Shown here piece after piece: positions 1-64,000 of a stretch of DNA of 64,000 nt (its first letter is position 1; each line of letters starts with the position of its first letter). The position numbers were made by a program, and so were the translations under genes. This DNA is from Candidatus Nitrospira allomarina (GTDB taxonomy: Bacteria; Nitrospirota; Nitrospiria; Nitrospirales; UBA8639), in the NCBI RefSeq assembly GCF_032050975.1, contig NZ_CP116967.1:4275001-4339000 (forward strand), read 5' to 3'. The notes under the pieces were generated by a model. It saw nothing but the letters and a program-made list of their open reading frames with translations, searched no databases and was not told where the DNA came from.

Positions 1-2
1 AG

Positions 3-320
3 CATCTGGGCTATACCGTCACAGTCCGGACGAATCCCTTGGAGGCCCTTGAAGAGTTTCGCATGAAACCCCACGGATTCGACTGCCTCATCACGGATCA
101 AACAATGCCTAGACTTGGAGGAGACCAATTGTCTCGAGAAATCCTCAAAGTACGCCCCAATATGCCAATCATCCTTTGTACGGGGTTCAGTCATACGATT
201 GACCAGGAAAATTCTTTGGAACAGGGGATTACGGCATTCCTCTATAAGCCCATCTTATTGGATCAATTGAGCCAAACGCTGACCCACATCCTGTCACATT
301 CCAAGCCCGAAATTCCTTAG
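3..320 (+). CDS. Response-regulator receiver domain, 3' end of a gene
   Basis: This is the C-terminal part of a protein that starts left of the window. The open frame enters at the window edge and shows a receiver (REC) fold: the segment ending CLITDQTMPRLGG carries the phospho-acceptor Asp (in ITDQTMP), followed by IILCTGF with the conserved Thr and by FLYKP with the conserved Lys. The domain runs almost to the stop codon, so no output domain follows it. That is typical of a hybrid histidine kinase with a C-terminal receiver, or of a stand-alone receiver. A likely phospho-relay role is inferred from the family. It converges on the CBS gene, with 28 bases between them and no clear terminator. 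Confidence 0.85.
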   Translation, partial: HLGYTVTVRTNPLEALEEFRMKPHGFDCLITDQTMPRLGGDQLSREILKVRPNMPIILCTGFSHTIDQENSLEQGITAFLYKPILLDQLSQTLTHILSHSKPEIP

Positions 321-348
321 GTATAACTTATAACCTCAGGCTTCACTT

Positions 349-792
349 CTAAAACACTTTTGTCTGTCGTGTCGCGTTCAGATACCCGAGAAGGATATCC
401 CGTCTTGCGACGACGCCGAGGAGTTTTCCCTCCTCATCGACCACCGGCATGCGGATCAGATGTTTCCCTTCCAGTCGATCAATAATCTCGATAGCCGGCG
501 TCTCCCGTCTTACTGTCACCGGGGCAGGAGTCATTAAGTCCCTCGCCGGGACACCTGCCAAAGACCGCTCCTCCTTAATCGCATGGAGAAGATCGAACTC
601 GCTGACAATCCCAAGCAAGTGCTGGTCACGGTCGACAATCGGCACACTGCCAAAACCCTCCTCGGTCATGGTCTGCGCCAGTGATTCTGCTGAATCCTCA
701 GGATGATAGGCATACACGGCATCTTGCATGAATTGCTCGGCAATCAGTCCCTTAAAGTCACGGGAACCCACAATGTAATCAACGCGTCGCAT
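349..792 (-). CDS. Tandem CBS-domain protein
   Basis: A protein of about 147 residues made almost entirely of two CBS domains (roughly residues 20-77 and 83-140), with typical blocks GSVPIVDRDQHLLGIVSEFD and RMPVVDEEGKLLGVVARRD. A CBS pair (Bateman module) normally binds adenine nucleotides and senses energy state; the ligand here is unknown. The start at 792 is chosen because AAGGAGGGG lies just upstream; an in-frame start at 858 would add an unconserved N-terminus. It follows a small leftward ORF at 866-1006, and the two could be cotranscribed. No fused enzyme or channel domain is present, so its partner cannot be named. Confidence 0.85.
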   Translation of the reverse strand: MRRVDYIVGSRDFKGLIAEQFMQDAVYAYHPEDSAESLAQTMTEEGFGSVPIVDRDQHLLGIVSEFDLLHAIKEERSLAGVPARDLMTPAPVTVRRETPAIEIIDRLEGKHLIRMPVVDEEGKLLGVVARRDILLGYLNATRQTKVF

Positions 793-865
793 AATCCACC
801 CCTCCTTCGACAGGGAACTCGTGTGAGCGTCTGTGTTGAACGGACAACCCGGCACCACAGATTTT

Positions 866-1006
866 TCAATCCAACACCACTCTCCACATTCCCAAGGCTA
901 TGAGGCTAAAAATAAGACCTTCAACCATTCCTTCCCCCCAAGCTGCCAAACGGGGGCTGAATAACCACAGCTTCACCATCATCCAGCCTGGAAACTCTTT
1001 TCGCAT
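866..1006 (-). CDS. Small hypothetical membrane protein (46 aa)
   Basis: A 46-codon frame with a near-perfect Shine-Dalgarno (GGAAGGAGGTGA) seven bases before its ATG. The product starts MRKEFPGWMMVKLW and has a hydrophobic stretch ending FSLIALGMWRVVLD that could form one membrane segment. It lies 73 bases upstream of the CBS gene on the same strand, so the two may form an operon. No family is recognised. The strong ribosome binding site is the main evidence; amino-acid content is compatible with a small inner-membrane protein. Confidence 0.55.
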   Translation of the reverse strand: MRKEFPGWMMVKLWLFSPRLAAWGEGMVEGLIFSLIALGMWRVVLD

Positions 1007-1098
1007 GGTCTCACCTCCTTCCGATCCTCGACGACCCTTTATTCAGAGAATTTCATGTTCATCCTTAAGAATGTTCATGTTTTCCGTATCATGAAAAC

Positions 1099-1140
1099 AC
1101 GAAGGCCTTCCGGACATATGCATCCCCGGAAGGCCTTCGT
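1099..1140 (-). terminator. Perfect 15-bp inverted repeat, probable leftward terminator
   Basis: ACGAAGGCCTTCCGG (1099-1113) is matched exactly by its reverse complement at 1126-1140 across a 12-base loop. Read leftwards the hairpin is followed by GTTTTC, a weak T-run; read rightwards there is none. It sits about 50 bases after the stop of the small leftward ORF at 1192-1338 and before the strong RBS of the ORF at 866-1006. A terminator is the best guess; a protein-binding palindrome is possible. Confidence 0.5.
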
Positions 1141-1191
1141 ATTGATCACTTTCGATAGGGTGCAAAAAGAACGATTTACCCCATGACGACC

Positions 1192-1338
1192 TCAATTTTT
1201 TTTTAGGTATCTTTCTACCATGCGCTTTTTTTGAATAAAAGTAAAGCGCCTCATTTTTGGGAAACAGGCGCACAGGGAAGAGGAAATGTTCCCGAAAAAA
1301 AAGGCAACGACCAGGACCATGAGAAAAACCTCTGGCAT
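1192..1338 (-). CDS. Possible small membrane protein (48 aa)
   Basis: A 48-codon leftward frame beginning MPEVFLMVLVVAFFFG, with one clear hydrophobic segment followed by a basic tail (KMRRF, QKKRMVERYLKKN). The stop is followed by a strong hairpin at 1099-1140 that could end its transcript. No good Shine-Dalgarno precedes the ATG; an internal ATG (residue 7) has AGAGG eight bases upstream. The frame extends further upstream into the antisense of the DUF5069 gene. No family is recognised, and it could be a chance frame. Confidence 0.25.
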   Translation of the reverse strand: MPEVFLMVLVVAFFFGNISSSLCACFPKMRRFTFIQKKRMVERYLKKN

Positions 1339-1374
1339 GTTTTTCAGGATTCCGCTGATTTTTTTTAATTCCGC

Positions 1375-1869
1375 ATGACACGGTCCGCAAGAATATCCCT
1401 CTCCGACGAAAATGAGGTAAGATTTCGTACGGGTCCTTTCACTCAACTCATGATGAAACTTCGTCGACCACAAGAGACGTTAGCGGGTTGCTGTTGGCTC
1501 GCCCGTATGGCGGATAAAGTGCGGGCCTCTCGAGAGGGGAGCTTTCCGTTCCTCTACCGCTTGTCTTTGGGCAGTCCGATTGGAATTGACGGCTATTTCC
1601 TTCGACACTTCAGGCTGTCTTTTCGTCAATTTCGCAACGCCGTCATAGAAACTCATACGGACCAAAACCTGGAACAGTGGTTTCTGGGGCAGCCCGGAGT
1701 GAATTCCTCCGCTATATCGAGTTGGAATGACTTTGCCCCCAAGCTAGGCACTCCAGGCTACCCTGTCTCCTTTGTGCGCCATCTCATCAAATGGTTTGTC
1801 TATCCAAAATCCATCAGGAACCCCGTGAACAGTCTCTTTGAGATGATCGAACAGGATGAAGCCCCGTAA
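1375..1869 (+). CDS. DUF5069 domain-containing protein
   Basis: The sequence from about residue 26, with LRRPQETLAGCCWLARMADKVRA and then GIDGYFLRHF, WFLGQPGVN and ISSWNDF, matches the pattern of the DUF5069 family: small soluble proteins of about 140-160 residues with no assigned function. The gene is 164 codons if it starts at ATG 1375; an in-frame ATG at 1450 (MMKLRRPQ) gives a 139-residue protein starting exactly at the conserved region. Neither start has a strong ribosome binding site, so the start is uncertain. It is alone on its strand. Confidence 0.75.
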   Translation: MTRSARISLSDENEVRFRTGPFTQLMMKLRRPQETLAGCCWLARMADKVRASREGSFPFLYRLSLGSPIGIDGYFLRHFRLSFRQFRNAVIETHTDQNLEQWFLGQPGVNSSAISSWNDFAPKLGTPGYPVSFVRHLIKWFVYPKSIRNPVNSLFEMIEQDEAP

Positions 1870-2468
1870 TTCCGCTGCGTGCCTGGTGTCATAACACCAC
1901 ACCCAACACTCATAGATCACCTGCATGAACGATCACACCATTTTGGATGAAGTTCATCAAAATCCTGATACCGCTGCCGTGGCGAGCCGTCGCACCTAGA
2001 TCCCCCCGACTGGCATCGGGGTCCCCTCAAAATTTTTGAATGGCTGTCCACACCCTTGGCGAAAAAAACGCCCCAGGGAGGACAGGCATGAGAACCCTTC
2101 TCGCCTCAAAGCATTTCAAATTGTTTCTCTTTTTTGAGGGCATTGTCTTTGGGCCAAACAGTAGGTCCTCACTTAGAGTCAGACCAAGAGAGGGAACGGC
2201 CTTATGCTGACCTGCAGGACATAAGATACGGCGCGGGACGCCTTCCATATCGGATTGCCGGGAAAAGGTGGCGAGGGTGGGGGAATTGTCGGGGAGATCT
2301 CAAACCGGTTAACCGTTGCCGTATGGTCTCCCGGCCTCAACGAGAATGGCAATTCATTCGCAGGGCCATACGCACTCGAATGATGTACCACCAAAATCGG
2401 AATTTCAATTTTCTGATTCGTAATGGTGGCAGTTTGTACAGCCAGATGAAATCGATTCGTTTAGGAGA
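1870..2468. other. Intergenic stretch with one possible small ORF
   Basis: No confident gene lies between the DUF5069 stop and the end of the leftward kinase gene. A rightward 40-codon frame at 2088-2210 (starts MRTLLASKHFKLFLFFEG) has GGGAGG about eight bases before its ATG, but its C-terminal half is Arg/Ser-rich and unlike known proteins. Longer frames on both strands here have compositions typical of non-coding shadow frames. No clear terminator or repeat was seen. Confidence 0.3.
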
Positions 2469-4580
2469 CTAAGAGGAACGGAGAACCAGATGACGAATGC
2501 CGTCGACAAGTTGGCTGGCAATGCCATTTTTGGTCAAATACAAGGTAGCTCCTGCTTCCAGCATGAGTCCTTGTACGTGTTTATCTTCCTGGACAGACAG
2601 GCCGATAATAGGGATCGAGGGGAATTCTCGTAAGATGCTTCGGGTCGCCTCAATGCCATTCATCTTCGGCATATTGACGTCCATCACAATAATATCCGGG
2701 CGAAGCGTTCGTGTGCTTTCAATGGCTTCCAGACCATTTTGTGCCTCTCCCACGACCAGAAAATCAGGTTGAACCTCCAATAATCCCCGCATGCCTTGTC
2801 TCACAAGGGCATGATCGTCGACGAGAAGAATTCGAATTCCCTTTTCCCGTGTCGTAATGGAAGACTGAGATCCCATGAAGGGTACGGGACCCGACCGGCT
2901 ATCAGACAGTTCTGATTGAGGGCAAGAATCATAAGGAACATGAAGTGTGATGCAGGTCCCCTCCCCCGGTTTTGACTCGATCTGAATTTCCCCCCCCAGG
3001 GCTTCGACACGCTCACGGATACTGAAGAGTCCGAATTTTCCAGGCCTGGCAAGATCATGCGATTCGCTTGAGAGGTGAAACCCTCTTCCGTCATCCTCCA
3101 CCTTCACTTCCAGTTCATGAGTTGCTGTTTTCTTAAGTGCAATCCTGGCGTGTTTCGTGTCGGCATGTTTCAGGATATTGAAGAGAAGTTCCCGCACCGC
3201 CTGAAATACAAATATGGCATGATCTTCCGGCAGTGAAATATCTTTATCTTCCTCCCGGACATCCACATGAAGATCATGTCGTTCAAATTGCCCTCCAAGC
3301 CAGAACAGGGCAGGCACAATCCCCAATTCATACAAAATACTAGGACTGAGCTCCGCAATGAGAGTCCTGGTGTACTCAAGGGAATCCGTCAGGATTTTAT
3401 CGATGTCCTCGATATTTGTTTTCAATTCAGGAGTCCACCCTGCCCGATTCAGTTGGGCAAGCTTCATGCGGCAGACAACGATTAATTGGGCAAGATAATC
3501 GTGCAGTTCATTGGCCAGACGTCGACGTTCCCGTTGTTCGGTCACGACAAGCTCCGACGTCATCTCCCGGAGATGTTTTTGATAACTCAACAAGTCACGC
3601 GTGCGATCCCCGATACGTTGTTCGAGGGAATCGTTTAAAAGCTTCAATGCCTGTTCAGCCTTTTTTTGCTCGGTAATATCCACCATCGTAATGATGGCCC
3701 CGATTGTATTCTCGTCTTCATCCAGCAGAGGTCGGCCACTGAGGAGCAACGGCACGGTCCTGTTGGCAACTTGCAACGTCAATTCCAACCCATGGAGCGT
3801 CCTGCCTCCAATCACGTCCTCGATCACATTCCTCCCTTCATTCCATGGCTCACTTCCGCAGGCAGGCATTCCGGTGATAGAGGACCTAAATTGGAATTTT
3901 TCATGAAACCAGGTATGAAGGGTTGATTGCTGGACGAGTCTATCGGTCGCACGACTACTGCGAATAATTCGGCCGGACGGTTCACACACGACCACCGCTT
4001 CCCCCGTTTGTTCCAGAATCATTCTGGAAAATCTTTCCTCCGCCAGGGCCCGATCGTATTTCTTCTGTTCCGTCAGGTCGGTCAAAATCGCACAATGTAA
4101 ATACTGGTTATCAATCTTAATGGAGACAAGTCCGACATAGACGGCAAGATCATGTCGATCTTTGGGCACCAAGCGAATTGACCCCGTTCCCCCGGCTGAG
4201 TGGGAATGGGAAGAAGACAGAGCTCGAAAAAAATCCCGATCTTCCTCAGCAATAAATGAGTCAAGCGAATAGCCGAACAACTCCTGATGGGCGTAATTGA
4301 CCATTCCGGCAAATGTGGCATTCGCATAAAAAATAATCCCGGCATCATCAAAAATCACCGCCCCTTGGATCATATTATCGATGATGAGTCGATACGGATA
4401 GTCGGCGCTCTTGAGGGTAAAAACCTGATCCCCCTCCCCCGTTTCGACGATGAGGGCATCTACCCCTCCTTCCCGGATTGCCTGGAGCGTGTCTTCCGCC
4501 TCCTTCAACCGTTGCTGTAATATTTCCTCTCGACTTGAAGGAACGTATTTGGCCAGAGACAGTTTACGTTTGGAAGCCAT
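2469..4580 (-). CDS. PAS sensor histidine kinase with C-terminal receiver
   Basis: A 703-residue cytoplasmic signalling protein. In order: an N-terminal helix, two PAS domains (about 55-170 and 180-305), a coiled coil, a HisKA_3 dimerisation region with phospho-acceptor His360 in NELHDYLAQ, an HATPase_c domain (N-box near 468, VEDDGRGFH), and a receiver with acidic pair Asp588/589, phospho-acceptor Asp634 in IVMDVNMP and Lys684. No membrane segment or DNA-binding domain is seen, so output must pass through another partner. Start 4580 has GGGAG upstream; a longer frame to 4688 would overlap the upstream kaiB-like gene. It is 23 bases after that gene and is probably last in the kai operon. Its catalytic half closely resembles the kinase at 8995-12501. 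Confidence 0.92.
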
Positions 4581-4603
4581 GGATATCTCCCGATTATTGA
4601 TCC

Positions 4604-4948
4604 CTATGAGGTCAGAGGAGGAGACGGAGTCAATCCCAGCGAATGTAGCACACGGTCCTTTTTTGAAAGATCTCCGATGATCCGGCAACTGGGAAGCGGG
4701 AATTCTTTGATGAGGGTCGGGGCGGCAAAGATTTGATGGGCCCGGGCGGAAGAAGGATTACGGTACAGGTCGATAATTTGTAGGTCAGGATTCAGGTCTC
4801 CAAGATAGTCCCGGCAAATGGATTTGATATTGGTCATGGCACGCAGCGACAGGCTGGTCACGCCGGTGACATACAGGCGAAGACGAATTCCGGAATCTTG
4901 CCCGGCAGGAACGACCTTCCCGGTGGTTGATGGCCTGCGAGGGTTCAT
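4604..4948 (-). CDS. KaiB-like protein (second, divergent copy)
   Basis: A 114-residue protein with a KaiB (thioredoxin-like) fold signature: [40 protein letters not shown] and [13 protein letters not shown]. KaiB proteins bind the CI ring of KaiC and compete for downstream kinases. This copy is more divergent than its neighbour at 4945-5313 and has an extra N-terminal tail of about 20 residues. Its ATG overlaps the stop of that gene (ATGA at 4945-4948), so translation is probably coupled. It precedes the kinase-receiver gene by 23 bases. Whether it can fold-switch like cyanobacterial KaiB is unknown. Confidence 0.88.
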
Positions 4949-5313
4949 GATGGTGGCTCCATGGCGCTTGAGATAATCACTTCACCTGAGTCGTCAGACA
5001 GATCGAGCCCCACTAACACTTTTTCTGTGTTCGATAAATCCCCAATGATTTTTTTTAAGGGAGGCGGCAATTTTTTGACCAATGTCGGAATAGCTAAAAT
5101 CTGGTCAAGTCTGGCCCTCTTGGGCTCCTGGAGAAGATCTACAATTTCCACCGTATACTTTGAGGACAGATGGGTGTCGCATAATTGTTTTAAATTACTC
5201 ATGGCAAGACGCGATTTGGGAGAATGTCCCGCAACATAGAGGGTTAAGTGGTAAGGAGAATTTTTTGCACCACGCCCCTGGGATTTCGTTGTGCCTTGTT
5301 TCGCATTCCTCAT
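4945..5313 (-). CDS. kaiB: Circadian-clock-type protein KaiB
   Basis: A 122-residue KaiB. The core [26 protein letters not shown] and [19 protein letters not shown] is close to cyanobacterial KaiB, including the conserved proline pair and the GDLS...EKVL.GLDL C-terminal element used in the fold-switched, KaiC-binding form. The N-terminus adds about 18 residues (Lys/Gly-rich) before the fold, and the C-terminus adds an acidic tail. It lies between kaiC (150-base gap) and a second kaiB-like gene that it overlaps by 4 bases. Start 5313 has AAGGG upstream. The role is inferred: a KaiC partner in a timing or stress-response switch. Confidence 0.92.
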
Positions 5314-5463
5314 AGTTGGAAGACCCTTCTCGATTCATTTATCAGGCTGACACACCACAATTTCTTCACAATATCTTTCCTGCTGTCTCTTGTTGCTGTG
5401 CAAACGCCTTTTTCCCCAACCTCATGATTCAATGGGCATGGCGAACCGGCCAGGATCATGGTC

Positions 5464-6912
5464 CTAACGGTTACCTCCAGACATTTCATTGACATGCCAG
5501 CCACGATGATTCATCGTATATCTCCGAACCTGATGAGAATGCGACATTCCCCGGGATTTCAAAATATACAGTTGCCGCTGGTGTTCACCATTAAATTCCC
5601 GGTTTGACAGAAGAATCCAGGTGTCCGCCAGTGAGGAAACCCCGATTTCCGCCTCCTGAGCAGGTTCCGAAGGCGCGCTGAGGCCTGTGCAGACCAAGGT
5701 GATTTGTTGGGATTTCAGAAAATCCACCATCCGTAAAAATAACGCCTTGACCTCGCGAGTTGAACCAATGGACAAAAAATCATTAATTGGATCCATGATT
5801 ACCAACGTCGGGTGATGAGTGTGCACCGCATTGTAAAAATTCACCAGATGGGATTCCAATCCGAATAGGGTTGGACGGGAGGCTTCAATGTGCAACAAGC
5901 CCTTATTCACCCATTTCTCCAATGAGAGGCCGATCGATTTCATGTTCCGGATGATCTGAGGACTGGATTCTTCAAAGGCAAAATACAGGGCTTTTTCTCC
6001 CTTACGACAGGCCGCATCAGCAAAATGCGAGGCCAAGCTCGTTTTCCCCGTCCCGACTCCTCCCGTCACCAGAATCGTCGAACCCCGATACACACCCTCT
6101 CCTCCGAACATCTCATTCAACCGGGGAACGCCGGTCGAAATTTTGTCGTTTGAAACTTTGTGTTCAAGGACTAAGGACGTGATGGGCAAAACGGACAGCC
6201 CATGTTCTCCAATGAGAAAGGGAAATTCATTGGTGCCATGCATACTTCCCCGATATTTGACCACCCGCAACCGGCGGGTGGACATCTGGTCGCTCACTCG
6301 GTGATCCAGCAGAATGACGCAGTCAGATACATATTCCTCGAGCCCTTGACGGGTTAAGGCCCCCTCTCCCCGTTCGCCGGTGACAATGGAGGTCATATTT
6401 CTCTCTTTCAGCCATTGAAACAGACGACGCAACTCCGAGCGGATAATCCCCTGATTGGATAATCCGCCGAAAAGGACTTCGATCGTGTCCAACACAATCC
6501 GTTTGGCACCGATGGCGTCGATGGACTCACCCAGCCGCACAAACAATCCTTCGAGATCGTATTCTCCGTTCTCTTCAAATTCTGTGGCCTCAATGGGAAT
6601 CGTATCCAAAATTAATTTGTTATCCTTAATTAAGCCATCCAGATCAAACCCCAGGGACCGGACGTTTTGGGTCAATTCCTCGGCCGTTTCCTCGAAAGCC
6701 AACATCACCCCGGGTTCGCCCATTTGGACAGCGCCGCGAACAAGAAATTCCATGCCCAGAAGTGTTTTTCCACAGCCAGGGCTTCCGCAGACCAACGTGG
6801 TTCGTCCCCTGGGAAGTCCGCCCGCCGTGATGTCATCCAGGCCTTGAATGCCGGTTGGCGCTTTGGGAAATTCTGAATGAACCGGTTTAATGAATGATTT
6901 TTTCCTGGGCAT
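5464..6912 (-). CDS. kaiC: KaiC-family double-domain ATPase
   Basis: A 482-residue protein with two RecA-like KaiC domains. CI: Walker A GSPGCGKT (43-50) and catalytic Glu pair E74/E75 in LAFEET. CII: Walker A GGVGTGKT (284-291) and Glu pair E314/E315 in AFEES. The CII segment VSSLADT (425-431) aligns with the cyanobacterial S431/T432 phosphorylation site and offers Ser426/Ser427. Only 55 residues follow this site, against about 87 in Synechococcus KaiC, so the A-loop and tail that bind KaiA appear absent; no kaiA gene is seen nearby. First gene of a leftward operon with two kaiB genes and a kinase-receiver. Autokinase and ATPase activity are inferred from conserved residues. Confidence 0.95.
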   Translation of the reverse strand: MPRKKSFIKPVHSEFPKAPTGIQGLDDITAGGLPRGRTTLVCGSPGCGKTLLGMEFLVRGAVQMGEPGVMLAFEETAEELTQNVRSLGFDLDGLIKDNKLILDTIPIEATEFEENGEYDLEGLFVRLGESIDAIGAKRIVLDTIEVLFGGLSNQGIIRSELRRLFQWLKERNMTSIVTGERGEGALTRQGLEEYVSDCVILLDHRVSDQMSTRRLRVVKYRGSMHGTNEFPFLIGEHGLSVLPITSLVLEHKVSNDKISTGVPRLNEMFGGEGVYRGSTILVTGGVGTGKTSLASHFADAACRKGEKALYFAFEESSPQIIRNMKSIGLSLEKWVNKGLLHIEASRPTLFGLESHLVNFYNAVHTHHPTLVIMDPINDFLSIGSTREVKALFLRMVDFLKSQQITLVCTGLSAPSEPAQEAEIGVSSLADTWILLSNREFNGEHQRQLYILKSRGMSHSHQVRRYTMNHRGWHVNEMSGGNR

Positions 6913-7275
6913 GATTTACAATTTCCTGAAATAGTAAAAAATGACGACAAAATTTAACACAATCCCTTTAAAAATTATACAGATTGGCGAAAAACTTCAA
7001 GTTTCCACCAACAACGGCTGGCAGGTGATTTCCCTAAACACACAATTTTGTGACCCCCTCTCAAATTTTTTTTCAGCATGAGGCAGTCACTTTCACGGGG
7101 CACTTGAGGAGCTTGGGAGACAGGGTATCAGTTGGTTTGGAACGAGAAGAATGGACGGAATAGATCGAAGCCCGGCTAATTTGTCGAATATTCCGATAAA
7201 TTCTTTCTCCTTCCATAAAAACCGCCCGTCGCATTTCAAAGACCTTTTGCCCTTTATCCCCTAGTGGTTTGGCCC
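6913..7275. promoter_or_regulatory. Divergent intergenic region upstream of kaiC and the TPR gene
   Basis: This 363-base stretch separates the leftward kaiC operon from the rightward TPR gene and must hold at least the kai operon promoter. The part next to kaiC is AT-rich. I could not identify confident -35/-10 or sigma-54 elements. A leftward frame across 7073-7438 is judged a shadow. Confidence 0.35.
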
Positions 7276-8037
7276 ATGCATACTCGTTCAACTTCTCAGG
7301 CGTACAACCGTTGCCCATCCATCCTTCTGCTTTTTCTAGCGATATGGTTTGTCGGTCCTCCACCCTCCATTCATCCGAAACCCCTACAAGGCGTCCCTGA
7401 CGGCCCACCATCGCCAGAGACCTGCACCGCCCACGCACCGGTCACGAACGAATGTATCGAAGCCGGTCTTCGGAGGAGGCGTGAATTGCTCCGGGCGGAA
7501 CCCGCATTCCAGGTCAATTCCCCCGCGACTCATCTCAAATTGGCGGAAATACTCAACCAGCAGGGAGATCCGAACGGCGCCATTGAGGAATATCGGGCCG
7601 CCATTCAACTCGATCCCGATCTTCCCGGTGCATTTCAGGGTTTGGGAGCCGTCTATCTTGATCAACACGAATGGAAACAGGCCGAAGGAGCGCTTGATAG
7701 AGCCACACAATTAGGGAGCGGAAATAGTCAGACTGAATACTGGCTGGGACGGTCACGATTGGCACAACAGAAATTTCACGAGGCTCAGCAGGCATTCAGC
7801 ACAGCGACAAAACTCAATCCCTACGATGCGGAGGCCTTCTCCGATTTAGGTCTGACCTACATGGCCCAAGGTCACCCCACCCAAGCTATCAAGGCTCTTC
7901 GCCAGGCCATTAGCTTGCGACCGGATTATTCAGAAGCCCATTCCCGCCTGGAGCTGGTCGATGCCTTTAAACACAACCAGGATCAACTCGTCATTGAAAC
8001 CGCAAAAATTCTACACTTTCTTTTCAGAAGGGAATAG
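7276..8037 (+). CDS. Exported TPR-repeat protein
   Basis: A 253-residue protein with an N-terminal signal-like segment (ILLLFLAIWFVG) and then tetratricopeptide repeats over most of its length: LKLAEILNQQGDPNGAIEEY, a repeat around FQGLGAVYLDQHEWKQAE, LGRSRLAQQKFHEAQQAF and FSDLGLTYMAQGHPTQAIKA. TPR arrays form helical scaffolds for protein-protein contacts, here probably outside the cytoplasmic membrane. The partner is unknown. ATG 7276 is preferred; an in-frame GTG at 7264 is possible and neither has a strong ribosome binding site. The gene converges on the outer-membrane protein gene at 8121-9002. Confidence 0.8.
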   Translation: MHTRSTSQAYNRCPSILLLFLAIWFVGPPPSIHPKPLQGVPDGPPSPETCTAHAPVTNECIEAGLRRRRELLRAEPAFQVNSPATHLKLAEILNQQGDPNGAIEEYRAAIQLDPDLPGAFQGLGAVYLDQHEWKQAEGALDRATQLGSGNSQTEYWLGRSRLAQQKFHEAQQAFSTATKLNPYDAEAFSDLGLTYMAQGHPTQAIKALRQAISLRPDYSEAHSRLELVDAFKHNQDQLVIETAKILHFLFRRE

Positions 8038-8120
8038 AGTTCTCCTTCGTCCGCAAGCTCAACCCTCATGTGAGGTGAATGAAATTCGCCCGACGCCCTT
8101 TGCCTTCTTTTCCAATAAGG

Positions 8121-9002
8121 CTAAAATCTCCACGAGATCCCCGCCCCCGTCAAGAAATCATCGCTTCCATGAGTCAGGCCGCCTCCCACGCGCACATCCA
8201 ATTGAAGATTGTCTGTCAAATGATAGAGCACTCCCGTTTGGAGAAAATTTGCACTCCCACTCGCCACATCTCTGGGATACAATCCGAAATATTCCACGAA
8301 CCCGGTTAATCGATCCCGAATGGCTGCGCTCAGTCCCAGGGACGAAGAGACCTGCACAAACCGTGTGCCCTGAGAAGTAGGACTGCCGACATTCACCGTC
8401 CCGAATAACCCCACTCTTTCATTCACCGCATACGTCAAAATCGTCCGGAAGAGCGGGTCGACCCGATCCGAAGAAAAATCCTTATCACCCGTGGGAATCG
8501 ACAGCCGGCCGACGAAACTCAACCGTGGTCTAAACCCCTGTTGCTGAAGGACCTGAACTTTAAATCCCAAGGCAAGATCATTGAACCCATTCACATCCTG
8601 GCCATTGTCAATGTAAGTCAGAGTTGGCCATTCCACGCGAAACTCCACAATCTCGGTCAATCCAATACGGACAAGGGTCTCAGGAAAGTTATGGGTTTTG
8701 ACATCGGGGGATGCCTTTTCAAGAGAAAAGGTATATCCCGTTTCAATTTGAATGCGTCCCTTAGGGATGGTGGCAGGACTCAGGCTGAATGTCGGCCGAT
8801 CCGTCGCAATCGGTCCCGAAAACGAGCCGGCCTGCCCCATGATCCATGGACGGGAAGGCGTCGGCTCGCCTTCATTGTCCTGTCCATAACACCAGGACTG
8901 TCCAAGCAGGATCACACACAGTGACCATCCTAAGACTCTAGCGAGCGATCGTCCAATTCTTGTGTTGTCGGAAAAACAGGATACGCGCTTAGAATTACGC
9001 AA
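8121..9002 (-). CDS. Outer-membrane beta-barrel protein, transporter-like
   Basis: A 293-residue exported protein with a signal peptide (VLGWSLCVILLGQSWCYG) and alternating hydrophobic strands typical of an outer-membrane barrel, ending in aromatic Phe (GAGISWRF). The early motif GPIATDRPTFSLSPATIPKG and repeated barrel strands resemble the Phenol_MetA_deg/transporter family (PF13557 type), but the cargo is unknown. The start is a TTG at 9002 that overlaps the end of the upstream kinase gene by 8 bases, with no good ribosome binding site of its own, so translation is probably coupled to the kinase. This links a barrel protein to a multi-sensor kinase. Confidence 0.75.
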   Translation of the reverse strand: MRNSKRVSCFSDNTRIGRSLARVLGWSLCVILLGQSWCYGQDNEGEPTPSRPWIMGQAGSFSGPIATDRPTFSLSPATIPKGRIQIETGYTFSLEKASPDVKTHNFPETLVRIGLTEIVEFRVEWPTLTYIDNGQDVNGFNDLALGFKVQVLQQQGFRPRLSFVGRLSIPTGDKDFSSDRVDPLFRTILTYAVNERVGLFGTVNVGSPTSQGTRFVQVSSSLGLSAAIRDRLTGFVEYFGLYPRDVASGSANFLQTGVLYHLTDNLQLDVRVGGGLTHGSDDFLTGAGISWRF

Positions 9003-12000
9003 TTTGATTCACGACCCGTCGAATGGCCTCGACCAATTGGTTGGCGACACTCCCTTTGGTCACATACATGGCGGCCCCGGCTTCCAGCAGCATTTTTTCG
9101 ATCTGCTTGTCCTCATGAACCGACAGGCCGATGACCCTGATTGAAGGGTGTTCCTGGGTAAGCCACTTTGTCGCCTCGATGCCATTGATCTTTGGCATGT
9201 TGACATCCATAACCACAACATCGGGAAGAACCAGTTGGGTTATCTCTATAGCTTCTTCTCCATTTTTTGCTTCTCCCACGATGACAAAATCTTCATGGTG
9301 TTCGAGCAGGGTTCGAATTCCTTCACGAATCATGGCATGATCATCGACCAGAAGAATCCGTACAACTTTTTTCCTTGAACCCCCTTGCGCGATTGGATCA
9401 AGCGGTTTTTGAATGTCTTGGGAATCTGAGTTCGACACCACCGTTGGCGAGACCGGCTGAAGCGGAACGACGAGGGTAGCCTGAGTACCTTTCCCTGGTG
9501 CGGATTCGATGTCAAAGCGACCGCCCAGCGCTTCCGTTCGCTCTCTAATACTAAACAGCCCAAATCGACCGGGTTTGGAATAATCTGTTGAAATCGGCGA
9601 TGGGTGAAACCCCTTCCCGGCATCCTCCACCTTCACGTGAAGTTCCTGGGATCCCGTCCTCTTGAGGGAAACAATGGCCTCGCTCACACCAGAGTGCTTG
9701 ATGACATTAAAGAGTAATTCGCGAACGGCCTGAAACACAAAAATCGCCTGATCCTCTGAAAGGTCTATGGCCTGGTCTCCATGCTGTACCTGTACTCGCA
9801 AACTATGGCGCTCCATTTGCTGACCCAACCATTTCAGAGCGGGAACGAGACCGAGTTCGTAGAGAATGCTGGGACTCAGCTCGGCAATCAAGGTGCGGGT
9901 GTAGGAAAGCGAGTCGGAAAGGATTTGATCGATTTCCTCCAGATTGGTCTTTAAGGCAGCCATGCTCCATTCATTGATGGCCTGAGCCAGTTTCATCCGG
10001 CAGACCACAAGTAATTGCGCCAGATAATCATGCAGTTCGGTGGACAAGCGTCGCCGTTCCCGTTGTTCCGTGACCACCAACTCGGACGTCATGGCTCGCA
10101 GATTCTCCTGATAGACCAACAGATCACGAGTCCGATCAGACACTCGTTGCTCCAGGGTATCGTTTAATTCTTGCAGGGCCTGTTCTGCCTGTTTTCTCGC
10201 CGTAATATCGGTGGCTATTCCACAAATGGCATAGGGCGCTCCTGCTGCGTCGCATAAAGGAAACTTCACCGAAAGGTACGTCTGAATTCCATCAGGAAGG
10301 TGCAACTGCTCTTCAAATTCTTGCGAGGTTCCGGATTGAAGAACTTTCCGATCATTGGCAATCAATTGGCTTGCTGAACGGGAGTGAAACAATTCCTGAT
10401 CTGTTTTTCCAATAATGGCTTCCCTGGATAATTGAACAATCGTTTCAAACCGTTTATTCACCAATTGGTACTTCCCATCGAGATCTTTCACAAACTTCAC
10501 CGTTGGAGAATTCTCCCAGATAGCCTGGAGCCGGCCTTCACTAGCCTCCAGCGCGGCACCAATGCGTTGTTGTTCGGAGATATCCCGTTCAATAAGAGAA
10601 TGTCCGGTCAGCCCTCCATCCACGCCGACAATAGGAGAAGTGGTTAAAGAAACAGAAAAGACCGAACCATCCTTTTTCATTCTGAGGAATACCCGTTTAG
10701 ATTCTCCATTTTTGGTCCCCAGAATATCCATGAGCCAAGAGGCTTCCTGTTGGGCCTCAGGAAGGAGGAGACGGGATAGAGACTGACCTAGCATTTCGGA
10801 GGCCATGTACCCGTACATGCGCTCCGCTCCATGATTCCAACTGCTAATTATGCCGTCCGAATTGATGCTATAAATGGCATCCTGAGATGATTCAACAATT
10901 GAGGCCAGTCGTCTCAAATTTTCCGCGCCGCGTTTTCGCTGCTCGATTTCTTTTTGAGCGGATTGGTACAAGCGTGCATTATCGATGGAAATGGCAGCTT
11001 GCGAGGCAATCCCAACCACCATGGTTTCGGCCATTTTGGTAAACACATTGGGCTGTGAATGGCCGAAAAATAATCCTCCAAGAACTTCGCCCGACCGGGA
11101 TACCACCGGAACCGCCAGATAGCTTCTGACGGGAAGATGACCCGGAGGCATCCCGTGATAGGGAGCCATCTGTCCATAACGAGGATCGTCCTTCACATCA
11201 GCAATTCGGACGACCGCCTCCCCGGAAAAAGTCGGGGCGAAAATCGGTGTATTTCTGGGCATCGGGAATTGTTCAAAGGCTTCGCGAGGGACACCGGAAA
11301 TCGTATAAAGGACAAACGATTCTCCTTTGTCATCCATCACATTATAAAAAAACGCCCCGAATTCCCCTCCCGTTAATTCACGGCACTCATCCGTGACGGA
11401 CTGGACCAATTTCTCTAAATTCAACTCCGCGGCCAACATCCTGCCAATTCGATTCACCACCTCTAAGGCATGTGTCTGTTGTCGTAGCCGTTCCTGACCT
11501 TCCACTTTCTCAATGGCAATGGAGGCCGAATGCGCAAGAAATTCCACATATTCTTTTTCCTCATCCGTCGGTGAACGGAGAACCGTATAATAGAGGGCAA
11601 AGGTGCCAAGGGCACGACCATCGCTGGCCATTATGGGCATTGACCAGCATGCCCGTAATCCATGGCGCTCCGCCAAATCCTTAAATTGGACCCAATTCGG
11701 ATGTGTGCTGATATTGGGGATGATGACCGGTTCCTTCAGATAGGCGGCAGCGCCACACGCTCCGACTTCCGGGCCTATAGCCACGCCATCAATTGCTTGT
11801 CGATACGCTTCAGGGAGGGAGGGACCTGCACCATGGTGCAAATGGCAGCCTTCCTCATTCAGCAGAAGTATGGAGGCCAACGTATCTGAACCACAATGTC
11901 GCTCAATTTCCAGACAGAGATTGTCCAGAATCTCCGGAAGAGAATTACCACTGATAATCTGCTCCAGCACCTCATTGTGACTTTGCAATATTCGTTCGGC

Positions 12001-12501
12001 ACGATTCTGAGAATTGCTATCCTTCAATGTCACGAGAGCGCCAATGATCCCCATGCCTTCGGTGAGTATGGGGCGGGCATCGAACATGACCGGGGAAAAC
12101 GTTCCATCCTGTTTTTCCAGAAATACCTTTTTACCGCAAAGGGTCTCTCCGTTTAAAACCTGCGCCATGAATGTTCCGCTGAGATTTGAAAGAGGGAGGT
12201 CTGAAGGCGGCATTCTCCTGTTGGAATAGAAAAGGTGAACAATCTCTTCAAAGGGCCTATTCAAGCACAGGGTTTGAGCGTAATGTTTGACGGCAGAGCT
12301 GGTACGAATGATGTTTCCTGACACATCGCAAACAATCAGGGCATCTCTCGTTTGATCGAGGACTTCACAAAGTAAGCGTTCTACAAATACACCTCCGCCG
12401 TTTTGCTGGGGCTCAGGTCGACCTTGCCCAATAGTCGGATCGACAGACTTGGCTTCCGCCGCCCTTTTAGCCTCTTGGGAAGGTGTGTGGGAATTTTCCA
12501 T
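8995..12501 (-). CDS. Multi-sensor PAS/GAF histidine kinase with C-terminal receiver
   Basis: A 1168-residue soluble kinase. Domains in order (approximate): PAS (45-170), GAF (185-335), GAF (350-515), PAS (530-645), PAS (655-770), coiled coil, HisKA_3 with phospho-acceptor His824 in TELHDYLAQ, HATPase_c (N-box near 932, VEDAGKGFH), and a receiver with Asp1053/1054, phospho-acceptor Asp1099 in VMDVNMPK and conserved Lys in YVTKG. No membrane segment is seen. The HisKA-to-receiver part closely resembles the kinase of the kai operon (2469-4580), so the two are probably paralogues with different sensors. It overlaps the downstream barrel gene by 8 bases. The GAF ligands are not predictable. Confidence 0.93.
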   Translation of the reverse strand: MENSHTPSQEAKRAAEAKSVDPTIGQGRPEPQQNGGGVFVERLLCEVLDQTRDALIVCDVSGNIIRTSSAVKHYAQTLCLNRPFEEIVHLFYSNRRMPPSDLPLSNLSGTFMAQVLNGETLCGKKVFLEKQDGTFSPVMFDARPILTEGMGIIGALVTLKDSNSQNRAERILQSHNEVLEQIISGNSLPEILDNLCLEIERHCGSDTLASILLLNEEGCHLHHGAGPSLPEAYRQAIDGVAIGPEVGACGAAAYLKEPVIIPNISTHPNWVQFKDLAERHGLRACWSMPIMASDGRALGTFALYYTVLRSPTDEEKEYVEFLAHSASIAIEKVEGQERLRQQTHALEVVNRIGRMLAAELNLEKLVQSVTDECRELTGGEFGAFFYNVMDDKGESFVLYTISGVPREAFEQFPMPRNTPIFAPTFSGEAVVRIADVKDDPRYGQMAPYHGMPPGHLPVRSYLAVPVVSRSGEVLGGLFFGHSQPNVFTKMAETMVVGIASQAAISIDNARLYQSAQKEIEQRKRGAENLRRLASIVESSQDAIYSINSDGIISSWNHGAERMYGYMASEMLGQSLSRLLLPEAQQEASWLMDILGTKNGESKRVFLRMKKDGSVFSVSLTTSPIVGVDGGLTGHSLIERDISEQQRIGAALEASEGRLQAIWENSPTVKFVKDLDGKYQLVNKRFETIVQLSREAIIGKTDQELFHSRSASQLIANDRKVLQSGTSQEFEEQLHLPDGIQTYLSVKFPLCDAAGAPYAICGIATDITARKQAEQALQELNDTLEQRVSDRTRDLLVYQENLRAMTSELVVTEQRERRRLSTELHDYLAQLLVVCRMKLAQAINEWSMAALKTNLEEIDQILSDSLSYTRTLIAELSPSILYELGLVPALKWLGQQMERHSLRVQVQHGDQAIDLSEDQAIFVFQAVRELLFNVIKHSGVSEAIVSLKRTGSQELHVKVEDAGKGFHPSPISTDYSKPGRFGLFSIRERTEALGGRFDIESAPGKGTQATLVVPLQPVSPTVVSNSDSQDIQKPLDPIAQGGSRKKVVRILLVDDHAMIREGIRTLLEHHEDFVIVGEAKNGEEAIEITQLVLPDVVVMDVNMPKINGIEATKWLTQEHPSIRVIGLSVHEDKQIEKMLLEAGAAMYVTKGSVANQLVEAIRRVVNQIA

Positions 12502-13549
12502 CCTGGTCCAATTTCGGTTAAAAATACTATTCCGTCGAATCCATCTGAACCCCAGGTCTTAAATTTTTATGCACGTCCATCATCGTTTTGAAGCTTCTAA
12601 CCAAAATTTGTTGCCATGAAGGCAGACCACACCCCTATCCTCAATCAGGATCAAATCACGCTAATCTAACACTGGGGCTTCATTGTTTCAGTTTTCCTAT
12701 TAAAGTTAAACTGTCAACAACCCTTGAATCAACATCCTCAAAGCGACGATGGGACAAAGCTACCCGAATACATCTATACATTTTGGTAGGGGTACTCAGG
12801 GCCTGGAATCGGTGAAATGAACGCTACCATAGAGATAACCATTTATGAAAATAATGGAGAAGGAATGAACGCTCCGTCGCAAGCCAGCGAGGGAGAGACT
12901 GAAAAACGAAGGCAGCCTTGGTCGCCCGTATTTTTACCGGAGCGAGCACCATGTACTACCACCCTATAAGTCTTTCGGGGACGGATTCTTCCCCCTCAAG
13001 AGAAGGTGCTTGACGTTAAAATTAGGGTTATGTCTTTATATGAAATCACTAGCTATATATTGATATTTTTCGTTATACTCGTTCAATATTCATGCAGTAC
13101 ATCTTCTTAATGTTTTTTTAGCCTCATTCATCATACCTTTTTTACCCAAAATGGCGTATCTTGATAAACTAAACCTCTCATTTTTTTATCCCTAAGTGCG
13201 TTGCATGCGAAGAAGTTTGCGAAGCTCGGATCTCCGTTCTTTCCCCCAAGTGCAGTGTCTTAACTCATTTTGGAAAGCCTTGTGGACATCGGTTTGATTG
13301 TGGGCTGAGAGAATCAAAACGACTGTACATCAATCGAGGATGTTCACCTAAAAAGGGGCATTTAGAATGAGAGCAACAATAAAAATTGTTGCTCCCTTTC
13401 CTGAACTAACGAAAATGTCATCTGATTGGGTTTGTTGACTCAATATTAGACAGGGGGCAGGTCATCGAAAGATAGGAAAGTTGCAGAAATTTAGGTGTTC
13501 ATTTAAAAGCGCGCGATGCTCGAAAGCGCATAAGTAGTAGGAAGACGCG
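12502..13549. promoter_or_regulatory. Long divergent intergenic region before the EPS ATPase gene
   Basis: About 1 kb separates the leftward kinase from the rightward AAA ATPase gene. It contains a perfect 10-bp hairpin at 13371-13394 and a 34-codon rightward frame at 12865-12969 (starts MNAPSQASEGETEKRRQPWS) preceded by GGAGAAGGA, which could be a small peptide or a chance frame. A TTGACG at 13010-13015 with TA-rich sequence about 17-20 bases downstream is a weak candidate promoter. I found no sigma-54 -24/-12 element and no recognised riboswitch, although the length suggests regulated expression of the EPS genes. Confidence 0.35.
13371..13394. terminator. Perfect hairpin GAGCAACAAT-AAAA-ATTGTTGCTC
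   Basis: Ten bases (13371-13380) pair exactly with 13385-13394 across an AAAA loop, about 155 bases before the AAA ATPase start. The stem is AT-rich and is not followed by a T-run, so it may be a regulatory hairpin or protein-binding palindrome rather than a terminator. Confidence 0.35.
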
Positions 13550-15820
13550 ATGTATTTTAATTTTTTCGGGTTACGGACCAAACCATTTAATACCACCCCG
13601 GATCCGGATTTTTTGTATCTCAGTCCCGGCCACAAACAGGCGTTGGGTTCGCTGATTTATGGAATAAAGGAAAAAAAAGGGTTTATTGCTGTCACCGGGC
13701 AGGTTGGTCTTGGAAAAACGACGATTCTCCGCTCGTTTCTGGATCAACCCCATCAACCCAATCAGGAAACCATATATCTCCTCAATCCCAACCTGTCATT
13801 TACAAGCTTGCTCAAGACCCTTCTGCGTGAATTGGGACACACCCCCATTGAGGGGGACGATGCCGAAGTGTTGGAACAACTGCATTTTGTCCTCATTGAA
13901 AAGTATCGAGAAGGTAAGACCGTGGTTCTCTTGATTGACGAAGCGCAAAATATGCCGGTAGACACATTGGAACATCTGCGGATGTTGTCAAACTTGGAAA
14001 CTCCAAAAGACAAGCTCATTCAAATTGTGCTGTTGGGTCAACCGGAATTAGATGCCCTTCTCGATCAGTATGAACTCCGGCAGTTACGGCAACGCATCGC
14101 CGTGCGAGCCATCATTCAGCCCCTCTCCAAACCGGAAAGTTTTGAATATATCCGGCATCGGTTGGACAAGGCCGGCGGAGAAGGGAAAAAGATTTTTACA
14201 AACTCAGCCTTAGGCCTCATTGTTCAGGAAGCCAAAGGGATTCCCCGGCGCCTGAATATTCTTTGTGATAATGCTCTGGTTACGGCCTTTGGGTATAACA
14301 CAGCCTTGGTGACAGCTAAAATTGCCAAAGAGGTGATCGGTGATCTGACAGGCCAACCCGCCCATACACTCTGGAAATTAGTCCCCCTGATTGGTTTGGC
14401 TCTCATCCTTGTCCTTGGGCTGGTCGCACTCCTGCCCCTGACTGAATCAAAATTTTCGGATTTCCCTTCAATAAATAGGATTGGAGAAACGGATACAGAT
14501 AAGGAGAACCCAAAACAGGACCTCGTATCTGATCAAGATCTCCTCAGCGTAGACGAAAATACCCCATCTCCTACTCAAACGGTTCCGACTTTGACCGAAA
14601 GAGCACAGACGTTCTTAACGCAATCAGTATCTGAAGTGTTTGAGAATTTACGAACCCGGGCCGGCTCAAATTTCGAATCAATCACAACTCAAGCCTCCGT
14701 CAACCCACATATCGACTCTGAAAATCAAAAGGATCTCCTGCTTGCCGGAATTCCACCGGATAACTTCCAGCGTGAGGGACCTCCAGTCTCAGATGACCGA
14801 GAGGTACCATCAACCTCAGAAACAGTATTGCCTGGAATCCTTCCCCTCCACCAAGAACACTTCGACCTCTCCACGCAGGAAGACGGTGGAGTGAAGGCTG
14901 AAGCAGACAGTCCGGAAAATGGAGCGAGGCTTAGTCACGTTGAAATGGAAACACCATCTATCCAGTCGGCCCAACAAGAACTGCCTGAGCTCTTAATTCA
15001 GGAAGAAGGTATCGCGACGGCTGAAGCAAATAGTATGGTAGAAGAAAATCCAGTACTTCAGGATGAGGCAAGGATCCCATCTGAGAATGTCAGTGAGGAC
15101 AATCTGGTTCGATTGAGTCCTGAAAACCTCAGCGAGCGTGCAGGACAACCCACCCTAGCCGCTGAGGAACCATTAAGTATCCCTATCCAGGATAATTCTC
15201 CTCCGGTCCCTGTGCCTCATAAACGTGGCGCATCGAAGGAAAGTCCAAGTAAGCCAGAAGTGGTTGCCTCATCTTTACCCGTTACCAGGATCGTGAAAAA
15301 GGGTGACACAATGGCAAAGTTATTGCATGATGTGTATGGGGTCTCTAGTCCATCGACAGTTCAATTCGTTCTTGAACATAATCGGCATATTACAAGCGTG
15401 CGAAGAATGTATCCGGGGCAAAAGATTATGTTTCCGCCCCTACAAAGCGTCGAGAGAAAAAACAAGTTGACTGAGGCAGACGTGACTTTGGTGTCGGTTA
15501 AAGATGAGGGATTACCTCCTTCGAAAGCCATCTTTGCTCACTCTTCCACGCAACTCAAACCGAATGAGGTCAAAAACGAGGCCAAACGCGATTCCCCCTA
15601 TGCGGTGGCTACCGTGCAAGAGGGGGATACCCTAGAAAAATTGATAAAGGTGATTTATGGATCGTCTCATCCGAGCTATGTTCAACGTGTCCTGGAGTAC
15701 AACCCCAACATTCGGAATCCCAAAAAGATCTTTCCAGGGCAGGACATTGCCTTTCCTAAAATTGCTCAGGATGTGAAAACGCAGACAGACCTGGCATCTG
15801 AAGCCAATCCAGCGGAATAG
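13550..15820 (+). CDS. ExeA-type AAA ATPase with one membrane segment and two LysM domains
   Basis: A 756-residue protein. The N-terminal AAA module (about 1-265) resembles ExeA/XrtA-associated ATPases: Walker A GQVGLGKT (50-57), Walker B VVLLIDEAQ with D130/E131, and sensor region VLLGQPEL. A membrane segment follows at about 275-297, then a long acidic, Ser/Glu-rich linker (about 300-575) and two LysM modules (about 579-631 and 684-738), each ending in PGQKI/PGQDI. This topology puts the ATPase in the cytoplasm and the LysM modules outside to bind peptidoglycan or another polysaccharide. It starts a rightward set with a BY-kinase-like and a Wzz gene, suggesting a role in EPS export or its anchoring. 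AGTAGGAAGA precedes the ATG. Confidence 0.88.
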   Translation: MYFNFFGLRTKPFNTTPDPDFLYLSPGHKQALGSLIYGIKEKKGFIAVTGQVGLGKTTILRSFLDQPHQPNQETIYLLNPNLSFTSLLKTLLRELGHTPIEGDDAEVLEQLHFVLIEKYREGKTVVLLIDEAQNMPVDTLEHLRMLSNLETPKDKLIQIVLLGQPELDALLDQYELRQLRQRIAVRAIIQPLSKPESFEYIRHRLDKAGGEGKKIFTNSALGLIVQEAKGIPRRLNILCDNALVTAFGYNTALVTAKIAKEVIGDLTGQPAHTLWKLVPLIGLALILVLGLVALLPLTESKFSDFPSINRIGETDTDKENPKQDLVSDQDLLSVDENTPSPTQTVPTLTERAQTFLTQSVSEVFENLRTRAGSNFESITTQASVNPHIDSENQKDLLLAGIPPDNFQREGPPVSDDREVPSTSETVLPGILPLHQEHFDLSTQEDGGVKAEADSPENGARLSHVEMETPSIQSAQQELPELLIQEEGIATAEANSMVEENPVLQDEARIPSENVSEDNLVRLSPENLSERAGQPTLAAEEPLSIPIQDNSPPVPVPHKRGASKESPSKPEVVASSLPVTRIVKKGDTMAKLLHDVYGVSSPSTVQFVLEHNRHITSVRRMYPGQKIMFPPLQSVERKNKLTEADVTLVSVKDEGLPPSKAIFAHSSTQLKPNEVKNEAKRDSPYAVATVQEGDTLEKLIKVIYGSSHPSYVQRVLEYNPNIRNPKKIFPGQDIAFPKIAQDVKTQTDLASEANPAE

Positions 15821-15881
15821 ACAATAAATTTCTTTGGCCAAAGTGGCAAAACCTTGAATATTTCTGAATGAGATTCGCTTA

Positions 15882-16628
15882 ATGAGTAAAGTATACGAGG
15901 CATTAAAACAGGCATACGAAAATCAACTTGAAGTCATCAAGATCCATCCGCTAGAAGAACGCCCATGTTCGCAACCGGTCGTCGTTTCCAATTTACCTCC
16001 TCTAAAAATGAGGCGGGAGATGGTGCAACTGGAACAACGCCTTTCAGGCCTTCTGCCTGACCCCCAACACAACATCATTCAGTTTATCAGTAGCAGGAAC
16101 CAGGAAGGCGTCTCGACCATTGTTCAGGAGCTCGGAAGAGTCCTTGTAGAAAAACAGGGGAAGTCCGTGTTGCTAGTCGATGGAGATTCTCAAAAATTAA
16201 CGCAACATCAATTCTTTGGAATTCCTCCAAAAATCCCTTTGCAATATCTCATGAGTAACGGGGGAGATTTAGATCAGGCCATTACACCTGTCCTTCATTC
16301 CCGCTTGTTCCTCGCCATGCTCTCTGGAGACAGTGCAGAAACCCTGCAACATGACGTCATTACAAACAAACAGGATTTGTGGAACCATATACGAAAACAA
16401 TTTGACATGATTCTCATTGATACCGCACCAATCGATATCTCTGATGAGGGCTTGGAGTTGTGTGCTGCCGCTGATGGGGTAGTAATGGTGGTAGAAGCAG
16501 AAAAAACGCGCTCACAAGTCATTTCAAATCTCAGAGATCGTATTACACACAGTGGTGGAAACCTCCTTGGCATGGTCTTCAATAAACAGCGTTATTACAT
16601 TCCATCCTGGATCTATTCGAAATTATAA
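15882..16628 (+). CDS. BY-kinase/CpsD-like ATPase with altered P-loop
   Basis: A 248-residue MinD/CpsD-type protein starting MSKVYEALKQA, as in EPS-associated tyrosine autokinases. Walker A' LLVDGD (97-102) and Walker B ILIDTAP (177-183) are present. The P-loop reads SSRNQEGVST where the family has SSxPGEGKST: the catalytic Lys is Val77, and the Pro and first Gly are also replaced. Nucleotide binding is therefore doubtful. The C-terminus has only three tyrosines (238, 239, 245) rather than a long Tyr cluster. It follows the AAA-LysM gene by 61 bases and precedes the Wzz gene, which normally would be its activator. It may act as a structural or regulatory partner of Wzz rather than as a kinase. 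Confidence 0.85.
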   Translation: MSKVYEALKQAYENQLEVIKIHPLEERPCSQPVVVSNLPPLKMRREMVQLEQRLSGLLPDPQHNIIQFISSRNQEGVSTIVQELGRVLVEKQGKSVLLVDGDSQKLTQHQFFGIPPKIPLQYLMSNGGDLDQAITPVLHSRLFLAMLSGDSAETLQHDVITNKQDLWNHIRKQFDMILIDTAPIDISDEGLELCAAADGVVMVVEAEKTRSQVISNLRDRITHSGGNLLGMVFNKQRYYIPSWIYSKL

Positions 16629-16709
16629 TCCCATTGTTTAGTAAATAAACTTGGATCGAGACCACAGACAACACGAGGATTCTCCCCTCCCAATACCGAT
16701 ACATCAATT

Positions 16710-18191
16710 ATGAGTACACATCCCTCCCAATCTTCACGCCATAACCACGAAATTGATTATTTCAGTATTCGGGATATCCTCACAATACTTTTCAAGCATC
16801 GATATGAGATCATCGCCATCTTCGTATTTTTTACGATTATTTCTTTGATTATTTCGATGAAGATGACGCCGATTTATCGAGCAGAATCAAGTCTTATGGT
16901 GAAAGTCGGCAGGGAGCATATGTACAGCGCAGAGGTAGGAGATCAAAACCCCAAAATGGTTTTTGACCTTGAGACGCTTATTGATCCCGAAATTACCATA
17001 CTGACAAGCCGAGATCTCAGCCGAAAAGTTGTGGAGGCAATTGGGGTGAAAAACCTATATCCAGAAATCTTCGAAGAGAATGAATTAACCATTTCGCCTC
17101 TTGAGGCTGCGTTAATAAATTTCTCAGGAAACCTCTCTGTAACAAGGTCCGGGAAATCGAATGTCATACTCGTGAATTTTGAACACGCCATTCCCGAGAT
17201 AGCTGCAAGAGCGGTAAACTTACTGGGTGAGTTCTGGAAAGAAAAACACCTTGCGATTTTTAGCAATCCTCAGGCCTCTTTCTTGGAAGATCAAGTTGAA
17301 ACATTTCGTGAAAAGTTGGAACAGTCAGAAACCGTTTTACAAGATTTTAAAAGAGAGAATAGAATTTCCTCCCTATTAGACCAGAGGGCTTTGTTACTTG
17401 AACAACGACAAAATTTAGACAGCAGATTGAAATCTAATGAAGATGAAGTAAAGGGATTAGGCTCAAAGATTTTTTCTATCAGGGACCAATTAAAGGATAT
17501 TGCTGAATACATTCCCATCATGACTGTCAACGAACAGCTTCATCAACGAATTGCAGAAACACGAAATGAGTATTTGGCTCTCAAGAGAAAGGAGCAGCAA
17601 TTCCTAGGAAAATATCAGGAGAGCAGTCGAATAATTACCGACATTCGAGAAGAAATAGCTCTTATTCAGGCTTCGATCCAAGATCAGGAAGAGCAACTAA
17701 AAGATCAAGTCACCCGGGGAAGAAACCCTGTCTTTCAGGATCTTCAGCTCGCGCTTCTCAAAACCGAATCTGAAGTAAGCTCTCTCAATACCAAGCAAGA
17801 AGTTATCTTGAGACAAATTAAAGAGGTCGACACTCAAATTGTCCACTTGAATGCATTAGAGAAACAGTTTGATGCCCTTCAACGTGAGGTCCACAAAGAT
17901 CAAGAAAATCTGCGAATGTATGTAGAAAAATTTGAAATGGCCCATGTCTCCACAGAAATGGACAACAGACAGATGGCCAATGTAAGCGTCATTCAGACGG
18001 CTTCTATCCCCATCCAACCCATCAAACCCAATAAGTCTTTTATATTGTGTTTTGGAATTGTGTTGGGGATGTTGAGCGGAACGGCTTGGGCCTTTGTGGC
18101 AGAGTTTTTCAAAGGGGGGTACACACGGCCGGAACAGGCTTCACTCGAGCAGGGAATCCCTGTTCTCACCAGCATTAGATATAAAAGCTAA
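16710..18191 (+). CDS. Wzz/GumC-family polysaccharide co-polymerase
   Basis: A 493-residue inner-membrane protein with the polysaccharide co-polymerase plan: N-terminal membrane helix (about 33-50), a Wzz motif with MTPIYRAESSLMVKVG, a long periplasmic coiled coil (about 190-400), and a C-terminal helix (about 443-463) after the Pro-rich IQPIKPNKS that marks this family. It controls polysaccharide chain length or couples polymerisation to export. There is no fused kinase domain; the separate BY-kinase-like gene is 81 bases upstream. It is the last gene of the rightward EPS trio and converges on prsT. Confidence 0.9.
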   Translation: MSTHPSQSSRHNHEIDYFSIRDILTILFKHRYEIIAIFVFFTIISLIISMKMTPIYRAESSLMVKVGREHMYSAEVGDQNPKMVFDLETLIDPEITILTSRDLSRKVVEAIGVKNLYPEIFEENELTISPLEAALINFSGNLSVTRSGKSNVILVNFEHAIPEIAARAVNLLGEFWKEKHLAIFSNPQASFLEDQVETFREKLEQSETVLQDFKRENRISSLLDQRALLLEQRQNLDSRLKSNEDEVKGLGSKIFSIRDQLKDIAEYIPIMTVNEQLHQRIAETRNEYLALKRKEQQFLGKYQESSRIITDIREEIALIQASIQDQEEQLKDQVTRGRNPVFQDLQLALLKTESEVSSLNTKQEVILRQIKEVDTQIVHLNALEKQFDALQREVHKDQENLRMYVEKFEMAHVSTEMDNRQMANVSVIQTASIPIQPIKPNKSFILCFGIVLGMLSGTAWAFVAEFFKGGYTRPEQASLEQGIPVLTSIRYKS

Positions 18192-18309
18192 ATCCAACGC
18201 AAGCCCAGGCGAGGACGACATTCTGCAGGTTGACACCATCATCGTCTCCGTATCACTCAAAAAAACACAAGGCACCTTACTTTTAAGAAGTTCACCTAAC
18301 TTAGCGGAC

Positions 18310-20688
18310 TTATGAGCTTATGTCCGCCAACACCTGACGGACCGTTTCCATGTCCTCCGATTCCGATGACCGATTCATCGCTTTTTCAAAATACTGTTTA
18401 GCCATTATTCGATCACCTGCCTTGAGGGTCACCATTCCCAAATGATAGTTAAGCAATCCATGATCGGGTGCCTTACTCAATGCTTTCGTTAATACCCTGG
18501 TTGCCTCCTCATTGAGACCTATTTTGAAATACACCCAGGCCAATGTATCAAGCAGAAACGGGTTCTGCGTTCTGGCTTCAAAGTTCCGGGTCAAATCAAC
18601 CGCGTATGCCAAACTTTGGACATCCCCCTTTTCTTCTGCCAATAAGAACGCTAAATTATTCGCTGCCAGAACATCATGGGGGGAATGATTCAACACCAAT
18701 TCGTACTGCCGAATCGCCAGGTCAATTTGTCCATTGGCTTGATAAAAGGAGGCTAATGCCTTCAACAAAATGGGAGATTGGACATGGATGGTTAACCCCT
18801 CATTTAACATATCGATCGCTTCTCTTTTTCTGCCCAGAGACCAACTTACCATGGCCCAATCTTTCCAGGGCTCAACCCACATGGGATTTCCCTCCATTTG
18901 CTTCCGATACGCAGAAAGGGCAGACGCCCTATCATGCAATTGAACGAACACGGCACCTAATAGCCCCCATGCAAATGGATGGCCGGAATGGCTTCCCACT
19001 AGCTTCTGGAGATAATCCCGTGCGTGCTCTGGCTGTCGTTGCTCGAGATACGCATGGATTAACGCTGCCAAAGGAGCCATCGCATGAAGCTTGGCTTGTT
19101 GAGCCCCAGTAAAAGCCTGCACAGCGAGATCCCATTGCTGAAGTCCGGAAGCGAGAATTCCTTTTGCTAGGTCCACCTGATAGCCAGACCAGACTGATTC
19201 CTCGAAACGGGCAATCATTCCATCTCCCTCTGCCCATTGCCGTTGAGCCAATTTTATCTGGAAAAGCGACCATGCGGCTTCAGGATGAGTGGGAACCACT
19301 TGAAGAATGGATTCCAGATATTGTTGAGCCTTTTCTAAATGGCCCTGTCGAGCAGAGAGGCGGGCCAACGCCGAAAAGACGTCAAGCTGTCGGGAGTTGA
19401 GCGCCACAGATTTTTCCAAATTTTCCTGATTCAGCTCAAACTCTCGGGCCAACATATGCGCCTGCCCCAATACCCTCTGAATATCCCTATTATTAGGCTC
19501 ATCTCTTAAGACAATTCGAAATGTTCCGACCGCCGGGCTGCTCTGGTTTTGCGCTACATTCAATTCGCCTTTTAGAAGCAACGCATCAAAATGACCGGGG
19601 TACTCTTCCAACACGCTTGCCAAGCGGATCTGCGCTGCTCTTGGATTCTCCTCAGCAACATCAAGCTTGGCCAATTCAACTTCCGCCTTTATGCCCTGCT
19701 CACTCGTCTCCGCTTCAAGAACAATCGCTTCGTACATCTTACGGGCCTTTTGGAATTCTTGAATATGCTCAAAATGCGCACCCAAAAGAAACCGGAGGGT
19801 AAACGAGTGAGGTAAGACTTGAAGCGACTCTTCCAGCAAAGCTTCCCGCTGTGAGCTATCAGCAAACATAACCAAACTCTTCCAACGCCGCTCATCGTTG
19901 GGATCCAGCGCCACCCCTTCACGTAGAAGGGCCAAGACTTTGTCGGGCTTCCCCAGGTGCCGATACAGCCCGGCCAGCTTGTCGCGATGTGCATACCCAC
20001 GCGGTTCTTTGGCGAGCAATTGGAGATAGATAGCTTCCGCCTTGTCAAAAGCCTTCATCCCGATCGAGATCGTCGCCAAATAATTCAGGAGATCGACATG
20101 ATCGGGGTGGACCTTCAATCCTAATTGGAGAACCGATCGAGCCTTGTCCAATTCACGATTGGCCGAAAAAATCGCGGCGAGCATCAACAGAATATTGGAA
20201 TCAGTGGGAAGTTGCTCAAGAAGAGAGTCTGCTTTTGTAAGGGCCCTGGAGTGCTCTCCGCGGAGAAACCACACACAGACTTGAAGAGTATGCCCAAAGA
20301 CATCATGAGGATCACGGGCCAATATGGAATCAGATAAGCCCTCCAATTCTTTGATGTCTTTCGCGGCTAAATAAAATCGCGCCAATCGTCCCACAGCCGC
20401 CTGGTGAGTAGGATCTAATTCGACGCCCCTCGCATACTGACGAAAGGCTTTTGGCCAATTGGCCTCTTTCTCCGAAACTTGCCCAGCCAGGAAATACACA
20501 TGAGGGTCCTGGGGATCAATCCTGAGGGCATTTCGCAAGGCCACCCTGGCTTGTGGAAAATTATCTTCCTGAATGAATTTTTTAGCCTTGGTCACGAAAG
20601 AGGCTTTCCGTTCTTCCGCACTTCCGCATCCATACAGAATGATGACAGAGAGAAAAAGATTGCCCCATTTGGCCAAAGGAATGGACAT
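18310..20688 (-). CDS. prsT: PrsT-like TPR lipoprotein of PEP-CTERM/EPS loci
   Basis: A 792-residue protein with a lipoprotein signal (VIILYGC, lipid Cys21) followed by TPR repeats along nearly its whole length, such as ARVALRNALRIDPQDPHVYF and ALRLDP-like units. The size, lipobox and repeat count match the TPR protein PrsT found beside exosortase (XrtA)/PEP-CTERM exopolysaccharide genes. Its likely place is the periplasmic face of the outer or inner membrane, acting as a scaffold in polymer secretion. The assignment rests on architecture plus the neighbouring Wzz, BY-kinase-like and PEP-CTERM genes. It is divergent in orientation to the upstream EPS trio and converges on it. Confidence 0.78.
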   Translation of the reverse strand: MSIPLAKWGNLFLSVIILYGCGSAEERKASFVTKAKKFIQEDNFPQARVALRNALRIDPQDPHVYFLAGQVSEKEANWPKAFRQYARGVELDPTHQAAVGRLARFYLAAKDIKELEGLSDSILARDPHDVFGHTLQVCVWFLRGEHSRALTKADSLLEQLPTDSNILLMLAAIFSANRELDKARSVLQLGLKVHPDHVDLLNYLATISIGMKAFDKAEAIYLQLLAKEPRGYAHRDKLAGLYRHLGKPDKVLALLREGVALDPNDERRWKSLVMFADSSQREALLEESLQVLPHSFTLRFLLGAHFEHIQEFQKARKMYEAIVLEAETSEQGIKAEVELAKLDVAEENPRAAQIRLASVLEEYPGHFDALLLKGELNVAQNQSSPAVGTFRIVLRDEPNNRDIQRVLGQAHMLAREFELNQENLEKSVALNSRQLDVFSALARLSARQGHLEKAQQYLESILQVVPTHPEAAWSLFQIKLAQRQWAEGDGMIARFEESVWSGYQVDLAKGILASGLQQWDLAVQAFTGAQQAKLHAMAPLAALIHAYLEQRQPEHARDYLQKLVGSHSGHPFAWGLLGAVFVQLHDRASALSAYRKQMEGNPMWVEPWKDWAMVSWSLGRKREAIDMLNEGLTIHVQSPILLKALASFYQANGQIDLAIRQYELVLNHSPHDVLAANNLAFLLAEEKGDVQSLAYAVDLTRNFEARTQNPFLLDTLAWVYFKIGLNEEATRVLTKALSKAPDHGLLNYHLGMVTLKAGDRIMAKQYFEKAMNRSSESEDMETVRQVLADISS

Positions 20689-20988
20689 ACCCTTCTACCC
20701 TATTTCCTTTCGCATGGATTCATCCATGGATCAACAAGAGGCCGAAAAAAGGGTGAAGGTGCTGTTTCATATGTGTGGGTAACTCGAGACGTGTGCCGCT
20801 CAAAAAAAACAAGCCCCCTCCGGCATATAGCCCTATCTGCCATTAGAATGAAAAAGGCGACTGATAAATGCTGGGCGGGCAATCCCGCGTGGGGTTAGCA
20901 AGAAAAAATGAAGAAAACAACAAAACCCCTGTCACGAGGAGAACAGTGGGATTTCCTATTGAAAGCTTAAAACTACCCCGCTGGGACA
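20689..20988. other. Intergenic stretch between prsT and the PEP-CTERM gene
   Basis: About 300 bases without a supported gene. It contains a short stem GCGGG-CAAT-CCCGC near 20876-20889. The promoter for prsT should lie here, but no confident element was identified. Confidence 0.3.
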
Positions 20989-21615
20989 TTATCGGACAAA
21001 CAGGCTTCTCCGTGCGATCACAATCAGGCCGATGATCCCGGAGCCAACCAACAAAGCTACCGGGGGGATATGAACAGGAGCCACAGCAAGGCCATCCAAC
21101 TGGCCCCCGGAATGGAAAACGGGCTGACCAAAATCTAAGAATGGAATATTCTTTGCAATTTGTAATGTATTGAAATATGGCGTGATCCCAGGGAAATTCA
21201 CATCAATTCCAGAAACCTGTTGAAGAAATTCCAGCGTACCAAGACCTTCTGATATTAAAAAAATACTTCCAGCATTGAGGTTCGGCTTCAACCCGATATT
21301 CACCACATCATCACTAAACGACCAAATTCCCGCATTTACACCAAAATCAACGGGATCAGGGACATTTTCACTTGAAACAACGGAATTGAAAGTCAGTAAC
21401 CCAGGCAATTCCTTCACATATCCAAAATCATTGTCAGATGGAGACGAAACGTGAAAGACAAAGCTGGGCACCTGACTTCCTGAAGCAAATTCATTCACAT
21501 TATTATGGAGCACTCCGCTTAGGTCCGTTACGACCATCGCTAGTGCTGCGTGCATAGGTAGGCATAGAAACAAAACAAAATTCAGTAATAAACATATTCT
21601 CCAATCACGTATCAT
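20989..21615 (-). CDS. PEP-CTERM-like exported protein
   Basis: A 208-residue protein with an N-terminal signal peptide (LLLNFVLFLCLPMHAALA) and a C-terminal tripartite tag: VHIPP, a hydrophobic helix (VALLVGSGIIGLIVIA) and the basic end RRSLFVR. This is the PEP-CTERM layout, with VHIP in place of the usual VPEP or VPLP, and marks substrates for exosortase-type enzymes. The mature part is beta-rich and matches no known domain to me. No exosortase gene is in the window. It lies between prsT and the phosphoribosyltransferase gene and is probably transcribed alone. Confidence 0.72.
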   Translation of the reverse strand: MIRDWRICLLLNFVLFLCLPMHAALAMVVTDLSGVLHNNVNEFASGSQVPSFVFHVSSPSDNDFGYVKELPGLLTFNSVVSSENVPDPVDFGVNAGIWSFSDDVVNIGLKPNLNAGSIFLISEGLGTLEFLQQVSGIDVNFPGITPYFNTLQIAKNIPFLDFGQPVFHSGGQLDGLAVAPVHIPPVALLVGSGIIGLIVIARRSLFVR

Positions 21616-22383
21616 ATAGGCTTGTTCCTTAAATACTAGAGCTCACCACACATATACTTTGGCATGCTGTGCAGCATAGCTTGATAAAGCAGAGACACTA
21701 GAACCAATATTTTTACGAGTGATGGGGGGAGATGAAAACCAAAACAATAACTGAATAATAGAAGTTTGAAATTAAAACCACAGAACAAAGAAAAGAGACT
21801 CAACATTAAGAAAGGAACAGTTTACAAAATAATAAAGTGGATAGAGGGTTAAGTCAAGAAAACCGGAATGCCCCGGAAATTTGGACCAGCGCGAGGTACC
21901 GTTTTCCACAACTTGATGAGGACCGACACGGAGAAGAAGCGATTAACAGATCGTGGGGAAAAGCGGGCGGCGGAGACGACCACCGTCGAAGCGGCCACTC
22001 GGCGACCGTATCTCAGCCATCGCCTATGGGTGGGGTCGTTGAATCAGAACACGAAACCGGAAGTCTATCATCCCCGGCGTGGGAAAAAGCGGTGCACACA
22101 ATTGACGGTGACGCTACGATTGCCGACCGACACGATATAGCTGTAAAGGGGCGAAACACCCGGCATGATTAGGAAAGCAGAAATGATCCCCTGGTCAATC
22201 CAACCTTGTACAACATCTTCCTCATCCTTGAGCGTTGAAAAAATATCCCATTACTCCAACAACCTCCTGAAAAACAATCCGGGGCATTTGGCCTAAAGGC
22301 AACAGTTACTCTCCGGATCATGTCATGATAGCTAAAAATGGGTATTAGCACATAGTATTTTTTACGTAAAAATCAAGTGTCAG
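21616..22383. other. Gene-poor stretch with a GC-rich island
   Basis: About 770 bases. The flanks are AT-rich, while 21850-22180 is clearly richer in G+C. Overlapping rightward frames at 21837-22172 and 21868-22140 exist, but neither looks like a known protein. A short palindrome, ATGCTGTGCAGCAT, is at 21664-21677 upstream of the PEP-CTERM gene. The island may be a remnant of an inserted element; no transposase or terminal repeats were found. Confidence 0.3.
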
Positions 22384-23151
22384 ATGACCGAAACGTGTCC
22401 AACCCTTTTTTATATTGGACAGGAGTTATTAAAACACACTATCTTTCGACTCCACAGATCTAAGAATGACTCCCCCTATCGATTAAAACATACCAAAATC
22501 GATATCATCGTGAACGACTCAGAAATTTCAGAAAAATTCTCACACACGCAGGAAAAGTTATTCATGACGTTGGAGGAAGCTATTGCCCTCAGCCGGACGG
22601 TTGCACGTCGGGTATCAACTTTTCCGGACCGACCCGAGCTGATCATCGGGATTGCCTGTGGCGGATTTTTAATGGCGAAGGTGATCGCATTAACACTGAA
22701 TATCCCCATGGAAATGATACGTATTCAAAGAAAAGGAAGCCTGATCAAAGAGAAGTTTTCAATGATTCCAGGATTAGTAACCATCACGTCGGCATGGTAT
22801 CAAGTTCCCATCCTCAACATTCCGCTCAAATATGTCATGAACCAGTATTCCTCGTTAGCCCCGTTTTCACCTCAACTGACTCCAAACGTTTACAAAAAAA
22901 ACATTTTACTTATTGACGATGCTATCGAAACAGGTCAAACCCTCATCTCAGCAAAGGACATACTCAGCACGGCCGGAGCAAGTTCGATCAAAACTGCAGT
23001 TCTCGCCTGGTCGAATCACCCCGATGTCACGCATAAGGAAGAAATACGACCAGACCTATTTATCGGACGGAGAGTCCAACATTTCCCTTGGTCGAGAAAT
23101 AGCCCATACCGGCGGGACTATGAAAGCTGGCTCGTCCAACCTCATGCATGA
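22384..23151 (+). CDS. Phosphoribosyltransferase (PRTase type I)
   Basis: A 255-residue protein with the type I PRTase fold. The PRPP-binding loop is ILLIDDAIETGQTL (near 178-191), and ELIIGIACGGFLMAKVIA fits the preceding strand-helix. The substrate base cannot be told. A start at ATG 22564 (MTLEEAIALSRTVA), preceded by AGGA, would give a typical-length PRTase of about 195 residues, so the first 60 residues are uncertain. Its stop overlaps the start of the HAD-like gene (ATGA), so the two are cotranslated. Such PRTase-HAD pairs occur in biosynthetic modules, including those linked to Ter stress systems; that link here is only an analogy. Confidence 0.82.
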   Translation: MTETCPTLFYIGQELLKHTIFRLHRSKNDSPYRLKHTKIDIIVNDSEISEKFSHTQEKLFMTLEEAIALSRTVARRVSTFPDRPELIIGIACGGFLMAKVIALTLNIPMEMIRIQRKGSLIKEKFSMIPGLVTITSAWYQVPILNIPLKYVMNQYSSLAPFSPQLTPNVYKKNILLIDDAIETGQTLISAKDILSTAGASSIKTAVLAWSNHPDVTHKEEIRPDLFIGRRVQHFPWSRNSPYRRDYESWLVQPHA

Positions 23152-23873
23152 GACATATGTTGCTAAGACCGAACAAGAAGTTATTGTTGGTTGATCTGGA
23201 TGGCGTTCTTGTCACAAGCAGTGGAACAAACGGCCGAATCGACGCTGCGCTTTCTCCACTGCATGGCATGGATACCGGCAATTGTCTAATCGATAGCGGT
23301 GCACAAATTGCAATACTGACCCATCGGCACAAATCCGAAGCGGAACAAATACTGAAATTACTGAAGATCGATGTAACAAAAATTGTTCGGTGCTATGCCG
23401 CACAGGAACTTTGGGATTGCGCAATCAAATACAAACTAACCACACAGACCTTACTAAAAGGACTAAGAAAGAGTTTAATTTTACCCCTCATCAAAGATGA
23501 GCTCGGGTATGGCCCGGAAGACATTGCCGTGATAGATGACCGCATGGAAATTCTGTCGGACATGTCGCAGAAAGGAGTGGGGTTGACTCTCCTGGCCCCG
23601 CTTCGAAGGACCAATGCGAATGGCCACCTTCATCTGATTACATTTGACTTGTTAGAGGCACTCCAAGTATTCGAAAAGTGGAGCAAGGACTTTTCCTCAA
23701 AGACCACGCAGCACATTAATCTTCAAGAACGTGTGGTGCAAAACCAAACGCTTCTTTCAAATAGCGCCGTGATTGCTCTGAACCGCTGGGATTATTTTTC
23801 GTTGACACGAAAAATTGGTCGGACTCTTCACCGCTACATCTCTCATTGTATCCCGACAACATTTAGATTCTAG
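23148..23873 (+). CDS. HAD-superfamily hydrolase-like protein
   Basis: A 241-residue protein with HAD motif I LLLVDLDGVLV near its start and a second acidic block DIAVIDDRMEI typical of motif IV, with ILTHR as a likely motif II. These suggest a phosphatase or phosphotransferase acting on a small phosphorylated metabolite. Residues after about 180 form a C-terminal extension with no family recognised. It begins inside the stop of the PRTase gene and the pair is flanked by leftward genes, so it is a self-contained two-gene unit. It ends 62 bases before the convergent glycosyltransferase stop. Confidence 0.78.
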   Translation: MRHMLLRPNKKLLLVDLDGVLVTSSGTNGRIDAALSPLHGMDTGNCLIDSGAQIAILTHRHKSEAEQILKLLKIDVTKIVRCYAAQELWDCAIKYKLTTQTLLKGLRKSLILPLIKDELGYGPEDIAVIDDRMEILSDMSQKGVGLTLLAPLRRTNANGHLHLITFDLLEALQVFEKWSKDFSSKTTQHINLQERVVQNQTLLSNSAVIALNRWDYFSLTRKIGRTLHRYISHCIPTTFRF

Positions 23874-23935
23874 TATTATTTCGATGAGGGATGGAAAACA
23901 TTCCGCCGCCCCATCTCATAGGACACAGAAGTTTA

Positions 23936-25153
23936 TCAAGAGACACGTTTTATGAGATCAGCAAATCGCCGCGCCAAGACCCGGCGGTCGAAATGCTCCA
24001 GCACATAGCGTCTGCCACTCGCCCCCAGCACTTGGCATAAAGCCGGGTCGCGAGACAGGTTTAATACTTGGCTGGCTAATTCTGATGAATTTTCCGGTTC
24101 AATGCAGATCCCCCCTCCCGCTGAGATGACAAGTTCAGCGCTCTCCCCTTCCACGCCAAGAATGACCGGCCGCTCCATGGCCATACTCTCAAATATCTTG
24201 GAGGGAATAACCGTCTTGAAAAGCACGGATTTTTTGAGCAGGACAAGACTCACATGCGAAAGAGACCAGAGTTCCGGCATTTTATCCTTGGGCTGCTGAT
24301 CAAGCATCACGACATTGAACAATTTCATCTCATCCCGCATGCCCACAAGCCGACGCCGGTCGGCGCCATCGCCGACAAGAAGAAACACAATATCCTTCCA
24401 CTCGCTCAGCGCTTGGGCAGCCTCCAGGATCGTTTCTAGGTGGTGGGCCATACCATGGGTTCCGAAATACGAAGCCACGAACTTTCCCTCAAGTCCTAAT
24501 TCATGTGCGAGGCGAGTGCGGTCTCTGTTGGGCTTATATAAGGTGAAATCCACCCCGTTTTTAATGACCGTCACCTTTTCAGGGAGGATACCTTTCATGC
24601 ATATATGCGACTTAAAGGCATCAGTGACGGCCACGATGTGATGGGCATGGCGATAGGCAAATAACTCCAGACCTTCTAACAACCGAATCACTGGTCGATT
24701 GGTGATCGCTCCGACCGCCACGATAGACTCAGGCCAGAGGTCACGAATCTCAAGTATCCATGGGGCACGCTTGAGGCGACTGACCAAATAGCCTGCGAGC
24801 CCGTTGAAAAATTGCGGAGAAGTGGAAAGGACCACATCACACCGTGAGAGAAATGGGGAAACAAGCACAGCTGCAACCATATAGGACAGGTAGTTGAGTG
24901 TCCGCTTCACAAACCCTTCGTTGGCCGTCACATAAGTCCATAACCGAATCACCTGAATGCCATTCCGGTTTTCACGGTGAAAGAGTTTGTTGCGATAGCC
25001 CTCATAGACAATGCCGCGTGGATGGTTGGGTGCGCAGGTCACGACCGTGACCGAATGACCATCATTGACCCATTGCCGGCAGTGTTCAAAAGTGCGTGAG
25101 GCTGGAGCATTGACCTCTGGCGGGAAATAATGTGACAAAAACAAAATCTTCAC
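23936..25153 (-). CDS. Glycosyltransferase family 4 (WcaI/WbuB-like)
   Basis: A 405-residue GT-B transferase beginning MKILFLSHYFPPEVNAPASR, as in WcaI/WbuB-type enzymes of polysaccharide synthesis. RDLWPESIVAVGAI and the donor-site segment PSKIFESMAMERPVILGVEG (retaining GT4 E-x7-E region) are clear. It transfers a sugar from a nucleotide donor to a lipid-linked acceptor in the cytoplasm. The start is a GTG with AAGGG upstream. It is the last gene of the leftward polysaccharide run, 9 bases after the heparinase-like gene. The sugar is not predictable. Confidence 0.9.
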   Translation of the reverse strand: MKILFLSHYFPPEVNAPASRTFEHCRQWVNDGHSVTVVTCAPNHPRGIVYEGYRNKLFHRENRNGIQVIRLWTYVTANEGFVKRTLNYLSYMVAAVLVSPFLSRCDVVLSTSPQFFNGLAGYLVSRLKRAPWILEIRDLWPESIVAVGAITNRPVIRLLEGLELFAYRHAHHIVAVTDAFKSHICMKGILPEKVTVIKNGVDFTLYKPNRDRTRLAHELGLEGKFVASYFGTHGMAHHLETILEAAQALSEWKDIVFLLVGDGADRRRLVGMRDEMKLFNVVMLDQQPKDKMPELWSLSHVSLVLLKKSVLFKTVIPSKIFESMAMERPVILGVEGESAELVISAGGGICIEPENSSELASQVLNLSRDPALCQVLGASGRRYVLEHFDRRVLARRFADLIKRVS

Positions 25154-25162
25154 GGCATGCCC

Positions 25163-26896
25163 TTAGATAGACTCGGAGTTCTTGGTAATTCGGTAGGTAA
25201 GAGACAGGGGTAATGGACCGGTACGGGTCAAGACAATTACACTCTGGTTGCACGCCACACCAAATTCAGGGAAGAACCATCCCTGTTCGACCTTCATATC
25301 GCCTGACCCAAGGTTCTCAATGCAAAGGAGTGCAATGCCGTCCTTGTCAGATATTCTGACTGTCTGACCCATCTGAGTGGCCTGGCACTCAGAATGTAAA
25401 TGAACATAGCTGTCTATTTGGTGAGTCCCTCCCCCTTGAACTTCATCAGTAACCTTCCAGGACGAGGAACCATCGAACTCAATTGACCGTTGGTGAATCA
25501 CCTTCCCGGGAAGCCGGGCGTATCCATTATGGGCACCTTTAAATTTCACGTGCCCATCGCCCGAATGTGTTAAATGCGCAAACAACGGATTGGCCCGCCG
25601 AGCCACGCGAAACACTCCCCAAACTTCGGATTGCTCCTGCCCGTCCACCACCACAGTATTATGTGCCTTTGTACTGCGGGCATAGGCGCGTTGGGGGCTG
25701 GGCTCATAGTCAAACACGCCGCTGTCTACAATAATGCGGCGACCATTGAGGGATAACTCATAACTCAATGTATCGCAATGGGCATGGGCAGGATTATAGG
25801 CAGGCCCAATAGGTCCGCAATCAATGACCACCATATCGCTTCCCTTGCGTATGACATAATATCCGCTCTCACGTTTGGCACAAGAGAAAAGACCTGCTGT
25901 AGGTGCCGGCACATGGTACCCCATGACCTCCCTGGCGTACTCAAAAATTCGTGACGGAGACAGGGCAATCTTGAATGCAGAATCGTTATACAATGGGATG
26001 TCTCCATCAGGGAGACAAATGTCATGTAAAAAGTTTAGAGCCTGCACCGTCTTCTCCCTCACATGATCCATTTCGGGAAAGACCATGGCTTGTCTGGAAG
26101 ACATCATCAGATTTAAGACATCTACGTAATCCATGACGCTGATCGAATGGTACATAGGGCTTCGCTCGAAGTGCCCGCCATCCGCCAGAAACTGTTCGTC
26201 GATTTCCTCGCGCAAAATCTTTAAACCCTTCTGCAACCACCGGTCGGCATCCCGACCTTCAAAAAACATTCCGGCAAAAAATAGGGCAACTCCATTTTTC
26301 AGATAATGGTTGGCCAGAAAGTGGTATTCAATATTGCGTTCCAGCCATAGCACCTGCCGGTACAAATTCTTCAGCCATTCGGCCTTAAGTACTCCAGAGG
26401 AAGACTCTGGCATTGTCCCCTTGTCCTCTTCCCGGTTATCAATGGAGTCCTGGGACAATGAAAGGAAGAACTTCACCCAATTTACAATCCGCAAGGATGC
26501 CGCATAGGGTTCCCAGGCATCCGGCGTTCCAGATGGATTCTGCTCAATCCAATCCGAGATGACGTTGCACCGGCTTTCGACGGAACGACGAGGATCTTGG
26601 AGATAATCGAAATAATGCAGGTTGTAGCGCCAGAGTTTTGATCGGTCCCGGCACACCCAATCCATCTGGTCCTCATTAAACTCCACGCCTTGATTAAGAA
26701 AAACGAAACGGTAATCTCCTCCAGACGATTGTAAGACGGAAGGACTCGTCTTAATGGCAATGTTCGGTCGCCTCACAATCTGCTTTCGGGCGTGCTGAAA
26801 GGAAATCTGTGGAACAACCCGACGGAAGAAGAGATAGGCAAGTTGAGAAATCTTCAGATAGGCCAGAGTCCTGGCATACAGCAAGATACGGTTCAT
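25163..26896 (-). CDS. Heparinase II/III-like (alginate lyase family) protein
   Basis: A 577-residue protein with an N-terminal alpha-barrel domain (heparinase N-terminal type) and a C-terminal beta-sandwich. The diagnostic active-site region is NPAHAHCDTLSYELS followed by IIVDSGVFDYEP and KAHNTVVVDGQEQSE, with the conserved His, Tyr and Asn. Such proteins are often encoded in EPS loci, where they may cleave or edit the uronic-acid-containing polymer. No clear signal peptide is seen; the N-terminus ILLYARTLAYLKISQLAYLF is amphipathic. It sits between the DUF4091 gene and the last GT4. Polysaccharide lyase activity is inferred. Confidence 0.85.
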   Translation of the reverse strand: MNRILLYARTLAYLKISQLAYLFFRRVVPQISFQHARKQIVRRPNIAIKTSPSVLQSSGGDYRFVFLNQGVEFNEDQMDWVCRDRSKLWRYNLHYFDYLQDPRRSVESRCNVISDWIEQNPSGTPDAWEPYAASLRIVNWVKFFLSLSQDSIDNREEDKGTMPESSSGVLKAEWLKNLYRQVLWLERNIEYHFLANHYLKNGVALFFAGMFFEGRDADRWLQKGLKILREEIDEQFLADGGHFERSPMYHSISVMDYVDVLNLMMSSRQAMVFPEMDHVREKTVQALNFLHDICLPDGDIPLYNDSAFKIALSPSRIFEYAREVMGYHVPAPTAGLFSCAKRESGYYVIRKGSDMVVIDCGPIGPAYNPAHAHCDTLSYELSLNGRRIIVDSGVFDYEPSPQRAYARSTKAHNTVVVDGQEQSEVWGVFRVARRANPLFAHLTHSGDGHVKFKGAHNGYARLPGKVIHQRSIEFDGSSSWKVTDEVQGGGTHQIDSYVHLHSECQATQMGQTVRISDKDGIALLCIENLGSGDMKVEQGWFFPEFGVACNQSVIVLTRTGPLPLSLTYRITKNSESI

Positions 26897-27003
26897 GAGG
26901 AATATCAGTCAGGTCAAAAGTTTAAAAACATGCACGGTCCCCGAAGGGGCCCGCTGATCTTGAAGATGTGCGCAACACGTGGCATAAAAATAGTCTTGGA
27001 CCG

Positions 27004-29247
27004 TTACGGTTGAGAGGAAACACCCAAAAGAGTTCGGCGGACCGCCTCAAGATCAGCAGATTGCCAGCTCTCGAGTGTTTCCGGGTTTATAGTGCCCAAA
27101 GATCTTTGAACGCGCTGGCTTTGCGCAGCGAGTAGTCTATAGTCTTCGAGGCCCTCTCGGAAGGCCTCCCAGCGACGGCTGCTGACAATGCCATCTTCCG
27201 ACTCATAGACCACGGCAAAGTCTGAGCGGTACCCATCAATATCAAGCCAGGCTGAGCTTCCCGTCGTATCACTATATGACCAGAACCCCACGCCCTTTGC
27301 CCCATAGTGCCATGCCCACCATCCAAGCATTCGATATTCATGCAACGGTGAATTAAGCTTCGCTGGTGACTTTGGGCTACTAATAAGCCACCATTCCTTG
27401 CGGAGCCCCTTATAAAATTCACCCAAAGGACCATGGAGGGCTGGTATTTGAGGTTGCCAGAAGTCTACCAGCGGGTCTAGATTTCGGAGATCGGACATCT
27501 CGATAGGCGAACTTCGTTGTACAATGGGATTCGCGTAAATCTGTATAGACGAATTCCACCTTTTAACTGTTTCAGCAAAAACCTTCACCAATTGCAGACC
27601 CGTGCGATTCGGCTCATCGGTAGGATAAAAGGCCCATCGGTCCGGAGGCAGTCCTTTGGCAGAGAGATAGGCAAATACTTTTCCAACCCATGCAAGCAGT
27701 CGCTTTTTCGCAGCAGGATCAATCGTCTGTTTGGTTTTTGAAAACCCGAGGGGATTCCTTCCTGCATCCCAACCCATATAAAGGAGTAACATCCCATGTT
27801 GTTTGGCCAGCTCCACATTATTTACAAATTGACCTCCCTCTCTATCTTCCCAGGTGCCATCGAGGGCAAAGCCAGGAATTTCTTCCGGTTGCGTCACGAA
27901 AACATTGATACCGTGATCCACCAGATCACGGACAGCAGCTTCGGGATTATGGAAGATTGGCATATCTGAAGGGTACGCCCAATTGATCGCGCGTAAAGGT
28001 CTAATGGGGGTGACATCAGTGGCCGTGACGGTTGCGCTGCCGGGCACCGAGATAACACTACTGCTACTTTCAAAGCGAAGTTCGAAGCGATGAGTGCCGG
28101 GGCCAAGTGCCGTCAAATTCACATCCAGCCAAATATAGCTAGGGATGCCAGGCTGGACGGTCAACAGTCCACCGTCGTTCAAGGGAACAAGTGGATCATA
28201 AACACGCTGTCCATTAGCCGCCACAACGGGTCTTACCTCAAATAATCTTACAGATCCCGCAGGAAGGCCTTCTATCGTCGCGCGCACCCCACTTGTGACG
28301 ACCGCTTCGCCTACGGCAATCCCTAGGCAAGCATTCTCGCGCTCCTCCGTGTAACCTCGTATCTCCAGCGCCGATAAGGGAATGTTGATGTGTTCGCTCG
28401 CCTGAGCGGGATCGATCGCCGCCCAGGGATCCTGCACCCATGCTCGCATCGCCCAGCGTTCCAACGGCAAGGCCATTTTCCTGGATTCTGATTCTATGGC
28501 GTTTAACAGGCCTTGGTGAGTCCGGTGAGTACTTTCCTTCAATGCCGTCTCGACATTGGGAACGATTGCTGTCTGAGCAGGCATTCGGCCAACTCCAGAC
28601 GGGCGCCACTCCACCTCGTCCAAAAACAAAAATTTGCCAGTGGCATGCACGACCATAATCAAGGCGCCAGTGGCTGCACTGATGTCGATATCCAACCAAT
28701 GCGTCTCCTTGTCCGGAAGCTTCCCTGAATCCGGCGCCAGCGACCCGACGAGTTGGAGATTGTTCCTCCTGTCCCGCGCATACACATCAACTTGCCTTGG
28801 CACATCTACACCTGCATACAAACCTTTCACGGTATGCACCCGCAACGTGCCGGCTTTGGGGGACTGCACCGAACTTCCATCATCAAGACGAAGTCGTATG
28901 GTGACTGGCGCGCGTGCGGACCATCCCACGGCCTCTTTTCTCTCCCACATGGGAAATGATGTGATTCTCCCGTCGGTAAGCTGACGAATGTCGCCTTCAT
29001 CTGTAGAAAGGGAGTAGTTAGGTTTCTGCCCAAATTCCATGACAGTCAGCACGCCTGCCACGGCGTTGTCCGTAATACCGCTCAACACCATGATACTCAT
29101 CACCATGTACAGAGACAGGATATGGAGCCGACTTCCCTGAAATGTTATTCTTTCATATTGGCCAGGCTTCACGTCATCCGCAAATTGTCTGCAGTCCATC
29201 GTGGAAATTTTTCCTTCATTATTCACGGACAAAGTTGCATACCGCAT
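27004..29247 (-). CDS. DUF4091 glycoside-hydrolase-like protein, membrane anchored
   Basis: A protein of about 747 residues. A hydrophobic stretch LHILSLYMVMSIMVLSG near residue 45-60 may be a late signal or anchor. The middle has beta-sandwich regions, and the C-terminal half carries the DUF4091 barrel: AINWAYPSDMPIFHNPEAAV, WAFYPTDEPNRTG, VDFWQPQIP, WWAWHYGAKGVGFWSYSD and WEAFREGLEDYRLL. DUF4091 proteins resemble glycosidases; the TDEP acidic pair could be catalytic. Start 29247 has GGGAGGGTGAACCC before it; a longer start at 29289 would overlap the upstream GT4. It lies within the polysaccharide cluster, so it may edit the polymer or its attachment. Confidence 0.78.
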   Translation of the reverse strand: MRYATLSVNNEGKISTMDCRQFADDVKPGQYERITFQGSRLHILSLYMVMSIMVLSGITDNAVAGVLTVMEFGQKPNYSLSTDEGDIRQLTDGRITSFPMWERKEAVGWSARAPVTIRLRLDDGSSVQSPKAGTLRVHTVKGLYAGVDVPRQVDVYARDRRNNLQLVGSLAPDSGKLPDKETHWLDIDISAATGALIMVVHATGKFLFLDEVEWRPSGVGRMPAQTAIVPNVETALKESTHRTHQGLLNAIESESRKMALPLERWAMRAWVQDPWAAIDPAQASEHINIPLSALEIRGYTEERENACLGIAVGEAVVTSGVRATIEGLPAGSVRLFEVRPVVAANGQRVYDPLVPLNDGGLLTVQPGIPSYIWLDVNLTALGPGTHRFELRFESSSSVISVPGSATVTATDVTPIRPLRAINWAYPSDMPIFHNPEAAVRDLVDHGINVFVTQPEEIPGFALDGTWEDREGGQFVNNVELAKQHGMLLLYMGWDAGRNPLGFSKTKQTIDPAAKKRLLAWVGKVFAYLSAKGLPPDRWAFYPTDEPNRTGLQLVKVFAETVKRWNSSIQIYANPIVQRSSPIEMSDLRNLDPLVDFWQPQIPALHGPLGEFYKGLRKEWWLISSPKSPAKLNSPLHEYRMLGWWAWHYGAKGVGFWSYSDTTGSSAWLDIDGYRSDFAVVYESEDGIVSSRRWEAFREGLEDYRLLAAQSQRVQRSLGTINPETLESWQSADLEAVRRTLLGVSSQP

Positions 29248-29251
29248 GGGT

Positions 29252-30295
29252 TCACCCTCCCGAATAAAGTTTGTGACAATGATGGACAAACTCCTCGGTC
29301 CATTTTCCGGACGAAAAAGCCTTTGCGGCTTCCCGGGCGCCGCGTCGTAGGGAAGTTAACTGCTTCGGATTGTCACGGAGCATTTCCATTGCCACGACAA
29401 GTTGAGAAATCTGGCCCGGTTCAATGAGGATCCCGTTTCGTTCGTCCACGATTTCCGCTATCGCACCAATGCGGGAAGCGATGACCGGCATTCCAACAGT
29501 AAAAGCTTCCAGAATCACGCCTGGGTACCCCTCAGTCGGAATGCGGCTGGGAAGGACAAGAACGTCATAGCCGCCCAGTACCGTTGGAACCTCTTCAGGT
29601 AAGACTACTCCACAATATTTCGCTCCACTCTCGGCAAAGTCGGCTTCACCGACATTCCCAGTTAAGGGGCCGTACACGTCGACTGTCACATTCTTGACTG
29701 CCTTTGATGCCTGAATCAGATTATCCACACCCTTAATTTCGCTCACATGGCCGAGGTACACAAAATGACGTGCCCCTCGTTCATTCATTTCTTTGATCGG
29801 GGGCAACGCGGATGCCAAGACACGACTATTGGAGTACCAGTACACCGGTTGTGAAGAGATAGCACTGAAGAATTTAACGGAACGATGCGTTTCAAATAAG
29901 ACAATGTCCGCCGCCAGCACCGTATGACGAAAAATCCAACGGGCAGGCGCTGAAGCTTGAAGGTACCAATCAGGATAAAATCCGCCAAAGCCTCTGAAAA
30001 TCCAGGGCCGCCGGAAAAGGCAACACACTACCGCAAGGAGAGGACCGAAGAGCGCAGCACCAAGAATCGATGCATGGAATCCGACAACATCAATCTTACG
30101 GATCCGCCGCAACAGTGCCGAAAGATTTCGCAACGCGTGAATAAGGTTTTTCATTGTTGTGCGTTCAATCCGCGTCGTATTGATGACCTCAACCACCAGA
30201 TCTTCCCGCTTACCTAATTCGCCGACGAGCTGACCAAATAGAACCGTTGCACCTCCCAGCGGTGGCGGCAAAGGTCCGACAAGAAGAATTTTCAT
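29252..30295 (-). CDS. Glycosyltransferase family 4
   Basis: A 347-residue GT-B transferase starting MKILLVGPLPPPLGGATVL. The acceptor domain contains VVGFHASILGAALFGP, and the C-terminal donor domain has YLGHVSEIKGVDNLI, VYGPLTG and SRIPTEGYPGVILEAFTVGMPVIAS, with the GT4 E-x7-E-like region. It adds a sugar to the growing lipid-linked oligosaccharide. The next gene downstream starts within 5 bases of its stop, so the two are coupled. The specific sugar is unknown. Confidence 0.88.
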   Translation of the reverse strand: MKILLVGPLPPPLGGATVLFGQLVGELGKREDLVVEVINTTRIERTTMKNLIHALRNLSALLRRIRKIDVVGFHASILGAALFGPLLAVVCCLFRRPWIFRGFGGFYPDWYLQASAPARWIFRHTVLAADIVLFETHRSVKFFSAISSQPVYWYSNSRVLASALPPIKEMNERGARHFVYLGHVSEIKGVDNLIQASKAVKNVTVDVYGPLTGNVGEADFAESGAKYCGVVLPEEVPTVLGGYDVLVLPSRIPTEGYPGVILEAFTVGMPVIASRIGAIAEIVDERNGILIEPGQISQLVVAMEMLRDNPKQLTSLRRGAREAAKAFSSGKWTEEFVHHCHKLYSGG

Positions 30296-30389
30296 AACGT
30301 ACGTTTGGTTACCAAGGATAGACAGTAGGGGAAGGCCGGATGGATGCCTTTACGGATCTTTTTTGCAGTAACACCTCCTATGAGGCAGC

Positions 30390-31607
30390 TTAACATTTCC
30401 AAACCCTGTTCGCCGGACTTCCACCATAGAGCAGGCGATACTGATTAAGATTCGCCGACATGGTGAGTCTGTTTTTAGCGAAACGAATGGCCTTGTCTCT
30501 CAGACTTCCAAAATTGTTTTGATGGATGAATTGGAGGACTTGATCGGCAATATCGGTTTTCTCATCCAAAAGCATTCCTACACCGGCTGCTGGAAGCATA
30601 TCACTGTAATCACCAATCCCCGGTGTGAGGATGACCGGAAGTCCACAGGCTAAGTATTCGCCTACCTTCACCGGGCTCGCCACATTATTGACGGGAGTGT
30701 CGTGCCGCAAAATGATACCAATGTCGGCTGCTGACAAATACCGGTGGACGTCTTGATGGGCACATCCCCGAACAAAAGACTGACCCGCCGGGAACTGGAC
30801 CGTCTGAAGTTGGCCAGTCACTTCCGCTTGGCTTGTGGTTAAAAACAGTGCTTTACACCTATTATCAGCCGAACAGACCCTCTTAAACAGGGATATGATG
30901 TCACCAATTCTTTGCCAGGCACTCATTCCGCCTGAGTAACACAACAGAATATCATTCTGATGGAGATGAAGCGACTGGCGAATCTCACTCCGAGCGTTCA
31001 AGTCAAAGAAAAATCTGGCTTCGTTAAAACATGACGGGATCACGGTCACATCATGACGGCCGATCTTATCTTCCAGATATTCCTTGAGGTTCTCTGATAC
31101 CGTAGTGAGGCGATCAGCTCGGCGGCCTTGCTGCAACTCAAGATGGGAAATGAACCGGGATTTCATCGTTGAGCCACTCGTGAGTTGTTTCTCCAACCCA
31201 ACCAGTCCCCGGACATCAAAGATCGATATCGCATCGAGCTTTCGCGCCAACCTTCGGGCCCACATCGACCCGATAAACGACCGTGCATAGACATGGGTAA
31301 TACCGGCACCTGCGAGTTCCGAGCGCATGGAGGCATAGACCTGCCAGCAGGAGTGCCAGTAACCCCAAGCACCGGCATGCGGCAAAAGAACAGGGAGCAC
31401 ATCAGCCCGTACATGATATTGCGCGGCGATCACTGCAACAGCCTCCTGCGCGCGCGATGGTGTAATTTCAGCACCTGCAAAACGACACGAATAGCCTTCC
31501 TGATTCAAAAACGATGCGACCGAGAGAACCTGCGCATGCAAGATCGCGCTATCAAGCGCTGGCCATTCTGGGACAAAAAACAGGACACTCTTGCCTGACC
31601 TATTCAT
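30390..31607 (-). CDS. Glycosyltransferase family 4 (divergent)
   Basis: A 405-residue GT-B-type transferase. The N-terminal half has THVYARSFIGSMWARRLARK, and the C-terminal half has LLCYSGGMSAWQRIGDIISL, LSAADIGIILRHDTPVNNVA and SPVKVGEYLACGLPVILTPG, the usual sequence of donor-binding elements in family 4 (GEYLA-type). It is probably a cytoplasmic polysaccharide glycosyltransferase. There is no strong ribosome binding site at the ATG; the 40-base gap after the O-antigen ligase gene is consistent with one operon. Confidence 0.83.
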   Translation of the reverse strand: MNRSGKSVLFFVPEWPALDSAILHAQVLSVASFLNQEGYSCRFAGAEITPSRAQEAVAVIAAQYHVRADVLPVLLPHAGAWGYWHSCWQVYASMRSELAGAGITHVYARSFIGSMWARRLARKLDAISIFDVRGLVGLEKQLTSGSTMKSRFISHLELQQGRRADRLTTVSENLKEYLEDKIGRHDVTVIPSCFNEARFFFDLNARSEIRQSLHLHQNDILLCYSGGMSAWQRIGDIISLFKRVCSADNRCKALFLTTSQAEVTGQLQTVQFPAGQSFVRGCAHQDVHRYLSAADIGIILRHDTPVNNVASPVKVGEYLACGLPVILTPGIGDYSDMLPAAGVGMLLDEKTDIADQVLQFIHQNNFGSLRDKAIRFAKNRLTMSANLNQYRLLYGGSPANRVWKC

Positions 31608-31646
31608 TCGTTACCAATCTGCTTGAGGGGTTAATACGGCCATTTG

Positions 31647-33092
31647 TCAAGGCCCCGGTGCATACCCGACAGACTTTGAACCTTGCCCTACAAGTGAAAT
31701 GGCGGCATACACTCCCAAGGCCAACCAAAAAAGTTTTACATCCTGATACGTGACCGTTGCAATCATGAAACAGAAGCCGAATACACCAGACAGCGCGACG
31801 CGACTCAGATGTCTGTCATTTGACTCGCCGGCTATCACAGCCCCCTTTCGTAGTTTTCTGCCGGCAAAAATGGCCACGACGATAACTGCGAGAAAGAGCA
31901 CAAATCCCACCACTCCCGTTTCGACAAGAACCTGTAAATAGCTATTATGAACGGCAACATGATACCGATCATAAAAAGCCGACATGCCATTCCCGAAAAT
32001 CGGGGAATCAAACCACATTTCCAGTGCCTGTTTCCATAATGTAAATCGTCCCGTTGCGCCCTCGTTGACGGCATCCCCAATACCAAAAATGCGCTTATTC
32101 AGAGCCGGAATGAACATAACGGCCATGGCGAGGGCTCCGGCAAAAACGCCAACTGGAATGATTCCCTTTACAAGGTTTCCACGCAAGAGATAAAGCCCCA
32201 CCACGAGAGTAGTCGCGAGGAAACCGCTTCGGCTATATGTGCCCACACATCCAATCGCCGTCATGCACGCAACGACAGTCCAAAATAGCTTTCGTACCCC
32301 CGCACTTGCACTGTGAAAGGCCAGCGCGAGGGCCAGGGGAAATACCAGACCCGTGCTGGTATAATTCGGCTCTTCACCGGGCAATACGAATCGCCTTCCG
32401 CTCTCCCCGCCATGAAGAATATTGATGCGGTCTTCGAGACCGAACTGATCATGAATATGCCTGGCTTCCATCATGCGATAGAGCACCGTCTGATCTCCAA
32501 GCATGATATGGATAGCCTTAATAACCGTGGCCAGTCCGGCCACGATTGCCCACCACATCAGTATTCGGCCGAGATCAGCGGGTGTTTTCACCGTCAGGAT
32601 CAGAATCACGAGTAACACAACCCCTTCGATATACTTCAAGTAGTACGGAAGAGCCAAACTCATGTTTTCCGAGAAAACTGTTTGCACCGCCCCATATAAG
32701 ACGAACGCCCCGGCAGCGAAAAGAACCTGGCTTGAACGGAGCAAAAGGTTACCAAGGGAAGCGGGATTTAAAACCACGGTTAATCCCAAAGTCATTGCCA
32801 CCACAACGGAGAAAACATTCGGAACGCCCACAGTCACCGCGGGAGCGTAAAAGATGAGCAGCAAGATGAGCAGACCATTACCGGGATTTCGAACGATTAG
32901 GATCGTGGTCAATGCCAAAAATGCTGCAGATCCGACAAATCCAAGGCTCAGGACCGAGCACATGAAAACCAGTCCCCACAACGCCAGCAGCATTGCCATG
33001 TCCAGCCAAGCAAAACCTGAATAGATGCCCCCATCCAACGTTGCTAAAACCGTATCCTTATGCCAAGGCTGACTTTCGTGGGAAAATCCCAT
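31647..33092 (-). CDS. O-antigen ligase / Wzy-type polymerase
   Basis: A polytopic inner-membrane protein with about 10-12 hydrophobic helices. The Wzy_C core AVHNSYLQVLVETGVVGFVLF and the preceding periplasmic loop with FDSPIFGNGMSAFYDRYHV are typical of O-antigen ligases and Wzy polymerases; these join or polymerise repeat units on the periplasmic side. ATG 33092 gives 481 residues; an alternative TTG start at 33158 adds 22 residues. Neither has a good ribosome binding site. Its place next to Wzx and WecA supports polymerase as the more likely role. Confidence 0.85.
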   Translation of the reverse strand: MGFSHESQPWHKDTVLATLDGGIYSGFAWLDMAMLLALWGLVFMCSVLSLGFVGSAAFLALTTILIVRNPGNGLLILLLIFYAPAVTVGVPNVFSVVVAMTLGLTVVLNPASLGNLLLRSSQVLFAAGAFVLYGAVQTVFSENMSLALPYYLKYIEGVVLLVILILTVKTPADLGRILMWWAIVAGLATVIKAIHIMLGDQTVLYRMMEARHIHDQFGLEDRINILHGGESGRRFVLPGEEPNYTSTGLVFPLALALAFHSASAGVRKLFWTVVACMTAIGCVGTYSRSGFLATTLVVGLYLLRGNLVKGIIPVGVFAGALAMAVMFIPALNKRIFGIGDAVNEGATGRFTLWKQALEMWFDSPIFGNGMSAFYDRYHVAVHNSYLQVLVETGVVGFVLFLAVIVVAIFAGRKLRKGAVIAGESNDRHLSRVALSGVFGFCFMIATVTYQDVKLFWLALGVYAAISLVGQGSKSVGYAPGP

Positions 33093-33179
33093 ATTCAATA
33101 TGTCTTGTAATAGCCTACTCTTAATTTCCCATAAACTATCACCTAACTCAGTTGACAAAAATTTATTCGACAGGGCAGA

Positions 33180-33392
33180 TCAGACAATGGGATCCTGTTT
33201 TTGAACCAGAACAAAATTTTTACGTAATATGAGGCTCGTTGGATTTAACCCCCGACAATGCGAGACGGTAAATAGGAAACGTAGTAGATGAATGCCAACA
33301 TATTCCACACCATTAGGATACTTTCTTTCGCACCAATACCTCTTGAACATGCGTGAGACAAAAAGCAGGGCCATCGTGTGCCTATAAATCAT
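33180..33392 (-). CDS. Possible small ORF coupled to the acyltransferase gene
   Basis: A 70-codon frame whose ATG overlaps the acyltransferase stop (ATGA at 33389-33392), which suggests coupling. The product is basic with a short hydrophobic start (ALLFVSRMFKRYW) and no recognised domain. It could be a small protein, the remnant of a longer gene, or a chance frame in the gap before the O-antigen ligase gene. Confidence 0.3.
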   Translation of the reverse strand: MIYRHTMALLFVSRMFKRYWCERKYPNGVEYVGIHLLRFLFTVSHCRGLNPTSLILRKNFVLVQKQDPIV

Positions 33393-34036
33393 GACGACTG
33401 AGTGTAGCGCTCACGCCAATTGTAGTTTGCATGAATGACTTTTGCAGGAACACCAGCAATAAGGGCACATTCTTCATTGTGCTGTCCAACCACCACGCTA
33501 CCGAGCCCAATGGTATTGTTGGAACCTATCGAGGAACCAGGTGCAAATCGAGAAGCAGAACCGATATAGCAATCAGAGCCAATTGAAATGGATCGATCCT
33601 TAACACCTATGCCGTGTGTCCAAAATTGACTATGGGAACCTGCGATCCACGATTGTGACCCAAGGTTAAATCCTCCTGTTGGATCAATGAAATGAGAAGA
33701 AGTAACCACGCTTCCATTTCCAAGATGACAAAATCGGCCATAGCCGTCCTTAGCAAATCTCTTCTCTGCAACCCAAGCTCCACAGGAAATCACATTGTCC
33801 CTGCCCATTGAAGCTCCGGCACCAATTCTCAGACGATATGGCCCAACAAACTTATTGAACTTACCAATATTCGCCGCGCGAATATCCGCGCTATCTACCG
33901 CAATAATGGTCATGAACCCAATTCTGGAATTGTTATCGATTGAATATCCAAGCAACGTTTTATAAAGCAGCCGACGCATGTACTCTACTGGAACGACACT
34001 GATTATGATTGCGAGCCATAGCTTGACTTTTTTCAT
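33389..34036 (-). CDS. Left-handed beta-helix (hexapeptide) acyltransferase
   Basis: A 215-residue protein with imperfect hexapeptide repeats (for example SSIGSNNTIGLGSVVVG, IGSDCYIGSASRFAPGS), the signature of left-handed beta-helix acetyl/acyl transferases. It has an N-terminal hydrophobic stretch (LWLAIIISVVPVEYM). It probably acetylates a sugar of the repeat unit, using acetyl-CoA in the cytoplasm. A good ribosome binding site (GAGGAAATAAGT) precedes the ATG. It lies between a GT4 and the Wzy-type gene in the same leftward run. Confidence 0.85.
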   Translation of the reverse strand: MKKVKLWLAIIISVVPVEYMRRLLYKTLLGYSIDNNSRIGFMTIIAVDSADIRAANIGKFNKFVGPYRLRIGAGASMGRDNVISCGAWVAEKRFAKDGYGRFCHLGNGSVVTSSHFIDPTGGFNLGSQSWIAGSHSQFWTHGIGVKDRSISIGSDCYIGSASRFAPGSSIGSNNTIGLGSVVVGQHNEECALIAGVPAKVIHANYNWRERYTQSS

Positions 34037-34076
34037 ACTTATTTCCTCTTTTCTCTACCAATCTTCATTCACATAA

Positions 34077-35120
34077 TTACTTGTGACCCTCCCGTGAGTT
34101 CATCCCGGAAAGTGCGCTCTCATAGCAATCATGAATTTGTTCGCATACCTGTTGCCATGAAGGCATTTCCAGTGCAACGGATTGCAGTTCCTCGCTACGG
34201 GGCTTTTCCATCTCTGTTGTGATGAGTGAAGCGAGACCTTCCGGAGAATGGGGATCGAATACAGAAATCAGGTGCTGTAAAGGGCTTGCCACCGGAACAT
34301 TTTTTGAGGCGATGACCCGGCAACCGGCAATAGACGCTTCATACAGGCTTAAGGGCATGACCTCGGAGAAGCTGGGAAGCACAAAAAGCTTAGCTGCACG
34401 ATAGGCCGACGCCAGAATCGGATCATCATGGGCCAGACTTCCGGTAAAAATCACCTGCTTATTGGCTTGTGCGCGGCAACGGGAAATATACTCCTCCTGC
34501 TCTGAACGAATGTTACCTATGATGACCAGGGGATACGGCATACGTTTCATCGCACAAATCAGGGTAAGTTGATTCTTCCGCTCTTCAATGGACGCTACGT
34601 TTAGCACAAAATCCTTCACGCCATATTTTTCCTCAAACAGCAATGGGTCAGCTGTTGCAAAAGATGCCTTGAGTCCATTGGGAATCGTAGCAATACGCTC
34701 AGAGGGGAGAGAAAAAACCGTGGATAACAGGTTGCGTTCATTTTCATTTAACGCGATGACCCTCGAGGCCGCATGGAGCATCAGATTTGCCCGCTTGAGG
34801 TCAGAATACATGCCTGGAATGAACGCCGACGATAAGACTTTCATCCGCATCAATAACGGGTGCAGATGAAACAGGTTGAGTACGGAGGAGACGATTACCG
34901 GTTTACCGGTTGCCAACGAACGTTGGACGTGAGAAATCGCCGAGCCGTCTATACTGAACACATGGCATATATCCACGTCAGGAATCTGATTGCGCCAGGG
35001 ATCGTAGAAGATCACTTCGACGCCGCGTTGGACCAATCCTTTGGCTGTTTCCTCAATCTGAATTTGCAGCCCCCCCCTATTCAGGCCAATCCGCGGGTAA
35101 GTGAGAAACAACACTTTCAT
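34077..35120 (-). CDS. Glycosyltransferase family 4
   Basis: A 347-residue GT-B enzyme starting MKVLFLTYPRIGLNRGGLQI. Donor-domain elements are present: LNVASIEERKNQLTLI, VIIGNIRSEQEEYI and LFVLPSFSEVMPLSLYEASIAGC, the last being the GT4 E-x7-E region. It transfers a sugar in the cytoplasmic assembly of the repeat unit. The Wzx gene ends 11 bases upstream, so the two share a transcript. Confidence 0.9.
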   Translation of the reverse strand: MKVLFLTYPRIGLNRGGLQIQIEETAKGLVQRGVEVIFYDPWRNQIPDVDICHVFSIDGSAISHVQRSLATGKPVIVSSVLNLFHLHPLLMRMKVLSSAFIPGMYSDLKRANLMLHAASRVIALNENERNLLSTVFSLPSERIATIPNGLKASFATADPLLFEEKYGVKDFVLNVASIEERKNQLTLICAMKRMPYPLVIIGNIRSEQEEYISRCRAQANKQVIFTGSLAHDDPILASAYRAAKLFVLPSFSEVMPLSLYEASIAGCRVIASKNVPVASPLQHLISVFDPHSPEGLASLITTEMEKPRSEELQSVALEMPSWQQVCEQIHDCYESALSGMNSREGHK

Positions 35121-35131
35121 TGGGAGCCTTT

Positions 35132-36583
35132 TTATGACCTTCCGCTCGAAGCACCGATCTCAAGTCGACCGGCAACGACCCAATACAATTGTCGTGCATC
35201 TTGATAGGTGACAGCCCGGAGCAAAACGAGAAAAGCTAATGTACCACCGACCATACCCATCATCAGGCCTCCTGAGTAATCGATCATGCTGACTCCGATA
35301 AGGAGCGATAGTAAAGGGATAGCCGCTCTGAGATGAGACGCATTAAGTGAGAGAAACAGTGCGCCATTTCTTCCGGCCGCCACCCAAGCCCCAATAAAGT
35401 TCCCAACCAGGGACGTGATAACTAATGCCATCGCGGCCCCCAGACCTTGGAATGTCGGAACAAGCAACAGTGCTACGCCAATGCTGATGAGCACTTGCGG
35501 AATGATCAACACAAACGCCTTCTGCGGGTGACCGGTTCCCACTAAATTTATTGAAAAGTAATAATTGACGATTGAAAGAGCAGCCCAGGCACACAACGCT
35601 TGCATGATGTTTATGCCACCACTATAGGCGCTTGAAAAGAGAATGGTCATCAGCGGATCGGCAATTCCAATAAGAACCGTGGCTGCCACGGCGAGTAACC
35701 CGGCGCCGATACGAATCGATTCGACCAGGAGGTCCGTCCCGGTACTTTCCCTTGAGGAGGCATACCCCAAAAGAACCGGCCTAATCGAGTCAAATAGGCG
35801 CAGCAATGCGCTCGGCAATTGCATGGATGTCGAAAAAATTGCCAGTGTGGCCGTACCCAGGTATGTCACCAGGATCGTGTCAGAGGCCTTCACCATAACC
35901 ACTGATAGTAACGAACACCCGTACATCCACCCTCCGAATTTGATTATCCTCATCGCTGCCGGATGTCGAAGCACGAGACCAAACTGATCGGGAAGCAGTC
36001 GCCAGGCGATGCCTATTCCAAACACACGAGATAGGATCATCCCCCACAAAAGCCCGGCCACGCCTAACCCGTAAAGCAATGCCGACACAGAAAAGACCGC
36101 CCTCAAAATTTCTGCCCCGACCCCCAAAGCCGATAATTCCCGAAACTTACCTGCCCCGACAAGCAGAGAGTTCACCATTTGAAAGTTAATTGCAAGGAAT
36201 GCGAGTGGAACCCCCAACCAAGCATACTTCCTAAACTCAGGATAAGGCCAAAGGGTTTCGAGAAAAGGAAGTGCGGCCATGACCACAAGTGCGGTCATCA
36301 TGGACGAGATGAATGCAATGGTCACAAAAAATCTGGCCGTTTCGATTACATCAGAAGGTTCACTTGAAGAGAGCATTTTTGTCGCAGTGTTTCGCAGTCC
36401 CAAATCTCCGGCGATCGCCGCAAAGTGGGACACCATCATAACCAAAAAATAAACCCCCAACTCCTCTTTAGTCGTCAGACGTGCCGCCATGACCATGGTC
36501 ATGAGCGCAGCCACCATCCCCAGAAGGTTTCCTGAACCGACCCAGAAAACCCCGGACAAGTATTGGAGAGCAGTTTTTGCCAT
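35132..36583 (-). CDS. Wzx-type polysaccharide flippase (MOP superfamily)
   Basis: A 483-residue polytopic membrane protein with about 12-14 hydrophobic helices, including GNLLGMVAALMTMVMAARL at the N-terminus and the typical PST-family pattern of alternating helices and short loops. It moves lipid-linked repeat units from the cytoplasmic to the periplasmic face. The neighbours (WecA-type initiator, Wzy-type polymerase, Wzz) supply the rest of a Wzy-dependent pathway. The ribosome binding site before the ATG is weak. Confidence 0.88.
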   Translation of the reverse strand: MAKTALQYLSGVFWVGSGNLLGMVAALMTMVMAARLTTKEELGVYFLVMMVSHFAAIAGDLGLRNTATKMLSSSEPSDVIETARFFVTIAFISSMMTALVVMAALPFLETLWPYPEFRKYAWLGVPLAFLAINFQMVNSLLVGAGKFRELSALGVGAEILRAVFSVSALLYGLGVAGLLWGMILSRVFGIGIAWRLLPDQFGLVLRHPAAMRIIKFGGWMYGCSLLSVVMVKASDTILVTYLGTATLAIFSTSMQLPSALLRLFDSIRPVLLGYASSRESTGTDLLVESIRIGAGLLAVAATVLIGIADPLMTILFSSAYSGGINIMQALCAWAALSIVNYYFSINLVGTGHPQKAFVLIIPQVLISIGVALLLVPTFQGLGAAMALVITSLVGNFIGAWVAAGRNGALFLSLNASHLRAAIPLLSLLIGVSMIDYSGGLMMGMVGGTLAFLVLLRAVTYQDARQLYWVVAGRLEIGASSGRS

Positions 36584-36856
36584 GGATTACACTTGCAGAC
36601 TTGTTACCGGAGCGATGAAAATGTGATCGGCATGCCCCCTGCCTCCCACAAAAGACCCGTACCAGAAACCTTCAAATTAATTTTCAGTGTCTTCCGAAAG
36701 ATGTTGGTCTACCGGAAAGGTCGACTCCATGAAACAATTGGACCATATTCATAGTATTTTGTCCTCTTTGACCTTGTCCAGGAAATGGACAATAGCCTCT
36801 CCATGCCTGCCACTTTAAGGCAGCGAATTGAGGTCAGCGCAGAGGCTTTATATTTT

Positions 36857-37948
36857 TTACAGCAATCGTTCCAAGTGCTCAACGATTCGTTCTGCCGCCT
36901 TACCGTCCCATTTCGGAGGAATAGCGCCTTTTTTCCACTTGCCCTCCATCAATCGTGCAAGCGCCGGAGGGAGCTTGTTCGGATCGGTACCAATAAGTTC
37001 ATTGGTTCCAATCGTAATGGTCTCAGGACGCTCCGTATTGTCACGCAGGGTCAAGCACGGCACCCCTAGTACCGTGGTCTCCTCGGTAATGCCTCCGGAA
37101 TCGGTGATTACCCCACGAGCATGCTTCACCAGGTAGTTGAATTCCAGATAGCCTAGCGGATCAATATAATTGAGTTGTGGGGTCCGGTTGTCGAGATCGC
37201 GAAGATTCTTGGCGGTGCGGGGGTGCACGGGAAACACCACAGGAAGCCTGTGTGTGCTCTCGGAAATGGCATGCAAAAGCCTCAACAATTGCTGATCCCC
37301 GTCGACATTCGCCGGTCGATGCAAGGTGACGACAAAGTAACGCTGCGCCTCAAGCCCGAGTGCTGCCCAACAGGACGGTGGACGCAAGTTCGGAAGCTGC
37401 TTGAATAAAGTATCGATCATCGTATTGCCCACAAAGAAGATGCGGGAATCCGAAACGCCGGACCGGCGTAGATTGTCATTTGCCGTCTCGCTCGTAGTGA
37501 AAAACCAGTTAGTGATGGAGTCGGTGACGACTCGATTGATCTCCTCCGGCATGGCCCAGTCGCCCGAGCGGATGCCGCCTTCAACATGCGCCACCGGCAC
37601 CTCCAGCTTACGGGCCACGATGGAGCAGGCCATAGTCGATGTCACATCCCCTACAACGAGGGTCAGGTCGCTTTTGTCCTTTACCAGCAGCCTTTCATAC
37701 GCCACCATAATGGCGGAGGTTTGCTCAGCCTGTGTGCCTGACCCTACTTCCAAATTTATGTCTGGCTCCGGGATTCCGAGATCCTGAAAGAAGCTTCCGG
37801 ACATAGCCCGGTCATAGTGCTGTCCTGTATGGATCAGTCTAAACCGTAACGGTCCACCCTGCCCCTCCGCCGCCTTCAGGGCGTCGATGATTGGAGCAAT
37901 CTTCATGAAATTCGGCCTGGCTCCGGCAATCAGATCAATTCTTTTCAT
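36857..37948 (-). CDS. wecB: UDP-N-acetylglucosamine 2-epimerase (non-hydrolysing)
   Basis: A 363-residue enzyme of normal WecB length. Conserved elements: ARPNFMKIAPII, HTGQHYD, LVVGDVTSTMA, HVEGGIRSGD, PEEINRVVTDSI, ITDSGGITEETTVLGVPCLT and NTERPET. It interconverts UDP-GlcNAc and UDP-ManNAc, supplying a ManNAc-type sugar. AGGGA precedes the ATG. A ManNAc dehydrogenase (WecC) is not visible in the window, so the product may be used as ManNAc or finished by genes elsewhere. Confidence 0.95.
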   Translation of the reverse strand: MKRIDLIAGARPNFMKIAPIIDALKAAEGQGGPLRFRLIHTGQHYDRAMSGSFFQDLGIPEPDINLEVGSGTQAEQTSAIMVAYERLLVKDKSDLTLVVGDVTSTMACSIVARKLEVPVAHVEGGIRSGDWAMPEEINRVVTDSITNWFFTTSETANDNLRRSGVSDSRIFFVGNTMIDTLFKQLPNLRPPSCWAALGLEAQRYFVVTLHRPANVDGDQQLLRLLHAISESTHRLPVVFPVHPRTAKNLRDLDNRTPQLNYIDPLGYLEFNYLVKHARGVITDSGGITEETTVLGVPCLTLRDNTERPETITIGTNELIGTDPNKLPPALARLMEGKWKKGAIPPKWDGKAAERIVEHLERLL

Positions 37949-38563
37949 GGGTTTCCCTGAAAATGGATAAAAAAAGCTTGCATGAGGAACTGCTCCCCTT
38001 CGAAAAAGCCCGCGATCTTGTGGGGTTTTTCAATGTGAGACGGGGACGGATGTCCACGTTTCGAAAAAAGTAATGTTAACCGGCTCGGAAATTTTTATAA
38101 GCCGGAAAATGGTTTCATCTCTTTTTGCGCATGAGAAGCAACCATAATAACCCTCATCAACATCTGAATTGCGTTTAGTCGATGCCGGGGAGCTCTGTAT
38201 TTGTCACTATCTCTCTTTCTTAGCCTGGCAAGAATAGTGTCTTACCTCTCAAATGAGCATGGGCCCCTTACCCAAATCGCGTTCACCTTCCTACAAAAAC
38301 CCCAAGGTGGATGAAAATTAAAAACATCTGAATCAGCAGTTCATGGCTAAACCAGTCTGGTTTCATACGACAAAGACCAGAATGGATCCTGATGTCTTAT
38401 CTTCTTGCCCCCGTCTGGTGCTGGTGTGAGTTATGGAATCTTCATCCTAGGCACAGATCCGCCGTTGGATCAGAATGGAGTAATTGAAAACATGCACCGG
38501 TCATTCATTGTTCATCCACTTCATGATAAAAACGGGCTGATTTTAATAAGTCCGGTTTCCTCT
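37949..38563. other. Intergenic stretch between wecA-type and wecB genes
   Basis: About 615 bases with no supported gene. It contains an inverted repeat CCGGCT (38080-38085) / AGCCGG (38100-38105) with a 14-base AT-rich loop. A second promoter for the wecB-to-GT4 genes could lie here. The rightward frame at 38405-38587 is judged non-coding. Confidence 0.35.
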
Positions 38564-40198
38564 TTACCAAAAAACACGGATTGCTAGATTCAGCAAGACA
38601 ACCCCTGAGACGTATCTCAAATGGCGCATCTTGGATGAAAATGCCTGAAGCAAAACTTCACAGACAAAGAAGAGAACAATGAGTTTAGCCATCATCTCGC
38701 CTACATGCACTGCTCCAATTTGAAACTTCAGCACTCCTGGCAACATTAATGCCAGGAAAAGTAATAAATAATCCATGGGGTTAGGCTGAAACCGTTTATC
38801 TTTGTCCAAATAAATCGCTAACAACAACCCGATGATCAGCAGAATAAAAAATCCCTGAAATAGTCCCGCCAGCGGCGATGCCGCTTCTGAGAGGACATCT
38901 TCGACCCAATACAGAACGAACGTGGATCCCAGATAGAGTGCCATTCTGGTAGTGAGAAGAATTGATTTCTCATTCCCCAGCATACCAACCAACACCAAAC
39001 CGACAAGTCCCAAAGCAAGATACGAAATTTCTGTAGGTATGGAAAAAGATGAAAGCACCCCCAGCAGAAAAAATCCCATCATGCCGACCAACAGACCATA
39101 TAGGCACCATTGGGAAAGCCATTGGTTTGAATCGACCCAATTTCGCCAGTACAAAAACGCCTTACTCCATTTTCGAAAAGTATTTGAGTGCAATCGACCG
39201 GATCCCACACCATAATAAAACGTGCCAAACCCGGCCAGTATGAGAAGATACATTCCCATTAGGAACCCATCATTACTCCAGCGGGCTCCATAGGCCATCA
39301 TTACCAACATTAGTTGCAAGCCATAGAGGATGAGAACGACCTGATGATGTGAAAAACCGAGCGATAACAACTTATGATGAACGTGTTGCCGATCGGCCTT
39401 AAATGGAGATCCCCCTGAAAGCAGTCGTTGCAGGGTGACCGCGACCAAATCCATCAACGGGACAGCAAAGATAAACATCACTAACCAGGAACTGATCGGA
39501 GAGCGATCAGACTGCGTCAAAAGCAACGCCGACACCCCCAATACAAATCCCAGAAACTGACTACCCCCGTCTCCCATAAAGACTCGTGCAGGATAGGTAT
39601 TAAATCTCAAAAACCCCAGTAAACCACCCATGACCGGAAGCGTAAGATACAGGACTAAACTGTCATTGATTTGGTAGGCCAAATAAGCAACCAGTGCGAA
39701 GCTGGCAAAGGATAGGCCCCCCGCCAATCCATCCAGTCCATCCGAGAGATTCATGGCATTCGTCACCGTAACCAAAAGGAATATTGTCAAGGCAATGGAG
39801 GCCCAGGAGGGCAGATCCACGCCTAATAGGGACGAAAGGGGTTGCCATGAAATTCCTGTGGATAGGGTAACTACTCCAGCCGCTAACACCTGCCCCATAA
39901 ATTTGTAACGAACCGGCAAATCGAAAAAGTCGTCCAGACTCCCCATACAAACGATGATGAGGGCACCCGCCAGCGTGCCAAGCACCACCTGATGGTGAGG
40001 TGCCCAATAGCCAATGGCAACCAACGCACCTAGCGCAAAGGCAATGCCCCCAACTCTGGCGATTGGTTCTTTATGAACTTTTCGCAGATCCGGCTGATCG
40101 AGTATTCCCATTCTGGTTGCACCAAGCATGAGACATGGAGTCAAGAGGGTGCCAATCAAAATAGAGAGTAAAAATGCATAGAACAGGATGCCTGTCAT
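38564..40198 (-). CDS. WecA/TagO-type undecaprenyl-phosphate sugar-1-P transferase with C-terminal membrane extension
   Basis: A 544-residue polytopic membrane protein. The first about 330 residues match the MraY/WecA family: RVGGIAFALGAL, VCMGSLDDFFDLP (DD of the active site), VTNAMNLSDGLDGLAGG, VFMGDGGSQFLGF and the loop HVHHKLL. The enzyme starts lipid-linked polysaccharide synthesis on undecaprenyl phosphate. A further about 200 residues hold extra membrane helices absent from normal WecA, with no assigned role. GAGGCGTG precedes the ATG. It is first in the leftward run and is preceded by a long AT-rich region. Confidence 0.9.
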   Translation of the reverse strand: MTGILFYAFLLSILIGTLLTPCLMLGATRMGILDQPDLRKVHKEPIARVGGIAFALGALVAIGYWAPHHQVVLGTLAGALIIVCMGSLDDFFDLPVRYKFMGQVLAAGVVTLSTGISWQPLSSLLGVDLPSWASIALTIFLLVTVTNAMNLSDGLDGLAGGLSFASFALVAYLAYQINDSLVLYLTLPVMGGLLGFLRFNTYPARVFMGDGGSQFLGFVLGVSALLLTQSDRSPISSWLVMFIFAVPLMDLVAVTLQRLLSGGSPFKADRQHVHHKLLSLGFSHHQVVLILYGLQLMLVMMAYGARWSNDGFLMGMYLLILAGFGTFYYGVGSGRLHSNTFRKWSKAFLYWRNWVDSNQWLSQWCLYGLLVGMMGFFLLGVLSSFSIPTEISYLALGLVGLVLVGMLGNEKSILLTTRMALYLGSTFVLYWVEDVLSEAASPLAGLFQGFFILLIIGLLLAIYLDKDKRFQPNPMDYLLLFLALMLPGVLKFQIGAVHVGEMMAKLIVLFFVCEVLLQAFSSKMRHLRYVSGVVLLNLAIRVFW

Positions 40199-41573
40199 TC
40201 ACGCCTCAAACAGATGAGATAAATAAGAGCAATTTATGATGAAAGTTAACGCTGTGCATCCGAGAACTGGGATCGAGTTTTCGGCAAAATTTTCCACGCC
40301 AGCCACGATAACCAATGAAATATCCTTCAGATCAACAATGGGACCTTTCAACGAGAACAAATTTGTGAGCACTTCCTGAGGGAGCAGGCAGAAGTAATAG
40401 GTTTTCTCTGAAGACGAATGAGCTAAACACTCAAATCAAATTCAAACGCAAAAGTTACACCAAAGTTTCAACCTGAGTTTATACCGAGCAATTGATAAAA
40501 ATGATCCGGATTCCATAACAGGACCTATTGATTCAGCAGGTGAATCCGAACGGATTGCCTGTTCAAAGAGATCATTCGCTTTCCCTCATGACGGTTCGCT
40601 CGCGACCATCTTAGAGATGCAGAAAAATCTCGACGAAAAGCAAAACCTAGAACGCCCTGCACTCATTGAAAAACAAATTTTGAAACCGACCGATTTACCT
40701 GCCCCGAGTATTACGTTGCAATATCGGGTAACACATCATCAGTTTTACAAGGATTTGAATTGGAAAAGGCGGAAATGAATAGAGGAAGATAAAAGGATTG
40801 ATGTGAAATTAAAACCGAACCCATAGCATTTATGAAAATGATTATATAATTATAAAATCGTAAGATAAATATATTAAGTGCAACAGCTGATCAACATACA
40901 CAAATCGAATCGTGCAAAGCAACCACTAATTAAAAGGAACAGCTGATAACATTATAAATAAAGCAAAAGATATACCGAATGGCGAACAAAAAATCTCGCA
41001 AATAATTTCACAATAGTAACAGTTATTTAGACATAAATTTCAAAAAAAACTAATTTAAAATCTCAAGTAATATGTATTAAAAATATAACAGTATTACTAC
41101 GTAATAATCGAATTCACTCGATTAACTTCAAACATATGTCTAGCGTTTTCAATGTTTTTTGCCCACCGTCGTGAAGATTTAAGCTTCGCAGGCTTCTACC
41201 TACAGTAAACCATTAGGATTTCACTCTGCCAAAAATTTATCGTCGAAATAAAATGCATAAATTAAGGAACATCAGCTGATAGGCAGGCATTTATTTATAT
41301 ACTGCCGAAACCGAGACGTGATAGCTGGAGAGGACTTTCTAAAAGGTGCCCAGCTTTCTCCTCTGAGAAACAATGAAGGCTTCTGCATTTAACAGAATGC
41401 CTAGTGCTCTGTGCTTATCAGGAACAGACCAAGACCACGGGAAGGGCTATCATGACGGACTTTCAGAAAACTATGGGCGGGGCCGTTTTCTGAAACGATG
41501 TCTCTATGGTGCAAACATTTATGTCACATCTATTGCCAATCCTGATCAGGCTCTGGAATTTCAACCCTCTCAG
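40199..41573. other. Long AT-rich gene-poor region upstream of the polysaccharide locus
   Basis: About 1.4 kb between the WecA-type gene and the RND channel gene, with a markedly AT-rich core (about 40800-41150). CAGCTGAT occurs three times (40884-40891, 40940-40947, 41273-41280), twice within GGAAC-type contexts, and could be a regulator site. A 357-base start-codonless frame lies at 40422-40778. No transposase, tRNA or other gene was recognised. It is a good candidate for the locus promoter or for an old insertion site. Confidence 0.4.
40422..40778 (+). pseudogene. Possible decayed or start-less ORF in the AT-rich region
   Basis: A continuous frame of 118 codons with protein-like composition, but no ATG, GTG or TTG before codon 66 (ATG 40617). 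From that ATG it could encode 53 residues (starts MQKNLDEKQNLERPALIEKQ). No family is recognised and no ribosome binding site precedes the ATG. It might be the remnant of a frameshifted gene, a small gene, or chance. Confidence 0.22.
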
Positions 41574-43019
41574 TTATGGTGTTTGCTTTGCTGAACTGGA
41601 AATGGCGATGGTTTCTTCTGGAGATTCGGGGGACCATCCTCCACCCAAGGCTTTATAGAGTTGCACCATCGATACCAAATGCAGCCGATGGGTGGATGTG
41701 AGTTCGAGTTCGGCAACGAATAAGTCTCGTTTGGCGATGAGCACATCAACATAACTGGTCAGGCCGCCTTTATAACGAAGATCGGCCAAACGCAAGGCCG
41801 AACGCAGGGCCGTCACCTGTTCCTGCTGGGCTATCCGTTGAGAATCGGCCGTGCGCACCGCCACCAGGGCATCCTCCACTTCTTTGAAGGCCACAAGAAT
41901 GGTCTGCTCGTAATGCGCCAGCGCCTGTTTCGCCTGGGCCACTGCGGCCTCTTGTTGAAATCCCAGAATTTGCGCATTGAACACCGGACCGGTGAGTCCC
42001 AGCCCGGCTTGTCCAAATTGACCGGTGCCGGTCACCAAACTTGATAGTTGAGGATCCGCGGCGCCAAGAATACCCGTAATCGAGAACTTGGGAAACCGTT
42101 CCGCTTTCGCGACACCAATGCGGGCCGTGGCCGCTGCCAGTTCGTGTTCGGCTTGCATGATATCCGGGCGGCGCTGGAGCAATTCCGAAGGCAGGCCCGG
42201 CGGGACCGTTGGCGGAAAAACCTGCTCGGTGAGAATCCGGCCTCGTGGAATCCTGGAGGGATTCCGGCCAAGGAACACACTCAATTCGTTTTCCTTCTGG
42301 ACCATTTGCCGCTCGAATTGGGCGACCCGGGCCGCCGCATTGGCCCGTTCCGACTCGAATTGGTCGGCATCGAGTTTGGAAGTGATTCCCTGTCGTAATC
42401 GCGCACGGGCGATTTTCACCGATTCTTCCCAGGAATCAAGCGTGCGTTTGGCAATGTCCAATTGCATGTCGAACTGCAACAGATCCAAATACGCTCCCGC
42501 CACACCACTCACCAACTGGAGGATAACGGCCCGTCGATTTTCTTCGCGGGCAAGCAGATCGCCAAACGCCGCTTCATTTGACCGACGGATGCGTCCCCAG
42601 ATATCAATCTCCCAATTCAGATTCCCGATACCAAAATAACTAAAGTTGCTCGGAAATCCCGGTCTGGCAAAACCGCCGAACTTCCCTAAGACCGGAGCAT
42701 TGAGTTGCGTACTTAATTGCGGCGCAAAATCCATTCGTTCAATGAACACTCGAGCTTGAAATTCCTCGACACTGGCGGCCGCTTCCTGAAGATTTTTATT
42801 TTCCTCCAACGCTACACGAATGAGTTTTTGCAATTCCTCGTCGTGGAGTAATTCCCACCAGGGAAGATTGGCGATCGATTCCCCTTCAGTATCGGACATG
42901 CGGAACTGGTCGGCCGTTTTGATATCGGGCCGCGAGTAGTCCGGTCCCATGGCGCAGGACATCAGCAACACGGAGGACAAAAAGAGGCCACAGACCGACC
43001 GCATGTTAGGGTTCTCCAT
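41574..43019 (-). CDS. RND efflux outer-membrane channel lipoprotein (OprM/NodT family)
   Basis: A 481-residue outer-membrane factor. The N-terminus has a lipobox (SSVLLMSC, lipid Cys near 22). The body shows the two OEP repeats, for example LDLLQFDMQLDIAKRTLDSW and LRRPDIMQAEHELAAATARIG, with the late motif GGLTSYVDVLIAKRDLF. It forms a trimeric TolC-like duct to the outside. Its start overlaps the end of the pump gene by 14 bases, and it is the third gene of a leftward adaptor-pump-channel operon. Confidence 0.93.
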   Translation of the reverse strand: MENPNMRSVCGLFLSSVLLMSCAMGPDYSRPDIKTADQFRMSDTEGESIANLPWWELLHDEELQKLIRVALEENKNLQEAAASVEEFQARVFIERMDFAPQLSTQLNAPVLGKFGGFARPGFPSNFSYFGIGNLNWEIDIWGRIRRSNEAAFGDLLAREENRRAVILQLVSGVAGAYLDLLQFDMQLDIAKRTLDSWEESVKIARARLRQGITSKLDADQFESERANAAARVAQFERQMVQKENELSVFLGRNPSRIPRGRILTEQVFPPTVPPGLPSELLQRRPDIMQAEHELAAATARIGVAKAERFPKFSITGILGAADPQLSSLVTGTGQFGQAGLGLTGPVFNAQILGFQQEAAVAQAKQALAHYEQTILVAFKEVEDALVAVRTADSQRIAQQEQVTALRSALRLADLRYKGGLTSYVDVLIAKRDLFVAELELTSTHRLHLVSMVQLYKALGGGWSPESPEETIAISSSAKQTP

Positions 43020-46000
43020 CCAAGACGGACTCGGTCAGATCCTCAGCGGGAGAGGACGCAGACCTCCTCCGCACGCGGTGAGCGAGCTTCCTGATCAGCA
43101 CAAAGAACAACGGCACAAAAAAGATCGCTAACAGGGTTGCCGCCAACATTCCGCCGAAGACGCCTGTCCCGATGGATTGGCGACTGGCCGCGCCCGCGCC
43201 GGACGCAATCACCAGGGGCACCACGCCAAAAATAAATGCCATCGAGGTCATAATGATCGGCCGGAATCGAAGACGGACGGCTTCCAAGGCTGCCTCCACC
43301 AACGGCATCCCTCCCTCGTAGCGATGATTCGCAAATTCAACAATGAGTATCGCGTTTCGTGCCGCAAGGCCGATTAAGGTCACTAAGCCGATTTGAAAGT
43401 AGATATCATTGCTCAAGCCCCGCATCCACACGGCGGAGAGGGCCCCGAAGAGGCCGAACGGCACGGCAAGAATCACCGCAAAGGGCACCGACCAGCTTTC
43501 GTACAACGCGGCAAGCACCAGAAACACCATCAAGAGGCCAAAGGCAAAGGCAAAGATGGACTCCGTTCCGGTCTGCCGTTCCTGATACGATATTCCGCTC
43601 CAATCGATATCATACCCTTGTGGTATCAGAATCTCCTGAGCCAGTCGTTCCAACGCATCAAGGGCAGCCCCTGAACTATATCCGGGAGCCGCGGCACCCA
43701 AGACCGAGGCGGTATTAAATCCGTTGAAATGCGTCACCGTATCCGGCCCACTCGTAAATTCCGTACTAACCACCGAATCCAACGGCACCATCGTGGAACC
43801 TTTGGCATTTCGGGCACGCACATAAATTTTCGAGATATCGTCCGGACTCGACCGGAACTCCGGCAACGCTTCGGTCTGCACGCGATACACCCGTCCAAAC
43901 TTGATGAAGTCGTTAATGTACAAATTCCCAAAATACGCTTGCATCGTATCGAACACCTCGGAAATGGGCACGCCAAGGGCTTTGGCCCGTTCCCGATCCA
44001 CCTGGGCATACAGTCGCGGCGCCGACACGCGAAAACTTGTGCCGATCGCACCAATGGCCGGATCTTGTTGCGCCTTGTTCACAAATTGTTGCGTGATGGC
44101 GGCAAATTTTTGGAAATCTCCACCGCTCGGATCCTGTAATTGTAATGAGAAGCCACCGGTGGCCCCCAAGCCGCGAATAGAAGGCGCGTTAAAAGCCAGA
44201 ATCAGCGCCTCGGGTATTTCGGCAAATTTTTTGAAGGCGTTGCCAATCAGGGCTTTGACATGTTGGTCCGGTCGAGTGCGATCATCCCAATGATGCAGAG
44301 GCACAAACATGGTGGCTTGATTGGCCCCGCGGGTGTTAAAGACGAAGTTCTGCCCGACAAGGGCATCAGTTGAATGAACCTCGGGCACTGACAGAAAATA
44401 GCTTTCCACCTGCTTGAGGACTTCAATCGTGCGTTGTTTGGAGGCGCCATCCGGCAATTGAATGATTGAAATAAAGTATCCCTGATCCTCTTCAGGTAGA
44501 AAACTGGATGGAAGGGCCTTAAACAACCCGCCGCTGACAACAAGCAAGACGCCAAAGATGGCAAGGGACAGCACGGCATGTTTAAGAATCGTGCTCACCG
44601 TCCCCACATATCGATTCTGCACCCAATCGAATCCGTCATTAAATTTCTTCCAAAACCGGTTCTCCCCGTCCTGCTTCGGCTTGAGAATCAACGCACAAAG
44701 AGCCGGGCTCAACGTCAGGGCCACGATCCCGGACAGGACCACGGACAGCGTAATGGTGATGGCAAATTGCTGATAGAGTTCTCCGGTAATCCCCCCCAGA
44801 AACGCCACCGGCAGAAAGACCGCCGCCAGTACCACGACGAGCGCAATGACCGGTCCGGTCACCTCCGTCATGGCCAGCTTCGCGGCTTCCTTGGGCGGGT
44901 GTCCGTTCTGAATGTGCCTGGCCACGTTTTCCACCACCACAATGGCATCATCCACCACAATCCCGATGGACAGCACCATGCCGAACAGGGTCAAGGTATT
45001 AATTGAAAATCCCAGGCTGACCATGCCCGCAAAGGTGCCGATCAATGAAACGGGAACGGCCACGGCCGGAATTAATGTTGCCCGCCAGCTTTGAAGGAAG
45101 AGGTAGACCACCAGAATAACCAGGATCAAGGCTTCGCCCAGCGTCTTCACCACTTGTTGAATGGACACCTCAATGAATCGGGTCGTATCGTACGGGATGT
45201 CGTATGAGACCCCGGCCGGAAAAATTTTTGTGAGGCTGTTCATCTCGTCCTTGATGCGTTTCATGGTTTCAAGGGCATTGGCTCCCGGGGAGAGGAATGT
45301 CAGCAGGAAGACATTCGGTTTGCCATTCCACCGTCCCTCGAGGTCGTAGGACTGCGCGCCGAGTTCGACTGTGGCGACTTCTCCCAGCCGTACCATGGAG
45401 CCATCCGGATAGGCCCGGACAATCATGTCTTCGAATTCTTTGGCCTCGCTCATTCGGCCTTGTGTGATCACGGGAATGGTCATCTCGGTACCACTGGGGG
45501 CAGGCTCACGCCCGATCCGGCCGGCCGGGAAATCCCGGTTTTGCTCACGAACAACATTCGCAATGTCGGTGGGCGTCACATCCATTTGCGCCATGCGAAT
45601 GGGGTCTAAAATGAGACGCATGGAGTAGTTCTGTCCTCCAAAGATCAACGCATCCCCCACTCCGGGAAGCCGTTTGATGTTGTCCACGATGCGGAGGATC
45701 GCGAAATTTGAGAGGAAGACCGTATCCTGACGAGGATCACTGGAACTGAGCGCCACCACCGCCAGCATATCCGGAGAGACTTTTTTGACTGTGATGCCCT
45801 GCCGGACAACCTCCGGCGGAAGCTGTGGCTCCGCCAGGCGTTGACGGTTCTGAGTTTGCACTTGCGCGATATCGATATCGGTCCCGATCTCAAAGGTCAA
45901 TCGGATGGTCATATGGCCGTCGTTGGTGCTGGAAGAATCGTAGTACAGGAGATTATCGATCCCGGGAAGTTGCACCTCAATCGGCCGGGCCACGGCTTCG

Positions 46001-46176
46001 GCCACGACTTCCGCACTGGCACCGGGATAATCCGCCTCGATCTGAACCACAGGAGGGGTAATCTGCGGAAACTGCGCAATGGGAAGAATCTGAAGAGACA
46101 CCAATCCCACGACCACGATCACAATGGAAATGACCGTGGCAAAGATCGGTCGGTCGATAAAAAAATGAGAACTCAT
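43006..46176 (-). CDS. RND efflux pump, hydrophobe/amphiphile type (HAE1)
   Basis: A 1056-residue inner-membrane pump with the AcrB/MexB plan: 12 transmembrane helices, two large periplasmic loops, and proton-relay Asp pair in GIVVDDAIVVVENV. The N-terminal FFIDRPIFATVISIVI and YPGASAEVVAEAVARPIE are classic. It exports drugs, solvents or metabolites driven by the proton gradient. It overlaps the adaptor gene by four bases (ATGA at 46173-46176) and the channel gene by 14. No local TetR or two-component regulator is adjacent, so control is not obvious. Confidence 0.96.
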   Translation of the reverse strand: MSSHFFIDRPIFATVISIVIVVVGLVSLQILPIAQFPQITPPVVQIEADYPGASAEVVAEAVARPIEVQLPGIDNLLYYDSSSTNDGHMTIRLTFEIGTDIDIAQVQTQNRQRLAEPQLPPEVVRQGITVKKVSPDMLAVVALSSSDPRQDTVFLSNFAILRIVDNIKRLPGVGDALIFGGQNYSMRLILDPIRMAQMDVTPTDIANVVREQNRDFPAGRIGREPAPSGTEMTIPVITQGRMSEAKEFEDMIVRAYPDGSMVRLGEVATVELGAQSYDLEGRWNGKPNVFLLTFLSPGANALETMKRIKDEMNSLTKIFPAGVSYDIPYDTTRFIEVSIQQVVKTLGEALILVILVVYLFLQSWRATLIPAVAVPVSLIGTFAGMVSLGFSINTLTLFGMVLSIGIVVDDAIVVVENVARHIQNGHPPKEAAKLAMTEVTGPVIALVVVLAAVFLPVAFLGGITGELYQQFAITITLSVVLSGIVALTLSPALCALILKPKQDGENRFWKKFNDGFDWVQNRYVGTVSTILKHAVLSLAIFGVLLVVSGGLFKALPSSFLPEEDQGYFISIIQLPDGASKQRTIEVLKQVESYFLSVPEVHSTDALVGQNFVFNTRGANQATMFVPLHHWDDRTRPDQHVKALIGNAFKKFAEIPEALILAFNAPSIRGLGATGGFSLQLQDPSGGDFQKFAAITQQFVNKAQQDPAIGAIGTSFRVSAPRLYAQVDRERAKALGVPISEVFDTMQAYFGNLYINDFIKFGRVYRVQTEALPEFRSSPDDISKIYVRARNAKGSTMVPLDSVVSTEFTSGPDTVTHFNGFNTASVLGAAAPGYSSGAALDALERLAQEILIPQGYDIDWSGISYQERQTGTESIFAFAFGLLMVFLVLAALYESWSVPFAVILAVPFGLFGALSAVWMRGLSNDIYFQIGLVTLIGLAARNAILIVEFANHRYEGGMPLVEAALEAVRLRFRPIIMTSMAFIFGVVPLVIASGAGAASRQSIGTGVFGGMLAATLLAIFFVPLFFVLIRKLAHRVRRRSASSPAEDLTESVLDGEP

Positions 46177-47429
46177 GAGTTCTCCTGTGCGGTTTCAGAA
46201 GGTGTCGGATTCTCATGGCTCGGGCTGTCCGATGTAACCTCTCCATTCCGGAACGGCACGGGATTGACTTGCATTCCCGGTTGGATTCGATGAAATCCTT
46301 CAACCACGATCCGCTCTCCCGGCTGAAGGCCCTCTTCAATGAGCCACTCGCCCCCACGCCAACCGGTGGCGTCCACTTCACGCACTTCGACTTTATCGTC
46401 GGCTCCGATCACATTCACAAACGTACCTTTCGGGCCCTGTTGCACCGCACGCTGGGGAATCAAAATCGCATCGGTCCGGATATATCCCTTCAGCCGGATG
46501 CGGACGAATTGTCCGGGATACAAATAGGATTTACCGGGAGAAAGGTCGGCCTCAGGATTGGGAAAGGCAAAACGTCCCTGCAAGGTCCCCGTCTCCGACC
46601 GGATGGCCACATCGGCAAAATCCAACTTACCTTCGTGGGGATAGACACTGCCATCTGCGAACGTCATGACTCCGCGTAATTGAAAGAGATCGGGCCTCTG
46701 GACTCTGTGGGCCGCCAGTTCACGCCTCCGCCGCAACAAATAGGTTTCCGGAACCGACACATTCACATACATGGGATCCAATTGATCGATGGTGGTCATC
46801 AGATCTGTCTGGGCAGACACCAGACGTCCTTCATAAAATCGACTTTTCGAAATACGTCCCCCGATCGGAGCCACGATCAGGGTGTTGCTCAGATCAAACC
46901 TGGACTTGACCAGATCGCCCTGCGCTGCTTCCAAAGCGGCTTTGGCAGCTAATCCTTCAGCCACGGCATCGTCCACGTCCTTTTGACTGACCGCTTGTTC
47001 TTCCAGGAGAGGTTCGACGCGAGCGAAGTCCTGCCTCGCTTGTACCAGTCGAGCCTGCGCTTGTGTCACTCTGGCTTTGGCACTCAGATAAGCCGCTTTA
47101 AAGGGCACGGGGTCGATGAGATACAACCGGTCACCTTGCTTGACATTCCTGCCTTCGGTGAAAAACACTTTCTTAATGATGCCCGTCACCTGGGACCGGA
47201 TCTCCACCGGGCGAAAGGCCTCGGTTTGTCCGATGAATTCGGGTTCATCGGGGAGATCCTGGGTGGTGACTGTCACCACTTCCACCGTCGGCGGTGGAGG
47301 ATCAGGGGGTGAGGTCGCTCCCTGCCCACATCCTGTAAGAACAACCAGGAGTATCCCGATGATCCTACGAATCACAGCGTTCCCATTGCCAAAGTGAGCT
47401 GAAACGGACCTGAGTATGGTTGCACTCAT
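46173..47429 (-). CDS. RND efflux periplasmic adaptor (AcrA/MexA type), lipoprotein
   Basis: A protein of about 418 residues. A lipoprotein signal GILLVVLTGC is followed by a Pro-rich stretch and the adaptor domains: PEFIGQTEAFRPVEIRSQVTG (lipoyl/barrel), a coiled hairpin (about 100-170), and the C-terminal membrane-proximal domain. It bridges the pump to the channel. ATG 47429 is chosen; a TTG at 47447 and a GTG nearer the signal are alternatives. The mature lipid Cys would anchor it to the inner membrane. First gene of the efflux operon; the promoter should lie in the 47430-47717 gap. Confidence 0.92.
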   Translation of the reverse strand: MSATILRSVSAHFGNGNAVIRRIIGILLVVLTGCGQGATSPPDPPPPTVEVVTVTTQDLPDEPEFIGQTEAFRPVEIRSQVTGIIKKVFFTEGRNVKQGDRLYLIDPVPFKAAYLSAKARVTQAQARLVQARQDFARVEPLLEEQAVSQKDVDDAVAEGLAAKAALEAAQGDLVKSRFDLSNTLIVAPIGGRISKSRFYEGRLVSAQTDLMTTIDQLDPMYVNVSVPETYLLRRRRELAAHRVQRPDLFQLRGVMTFADGSVYPHEGKLDFADVAIRSETGTLQGRFAFPNPEADLSPGKSYLYPGQFVRIRLKGYIRTDAILIPQRAVQQGPKGTFVNVIGADDKVEVREVDATGWRGGEWLIEEGLQPGERIVVEGFHRIQPGMQVNPVPFRNGEVTSDSPSHENPTPSETAQENS

Positions 47430-47717
47430 CTGGTTGGTTTCCACCAATTCCGGTTAATTCCATTCACGGCATTCATGCCGGAATTATCACATTGTGCTGT
47501 TCTCTGAATGATTGGCTCATCCATAAGGGTGCTTTTCCTTCATCTTCATTGCAGGACATCCTCTTCTTTAAATGGGTAGACGCAAGTCCTCCCCTATTAT
47601 TACAGCCGGACAAATAAATTCATATTTTTGAGAAACTCATTCTTTTCCCATCGTTCATCTTGTTCCCCTTCGTTCCACGCTTTTTTCACAAGAGAGTCAG
47701 GGAGCTCGAATATCGGC

Positions 47718-48590
47718 TTACTCAAGTCGCCCCATCCTTCCGGCACGATAATCGTTCACAGCCTGCACGAGTTCTTCATCAGTGTTCATGACAAAAGGGC
47801 CCATGCGGGCAACCGGTTCCAGAATGGGTTCTCCACTTAGCACCAACACCCTTGCCTCCTCCGTGGCCTCAAGATCCACCTGCGTCCCCTGCGGGTCACA
47901 AAGGGCCATTTCGGCCTCCCCGACTTTGTCCGATCCATTCACGACCAACTTCCCACTAAGGACGAACAGGCCGGTATTATATCCAACCGGAAGACGTAAC
48001 TCAGCCCGGTGTCCGGCGAGCAAACTCAGATCATACAGGTGCACGGGCGTGAACGTCCTGGCCGGCCCTTTGAGCCCCTCATATTCCCCGGCGATCACAC
48101 GGATCACACCGCCTGGTCCACCCAGATTGGAGTGCGGAATGTCCTCATTGAGCACGGTCTGGTAGCGGGGTGCGCCCATCTTTAATGACTTGGGCAGATT
48201 GACCCAGAGTTGAATCATTTGGAGCGTGCCGCCCTCCCTGGCCCAGGCTTGTTCATGAAGCTCTTCATGCACCACTCCAGAAGCCGCCGTCATCCATTGC
48301 ACATCACCCGGTCCGATGGTTCCTCCGTTTCCGGCCGAATCCCGATGCGCGACTTTTCCCTGATAGACGATGGTCACGGTCTCAAACCCACGATGAGGAT
48401 GCTCCCCGACCCCCCGCCGTTGATTCGTCGGAGGGAACGATGCCGGACCTGCATAATCCAGGAGCAGAAAGGGACTGATTTCTTCGGTCAGATTTTGGCT
48501 TGGAAAAATATTCCGTGCCGGAAACCCGTCCCCTACCATGTGAGTGGACCCCGGTTTGTAGATTCCTGAAATCGATTTCATCTGCGTCAT
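47718..48590 (-). CDS. Pirin family protein
   Basis: A 290-residue bicupin. The iron ligands of pirins are present: His64 and His66 in HPHRGFE, His108 and Glu110 in VVHEE. Pirins are iron-binding cupins with quercetinase activity in some bacteria and regulatory roles in others; which applies here is unknown. GGAGG with a five-base spacer precedes the ATG. It is transcribed leftwards after a repeat-like intergenic region. Confidence 0.93.
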   Translation of the reverse strand: MTQMKSISGIYKPGSTHMVGDGFPARNIFPSQNLTEEISPFLLLDYAGPASFPPTNQRRGVGEHPHRGFETVTIVYQGKVAHRDSAGNGGTIGPGDVQWMTAASGVVHEELHEQAWAREGGTLQMIQLWVNLPKSLKMGAPRYQTVLNEDIPHSNLGGPGGVIRVIAGEYEGLKGPARTFTPVHLYDLSLLAGHRAELRLPVGYNTGLFVLSGKLVVNGSDKVGEAEMALCDPQGTQVDLEATEEARVLVLSGEPILEPVARMGPFVMNTDEELVQAVNDYRAGRMGRLE

Positions 48591-48719
48591 GGCATCCTCC
48601 TTTCCGCAATACTGTTTTCTCGGATCATATGGAATTTATGGTTGTGGCCTTCCAGCTTTACGTTGTGTATCAGAATTCCATCTTATGGTTTGCCAGAAAA
48701 AATGCCTGGCAAGGTGAAC

Positions 48720-48990
48720 GCATCGCACTTGTGTACCCCGCTTTCGTGTCAATGTGATGTTCTGTGTTGCCGGGTTTCGCCCCGGCAGGCGAGGCCCTTT
48801 TGTTCCGGCAAAAGGGCCCAAAACCATTAACGCCCCGTCTGACCTCATTAAAGCGGGGGACGCCAGACTGAGGAGGGCGGACCAACTCGCTCCGCTCAAA
48901 CAAGGCCCGCCAGCTGATGAGAGCGTCCCCCCGGTGGGCCAGACGGGAGGCGTCGGACCATTGGAAAAACCTTCTAGGGACTTCCATGAA
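48720..48990. repeat. GC-rich structured intergenic sequence, probably a dispersed repeat
   Basis: A GC-rich patch with several inverted repeats: GCCGGG/CCCGGC (48769-48774 and 48782-48787), GGCCCTTTTG/CAAAAGGGCC (48794-48803 and 48810-48819), and complementary GGCGG/CCGCC stretches further right. It supports open frames on both strands with no protein-like features. The look is that of a dispersed intergenic repeat, but copy number in the genome cannot be seen here. Confidence 0.4.
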
Positions 48991-49031
48991 CGAGGAGCCA
49001 TATATTCGGGATGATCCGTTTTCTCAGAATA

Positions 49032-49310
49032 TTATTTTCCAGATCGAATGATTTCCTCAACGTAGGCCCGGGTCAGACAACCGGAAGAGAGAAAACTCGC
49101 GCCCTGCTGAAAGACCCGTCTCAAAAATGCTTTTCCTTCCTGATCCAAATACGTCACCGCCCGCAGATCCAGTCGACGTGATCGACCCGGATTCTCAGCG
49201 CATGTCACCTGCCAACACCGTTCGGCTTCAATAACGGTAGGTCCGGCAAGCCGGCCTTCCAACTGCAGGGTGATCGTTGTGTCTTCTACGTGAGCGGTAA
49301 CTCGGAGCAT
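49032..49310 (-). CDS. STAS-like (anti-anti-sigma type) small protein
   Basis: A 92-residue protein with a STAS-like pattern: TITLQLEGRLAGPTVIEAER, then LDLRAVTYLDQEGKAFLRRV. STAS proteins bind anti-sigma kinases or other partners, but the usual DS-phosphorylation motif is not present here (YLDQEG instead), so regulation by Ser phosphorylation is doubtful. Start 49310 is preceded by GAGG; a longer frame to 49403 adds an unconserved tail. Confidence 0.65.
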   Translation of the reverse strand: MLRVTAHVEDTTITLQLEGRLAGPTVIEAERCWQVTCAENPGRSRRLDLRAVTYLDQEGKAFLRRVFQQGASFLSSGCLTRAYVEEIIRSGK

Positions 49311-49512
49311 GACCTCATTCCTTATCAAAACCGTTGAGAACAGGAAGCCTGACTCCCGTGGGCCACCACAGTCCTTCGGGGCGGAACAACCTGTGGTGAC
49401 CAATGTGAAAGAATACGGATTGTGCTATTCGTCTAACTCGCTAATGTCCGTTTCAAATTTTGCCACCCAAAAAGGGAATAATAAGCCTTCCTCTTCCGTG
49501 ACACGGCTCGTA

Positions 49513-49860
49513 TCATCCGTGATAAAAATCTTCCCGAATGATTTTTCCATCCTTCCAGGTTTGCACGGCCACCTGCTGCATCTTCACCCGATTTCCGCCT
49601 TTAAAGGTCAGGTCAAACGTCCATTCCACCGCAGCATGATCCCCGTCAACGATGACCCGTCCAGTCTTTGCCCCATGAAATTCCTGAACATTATCTAAAA
49701 ACTTTTGCTCATATTCTCGATTAGCCGCTTTTCCGACTCGCTCGTCTTTTAGGTTTTCGCTCATCACGACGTTGTCGGCGTAATACTTATCAAAAGTTTC
49801 CAAAAGCTTCCCGCCCAAAACCCCATCGATCACGGCTTGAACCTGTTGTTGAATACTCAT
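49513..49860 (-). CDS. NTF2/SnoaL-like domain protein
   Basis: A 115-residue single-domain protein with the NTF2-like cone: helices around VQAVIDGVLGGKLLETFDKYYADNVVM, then strands ending VAVQTWKDGKIIREDFYHG. This fold is used by small isomerases, cyclases and many uncharacterised proteins; no catalytic set identifies the reaction. Start 49860 has AGGAG upstream. It lies between the STAS-like gene and an SDR gene, all leftward. Confidence 0.82.
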   Translation of the reverse strand: MSIQQQVQAVIDGVLGGKLLETFDKYYADNVVMSENLKDERVGKAANREYEQKFLDNVQEFHGAKTGRVIVDGDHAAVEWTFDLTFKGGNRVKMQQVAVQTWKDGKIIREDFYHG

Positions 49861-49941
49861 AAGAACTTCTCCTTTCAATGAATAAAATTTTACCCTTCAC
49901 ACCGCGAATTGAAACATCAACCAATTCATCCAACATCATTC

Positions 49942-50628
49942 CTATGATGACCCGATAGGAATGAGTGCCCCATTCAGGGCCTCAGCCTCATCAGAGGCGA
50001 GAAACACAAGAAGCGCGGCAATGGCTTCGGGCTTCACCCATTCGTTGGGATCGGCGTCAGGCATGCTTTGTCGATTAGCCGGCGTATCAATAGTGGATGG
50101 CAACACCCCATTCACTTTCACCCCCGAACCAGCTAACTCCAGAGCCAGCACCCTGATCAGCACAACAAGACCGGACTTAGAAACAATATAGGCCCCGGCT
50201 CCAGGAAATGGATCAACAGCGGCCTGAGCGGCCATATGAATGATCCGGCCGGAACCTTGCTTTGATATCAGGCGAGTCGCCTCCCTCGACAGCAAAAAGG
50301 CCGACGCCAAATTAAGGGATACCATTTTGGTCCATACCGATACTTCCGTCTCCGAAAGGCGACCCATGGCAAACCCTCCAACCAGATTAATCAAACAATC
50401 CATGCGTGTAGCTTTTTGCACGGTCTCCTTCATCAGCCGCTGAACCTCAGCCTCATCGGTGACATCCGCTGAAATGCCCAGCCGCCCTTCCGGAAGCTTC
50501 TCGGGAAGTTCCCGACCCACCACCACTACCTTGGCACCCGCTTGGGAGAACTTCTCGGTCACCGTCTGTCCTAATCCACCCAAGGCCCCTGTGATCATGA
50601 CAACTTTTCCATTCAGGGATATCATCAT
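49942..50628 (-). CDS. Short-chain dehydrogenase/reductase with altered Ser position
   Basis: A 228-residue classical SDR. The cofactor motif TGALGGLG (13-20), Asn106, and YIVSK with Tyr147 and Lys151 are present. The position that normally holds the catalytic Ser, 13 residues before the Tyr, is Ala134 (in HMAAQAAV), so catalysis may be weak or use another donor. AAGGAG precedes the double ATG. The substrate is unknown; it may be cotranscribed with the NTF2-like gene, 81 bases downstream. Confidence 0.88.
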   Translation of the reverse strand: MMISLNGKVVMITGALGGLGQTVTEKFSQAGAKVVVVGRELPEKLPEGRLGISADVTDEAEVQRLMKETVQKATRMDCLINLVGGFAMGRLSETEVSVWTKMVSLNLASAFLLSREATRLISKQGSGRIIHMAAQAAVDPFPGAGAYIVSKSGLVVLIRVLALELAGSGVKVNGVLPSTIDTPANRQSMPDADPNEWVKPEAIAALLVFLASDEAEALNGALIPIGSS

Positions 50629-50730
50629 TCGGCTCCTTCGTTGTCTCTCTGCCTTTTTCTCTTCCCACGATTCTCCGCCTCAGAAGATGGGCCCGATCTC
50701 TCACCACCCGGCAAGAGTTCGAGCCACATC

Positions 50731-50758
50731 ATACTAACACCCGAATACTAACACCCGA
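50731..50758. repeat. Tandem 14-base direct repeat
   Basis: ATACTAACACCCGA occurs twice with no spacer (50731-50744 and 50745-50758), five bases before the stop end of the leftward gene at 50763. Possibly a replication-slippage duplication. Confidence 0.8.
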
Positions 50759-50762
50759 CTCG

Positions 50763-51308
50763 TTACTCGTGAGTTTTCCCTTTGGCATTGATGCTTTTTT
50801 CGTCATGCGAAGCACGATGAAGGTCGATCACCGTGCCGCCTTCATTCACTTCAACCGTGACCAAGGCGCCCTCCTCAATGGGCTTGGTTTTGATTTCCAG
50901 CCGACCAAGCGGAAACACCTTTTCTCCATCAGATGTCTGCAATTTAATCTCTTTATTCATTTTCCCCATGTACACCAACTTCCCCGTATAGAATTGATGT
51001 GTGCCTTCTTCGCCTTTGGGATGCGCCTCGATGACCGCGTTGTTCTCATCCAGCACCAAGGTCACTTCATCTCCCACCTTGGGGACCGCATGGCCATGCC
51101 GATGAGAAGCATTTTCGGTCAAAGAATAGTCTCCCGTGGGCGTTTTGACGGTGAGAATACCGCCTTTCTCCGTTGTCACGACTCCGGTGACCTGCTTGTG
51201 TCCATGGCTGACGCCTTTAGAGTCCGCGTGCCCGATACCGGACATGAGAAGAAACATACCCATCACTGCTGATAACACAATTACCTGGAAATTCATTGTA
51301 CGGTTCAT
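50763..51308 (-). CDS. Exported hypothetical protein with His-rich region
   Basis: A 181-residue protein with a signal peptide (IVLSAVMGMFLLMSGIGHA). The mature part contains several His (SHGHKQ, SHRHGHAV) and small repeated beta-like units (VTGVVTTEKGGILTVKTPTG, VGDEVTLVLDENNAVIEAHP). It could bind metal, but no family is recognised. The start is set by a strong AAGGAGG six bases before ATG 51308; the frame continues upstream to 51530 without support. It is downstream of DoxX on the same strand. Confidence 0.72.
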   Translation of the reverse strand: MNRTMNFQVIVLSAVMGMFLLMSGIGHADSKGVSHGHKQVTGVVTTEKGGILTVKTPTGDYSLTENASHRHGHAVPKVGDEVTLVLDENNAVIEAHPKGEEGTHQFYTGKLVYMGKMNKEIKLQTSDGEKVFPLGRLEIKTKPIEEGALVTVEVNEGGTVIDLHRASHDEKSINAKGKTHE

Positions 51309-51442
51309 CACTTCCTCCTTTATGGTTATTGAATGATTACTGCCCCAATCCTGACGGGCTTTGCGACTTATTCTTTCTTGGTTCTGTATCATCGTGTGAT
51401 TCCTTTTTTTTTTAAGATTTATGACTAGAACACTTCTATCAC

Positions 51443-51937
51443 TCAAGCTGCCGCAGTCCGACGAGTCCCATCCACGTGGGTTGATTCCTGCCGTGCAAGC
51501 CACCTTCCAATGACCTGATCGACCGACCACTTCCCGCCGCCTGTCACCATTAACGAAAGGCCCATGCCAATGACGAGCAGGTGATACTCGAACCCTTCGC
51601 CGGCCTGTTGGCCAAACCAGTTCATAAAAAACCCGTTGGACCAGTGCACCGTCGCGATGGCCCCCAGCATAATGATTCCCAAACTGGCCGCGGTGAACCG
51701 CGTCATGAATCCGGCGGCCAGTGCAAGCGCGCCAACCGATTCTCCCATGATGACCAGAAAGGCAATCACCCAGGGCAGACCCATCTGTTGCGTAAAGAAT
51801 CCCATGGTGCCCTCAAACCCGTTTCCTCCATACCATCCCAATAACTTCTGAGCCCCATGAGGAAAAATGACCAGCGCCAACATCACTCGCAAAATCACCG
51901 GCGCCCACCGATCTTCTGTTTGAAAAAATGCTTTCAT
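51443..51937 (-). CDS. DoxX family membrane protein
   Basis: A 164-residue inner-membrane protein with four hydrophobic helices. LRVMLALVIFPHGAQKLLGWYGGNGFEGTM is the family's hallmark start, followed by GESVGALALAAGFMTRFTAA. DoxX proteins are linked to thiosulfate:quinone oxidation in archaea and to redox stress in bacteria; most are of unknown function. AGGAG precedes the ATG. It is followed by the exported His-rich protein, 134 bases on. Confidence 0.9.
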   Translation of the reverse strand: MKAFFQTEDRWAPVILRVMLALVIFPHGAQKLLGWYGGNGFEGTMGFFTQQMGLPWVIAFLVIMGESVGALALAAGFMTRFTAASLGIIMLGAIATVHWSNGFFMNWFGQQAGEGFEYHLLVIGMGLSLMVTGGGKWSVDQVIGRWLARQESTHVDGTRRTAAA

Positions 51938-52342
51938 GGCTGACTCTCCTTTGTGAATGAATACATCTGATTGTTTTGTTCTTGTGTGTTCTCACCAAAG
52001 CTTTGTTGAACTCTTACCCTTTACATATGGCAAGAGCCGTTCCAGCTTGCCTGATGGAAAAATACTCACATAACTCCTTGATTGATTGAGCTTTTCAAGG
52101 AAGGCTCTGGTGACTCAGCGGATGTGTGTCGAATCAAAAAATGACGATATATCGACTCGTGACGAGGGAACGTCAAAAGGGCAAGGACAAAGTGGCGAAG
52201 GTTTTCTATTCAAAAATTGGATTCGTACAGTACTTTTGGTTTTCTCATGAAGAAGTTCACATGGCGGGCTGAGCACCCCCGAGGTTGATGACACAAATTT
52301 CGCCGGGCATTTATTCGGCCATCTTTCAATTATCGAGAGTGG
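51938..52342. other. Intergenic stretch upstream of DoxX
   Basis: About 405 bases between the 5'-nucleotidase gene stop and the DoxX start, both leftward. It should hold the DoxX promoter. No gene, strong hairpin or repeat was seen. Confidence 0.3.
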
Positions 52343-53992
52343 TCAGTTCTTTATCAGGATGTCGTCAACCGCCGCCGGCGCAAACACGCTGCCACGCCGT
52401 TGCAGATGTTCTTCAACGATGTGCGTGAGAAGACGATCGCTCCGCCGAAGGTTGCGCCCCTGGGCGAATGTCGTATAGCGGTGAATGCCGGCCAGCATGC
52501 CGCTGTGCGTCGCCACCCGATAGAGAGCGTCCGGTGCGAGAGGCTTTCCGTTAACCGTCACATCCGTAATCCGGCTCTCTGAGGGACGCTGGTAATCCAC
52601 CGTCCACCCCATCCCCGATGTTTGGATTAAGCCACCGACCATGGCTAATGGGTCAGCGGGTTTCTGGTTCGTCGCGCTTTCTTCGAGAATTTTGCGGATC
52701 TGCGCACCGCTCAGCTCTAAGGTCACCAGTTTTGATGGGTGCGGCAGCAGGGTATAGAGGGTTTCGCGGGTGATCGGCCCCGCACGGAGCGTTACCCCGT
52801 ATCCGACACCCGGCAGCAACGCCACATCGGCGCCGGTCTCCTGACGCAGGATCTCGCCCACCAGTTGGTCGAACGGACTGGCTGTCTTGTACTGCCGGCC
52901 AATATCCTCCCCAGCCGTGCCCACAACCGCTTCAAGTTGTTGACGATGCGGTTCGCGCAGCTTATCGATCATCGCCGACACATCCGGAGCGGGCTGACAT
53001 TGATCATTCCACAGCACGTGCAGGGTTTGTTCGACATCGGCAACCCGTTTGTCATTCATCCGGACCCGTAATTCATCGACCAGCACCCCATTCGAAAATG
53101 CCTCCACCAACCAGGTGTCGCGAATTTTTTCCGGCGGTTCGGTCCAATTGTGCGAATGGCCACTGAGAATAATGTCGATACCTTTGACCTCTCGCGCCAG
53201 TTTCCTGTCAACGGCCATTCCCTGGTGTGACACCACCACCACGACATCACTCTGTTCCCGCAATTCGGGCAGATACCGGCGAGTTGCATCAATGCCATTG
53301 GAAAAAGACAGCGACGTAATATTTTCGGGGTTGGTGGTATGGCCGGTATTGTGGTAGCCGAGCGCCAGAAAGCCGACTTTGACGCCCCCAAGGGTCACCA
53401 CCCGCCAGGGTTGTCCGAATACCGGCTCACCGGTCTCGCGTAAGGTGACATTGGCCGCCAGCATGGGGAAATCGGCCAGAGCAGCCTGTTCTCGTGTTCG
53501 GTCCCACCCGTAGTCAAAATCATGGTTGCCGAGTGCGAGGAAATCGTAACCCAACACATTCATCAGCCGGATCACCGCCTCACCCTTGGTGAGATTCCCA
53601 AGCAGATCGTCAGAAAATGTATCGCCGGCGTGAACCGCAAATACATTCTCATCACCGCGAGCTTCACGAAGTTGACGAAGTAAGGTGGCCTGACAAGCAA
53701 AACCACCCGCCCGCCCGGTTCGTGTAAGGCCAGCTCCCCCTTCGCCGGAACCACCGGTTTGCGCGGTCACATTGTCGGACGTTACTTCAATGGGATAATA
53801 GCGACCGTGAAAATCGTTCGTATGGACGAGGATAAATTCGTTCGAAAAGGCCACACCCTCATTGAAGCCAGGAATGACCATTGCCAAGATTGTTACGAGA
53901 AATAACAGACTCCGCCGCTGTACACCGATGAGGATGTGTCCGCTGTTGCCATGACGGTCTTCCGTGAAGGGAGGTACGATTCCGGAGTTCAT
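52343..53992 (-). CDS. Exported 5'-nucleotidase / UDP-sugar diphosphatase family protein
   Basis: A 549-residue exported protein (hydrophobic LLFLVTILAMVIPGF) with a metallophosphatase domain: VHTNDFHGR (Asp60, His62), GDTFSDD, LGNHDFDYG and GHSHNW, the two-metal centre. A C-terminal 5_nucleotid_C domain follows (VALLPGVGYGVTL, GGLIQTSGMGW). It hydrolyses phosphate esters of nucleotides or UDP-sugars in the periplasm. Start 53992 overlaps the DsrE gene stop (ATGA at 53989-53992), so translation is coupled; upstream starts would intrude into the DsrE frame. Confidence 0.88.
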   Translation of the reverse strand: MNSGIVPPFTEDRHGNSGHILIGVQRRSLLFLVTILAMVIPGFNEGVAFSNEFILVHTNDFHGRYYPIEVTSDNVTAQTGGSGEGGAGLTRTGRAGGFACQATLLRQLREARGDENVFAVHAGDTFSDDLLGNLTKGEAVIRLMNVLGYDFLALGNHDFDYGWDRTREQAALADFPMLAANVTLRETGEPVFGQPWRVVTLGGVKVGFLALGYHNTGHTTNPENITSLSFSNGIDATRRYLPELREQSDVVVVVSHQGMAVDRKLAREVKGIDIILSGHSHNWTEPPEKIRDTWLVEAFSNGVLVDELRVRMNDKRVADVEQTLHVLWNDQCQPAPDVSAMIDKLREPHRQQLEAVVGTAGEDIGRQYKTASPFDQLVGEILRQETGADVALLPGVGYGVTLRAGPITRETLYTLLPHPSKLVTLELSGAQIRKILEESATNQKPADPLAMVGGLIQTSGMGWTVDYQRPSESRITDVTVNGKPLAPDALYRVATHSGMLAGIHRYTTFAQGRNLRRSDRLLTHIVEEHLQRRGSVFAPAAVDDILIKN

Positions 53993-54561
53993 TTCTTGAA
54001 TGAAATGTATGCGTAATTGTCCATTTGCAAATTGATGTTCACGGTTGCGGCAGACACCGCAATCTTTACATCCGGAGCGATGTCGCTCGCGGCATACCCG
54101 TGGTGGGCCGCGGCTTGTCCGCACACGTAAATATCAACCCCTGCTTTTTTTAACTCTCGAATTAATGCCAGATCCGGATTCTGCGTCTTCCCCAGATCTT
54201 TCACGTAAGAATTGGCATGTTTGGCATAGGCTTCGTGCGTCAGAGCCGCCTTGGTGGCTGCCCCGTGCAGGATGACAGCCATTTTGAAACCATGGTCGAT
54301 CCCTGCCGACGCTTGGGTATATTGATTGAGGATCAATGCCGCCCGGTCGAATCCTTTGAGCACACCACCTGATTTTTCATCGGAGGTAATGTCAATGATC
54401 ACTTTTGAGTTCTTCTGTGGAGGAAGCGCGGCGTCGGGTAATACCACGATTCCGCCGTGGTCTTTAATGACAGGATGTTTATATTCGGGATTTCCGATCG
54501 GATCGGCAAAAACGGGGGTGGCCATTCCCAATGCCAGAATGCTCAGGAGAATAATTTTCAT
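53989..54561 (-). CDS. Exported DsrE-family protein
   Basis: A 190-residue protein with a signal peptide (ILALGMATPVFA, cut near 19) and a DsrE/DsrF-like core: VIIDITSDEKSG, FKMAVILHGAATKAAL and KKAGVDIYVCGQAAAHHG with Cys147. Cytoplasmic DsrE proteins carry sulfur on a Cys; this one is exported, like many periplasmic DsrE homologues of unknown role. It precedes and overlaps the 5'-nucleotidase gene. Confidence 0.85.
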   Translation of the reverse strand: MKIILLSILALGMATPVFADPIGNPEYKHPVIKDHGGIVVLPDAALPPQKNSKVIIDITSDEKSGGVLKGFDRAALILNQYTQASAGIDHGFKMAVILHGAATKAALTHEAYAKHANSYVKDLGKTQNPDLALIRELKKAGVDIYVCGQAAAHHGYAASDIAPDVKIAVSAATVNINLQMDNYAYISFKK

Positions 54562-54911
54562 AGAATAATTCCTTTGTGAATGAGGTGTTTGTATTCATCG
54601 TGGAATGTTCGCCTTTGACAATCCCACCATACCACTTCATGCCGTTGTCAAAACTATTTAAAACCCTTGAGTGATGGGCGAAAGTCGGACTAAAGGAGAT
54701 GACATGCGGCAGGTTCAAACCAAAAACCTGCTGCACACGAAATGAGGGAATGGGTCAGATGGTCGAAACCCGATTGACGAAATTTCGAATTGTAACTGAG
54801 AAAAAAACAAATAATAAGAAGCGCTGGGTTGCGAAAAAGGCAGGTCTTATCGAACCGGCAAGGCGTGAATGTGTAGAACGGCCATGCCGGATTATGGCAC
54901 CAACAGCATCA
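54562..54911. other. Intergenic stretch upstream of the DsrE gene
   Basis: 350 bases with no supported gene. It must carry the promoter of the leftward DsrE-nucleotidase pair; no element was identified with confidence. Confidence 0.3.
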
Positions 54912-55358
54912 TCATGACCCCAAAAAACATTTCTTGTCATGATCATCCTCGGAGTAAAATCTGGCCTCGATGGTATTTCCCTCAGGATCGGGAAAATAAA
55001 TAGAGGTTCCTGTTCCCCGCGCCCCCCACCGTTGAACAGGCCCTTCGCTGATAGCAATCCTGTGGTCACGAAGTCGACCATGTAAGTCCTCCCAATCTTT
55101 TTTATTGAGTGAAAGGCAAAAGTGGTTCAGATTGCTGAAACCTTTTTCTGTCGAAGTGTTTTGCTCCCACAACTTCTTGGGAAATAAATCGATCACGGTA
55201 TCCTGATTAATGCGAACGGAAGGAAACGGTGCGTGTCCGGCACGATAGTCTTCGAGGCGCTCTGCCGGTAGCATCAGAATTCTTGTGTAGAAATCAATTA
55301 TGGTTTCATCATCTTCGATGTTCAAAACAATGTGATCCAGAAATCCTTGCATAGACAT
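54912..55358 (-). CDS. VOC (glyoxalase/bleomycin-resistance) family protein
   Basis: A 148-residue VOC protein: LDHIVLNIEDDETIIDFYTRIL at the start and the metal-site segment IYFPDPEGNTIEARFYSED near the end. The fold usually binds a divalent metal with His and Glu ligands and acts as a dioxygenase, isomerase or resistance protein. MQGFL at 55352, with GGAG seven bases upstream, is an equally good start. It is downstream of the sigma-54 activator gene and overlaps none of it. Confidence 0.85.
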   Translation of the reverse strand: MSMQGFLDHIVLNIEDDETIIDFYTRILMLPAERLEDYRAGHAPFPSVRINQDTVIDLFPKKLWEQNTSTEKGFSNLNHFCLSLNKKDWEDLHGRLRDHRIAISEGPVQRWGARGTGTSIYFPDPEGNTIEARFYSEDDHDKKCFLGS

Positions 55359-55381
55359 TCTCCACAGTTGGCTACACACCA

Positions 55382-57433
55382 TTAGGTCGGGCGGGAAATT
55401 CCGAGCTTTTTCATTTTTGAAATCAATGTGGTGCGTTTCATCCCCAGCCGTGCCGCGGTGCCTGAAGGGCCGCCGATCACCCATTTGGTGTCCTGCAGAG
55501 CACGGAGGATGTGATCCCGTTCGGCTCCTTCTAATGTTGTTATGGGCTGAGTCGACCGCTGAAGGCTGGCTTTGAGGTCCAATAATGGGACAGCCAATTC
55601 GGAACCCTGGGACAGAATCACCGCACGCTCAATCAGGTTTTCCAGTTCGCGAATATTCCCCGGCCAGGGATAGCCTGCCAGACGTTCCATCGCCTTCGCG
55701 GGAATGCTCTCAATGGGCTTTTTCATTTTGGTGGCATACCGCTGGGCAAAATACCGAACGAGAATCGGGATATCCTCCTGCCGTTCGCGAAGGGGGGGAA
55801 CCGTGATGGGAAAGACATTCAACCGGTAATACAAGTCACTGCGAAACTCTCCGGCTTCCACCATCTGCATTAAATCGCGGTTGGTGGCGGCAACCAGTCG
55901 AACATCGACACGGATGGTGCGCGTCCCGCCCAATCGTTCAAACTCCTGTTCCTGAAGCACCCGAAGCATCTTGGACTGCAACTCTAATGGCACTTCCCCA
56001 ATTTCGTCCAAAAAAATGGTTCCGCGATGCGCAAGTTCAAAGCGACCGACTTTTTGAGAAATGGCTCCTGTAAAGGCACCCTTCTCGTGACCGAACAGTT
56101 CGCTTTCCAACAGACCCGTAGGAATGGCCGCACAGTTAATTTTCACAAAGGCCTGGTCTTTTCGCGTGCTGAGTTGGTGGAGAGCTCGGGCAATGAGTTC
56201 CTTGCCTGTGCCCGTCTCACCCAATATCAGCACGGTCGAATCGGTCGGAGCCACAATACCCAGTTGTTGGAGGACATGCTTGATTCCACGACTCTCCCCG
56301 ACAATGTCCTCGAAGTTCGCTTCTGTCCGAATTTCATCCCGGAGATAGATATTTTCCTTTTCCAACTTTTCTTTTAATTCGGTAATTTCCCGATAGACAA
56401 GGGCATTATCCAAGGCAATCGCCACTTGCCCGGCGACCTGCGTCAGCAGATCGGCATCCGCCGTGGAAAAGGCTGAAGGACGGGTGCTGCCGACATTCAA
56501 CGTCCCCAAGACCCGATCGGGCAGCATGAGTGGCACACAGCATCCGAATTTCACACCCTCCGCGATCAACTGTCGGGCGGTGACGGAATGAAATTGCTGC
56601 AGATCGGCTTCATCCCAACACACCGTTTTTCGTGATCGAAATGCTTCTCCGGCCGGCGTGTCATCAAGCGCAATGGAATGGCTTCCCCCCAACAAGCCTT
56701 TCCCTAACGGGAAATTCAGCACCTGTCGATGGAAGTTCTCCCCATCCGGGTTATAGAAATATAAACTGGTGGCTTCATGCGGAATCACCCGTCGCAAGGA
56801 CGTGACCATCGTCGAAAACAAATCCCCAAGTTCCAGCTTCGACACGATGGCATTGTTCACCTCCAACAAAACCTGCAGACGATCCCGCTCGCGGTACAGT
56901 TCCTCTTGATGCAGGACATTGTCCACCGCAACCGCCACTTGCCTGGCGACCTGCAGCAGAAACGTCAATTCCGACTCCTGGTAGGTGTCCTTTTCAACAC
57001 TGGCGAAGTCGAGTGATCCCAGACGGCGTACGGCTGTGGTCAGCGGGACGGTACATAACGACTGCACGCCGTCTTCAAGCATTAAGGGAAGCACCATTGG
57101 AAACCGGGAATCCTGAGTCAGGTCGGAAATAATCAATGGCTGCTGCGCCTGCCACACCCAGCCACTCGGATGGGCATCCAAAGCCCACTCTTTCCCGCCC
57201 TGAATATCCGCAGGAATATTGGCCTGAATAATATAATCCTGGATAGTGTTTCGCTCTGGCCGATGGAGAGCCAGCCCGATGAAATTAAGGGGAACGATAC
57301 CAGGCAGGCGATGAGCCAGGTCCTGTATCAGGTTGGTGAGATCGCGGTGAACCGCGATCGCCTCGGAGACCTCGAGCAGGGCTTGATAGCGCGACGACTG
57401 ATCTCCCAAAACCGACTGCGTGCGTTTATCCAT
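55382..57433 (-). CDS. GAF-sensing sigma-54 transcriptional activator
   Basis: A 683-residue enhancer-binding protein. Two GAF domains (about 20-175 and 185-345) replace a phosphorylated receiver, so it likely responds to a bound small molecule or to redox state. A coiled linker follows, then the AAA domain: Walker A GETGTGKE (405-412), GAFTGA (452-457) for sigma-54 contact, and Walker B GTIFLDEIG (Asp476). The C-terminal HTH has GTAARLGMKRTTLISKMKKL. It should activate sigma-54 promoters; the flanking VOC and methyltransferase genes are likely targets, though no -24/-12 site was found with confidence. Confidence 0.93.
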   Translation of the reverse strand: MDKRTQSVLGDQSSRYQALLEVSEAIAVHRDLTNLIQDLAHRLPGIVPLNFIGLALHRPERNTIQDYIIQANIPADIQGGKEWALDAHPSGWVWQAQQPLIISDLTQDSRFPMVLPLMLEDGVQSLCTVPLTTAVRRLGSLDFASVEKDTYQESELTFLLQVARQVAVAVDNVLHQEELYRERDRLQVLLEVNNAIVSKLELGDLFSTMVTSLRRVIPHEATSLYFYNPDGENFHRQVLNFPLGKGLLGGSHSIALDDTPAGEAFRSRKTVCWDEADLQQFHSVTARQLIAEGVKFGCCVPLMLPDRVLGTLNVGSTRPSAFSTADADLLTQVAGQVAIALDNALVYREITELKEKLEKENIYLRDEIRTEANFEDIVGESRGIKHVLQQLGIVAPTDSTVLILGETGTGKELIARALHQLSTRKDQAFVKINCAAIPTGLLESELFGHEKGAFTGAISQKVGRFELAHRGTIFLDEIGEVPLELQSKMLRVLQEQEFERLGGTRTIRVDVRLVAATNRDLMQMVEAGEFRSDLYYRLNVFPITVPPLRERQEDIPILVRYFAQRYATKMKKPIESIPAKAMERLAGYPWPGNIRELENLIERAVILSQGSELAVPLLDLKASLQRSTQPITTLEGAERDHILRALQDTKWVIGGPSGTAARLGMKRTTLISKMKKLGISRPT

Positions 57434-57499
57434 AGGGATACAGTATCGCCGATTCCCCCTGACAAAACAAAGCGATCTTCCCCTTTGTGCCTCGGGTCG

Positions 57500-57922
57500 T
57501 CAACCTTTAGAAGGCGAGGAAAATGTGATCCCGATATCCTGGACCTCCCGGTAGGGAAGGAGCCAGACCAAGGATTCATCATGCAGATCTCCGACCTGGA
57601 TCCGATTGCCCCAGGGATCCCGGAAATCACATCGAAAATCCGGATGGACCTCCAGTCCGTATTTTTTAGTGATTTTTTCGCGAACTTCCTTCACCTGGGC
57701 GTCATCCCGGACCATAATGCCGAAATGTTTGGTGCGATCCGGTTGAAGGGTTTTCACTTCGAAGATTGCCAAAAACTGATGCTCTCCCATTTTGCACCAG
57801 GCAGCCCCCTCACCGCCTCGTAGCATCTCAGGATTGAAGACATCCGCATAAAACTCGACGGCTTTCTGCGCATCGTCAACTTCAATCACTATATGATTCA
57901 CTCCATAGACTTGAACCGGCAT
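57500..57922 (-). CDS. VOC family protein
   Basis: A 140-residue VOC protein: VNHIVIEVDDAQKAVEFYAD at the N-terminus and CDFRDPWGNRIQVGDLHD in the metal-site region. Start 57922 is set by GGAGA before the ATG. It lies between the methyltransferase (57 bases upstream) and the sigma-54 activator (66 bases downstream), all leftward. The substrate is unknown. Confidence 0.87.
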   Translation of the reverse strand: MPVQVYGVNHIVIEVDDAQKAVEFYADVFNPEMLRGGEGAAWCKMGEHQFLAIFEVKTLQPDRTKHFGIMVRDDAQVKEVREKITKKYGLEVHPDFRCDFRDPWGNRIQVGDLHDESLVWLLPYREVQDIGITFSSPSKG

Positions 57923-57979
57923 TTGGGTTTCTCCTTCCATTATTGAATGGCAAAATTTTAGAAAGATTCAAGAGCCCCA

Positions 57980-59002
57980 TTACTTTTTTGTAATGATGAC
58001 CCGTTCATTGGATGCCGGAATATCCTGCATGTGGCTTTCGCCAAAACCGGCATGGCGGAACATACGGTCATATTCACTGAAGACATAGGCATCCCCGGCG
58101 GGAGTGGTGGCCAACATCATCAAGCAGAACTCCGCCATCGGCCCCGGAGAAATGCGATCTTCATTAGGAATAAATTCCACCGTAATGACAAATCCCCCGG
58201 CCTTGAGCGAGCCATAAACCTTTTTCAAAAAAGTGTCACAAGTCGCGACATCGAAGTGATGTAGAAAATTCGTGAGAAGGATCACGTCATAATCTTTCTC
58301 AAATTCCACATCAAAAGCACTCCCCGGCAATTCACGGAAACGCTTGGCAATCCCGGCTGCTTGAGCATTCTCTCTGGCGACCGTCAATACATTGGGCCAG
58401 TCCTGAGCGGTTATGTCGGCCTCTGATAATTTGCGACCGATTTCGATGCCGAACACTCCATGACCGGCTGCCACATCCAGGACCTTGCGGGTATCGGGCG
58501 CATTCTCCTTTACCCAGGAAGCAATCCACTCCGCCGGACCTTTCATCAATGGCACCATGGAACGGGCAAAGGTCACCCAATCCGGATGTTCCGGCGCCAA
58601 AGTTCCTTTTTCCCCGACCACCGTTCCCCCTTTGCGTACCGCAGCAGTGAGCTGTTTGAATCCTTCCACGAGAGGAGATGACAACATAAAATTCAGAGTC
58701 GGCCCTAAAAAGGCAGGCGACGTCTTCGTTAAAAATAATTCGGAATCAGAAGTCAACTGATACTCTTCCCCCTGTTTGGTCAGAAAACCTCCCACTGTCA
58801 GATAATCTCCCAACATTCTCAGCCCTCGTTCAGAACCTCCACATCGGTGAGCCAAGGCTTTTGGGGTGCGATGGCCTTCCGCGATGGCCGAAAACAGTTC
58901 CAGTTCGAGGGCGGATTTTAGGGCTGCCGTTCGCATATGCCCATTGACGGTTTGAAAAAATAATTGAGGTGAAGGGCCTTCAGTGGGTTTCGTTGTTGCC
59001 AT
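57980..59002 (-). CDS. SAM-dependent O-methyltransferase (Methyltransf_2 type)
   Basis: A 340-residue enzyme with an N-terminal winged-helix dimerisation part (ALELELFSAIAEGHRTPKAL) and a class I methyltransferase domain: motif I VLDVAAGHGVFGIEIG, acidic loop DITAQDWPNVL, and DVILLTNFLHHFD. The layout is that of O-methyltransferases acting on small aromatic or hydroxylated molecules. It sits in a group with three VOC genes and a sigma-54 activator, suggesting a shared small-molecule pathway. Confidence 0.88.
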   Translation of the reverse strand: MATTKPTEGPSPQLFFQTVNGHMRTAALKSALELELFSAIAEGHRTPKALAHRCGGSERGLRMLGDYLTVGGFLTKQGEEYQLTSDSELFLTKTSPAFLGPTLNFMLSSPLVEGFKQLTAAVRKGGTVVGEKGTLAPEHPDWVTFARSMVPLMKGPAEWIASWVKENAPDTRKVLDVAAGHGVFGIEIGRKLSEADITAQDWPNVLTVARENAQAAGIAKRFRELPGSAFDVEFEKDYDVILLTNFLHHFDVATCDTFLKKVYGSLKAGGFVITVEFIPNEDRISPGPMAEFCLMMLATTPAGDAYVFSEYDRMFRHAGFGESHMQDIPASNERVIITKK

Positions 59003-59082
59003 AATATGCTCCTATGTAAGACAGCTCGAAGAATAAACCGATGCCGAGGCCTGCGCCCCTTCGGATGAACTATGCAAAAAGG

Positions 59083-59529
59083 TTACAACATCAGGGGTTT
59101 GATCGGCGCCAGCACCAATTCCGGGTTGCGCTTCCAATCCACCTCCGGCGCATCAACATAGAGTTCCACTTCGTTTCCATCGGGGTCCTGAAGATAGAGA
59201 CTTTGGCTGACAGTGTGGTCACTCATCCCCCCAACCGGGATTCCGGCCCGATCGAGATCCTGCTTAGCAGCACGAAGGTCATCAAGACTCTCCCCAACTT
59301 TAATACCAATGTGATAGAGGCCCCGCCTCGATCCCGATGGTGGTCCCGGCACATCGCCGACTTGAATTAGCAGCAGTTCATGATGAGTCCGGCCGGAAGA
59401 AAGCGCCGCCGCTTTTCCTCCGAAAATCTTTCCAACTTCCTGGAACCCCACCACATCACGATAGAATATCAAAGACTGTTCGAGATCTTTGACGTAAAAC
59501 ACTACATGTCCTAAATATTGGGCCTTCAT
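59083..59529 (-). CDS. VOC family protein
   Basis: A 148-residue VOC protein with two repeats: LGHVVFYVKDLEQSLIFYRD and LYLQDPDGNEVELYVDAPE. His and Glu positions suit a metal centre, and the family includes dioxygenases and isomerases. Start 59529 has GGGAGGG upstream. It is the first gene of the leftward group and lies 80 bases before the methyltransferase. Confidence 0.87.
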   Translation of the reverse strand: MKAQYLGHVVFYVKDLEQSLIFYRDVVGFQEVGKIFGGKAAALSSGRTHHELLLIQVGDVPGPPSGSRRGLYHIGIKVGESLDDLRAAKQDLDRAGIPVGGMSDHTVSQSLYLQDPDGNEVELYVDAPEVDWKRNPELVLAPIKPLML

Positions 59530-59906
59530 CCCTACATTCCCTCCCTTCTCTCCTAAAATACTCTTCACAAGATTTCTGTTTTCCCCTCATGCACGGTCTT
59601 CGCAAAAAACATTCCTTACCTTGCCCTTCCTTCAACAACTGACTTCCTTTGTTTTCTTTATGAAAACCATCCGGTTTTGTGTGAAAGAGGATAATCGGTG
59701 ACCATAGCAGTGCCGGTATATCGCCACCTGACGAATAGTCAACATGCGTAATATTCTCATGTTCATTTTAAAACCGCACCACAAGTGCTCTAAACCCGCC
59801 AACTTCCAGCGTGACTAACACAATTTGTATGTATTCAGTCCCCCCCGTATCCTCTATCGTAAAATGATACCTAAAACACATTAAAATTTTTACGGAGGAG
59901 TTTCTT
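59530..59906. promoter_or_regulatory. Divergent intergenic region
   Basis: 377 bases separating the leftward VOC-methyltransferase group from the rightward membrane protein; it must contain both promoters. No clear sigma-54 -24/-12 motif was found on the leftward side. Confidence 0.35.
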
Positions 59907-60917
59907 ATGGCTACAGTCCCAACACAAGACCCGAGAGAATATCGCCCCGCGGCGATAAGACGGATCTCATGGGCCGCAATATTTGCGGGAATCATTATCG
60001 TTCTGGTGGTTCAACTCACACTGAGCCTTTTTGGTATCGGAATTGGCGCAAGCACCATTGACCCCTTGAACGGAGAGACACCGTCGGCATCATCCTTTAG
60101 TCTCGGGGCGGCCATCTGGTGGGTAGTTGTCAGCATAATTGCTCTCTTCGCCGGAGGCTGGGTGGCGGGGCGCCTTGCAGGCATGCCGCAAGAAACCGAT
60201 GGATTGCTTCACGGGTTTATTACCTGGGGGGCGGCAACTCTCGTGGCCATATACTTTCTCACCAGTGCGGCAGGTAGTATTCTCACCGGCAGTTTTGGAG
60301 TCATGGGCGATGCTTTTGCCGCCACAGGGCAAGGCATAGCGGCAGTGGCTCCTAATATCACCGGTCTCGCCACGAAGCACCTCGAAGATGCTGACATGAC
60401 GTGGAAGGACATACAAGAACAAGCACAGCTACTCCTTCGCCAAACGGGAAAAGAGAAGTTGCAACCTCAGGCCCTTGAGAACAAGGCAAAAAATTCTTCT
60501 GAGAATTTAAAAGTATCGGTTCAAACAACAGCAGCCAACCCGAACCAAACTGATGAGGAGTTGATATCCCAACTTGAACGGATGATCAGAGAGGGAAAGA
60601 ACGCCGCTTCGGAAATCGACAAGGATGCCCTTACCAACGTGTTGGTCGCGCGAACGAATATGAGTCGGCAGGAAGCAGAGCAGACGGTAGATGGTTGGGT
60701 GAGAACCTACGAGACCGCCACAACCAAGTACAATGAGCTCAAAGGGCAAGCTAAGGAACAAGCTCTTGAGGCCGCCAATGCCACAGCTAAAGCCGTGTCC
60801 CAAGCTTCCATTTGGACATTTATTGCGCTGGTTTTTGGAGCGTCCGCAGCAGGAATTGGTGGAATGATAGGTGCACCAAAGGATCTCGTGGAACCAGGAC
60901 TTACTACACGATTATAA
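59907..60917 (+). CDS. Integral membrane protein of unknown function
   Basis: A 336-residue protein with about four membrane helices: AAIFAGIIIVLVVQLTLSLFG, AIWWVVVSIIALFAGGWVAG, WGAATLVAIYFLTSAAGSIL and IWTFIALVFGASAAGIGGMI. Between the third and fourth is a long soluble, helical domain rich in Gln/Glu/Lys (about 155-300). The N-terminal PREYRPAAIRRISWAAIFAG pattern is common in uncharacterised membrane proteins. GGAGGAG lies seven bases before the ATG. It is alone on its strand. Confidence 0.72.
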   Translation: MATVPTQDPREYRPAAIRRISWAAIFAGIIIVLVVQLTLSLFGIGIGASTIDPLNGETPSASSFSLGAAIWWVVVSIIALFAGGWVAGRLAGMPQETDGLLHGFITWGAATLVAIYFLTSAAGSILTGSFGVMGDAFAATGQGIAAVAPNITGLATKHLEDADMTWKDIQEQAQLLLRQTGKEKLQPQALENKAKNSSENLKVSVQTTAANPNQTDEELISQLERMIREGKNAASEIDKDALTNVLVARTNMSRQEAEQTVDGWVRTYETATTKYNELKGQAKEQALEAANATAKAVSQASIWTFIALVFGASAAGIGGMIGAPKDLVEPGLTTRL

Positions 60918-60951
60918 GAAAAATCAAAGCCATCCTTAGCCATACCGTTGA

Positions 60952-61059
60952 ATGGCGATGAATTTTGTAAGTAAAGTCAAAAGGGATGAGGACCTCATAG
61001 AAAAGGTTCACGGTTTCGGACCTGATGAAATAGAACGAATTAAGTCTCTTGTTTTTTAG
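60952..61059 (+). CDS. Possible small protein (35 aa)
   Basis: A short helical-looking frame (starts MAMNFVSKVKRDEDLIEKVH) without a clear ribosome binding site, 35 bases after the membrane protein gene. The hairpin at 61129-61152 follows it. No family is recognised. Confidence 0.25.
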   Translation: MAMNFVSKVKRDEDLIEKVHGFGPDEIERIKSLVF

Positions 61060-61128
61060 GACAAGAGAAATTCTACAGACGAATTCTGAAGTTCCTACGG
61101 TAAAGTGAGGAAGGATGAGCAACAAGAT

Positions 61129-61152
61129 GCCGGAGGATATCTGTCCTCCGGC
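61129..61152 (+). terminator. Perfect 9-bp GC-rich hairpin
   Basis: GCCGGAGGA (61129-61137) pairs with TCCTCCGGC (61144-61152) across a six-base loop. It lies downstream of the membrane protein gene and the small ORF. No T-run follows directly, so it may be a weak or Rho-aided terminator. Confidence 0.45.
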
Positions 61153-61293
61153 TGACCATATAAGCTTTTCCGTGTTTAGATTACAATTGCCGATAATCAT
61201 ATTTAACGGATGTGATGGAGAGAGGAGTTATTTTCTCAAGAGTATTCTTGATCGATAATACCTTTCTCTTAGGATCTGACAGGTAATCCTGTC

Positions 61294-61521
61294 TTATTTT
61301 TTGCAGGTTGGACAGCACCGATTCTCTTCAACCTTCCCTGCTCCATGCGGCATCCACATGACCCCGTGAAGCTCCACCAACTTCAATATCCCCTTAGCCA
61401 AATGCGGACTGGCTTAGGTAAAGCTATCGCAGGCAATTTCCTGTGTTTCTTGGGGCATTGAGCGCGCTTTTTTCAATTGCCTGGTGGCACGGTTCTCGTG
61501 TGTGGGTGGACCGGAGGCCGT
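61294..61521 (-). pseudogene. Broken leftward frame with a C-terminal Cys motif
   Basis: One frame runs 76 codons with a single in-frame TAA at 61414-61416. Both parts have protein-like composition, and the last residues, ENRCCPTCKK, resemble half of a zinc-binding knuckle. No family is recognised, so the pseudogene call rests only on composition. Confidence 0.2.
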
Positions 61522-62122
61522 TTATCTGTTTTCCACAGTTGCGGTTAGGAAAGAGCTGGTGATGATCGTCTACAGCGACCTATTGATCCCAAATAATACG
61601 ACGCCCAGGCTGAACTGGATAATTTTCCGCTTGCAATGGGAAATTCGTCTGTTCCTACAGAGTTTGATGCGGCGTAACCTGATCAGCGAACTTTTCGGGG
61701 AAGGGAGAAAGAGGGCCTTCAGAACAATGGTTCAAACGAATTCCGGGGCCTCCCCGACCAGAATCAGCTAAACACGTTTTTTGAGCATGCAGCCCTCTTT
61801 TGATATAGTGCCTGTCGATTTTTTAGCGGCTGCCGTGACTCCCCAGACCGCAAATGCGCAGGTGTTCATCGACGGCGAATGCTTTTTTATTGACCAGCGC
61901 TCCAGCTATGGAATTGAACGGAGAGACCAGGGCATTGGGCTTCAACGGCAGCCCAGCCCTTAATGACAATAATCTTTTGGTCGAATCGGCCATCAGATAA
62001 CAACATAACTAGGCTGGACTATGTGGATCGCTCGCCGACCTGCCTGCCACGAATCGTACGTCTGTCCAATACACTGCGGCCGGGACTTCAGCCGTGCGTA
62101 ACCATCATCTGCGTCACGAGCC

Positions 62123-64000
62123 ATGAGTAATCCCGGGACAAAACAGGCTGATGGCGAGTGGCTTACCGGCGGCGGGGAGATGGGTAAGCTCGTCCGCACG
62201 AAGGATTGGTCCAAAACCCCGCTAGGTCCAATCGATTCCTGGCCCCAAAGTCTGCGCACGACTGTCAGCCTTGCGCTCGCGTCAAACTTTCCTATCAGTA
62301 TTGCCTGGGGATCGCAACGCACCCAGATCTACAACGACGGCTATTGGCCGATTTGCGGTGATAAACACCCCCATTCGATGGGCCAGGATTTTAAAGAATG
62401 CTGGTATTCGGCATGGCCGGCGATTGGCGAAGCGTTTGAAAGCGCCGCCAACGGCAAAACAGCCTTCCTGGTTAACCAGCGCATGTTTCTTGATCGCCTT
62501 GGCTTCCTCGAAGAAACCTTTTTTACCTTCTCCTTCAGTCCGATCCGCGATGAGTCCGGCAGCATTGGCGGCCTCTTTCATCCGGTCACGGAACTCACAC
62601 AGCACACACTGTCCGAACGACGGCTCCAAGTTCTGCGCGAACTGGCCGAACGGAGCGGGGAAACGACTTCAATCGACGAGGCCCTGAGCGTGATCGGCGA
62701 CTCAATCGCAGCCGCCGAACTCGATGTCCCCTTTGCGATCCTCTACCGGTTGGAGGAAGACGGCAAAGGAGCCCGGTTGGCTGATTGCACGGGCGTCGAA
62801 GCCGGTTTACCCGTCACTCCGCCAGTCATCAGTTTCGATTCATCTGAAAAAATGGTCTGGCCACTCCAGAACGGACTGGAAACTCAAAGCATGGTTGTGA
62901 ACGGATTAAGGCAGTTGTTTGGAGATGCACCATGCGGGCCGTATGAAGAATGTCCTGACACAGCCGTCGTGCTCCGCATCAACCTGTCAGGCTTGGCCCA
63001 GCCCTTTGGTTTTCTTATTGCCGGGGTCAGTTCGCGACGCCCTCTCGATGCGCCCTACTGCACATTTTTCGACCTTCTGGCCGAGGCCGTGGCTAACGCC
63101 TTGAACAAGGCACGTTCGTATGAGGAGGAACGTAAACGCGCGGAAGCGTTGGCGGAACTCGACCGCGCCAAGACCGCATTCTTCTCCAACGTCAGCCATG
63201 AATTTCGCACGCCCCTGACGTTGATGCTGGGCCCGCTGGAAGATGCTCTGGGGAATGTGCATGGCGTTCTACCCGCGGAAGCCGCCAACGCGGTCAGCAT
63301 TGCCCACCGGAACAGCCTCCGGCTGCTGAAATTGGTCAACACCCTGCTGGACTTTTCACGCATCGAGGCGGGACGCATCCAGGCCAATTATGAACCGACC
63401 GATCTTGCGGCACTGACGGCGGATCTTGCCAGCGTCTTCCGCTCAGCCGTTGAGCGTGCCGGCCTGCGGTTGATCGTGAATTGTCCTCCTCTTCCTGAAC
63501 CGATTTTCGTCGATCATGATATGTGGGAAAAAATCGTGCTGAACCTGCTGAGCAATGCCTTCAAATTCACCTTCGAGGGCGAGATCGAGGTGAGTCTGAA
63601 AATGGGCCATGAGTGCAAGGGAAACACTCGCAGGGGGGAGGAAGACGTACAGTCATCAGCGGATCAGGATTCGGCAGAGCTTGATCCAGACCGTTATGTG
63701 ATATTGGAAGTCTGCGACACGGGCACAGGCATTCCCCCCGAGGAATTGCCCCGTATCTTTGACCGGTTTCACCGCATCCATGGTTCCCGTGGCCGCTCAC
63801 ACGAAGGCTCAGGCATTGGCTTGGCATTAGTGCAGGAACTAGTCAAGCTGCACGGCGGCGGCGTGCGCGTGGAAAGCCACATCGGCCGCGGCAGTCATTT
63901 TTCAATTTCTATCCCGCGGGGAAAGGCCCACCTGCCCGCCGACCGCATCGAGGCGGCGCGCGCGCTGACGTCTACCGCTGTGCGGGGTGAGGCCTATGTC
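62123..64000 (+). CDS. PAS-GAF-like sensor histidine kinase, 5' part (runs off the window)
   Basis: An uninterrupted frame of 626 codons from ATG 62123 to the window end. After an N-terminal PAS-like sensor (LGPIDSWPQSLRTTVSLALA start) and a second sensor or GAF-like region (about 180-335), it has a HisKA domain with SHEFRTPLTLML (phospho-acceptor His) and an HATPase_c domain: N-box LNLLSNAFKFT, G1 DTGTGIP, G2 SHEGSGIGLAL. Proteins of this type often continue into one or more receivers, which would lie beyond the window. An in-frame stop lies 27 bases upstream, so ATG 62123 is the first start; no strong ribosome binding site is seen. G+C and codon use (GCC, GGC, CGC) look higher than in most of the window, suggesting recent acquisition. 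Confidence 0.9.
   Translation, partial: MSNPGTKQADGEWLTGGGEMGKLVRTKDWSKTPLGPIDSWPQSLRTTVSLALASNFPISIAWGSQRTQIYNDGYWPICGDKHPHSMGQDFKECWYSAWPAIGEAFESAANGKTAFLVNQRMFLDRLGFLEETFFTFSFSPIRDESGSIGGLFHPVTELTQHTLSERRLQVLRELAERSGETTSIDEALSVIGDSIAAAELDVPFAILYRLEEDGKGARLADCTGVEAGLPVTPPVISFDSSEKMVWPLQNGLETQSMVVNGLRQLFGDAPCGPYEECPDTAVVLRINLSGLAQPFGFLIAGVSSRRPLDAPYCTFFDLLAEAVANALNKARSYEEERKRAEALAELDRAKTAFFSNVSHEFRTPLTLMLGPLEDALGNVHGVLPAEAANAVSIAHRNSLRLLKLVNTLLDFSRIEAGRIQANYEPTDLAALTADLASVFRSAVERAGLRLIVNCPPLPEPIFVDHDMWEKIVLNLLSNAFKFTFEGEIEVSLKMGHECKGNTRRGEEDVQSSADQDSAELDPDRYVILEVCDTGTGIPPEELPRIFDRFHRIHGSRGRSHEGSGIGLALVQELVKLHGGGVRVESHIGRGSHFSISIPRGKAHLPADRIEAARALTSTAVRGEAYV

Follow-up and report, generated by a model that had tools for sequence, protein, structure and literature searches.

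An ExeA-like AAA+ protein with LysM modules encoded beside a lysine-less BY-kinase-like protein and a polysaccharide co-polymerase in Candidatus Nitrospira allomarina

Genes and features of the locus

A window of 64,000 nucleotides from the genome of Candidatus Nitrospira allomarina was analyzed (Table 1). Three genes follow one another on the plus strand, encoding an ATPase with LysM modules (here called the AAA-LysM protein), a BY-kinase (BYK)-like protein, and a Wzz-like protein; 61 bases separate the first two and 81 the last two. An earlier note on this DNA had described the first gene product as an ExeA-type AAA domain joined by one predicted membrane helix and an acidic linker to two LysM modules beyond the membrane, and this layout was confirmed by the open reading frame, by Pfam and NCBIfam models, and by AlphaFold2. 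The EPS context that had been proposed for the gene was borne out by the neighboring Wzz, BYK-like, and EPS genes. The note had overlooked the more telling neighbors, a PCP-2b and a BYK-like protein lacking the Walker A lysine encoded in the same run of genes. A split gene, the objection that the note itself had raised, was not found: the gene is intact and has full-length orthologues in six genomes of the same genus and in a named Nitrospirota MAG (L124).

Table 1. Features of the AAA-LysM locus, numbered from the first base of the window
Feature	Position	Strand	Description
AAA+ ATPase, membrane helix, acidic linker, 2 x LysM protein	13550..15820	+	756 aa, ATG start
Cytoplasmic AAA+ domain	13550..14359	+	aa 1-270; Walker A 50-57, Walker B 126-131
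Predicted membrane helix	14366..14461	+	aa 273-304; hydropathy and AlphaFold2 model
Acidic linker	14462..15280	+	about aa 305-577; low confidence in AlphaFold2 model
LysM module 1	15281..15433	+	aa 578-628; NCBIfam, likeness by eye, AlphaFold2
LysM module 2	15596..15757	+	aa 683-736; Pfam, NCBIfam, AlphaFold2
Stand-alone BY-kinase-like protein, predicted BY pseudokinase	15882..16628	+	248 aa; Walker A without lysine (QEGVST)
PCP-2b polysaccharide co-polymerase	16710..18191	+	493 aa; Wzz and GNVR domains, no kinase domain; ends in PEQASLEQGIPVLTSIRYKS
PrsT-like TPR protein beside module	18310..20688	-	269.5 bits versus cut-off 312.2
EPS cluster	23936..40198	-	glycosyltransferases, heparin-lyase-like, O-ligase-like, WecB, WecA-like transferase

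Pfam AAA_22 matched residues 41-171 of the 756-residue protein with 96.4 bits (cut-off 27), and intact Walker A (GQVGLGKT, residues 50-57) and Walker B (VLLIDE, residues 126-131) motifs were present. The residues Gly50, Gly53, Gly55, Lys56, Thr57, Asp130, and Glu131 were invariant in all 42 rows of the ATPase alignment A3. When the model of the AAA+ domain was submitted to Foldseek, the top matches were ORC/Cdc6, MuB, and TnsC chains. The protein contains one hydrophobic segment (residues 270-303, maximum 19-residue Kyte-Doolittle mean 3.0), and its acidic, apparently disordered linker of 274 residues (300-573) holds 51 Asp plus Glu versus 19 Lys plus Arg. Pfam detected a single LysM stretch (residues 688-734, 29.5 bits versus a cut-off of 20.9), which is module 2. 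The assignment of module 1 is based on NCBIfam PRK11198, a LysM protein model that matched two stretches of the protein; by eye, module 1 resembles module 2. Both modules (residues 578-628 and 683-736) were folded by AlphaFold2 as beta-alpha-alpha-beta with high pLDDT; the model was mostly confident for the ATPase (residues 1-270), the helix (residues 273-304), and the two LysM modules and of low confidence for the linker. From this topology, the LysM part is predicted to be periplasmic. PG_binding_1 (PF01471), which we take to be the wall-binding domain of ExeA, was absent among the 20 Pfam families that matched the protein at E <= 1.

The orthologues in the six genomes of the same genus were matched over query residues 1-754 or more and are 72-82% identical, and that of L124 is 75% identical, among the matches listed. 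The ATPase and LysM columns of the orthologue alignment were conserved, and the linker had diverged. A strain oddity or a sequencing fusion is ruled out by these full-length orthologues. The source genome (4.55 Mb, one contig) encodes two relatives of the ATPase. One of them (4461272-4462636, minus strand) is a protein of 454 residues with the same ATPase domain, one membrane helix, and one LysM module; its gene is flanked by genes for a 492-residue Wzz-like protein and a 258-residue BY-kinase-like protein. Two OPX genes adjoin this group of genes, and in one of the two the OPX part is joined to a coiled coil of the Wzz-like kind. The other relative (L003) is a 275-residue ATPase with a homologous AAA domain (39% identical), which differs by having neither a membrane helix nor LysM and by its neighbor. 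By eye, L003 was named MshM-like and the protein adjoining it secretin-like.

Among the neighbors of the AAA-LysM gene, the models identified BYK-like, Wzz, PrsT-like, and EPS genes, with neither gspB nor a type II secretion locus among those identified. Wzz-like proteins of most loci with this module share, by eye, a PE...LGLPVLxSI-like C-terminal tail. A PEP-CTERM-like hydrophobic tail was noticed by eye at 20989-21615.

The BY-kinase-like partner

The model of the window's partner protein (mean pLDDT 84.9) was matched by Foldseek to the kinase domains of Wzc, Etk, and CapAB with a best E value of 9.5e-13. The likeness to the BY-kinases Wzc and CapAB thus lies in the fold; the partner differs from them in having neither the Walker A lysine nor the Tyr cluster. 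In the model it ends in a short helix, YIPSWIYSKL, and not in the Tyr-rich C-terminal tail of BY-kinases. The partner encoded in the window served as the query for collecting further partners, giving an aligned set of 38 rows plus L198 that takes in the window, the paralogue of the same genome, L137 (LysM-negative), and L200 (cut ATPase). The partner of L171, which was found by profile, and that of L162, an over-long open reading frame of 764 residues in whose BYK part no such lysine was seen by eye, lie outside the 38. At the position of the Walker A lysine, the 38 partners carry Thr (17), Val (11), Ala (3), Cys (3), Ser (2), or Asp (2), and none carries Lys; the residue is Val in the window and Thr in the partner of the own-genome paralogue. 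All 35 control BY-kinases, which come from the top-scoring TIGR03015 and TIGR03018 loci in a single phylum, have the lysine. With L198 included, the P-loop is otherwise largely conserved (22 of 39 rows read EGTST or EGVST), as are the Walker B Asp (36 of 39) and the first A' Asp (25 of 39); with the remaining P-loop and the Walker B Asp in place, most partners may still bind nucleotide. The C-terminal tail [IV]Pxx-hydrophobic-[YFRL] was seen in 38 of 39 partner rows, L198 being the exception, versus none of the 35 controls, and the last 30 residues contain on average 2.2 Tyr in the 39 partner rows versus 4.8 in the controls.

A closer control was provided by the next 20 matches of the partner profile outside the module (L258-L277), of which 16 have Lys and three Arg at this position and one (L260) did not align. 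L260 carries Thr at the lysine position and the same C-terminal tail and has no LysM ATPase, so the pseudokinase type appears wider than the AAA-LysM operon. A catalytic lysine might have been relocated within the partner, as in the WNK-like arrangement. Five residues upstream of the lost lysine, 22 of 38 partners have a basic residue when His is counted, and the composition of this position (Arg 14, Gln 8, Lys 4, His 4, Asn 2, and Gly 2 among the 38) was too variable for this idea, which was rejected. Judged by these alignments, the partner is a predicted BY pseudokinase.

Gene neighborhoods, distribution, and phylogeny of LysM-ended ATPases

ATPases were called LysM-positive with a custom LysM profile at E <= 0.05, the calls for L138, L159, and L176 being weak, and neighborhoods were compared for 58 ATPase open reading frames with at least 2 kb of flanking sequence on both sides. 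A BY-kinase-like neighbor was present for 34 of 36 LysM-positive versus 2 of 22 LysM-negative ATPases. In 32 of the 36, the neighbor lacks the Walker A lysine, and 31 of these loci also contain Wzz; L176 has the lysine-less neighbor but no Wzz. The locus L171 comprises a tandem pair of LysM ATPases with a lysine-bearing BYK (GEGKT) on the other strand, and two LysM-positive ATPases (L124 and L152) have no BYK-like neighbor. Among the 22 LysM-negative ATPases, 20 are without such a neighbor, one (L137) adjoins a lysine-less and one (L198) a lysine-bearing BYK-like protein; both of these loci also carry Wzz. Among ATPases with at least 4 kb of upstream sequence, an OPX gene was found in the available locus of 29 of 37 LysM-positive versus 1 of 20 LysM-negative ones. 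LysM ATPases are hence associated with lysine-less BYK-like neighbors, and exact tests overstate this association because it reflects few independent events (four label changes on the tree described below). As a separate observation, the C terminus of the L137 ATPase resembles a worn LysM module.

The association was also approached from the side of the partner. Among 196 genomes belonging to the same class as the window, its profile gave 14 matches of at least 244 bits, followed by a fragment at a contig end (140 bits) and then by matches of about 115 bits. Thirteen of the 14 strong matches share their locus with a LysM ATPase. Twelve of these adjoin it (G271:C63 was counted via coordinates common to L192), and in G014 Wzz stands between the two. 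The fourteenth, G287, has no LysM ATPase beside it. In G358, genes for OPX, Wzz, and a lysine-less BYK occur with no such ATPase within 15 kb. Conversely, the partner is absent or decayed in L124/G002 and the ATPase gene is still open, which may point to an independent role for the ATPase or to a recent loss of the partner. Caulobacter vibrioides, which carries HfsAB, was not among the control genomes matching TIGR03015. A universal rule that the pseudokinase needs a LysM ATPase, or the reverse, is ruled out by G358, G287, Caulobacter, and L171.

TIGR03015, the model of the XrtA/PEP-CTERM ATPases, matched 337 of 395 genomes of the phylum at E <= 0.001 and 47 of 395 over its cut-off. Only one of 90 TIGR03015 loci (L034-L123, from the best matches in the phylum) has LysM, and PG_binding_1 matched 40 of 68 ATPase members scanned; LysM is therefore rare among TIGR03015-type ATPases at large, and the remark in the earlier note that LysM is usually missing from ATPases of EPS/PEP-CTERM loci is correct for this phylum sample. 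The note had suggested looking for the same architecture in related genomes. It was indeed found in congeners and proved not to be singular, as ATPases ending in LysM were encountered in no fewer than four phyla (Nitrospirota, Thermodesulfobacteriota, Hydrogenedentota, and Pseudomonadota). The carriers among Thermodesulfobacteriota belong to Geobacterales, Syntrophobacterales, Syntrophales, and others. Named Geomonas and Geomobilimonas strains are also among the carriers. The 80 loci from named genomes lean towards the LysM lineage, since they are the best 80 of at least 323 confirmed ones and were sought with an alignment of LysM-type sequences.

In a tree of the ATPase domain with 187 rows, all 54 LysM-positive rows fell on one side of a branch together with 10 LysM-negative rows, and the LysM label changed four times versus a mean of 47 after shuffling. 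The tree omits the congeners L004-L010 and L016, the short rows L019-L024, L124, L153, and L200, and ATPase open reading frames below 250 residues. The branch of the LysM-positive group is poorly supported (SH-aLRT 9), so that the grouping of LysM-ended ATPases in one part of the ATPase tree is weakly supported.

As far as the models show, the locus is not of the PEP-CTERM type. Model searches of the whole genome yielded no match for exosortase (TIGR02602, PF09721) or PEP-CTERM (PF07589), and the 756-residue protein, matched by TIGR03015 over residues 1-267 (E 2.6e-78), reached 263.2 bits and stayed below the cut-off of 324.5. A PEP-CTERM/exosortase reading of the locus was rejected because no such model matched in the genome.

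A possible wall-anchored ATPase of polysaccharide export

According to passages of PMC4098917, ExeA consists of a cytoplasmic AAA ATPase, a single membrane helix, and a periplasmic wall-binding domain; it binds peptidoglycan, multimerizes on it, and is required for secretin assembly. The AAA-LysM protein resembles ExeA/GspA in its AAA domain with Walker A and B motifs followed by a predicted single membrane helix and a predicted periplasmic part. It differs by carrying LysM in place of PG_binding_1 and by its long acidic linker, and the neighbors of LysM ATPases are Wzz, BYK-like, and OPX genes. A second precedent is offered by EcpK/EpsV of Myxococcus and HfsB/HfsA of Caulobacter, which passages of PMC12004946 present as pairs of a pseudokinase and a PCP-2 protein that are proposed to act independently of phosphorylation. 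As stated there, EcpK is essential for EPS, contacts EpsV directly, and has none of the Walker motifs, and the PCP docks the kinase through a C-terminal tail both in the EcpK/EpsV model and in CapAB. The words 'LysM' and 'AAA' do not occur in the main text of that paper. As far as these pairs are described there, our operon shares with them a stand-alone BYK fold lacking the catalytic lysine beside a kinase-less PCP-2 and a C terminus that forms a helix where BY-kinases have their Tyr-rich tail. Unlike EcpK, so described, our partners keep most of the P-loop, with the lysine replaced mostly by Thr or Val; the YIPxxIY-like tail of the partner and the AAA-LysM protein encoded with the pair are further differences from EcpK/EpsV and HfsB/HfsA. 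Each part of the module is of a known kind, i.e. ExeA-like ATPase, LysM, PCP-2b, and BY pseudokinase. Further pseudokinase pairs are reportedly to be found in Cuthbertson et al.

Joining the ExeA precedent with that of EcpK/EpsV, as far as the two sources describe them, we propose that the AAA-LysM protein is an AAA+ factor of the ExeA-like kind, anchored in the wall, whose task is to assemble or cycle a Wzx/Wzy export machine working independently of phosphorylation. We give this reading a probability of roughly one-half. An assembly ATPase of the ExeA/GspA kind would then serve Wzx/Wzy-type polysaccharide export and not type II secretion. The cytoplasmic ATPase would sit at the inner membrane beside a split co-polymerase made of a PCP-2b ring and the BY pseudokinase, the linker would span the periplasm, and the LysM modules would grip peptidoglycan. 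Wall binding and oligomerization may gate the binding and hydrolysis of ATP, and the ATP cycle would assemble, position, or cycle the PCP ring and the outer-membrane OPX channel through the wall, replacing the tyrosine-phosphorylation cycle that drives Wzc. In this proposal, we infer wall binding, ATPase activity, contact with the PCP or the pseudokinase, and the role in assembly or cycling. A more specific version, which we put forward tentatively and with the odds against it, is that the PCP-2 ring is driven by the wall-gated AAA+ ATPase of the same operon and not by tyrosine autophosphorylation; the former kinase would persist as a conserved adaptor, with its GEG[T/V]ST loop and YIPxxIY tail, and ATP turnover would have moved to the AAA-LysM protein. 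Several loci speak against the wall-anchored AAA+ proposal. In L171, the BYK keeps its lysine beside two LysM ATPases, pseudokinase/PCP pairs exist without such an ATPase (Caulobacter, G358), the strong partner match in G287 has no LysM ATPase next to it, and the ATPase occurs with an absent or decayed partner in L124/G002.

Alternatively, the protein might be an anchor only, i.e. a tether or spatial landmark holding the export complex at the wall, in which the ATPase serves as an oligomerization switch and not as a motor of assembly or PCP cycling. Tethering would be well served by a long linker, of low confidence in the model, that ends in one or two LysM modules, and a PDB sequence search with the AAA-LysM protein gave TsaP, a LysM protein that belongs to the type IV pilus machine. 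The fold matches to MuB and TnsC, whose PDB titles mention ATP-bound filaments, point in the same direction. However, the invariance of the Walker A and B residues in 42 rows goes beyond the needs of a passive tether, and we consider this explanation unlikely, though it fares best among the alternatives.

The layout shared with ExeA, as given in PMC4098917 in part, would also fit the classical role in secretin assembly for type II secretion or a pilus, placement in an EPS locus being secondary, and the genome does encode another such ATPase by a protein named secretin-like by eye. That secretin-linked ATPase is, however, the different short paralogue L003 without membrane helix or LysM, and LysM ATPases mostly adjoin Wzz, BYK-like, and OPX genes; a classical role is thus improbable. 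We give equally little credence to a sensor of EPS or chain length, whose LysM modules would bind the exported glycan instead of peptidoglycan and signal to the ATPase to tune polymerization. LysM binds peptidoglycan and chitin via N-acetylglucosamine (PMC4004799, in the passage concerned), and WecB and a WecA-like transferase in the locus make amino sugars plausible in the polymer; against this, LysM recurs across phyla whose polymers probably differ. An ordinary XrtA/PEP-CTERM ATPase that happens to carry LysM, as the TIGR03015 match and its homologous ATPase domain could suggest, is hardly to be expected either, given the sub-threshold score, the genome without an exosortase or PEP-CTERM match, the clustering of the LysM type on the tree, and its different gene context.

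In literature searches confined to open-licence PMC papers, none of the papers listed was recognizable, from its title or the opening of its abstract, as dealing with an AAA-LysM protein of an EPS operon. Judged against these papers, what appears to be new is a lineage of LysM-type ATPases tied to a pseudokinase PCP-2 operon. On the proposal of a wall-anchored AAA+ factor, the AAA-LysM ATPase may be the missing energy source or the wall anchor of a polysaccharide-export machine, for which the operon points to a specific candidate, namely a conserved ATPase that is probably anchored in the wall and is found in several phyla and in named strains. The ExeA plan, in which an AAA+ protein of the membrane is equipped with a domain for binding the wall, would gain a use in polysaccharide export. 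If the ATPase does drive the PCP-2 ring, this would constitute a third way to run Wzc-type export, in which polysaccharide export is coupled to contact with peptidoglycan.

ATPase genes in altered surroundings

In L124 and L244 (G002:C102), the ATPase gene was intact, without the EPS cluster that comes after it in the window, and its next large neighbors were RND efflux-like genes, as judged by eye. The BY-kinase-like (BYK) gene was decayed in genome G002. Locus L171 carried two LysM ATPase genes in tandem, and a BY-kinase with the Walker A lysine and a Wzz-like gene were located on the opposite strand. ATPases lacking LysM (L130, L131, L132, L150, and L168) were placed within the tree group of the LysM ATPases and have in common a different motif, PDPxxx(I/V)(D/E)(W/F)LLxK, near the C-terminal end.

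OPX/Wzz-like fusions and further window genes

An OPX (Poly_export) domain and a Wzz-like coiled coil formed a single ORF in the organism's own genome (L281) and also in L126, L146, L148, L154, and L192. These fusion proteins comprise ~385-411 aa, appear secreted, and are encoded next to a normal OPX gene. In L129, a 386-aa Wzz-like ORF occupied the corresponding position.

Within the window, one protein ended in a PEP-CTERM-like tail (PPVALLVGSGIIGLIVIARR); neither exosortase nor PF07589 was matched in the genome encoding it. Another, inside the EPS cluster, matched heparin-sulfate lyase models below the cut-off.

Positions of the features described
Feature	Locus	Coordinates
Intact ATPase gene, no EPS cluster	L124	2721-10944
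Intact ATPase gene, no EPS cluster	L244 (G002:C102)	
Tandem LysM ATPase genes	L171	5462-12198
OPX/Wzz-like fusion	L281	9139-10338 (own genome 4464138-4465337)
PEP-CTERM-like tail protein	window	20989-21615
Lyase-model match	window	25163-26896
OPX-OPX-Wzz-BYK run	L279	6849-10942

Pseudokinase-like BYKs outside the module

The L279 run included a BYK that lacked the Walker A lysine and bore an IP tail; no LysM-ATPase-type gene was found within 15 kb. The Wzz-BYK fusions of L262, L269, and L274 read GEGRS, with arginine at the position of the Walker A lysine, and their tail has the form IPxWIY. These GEGRS fusions likely represent a further group of pseudokinases.
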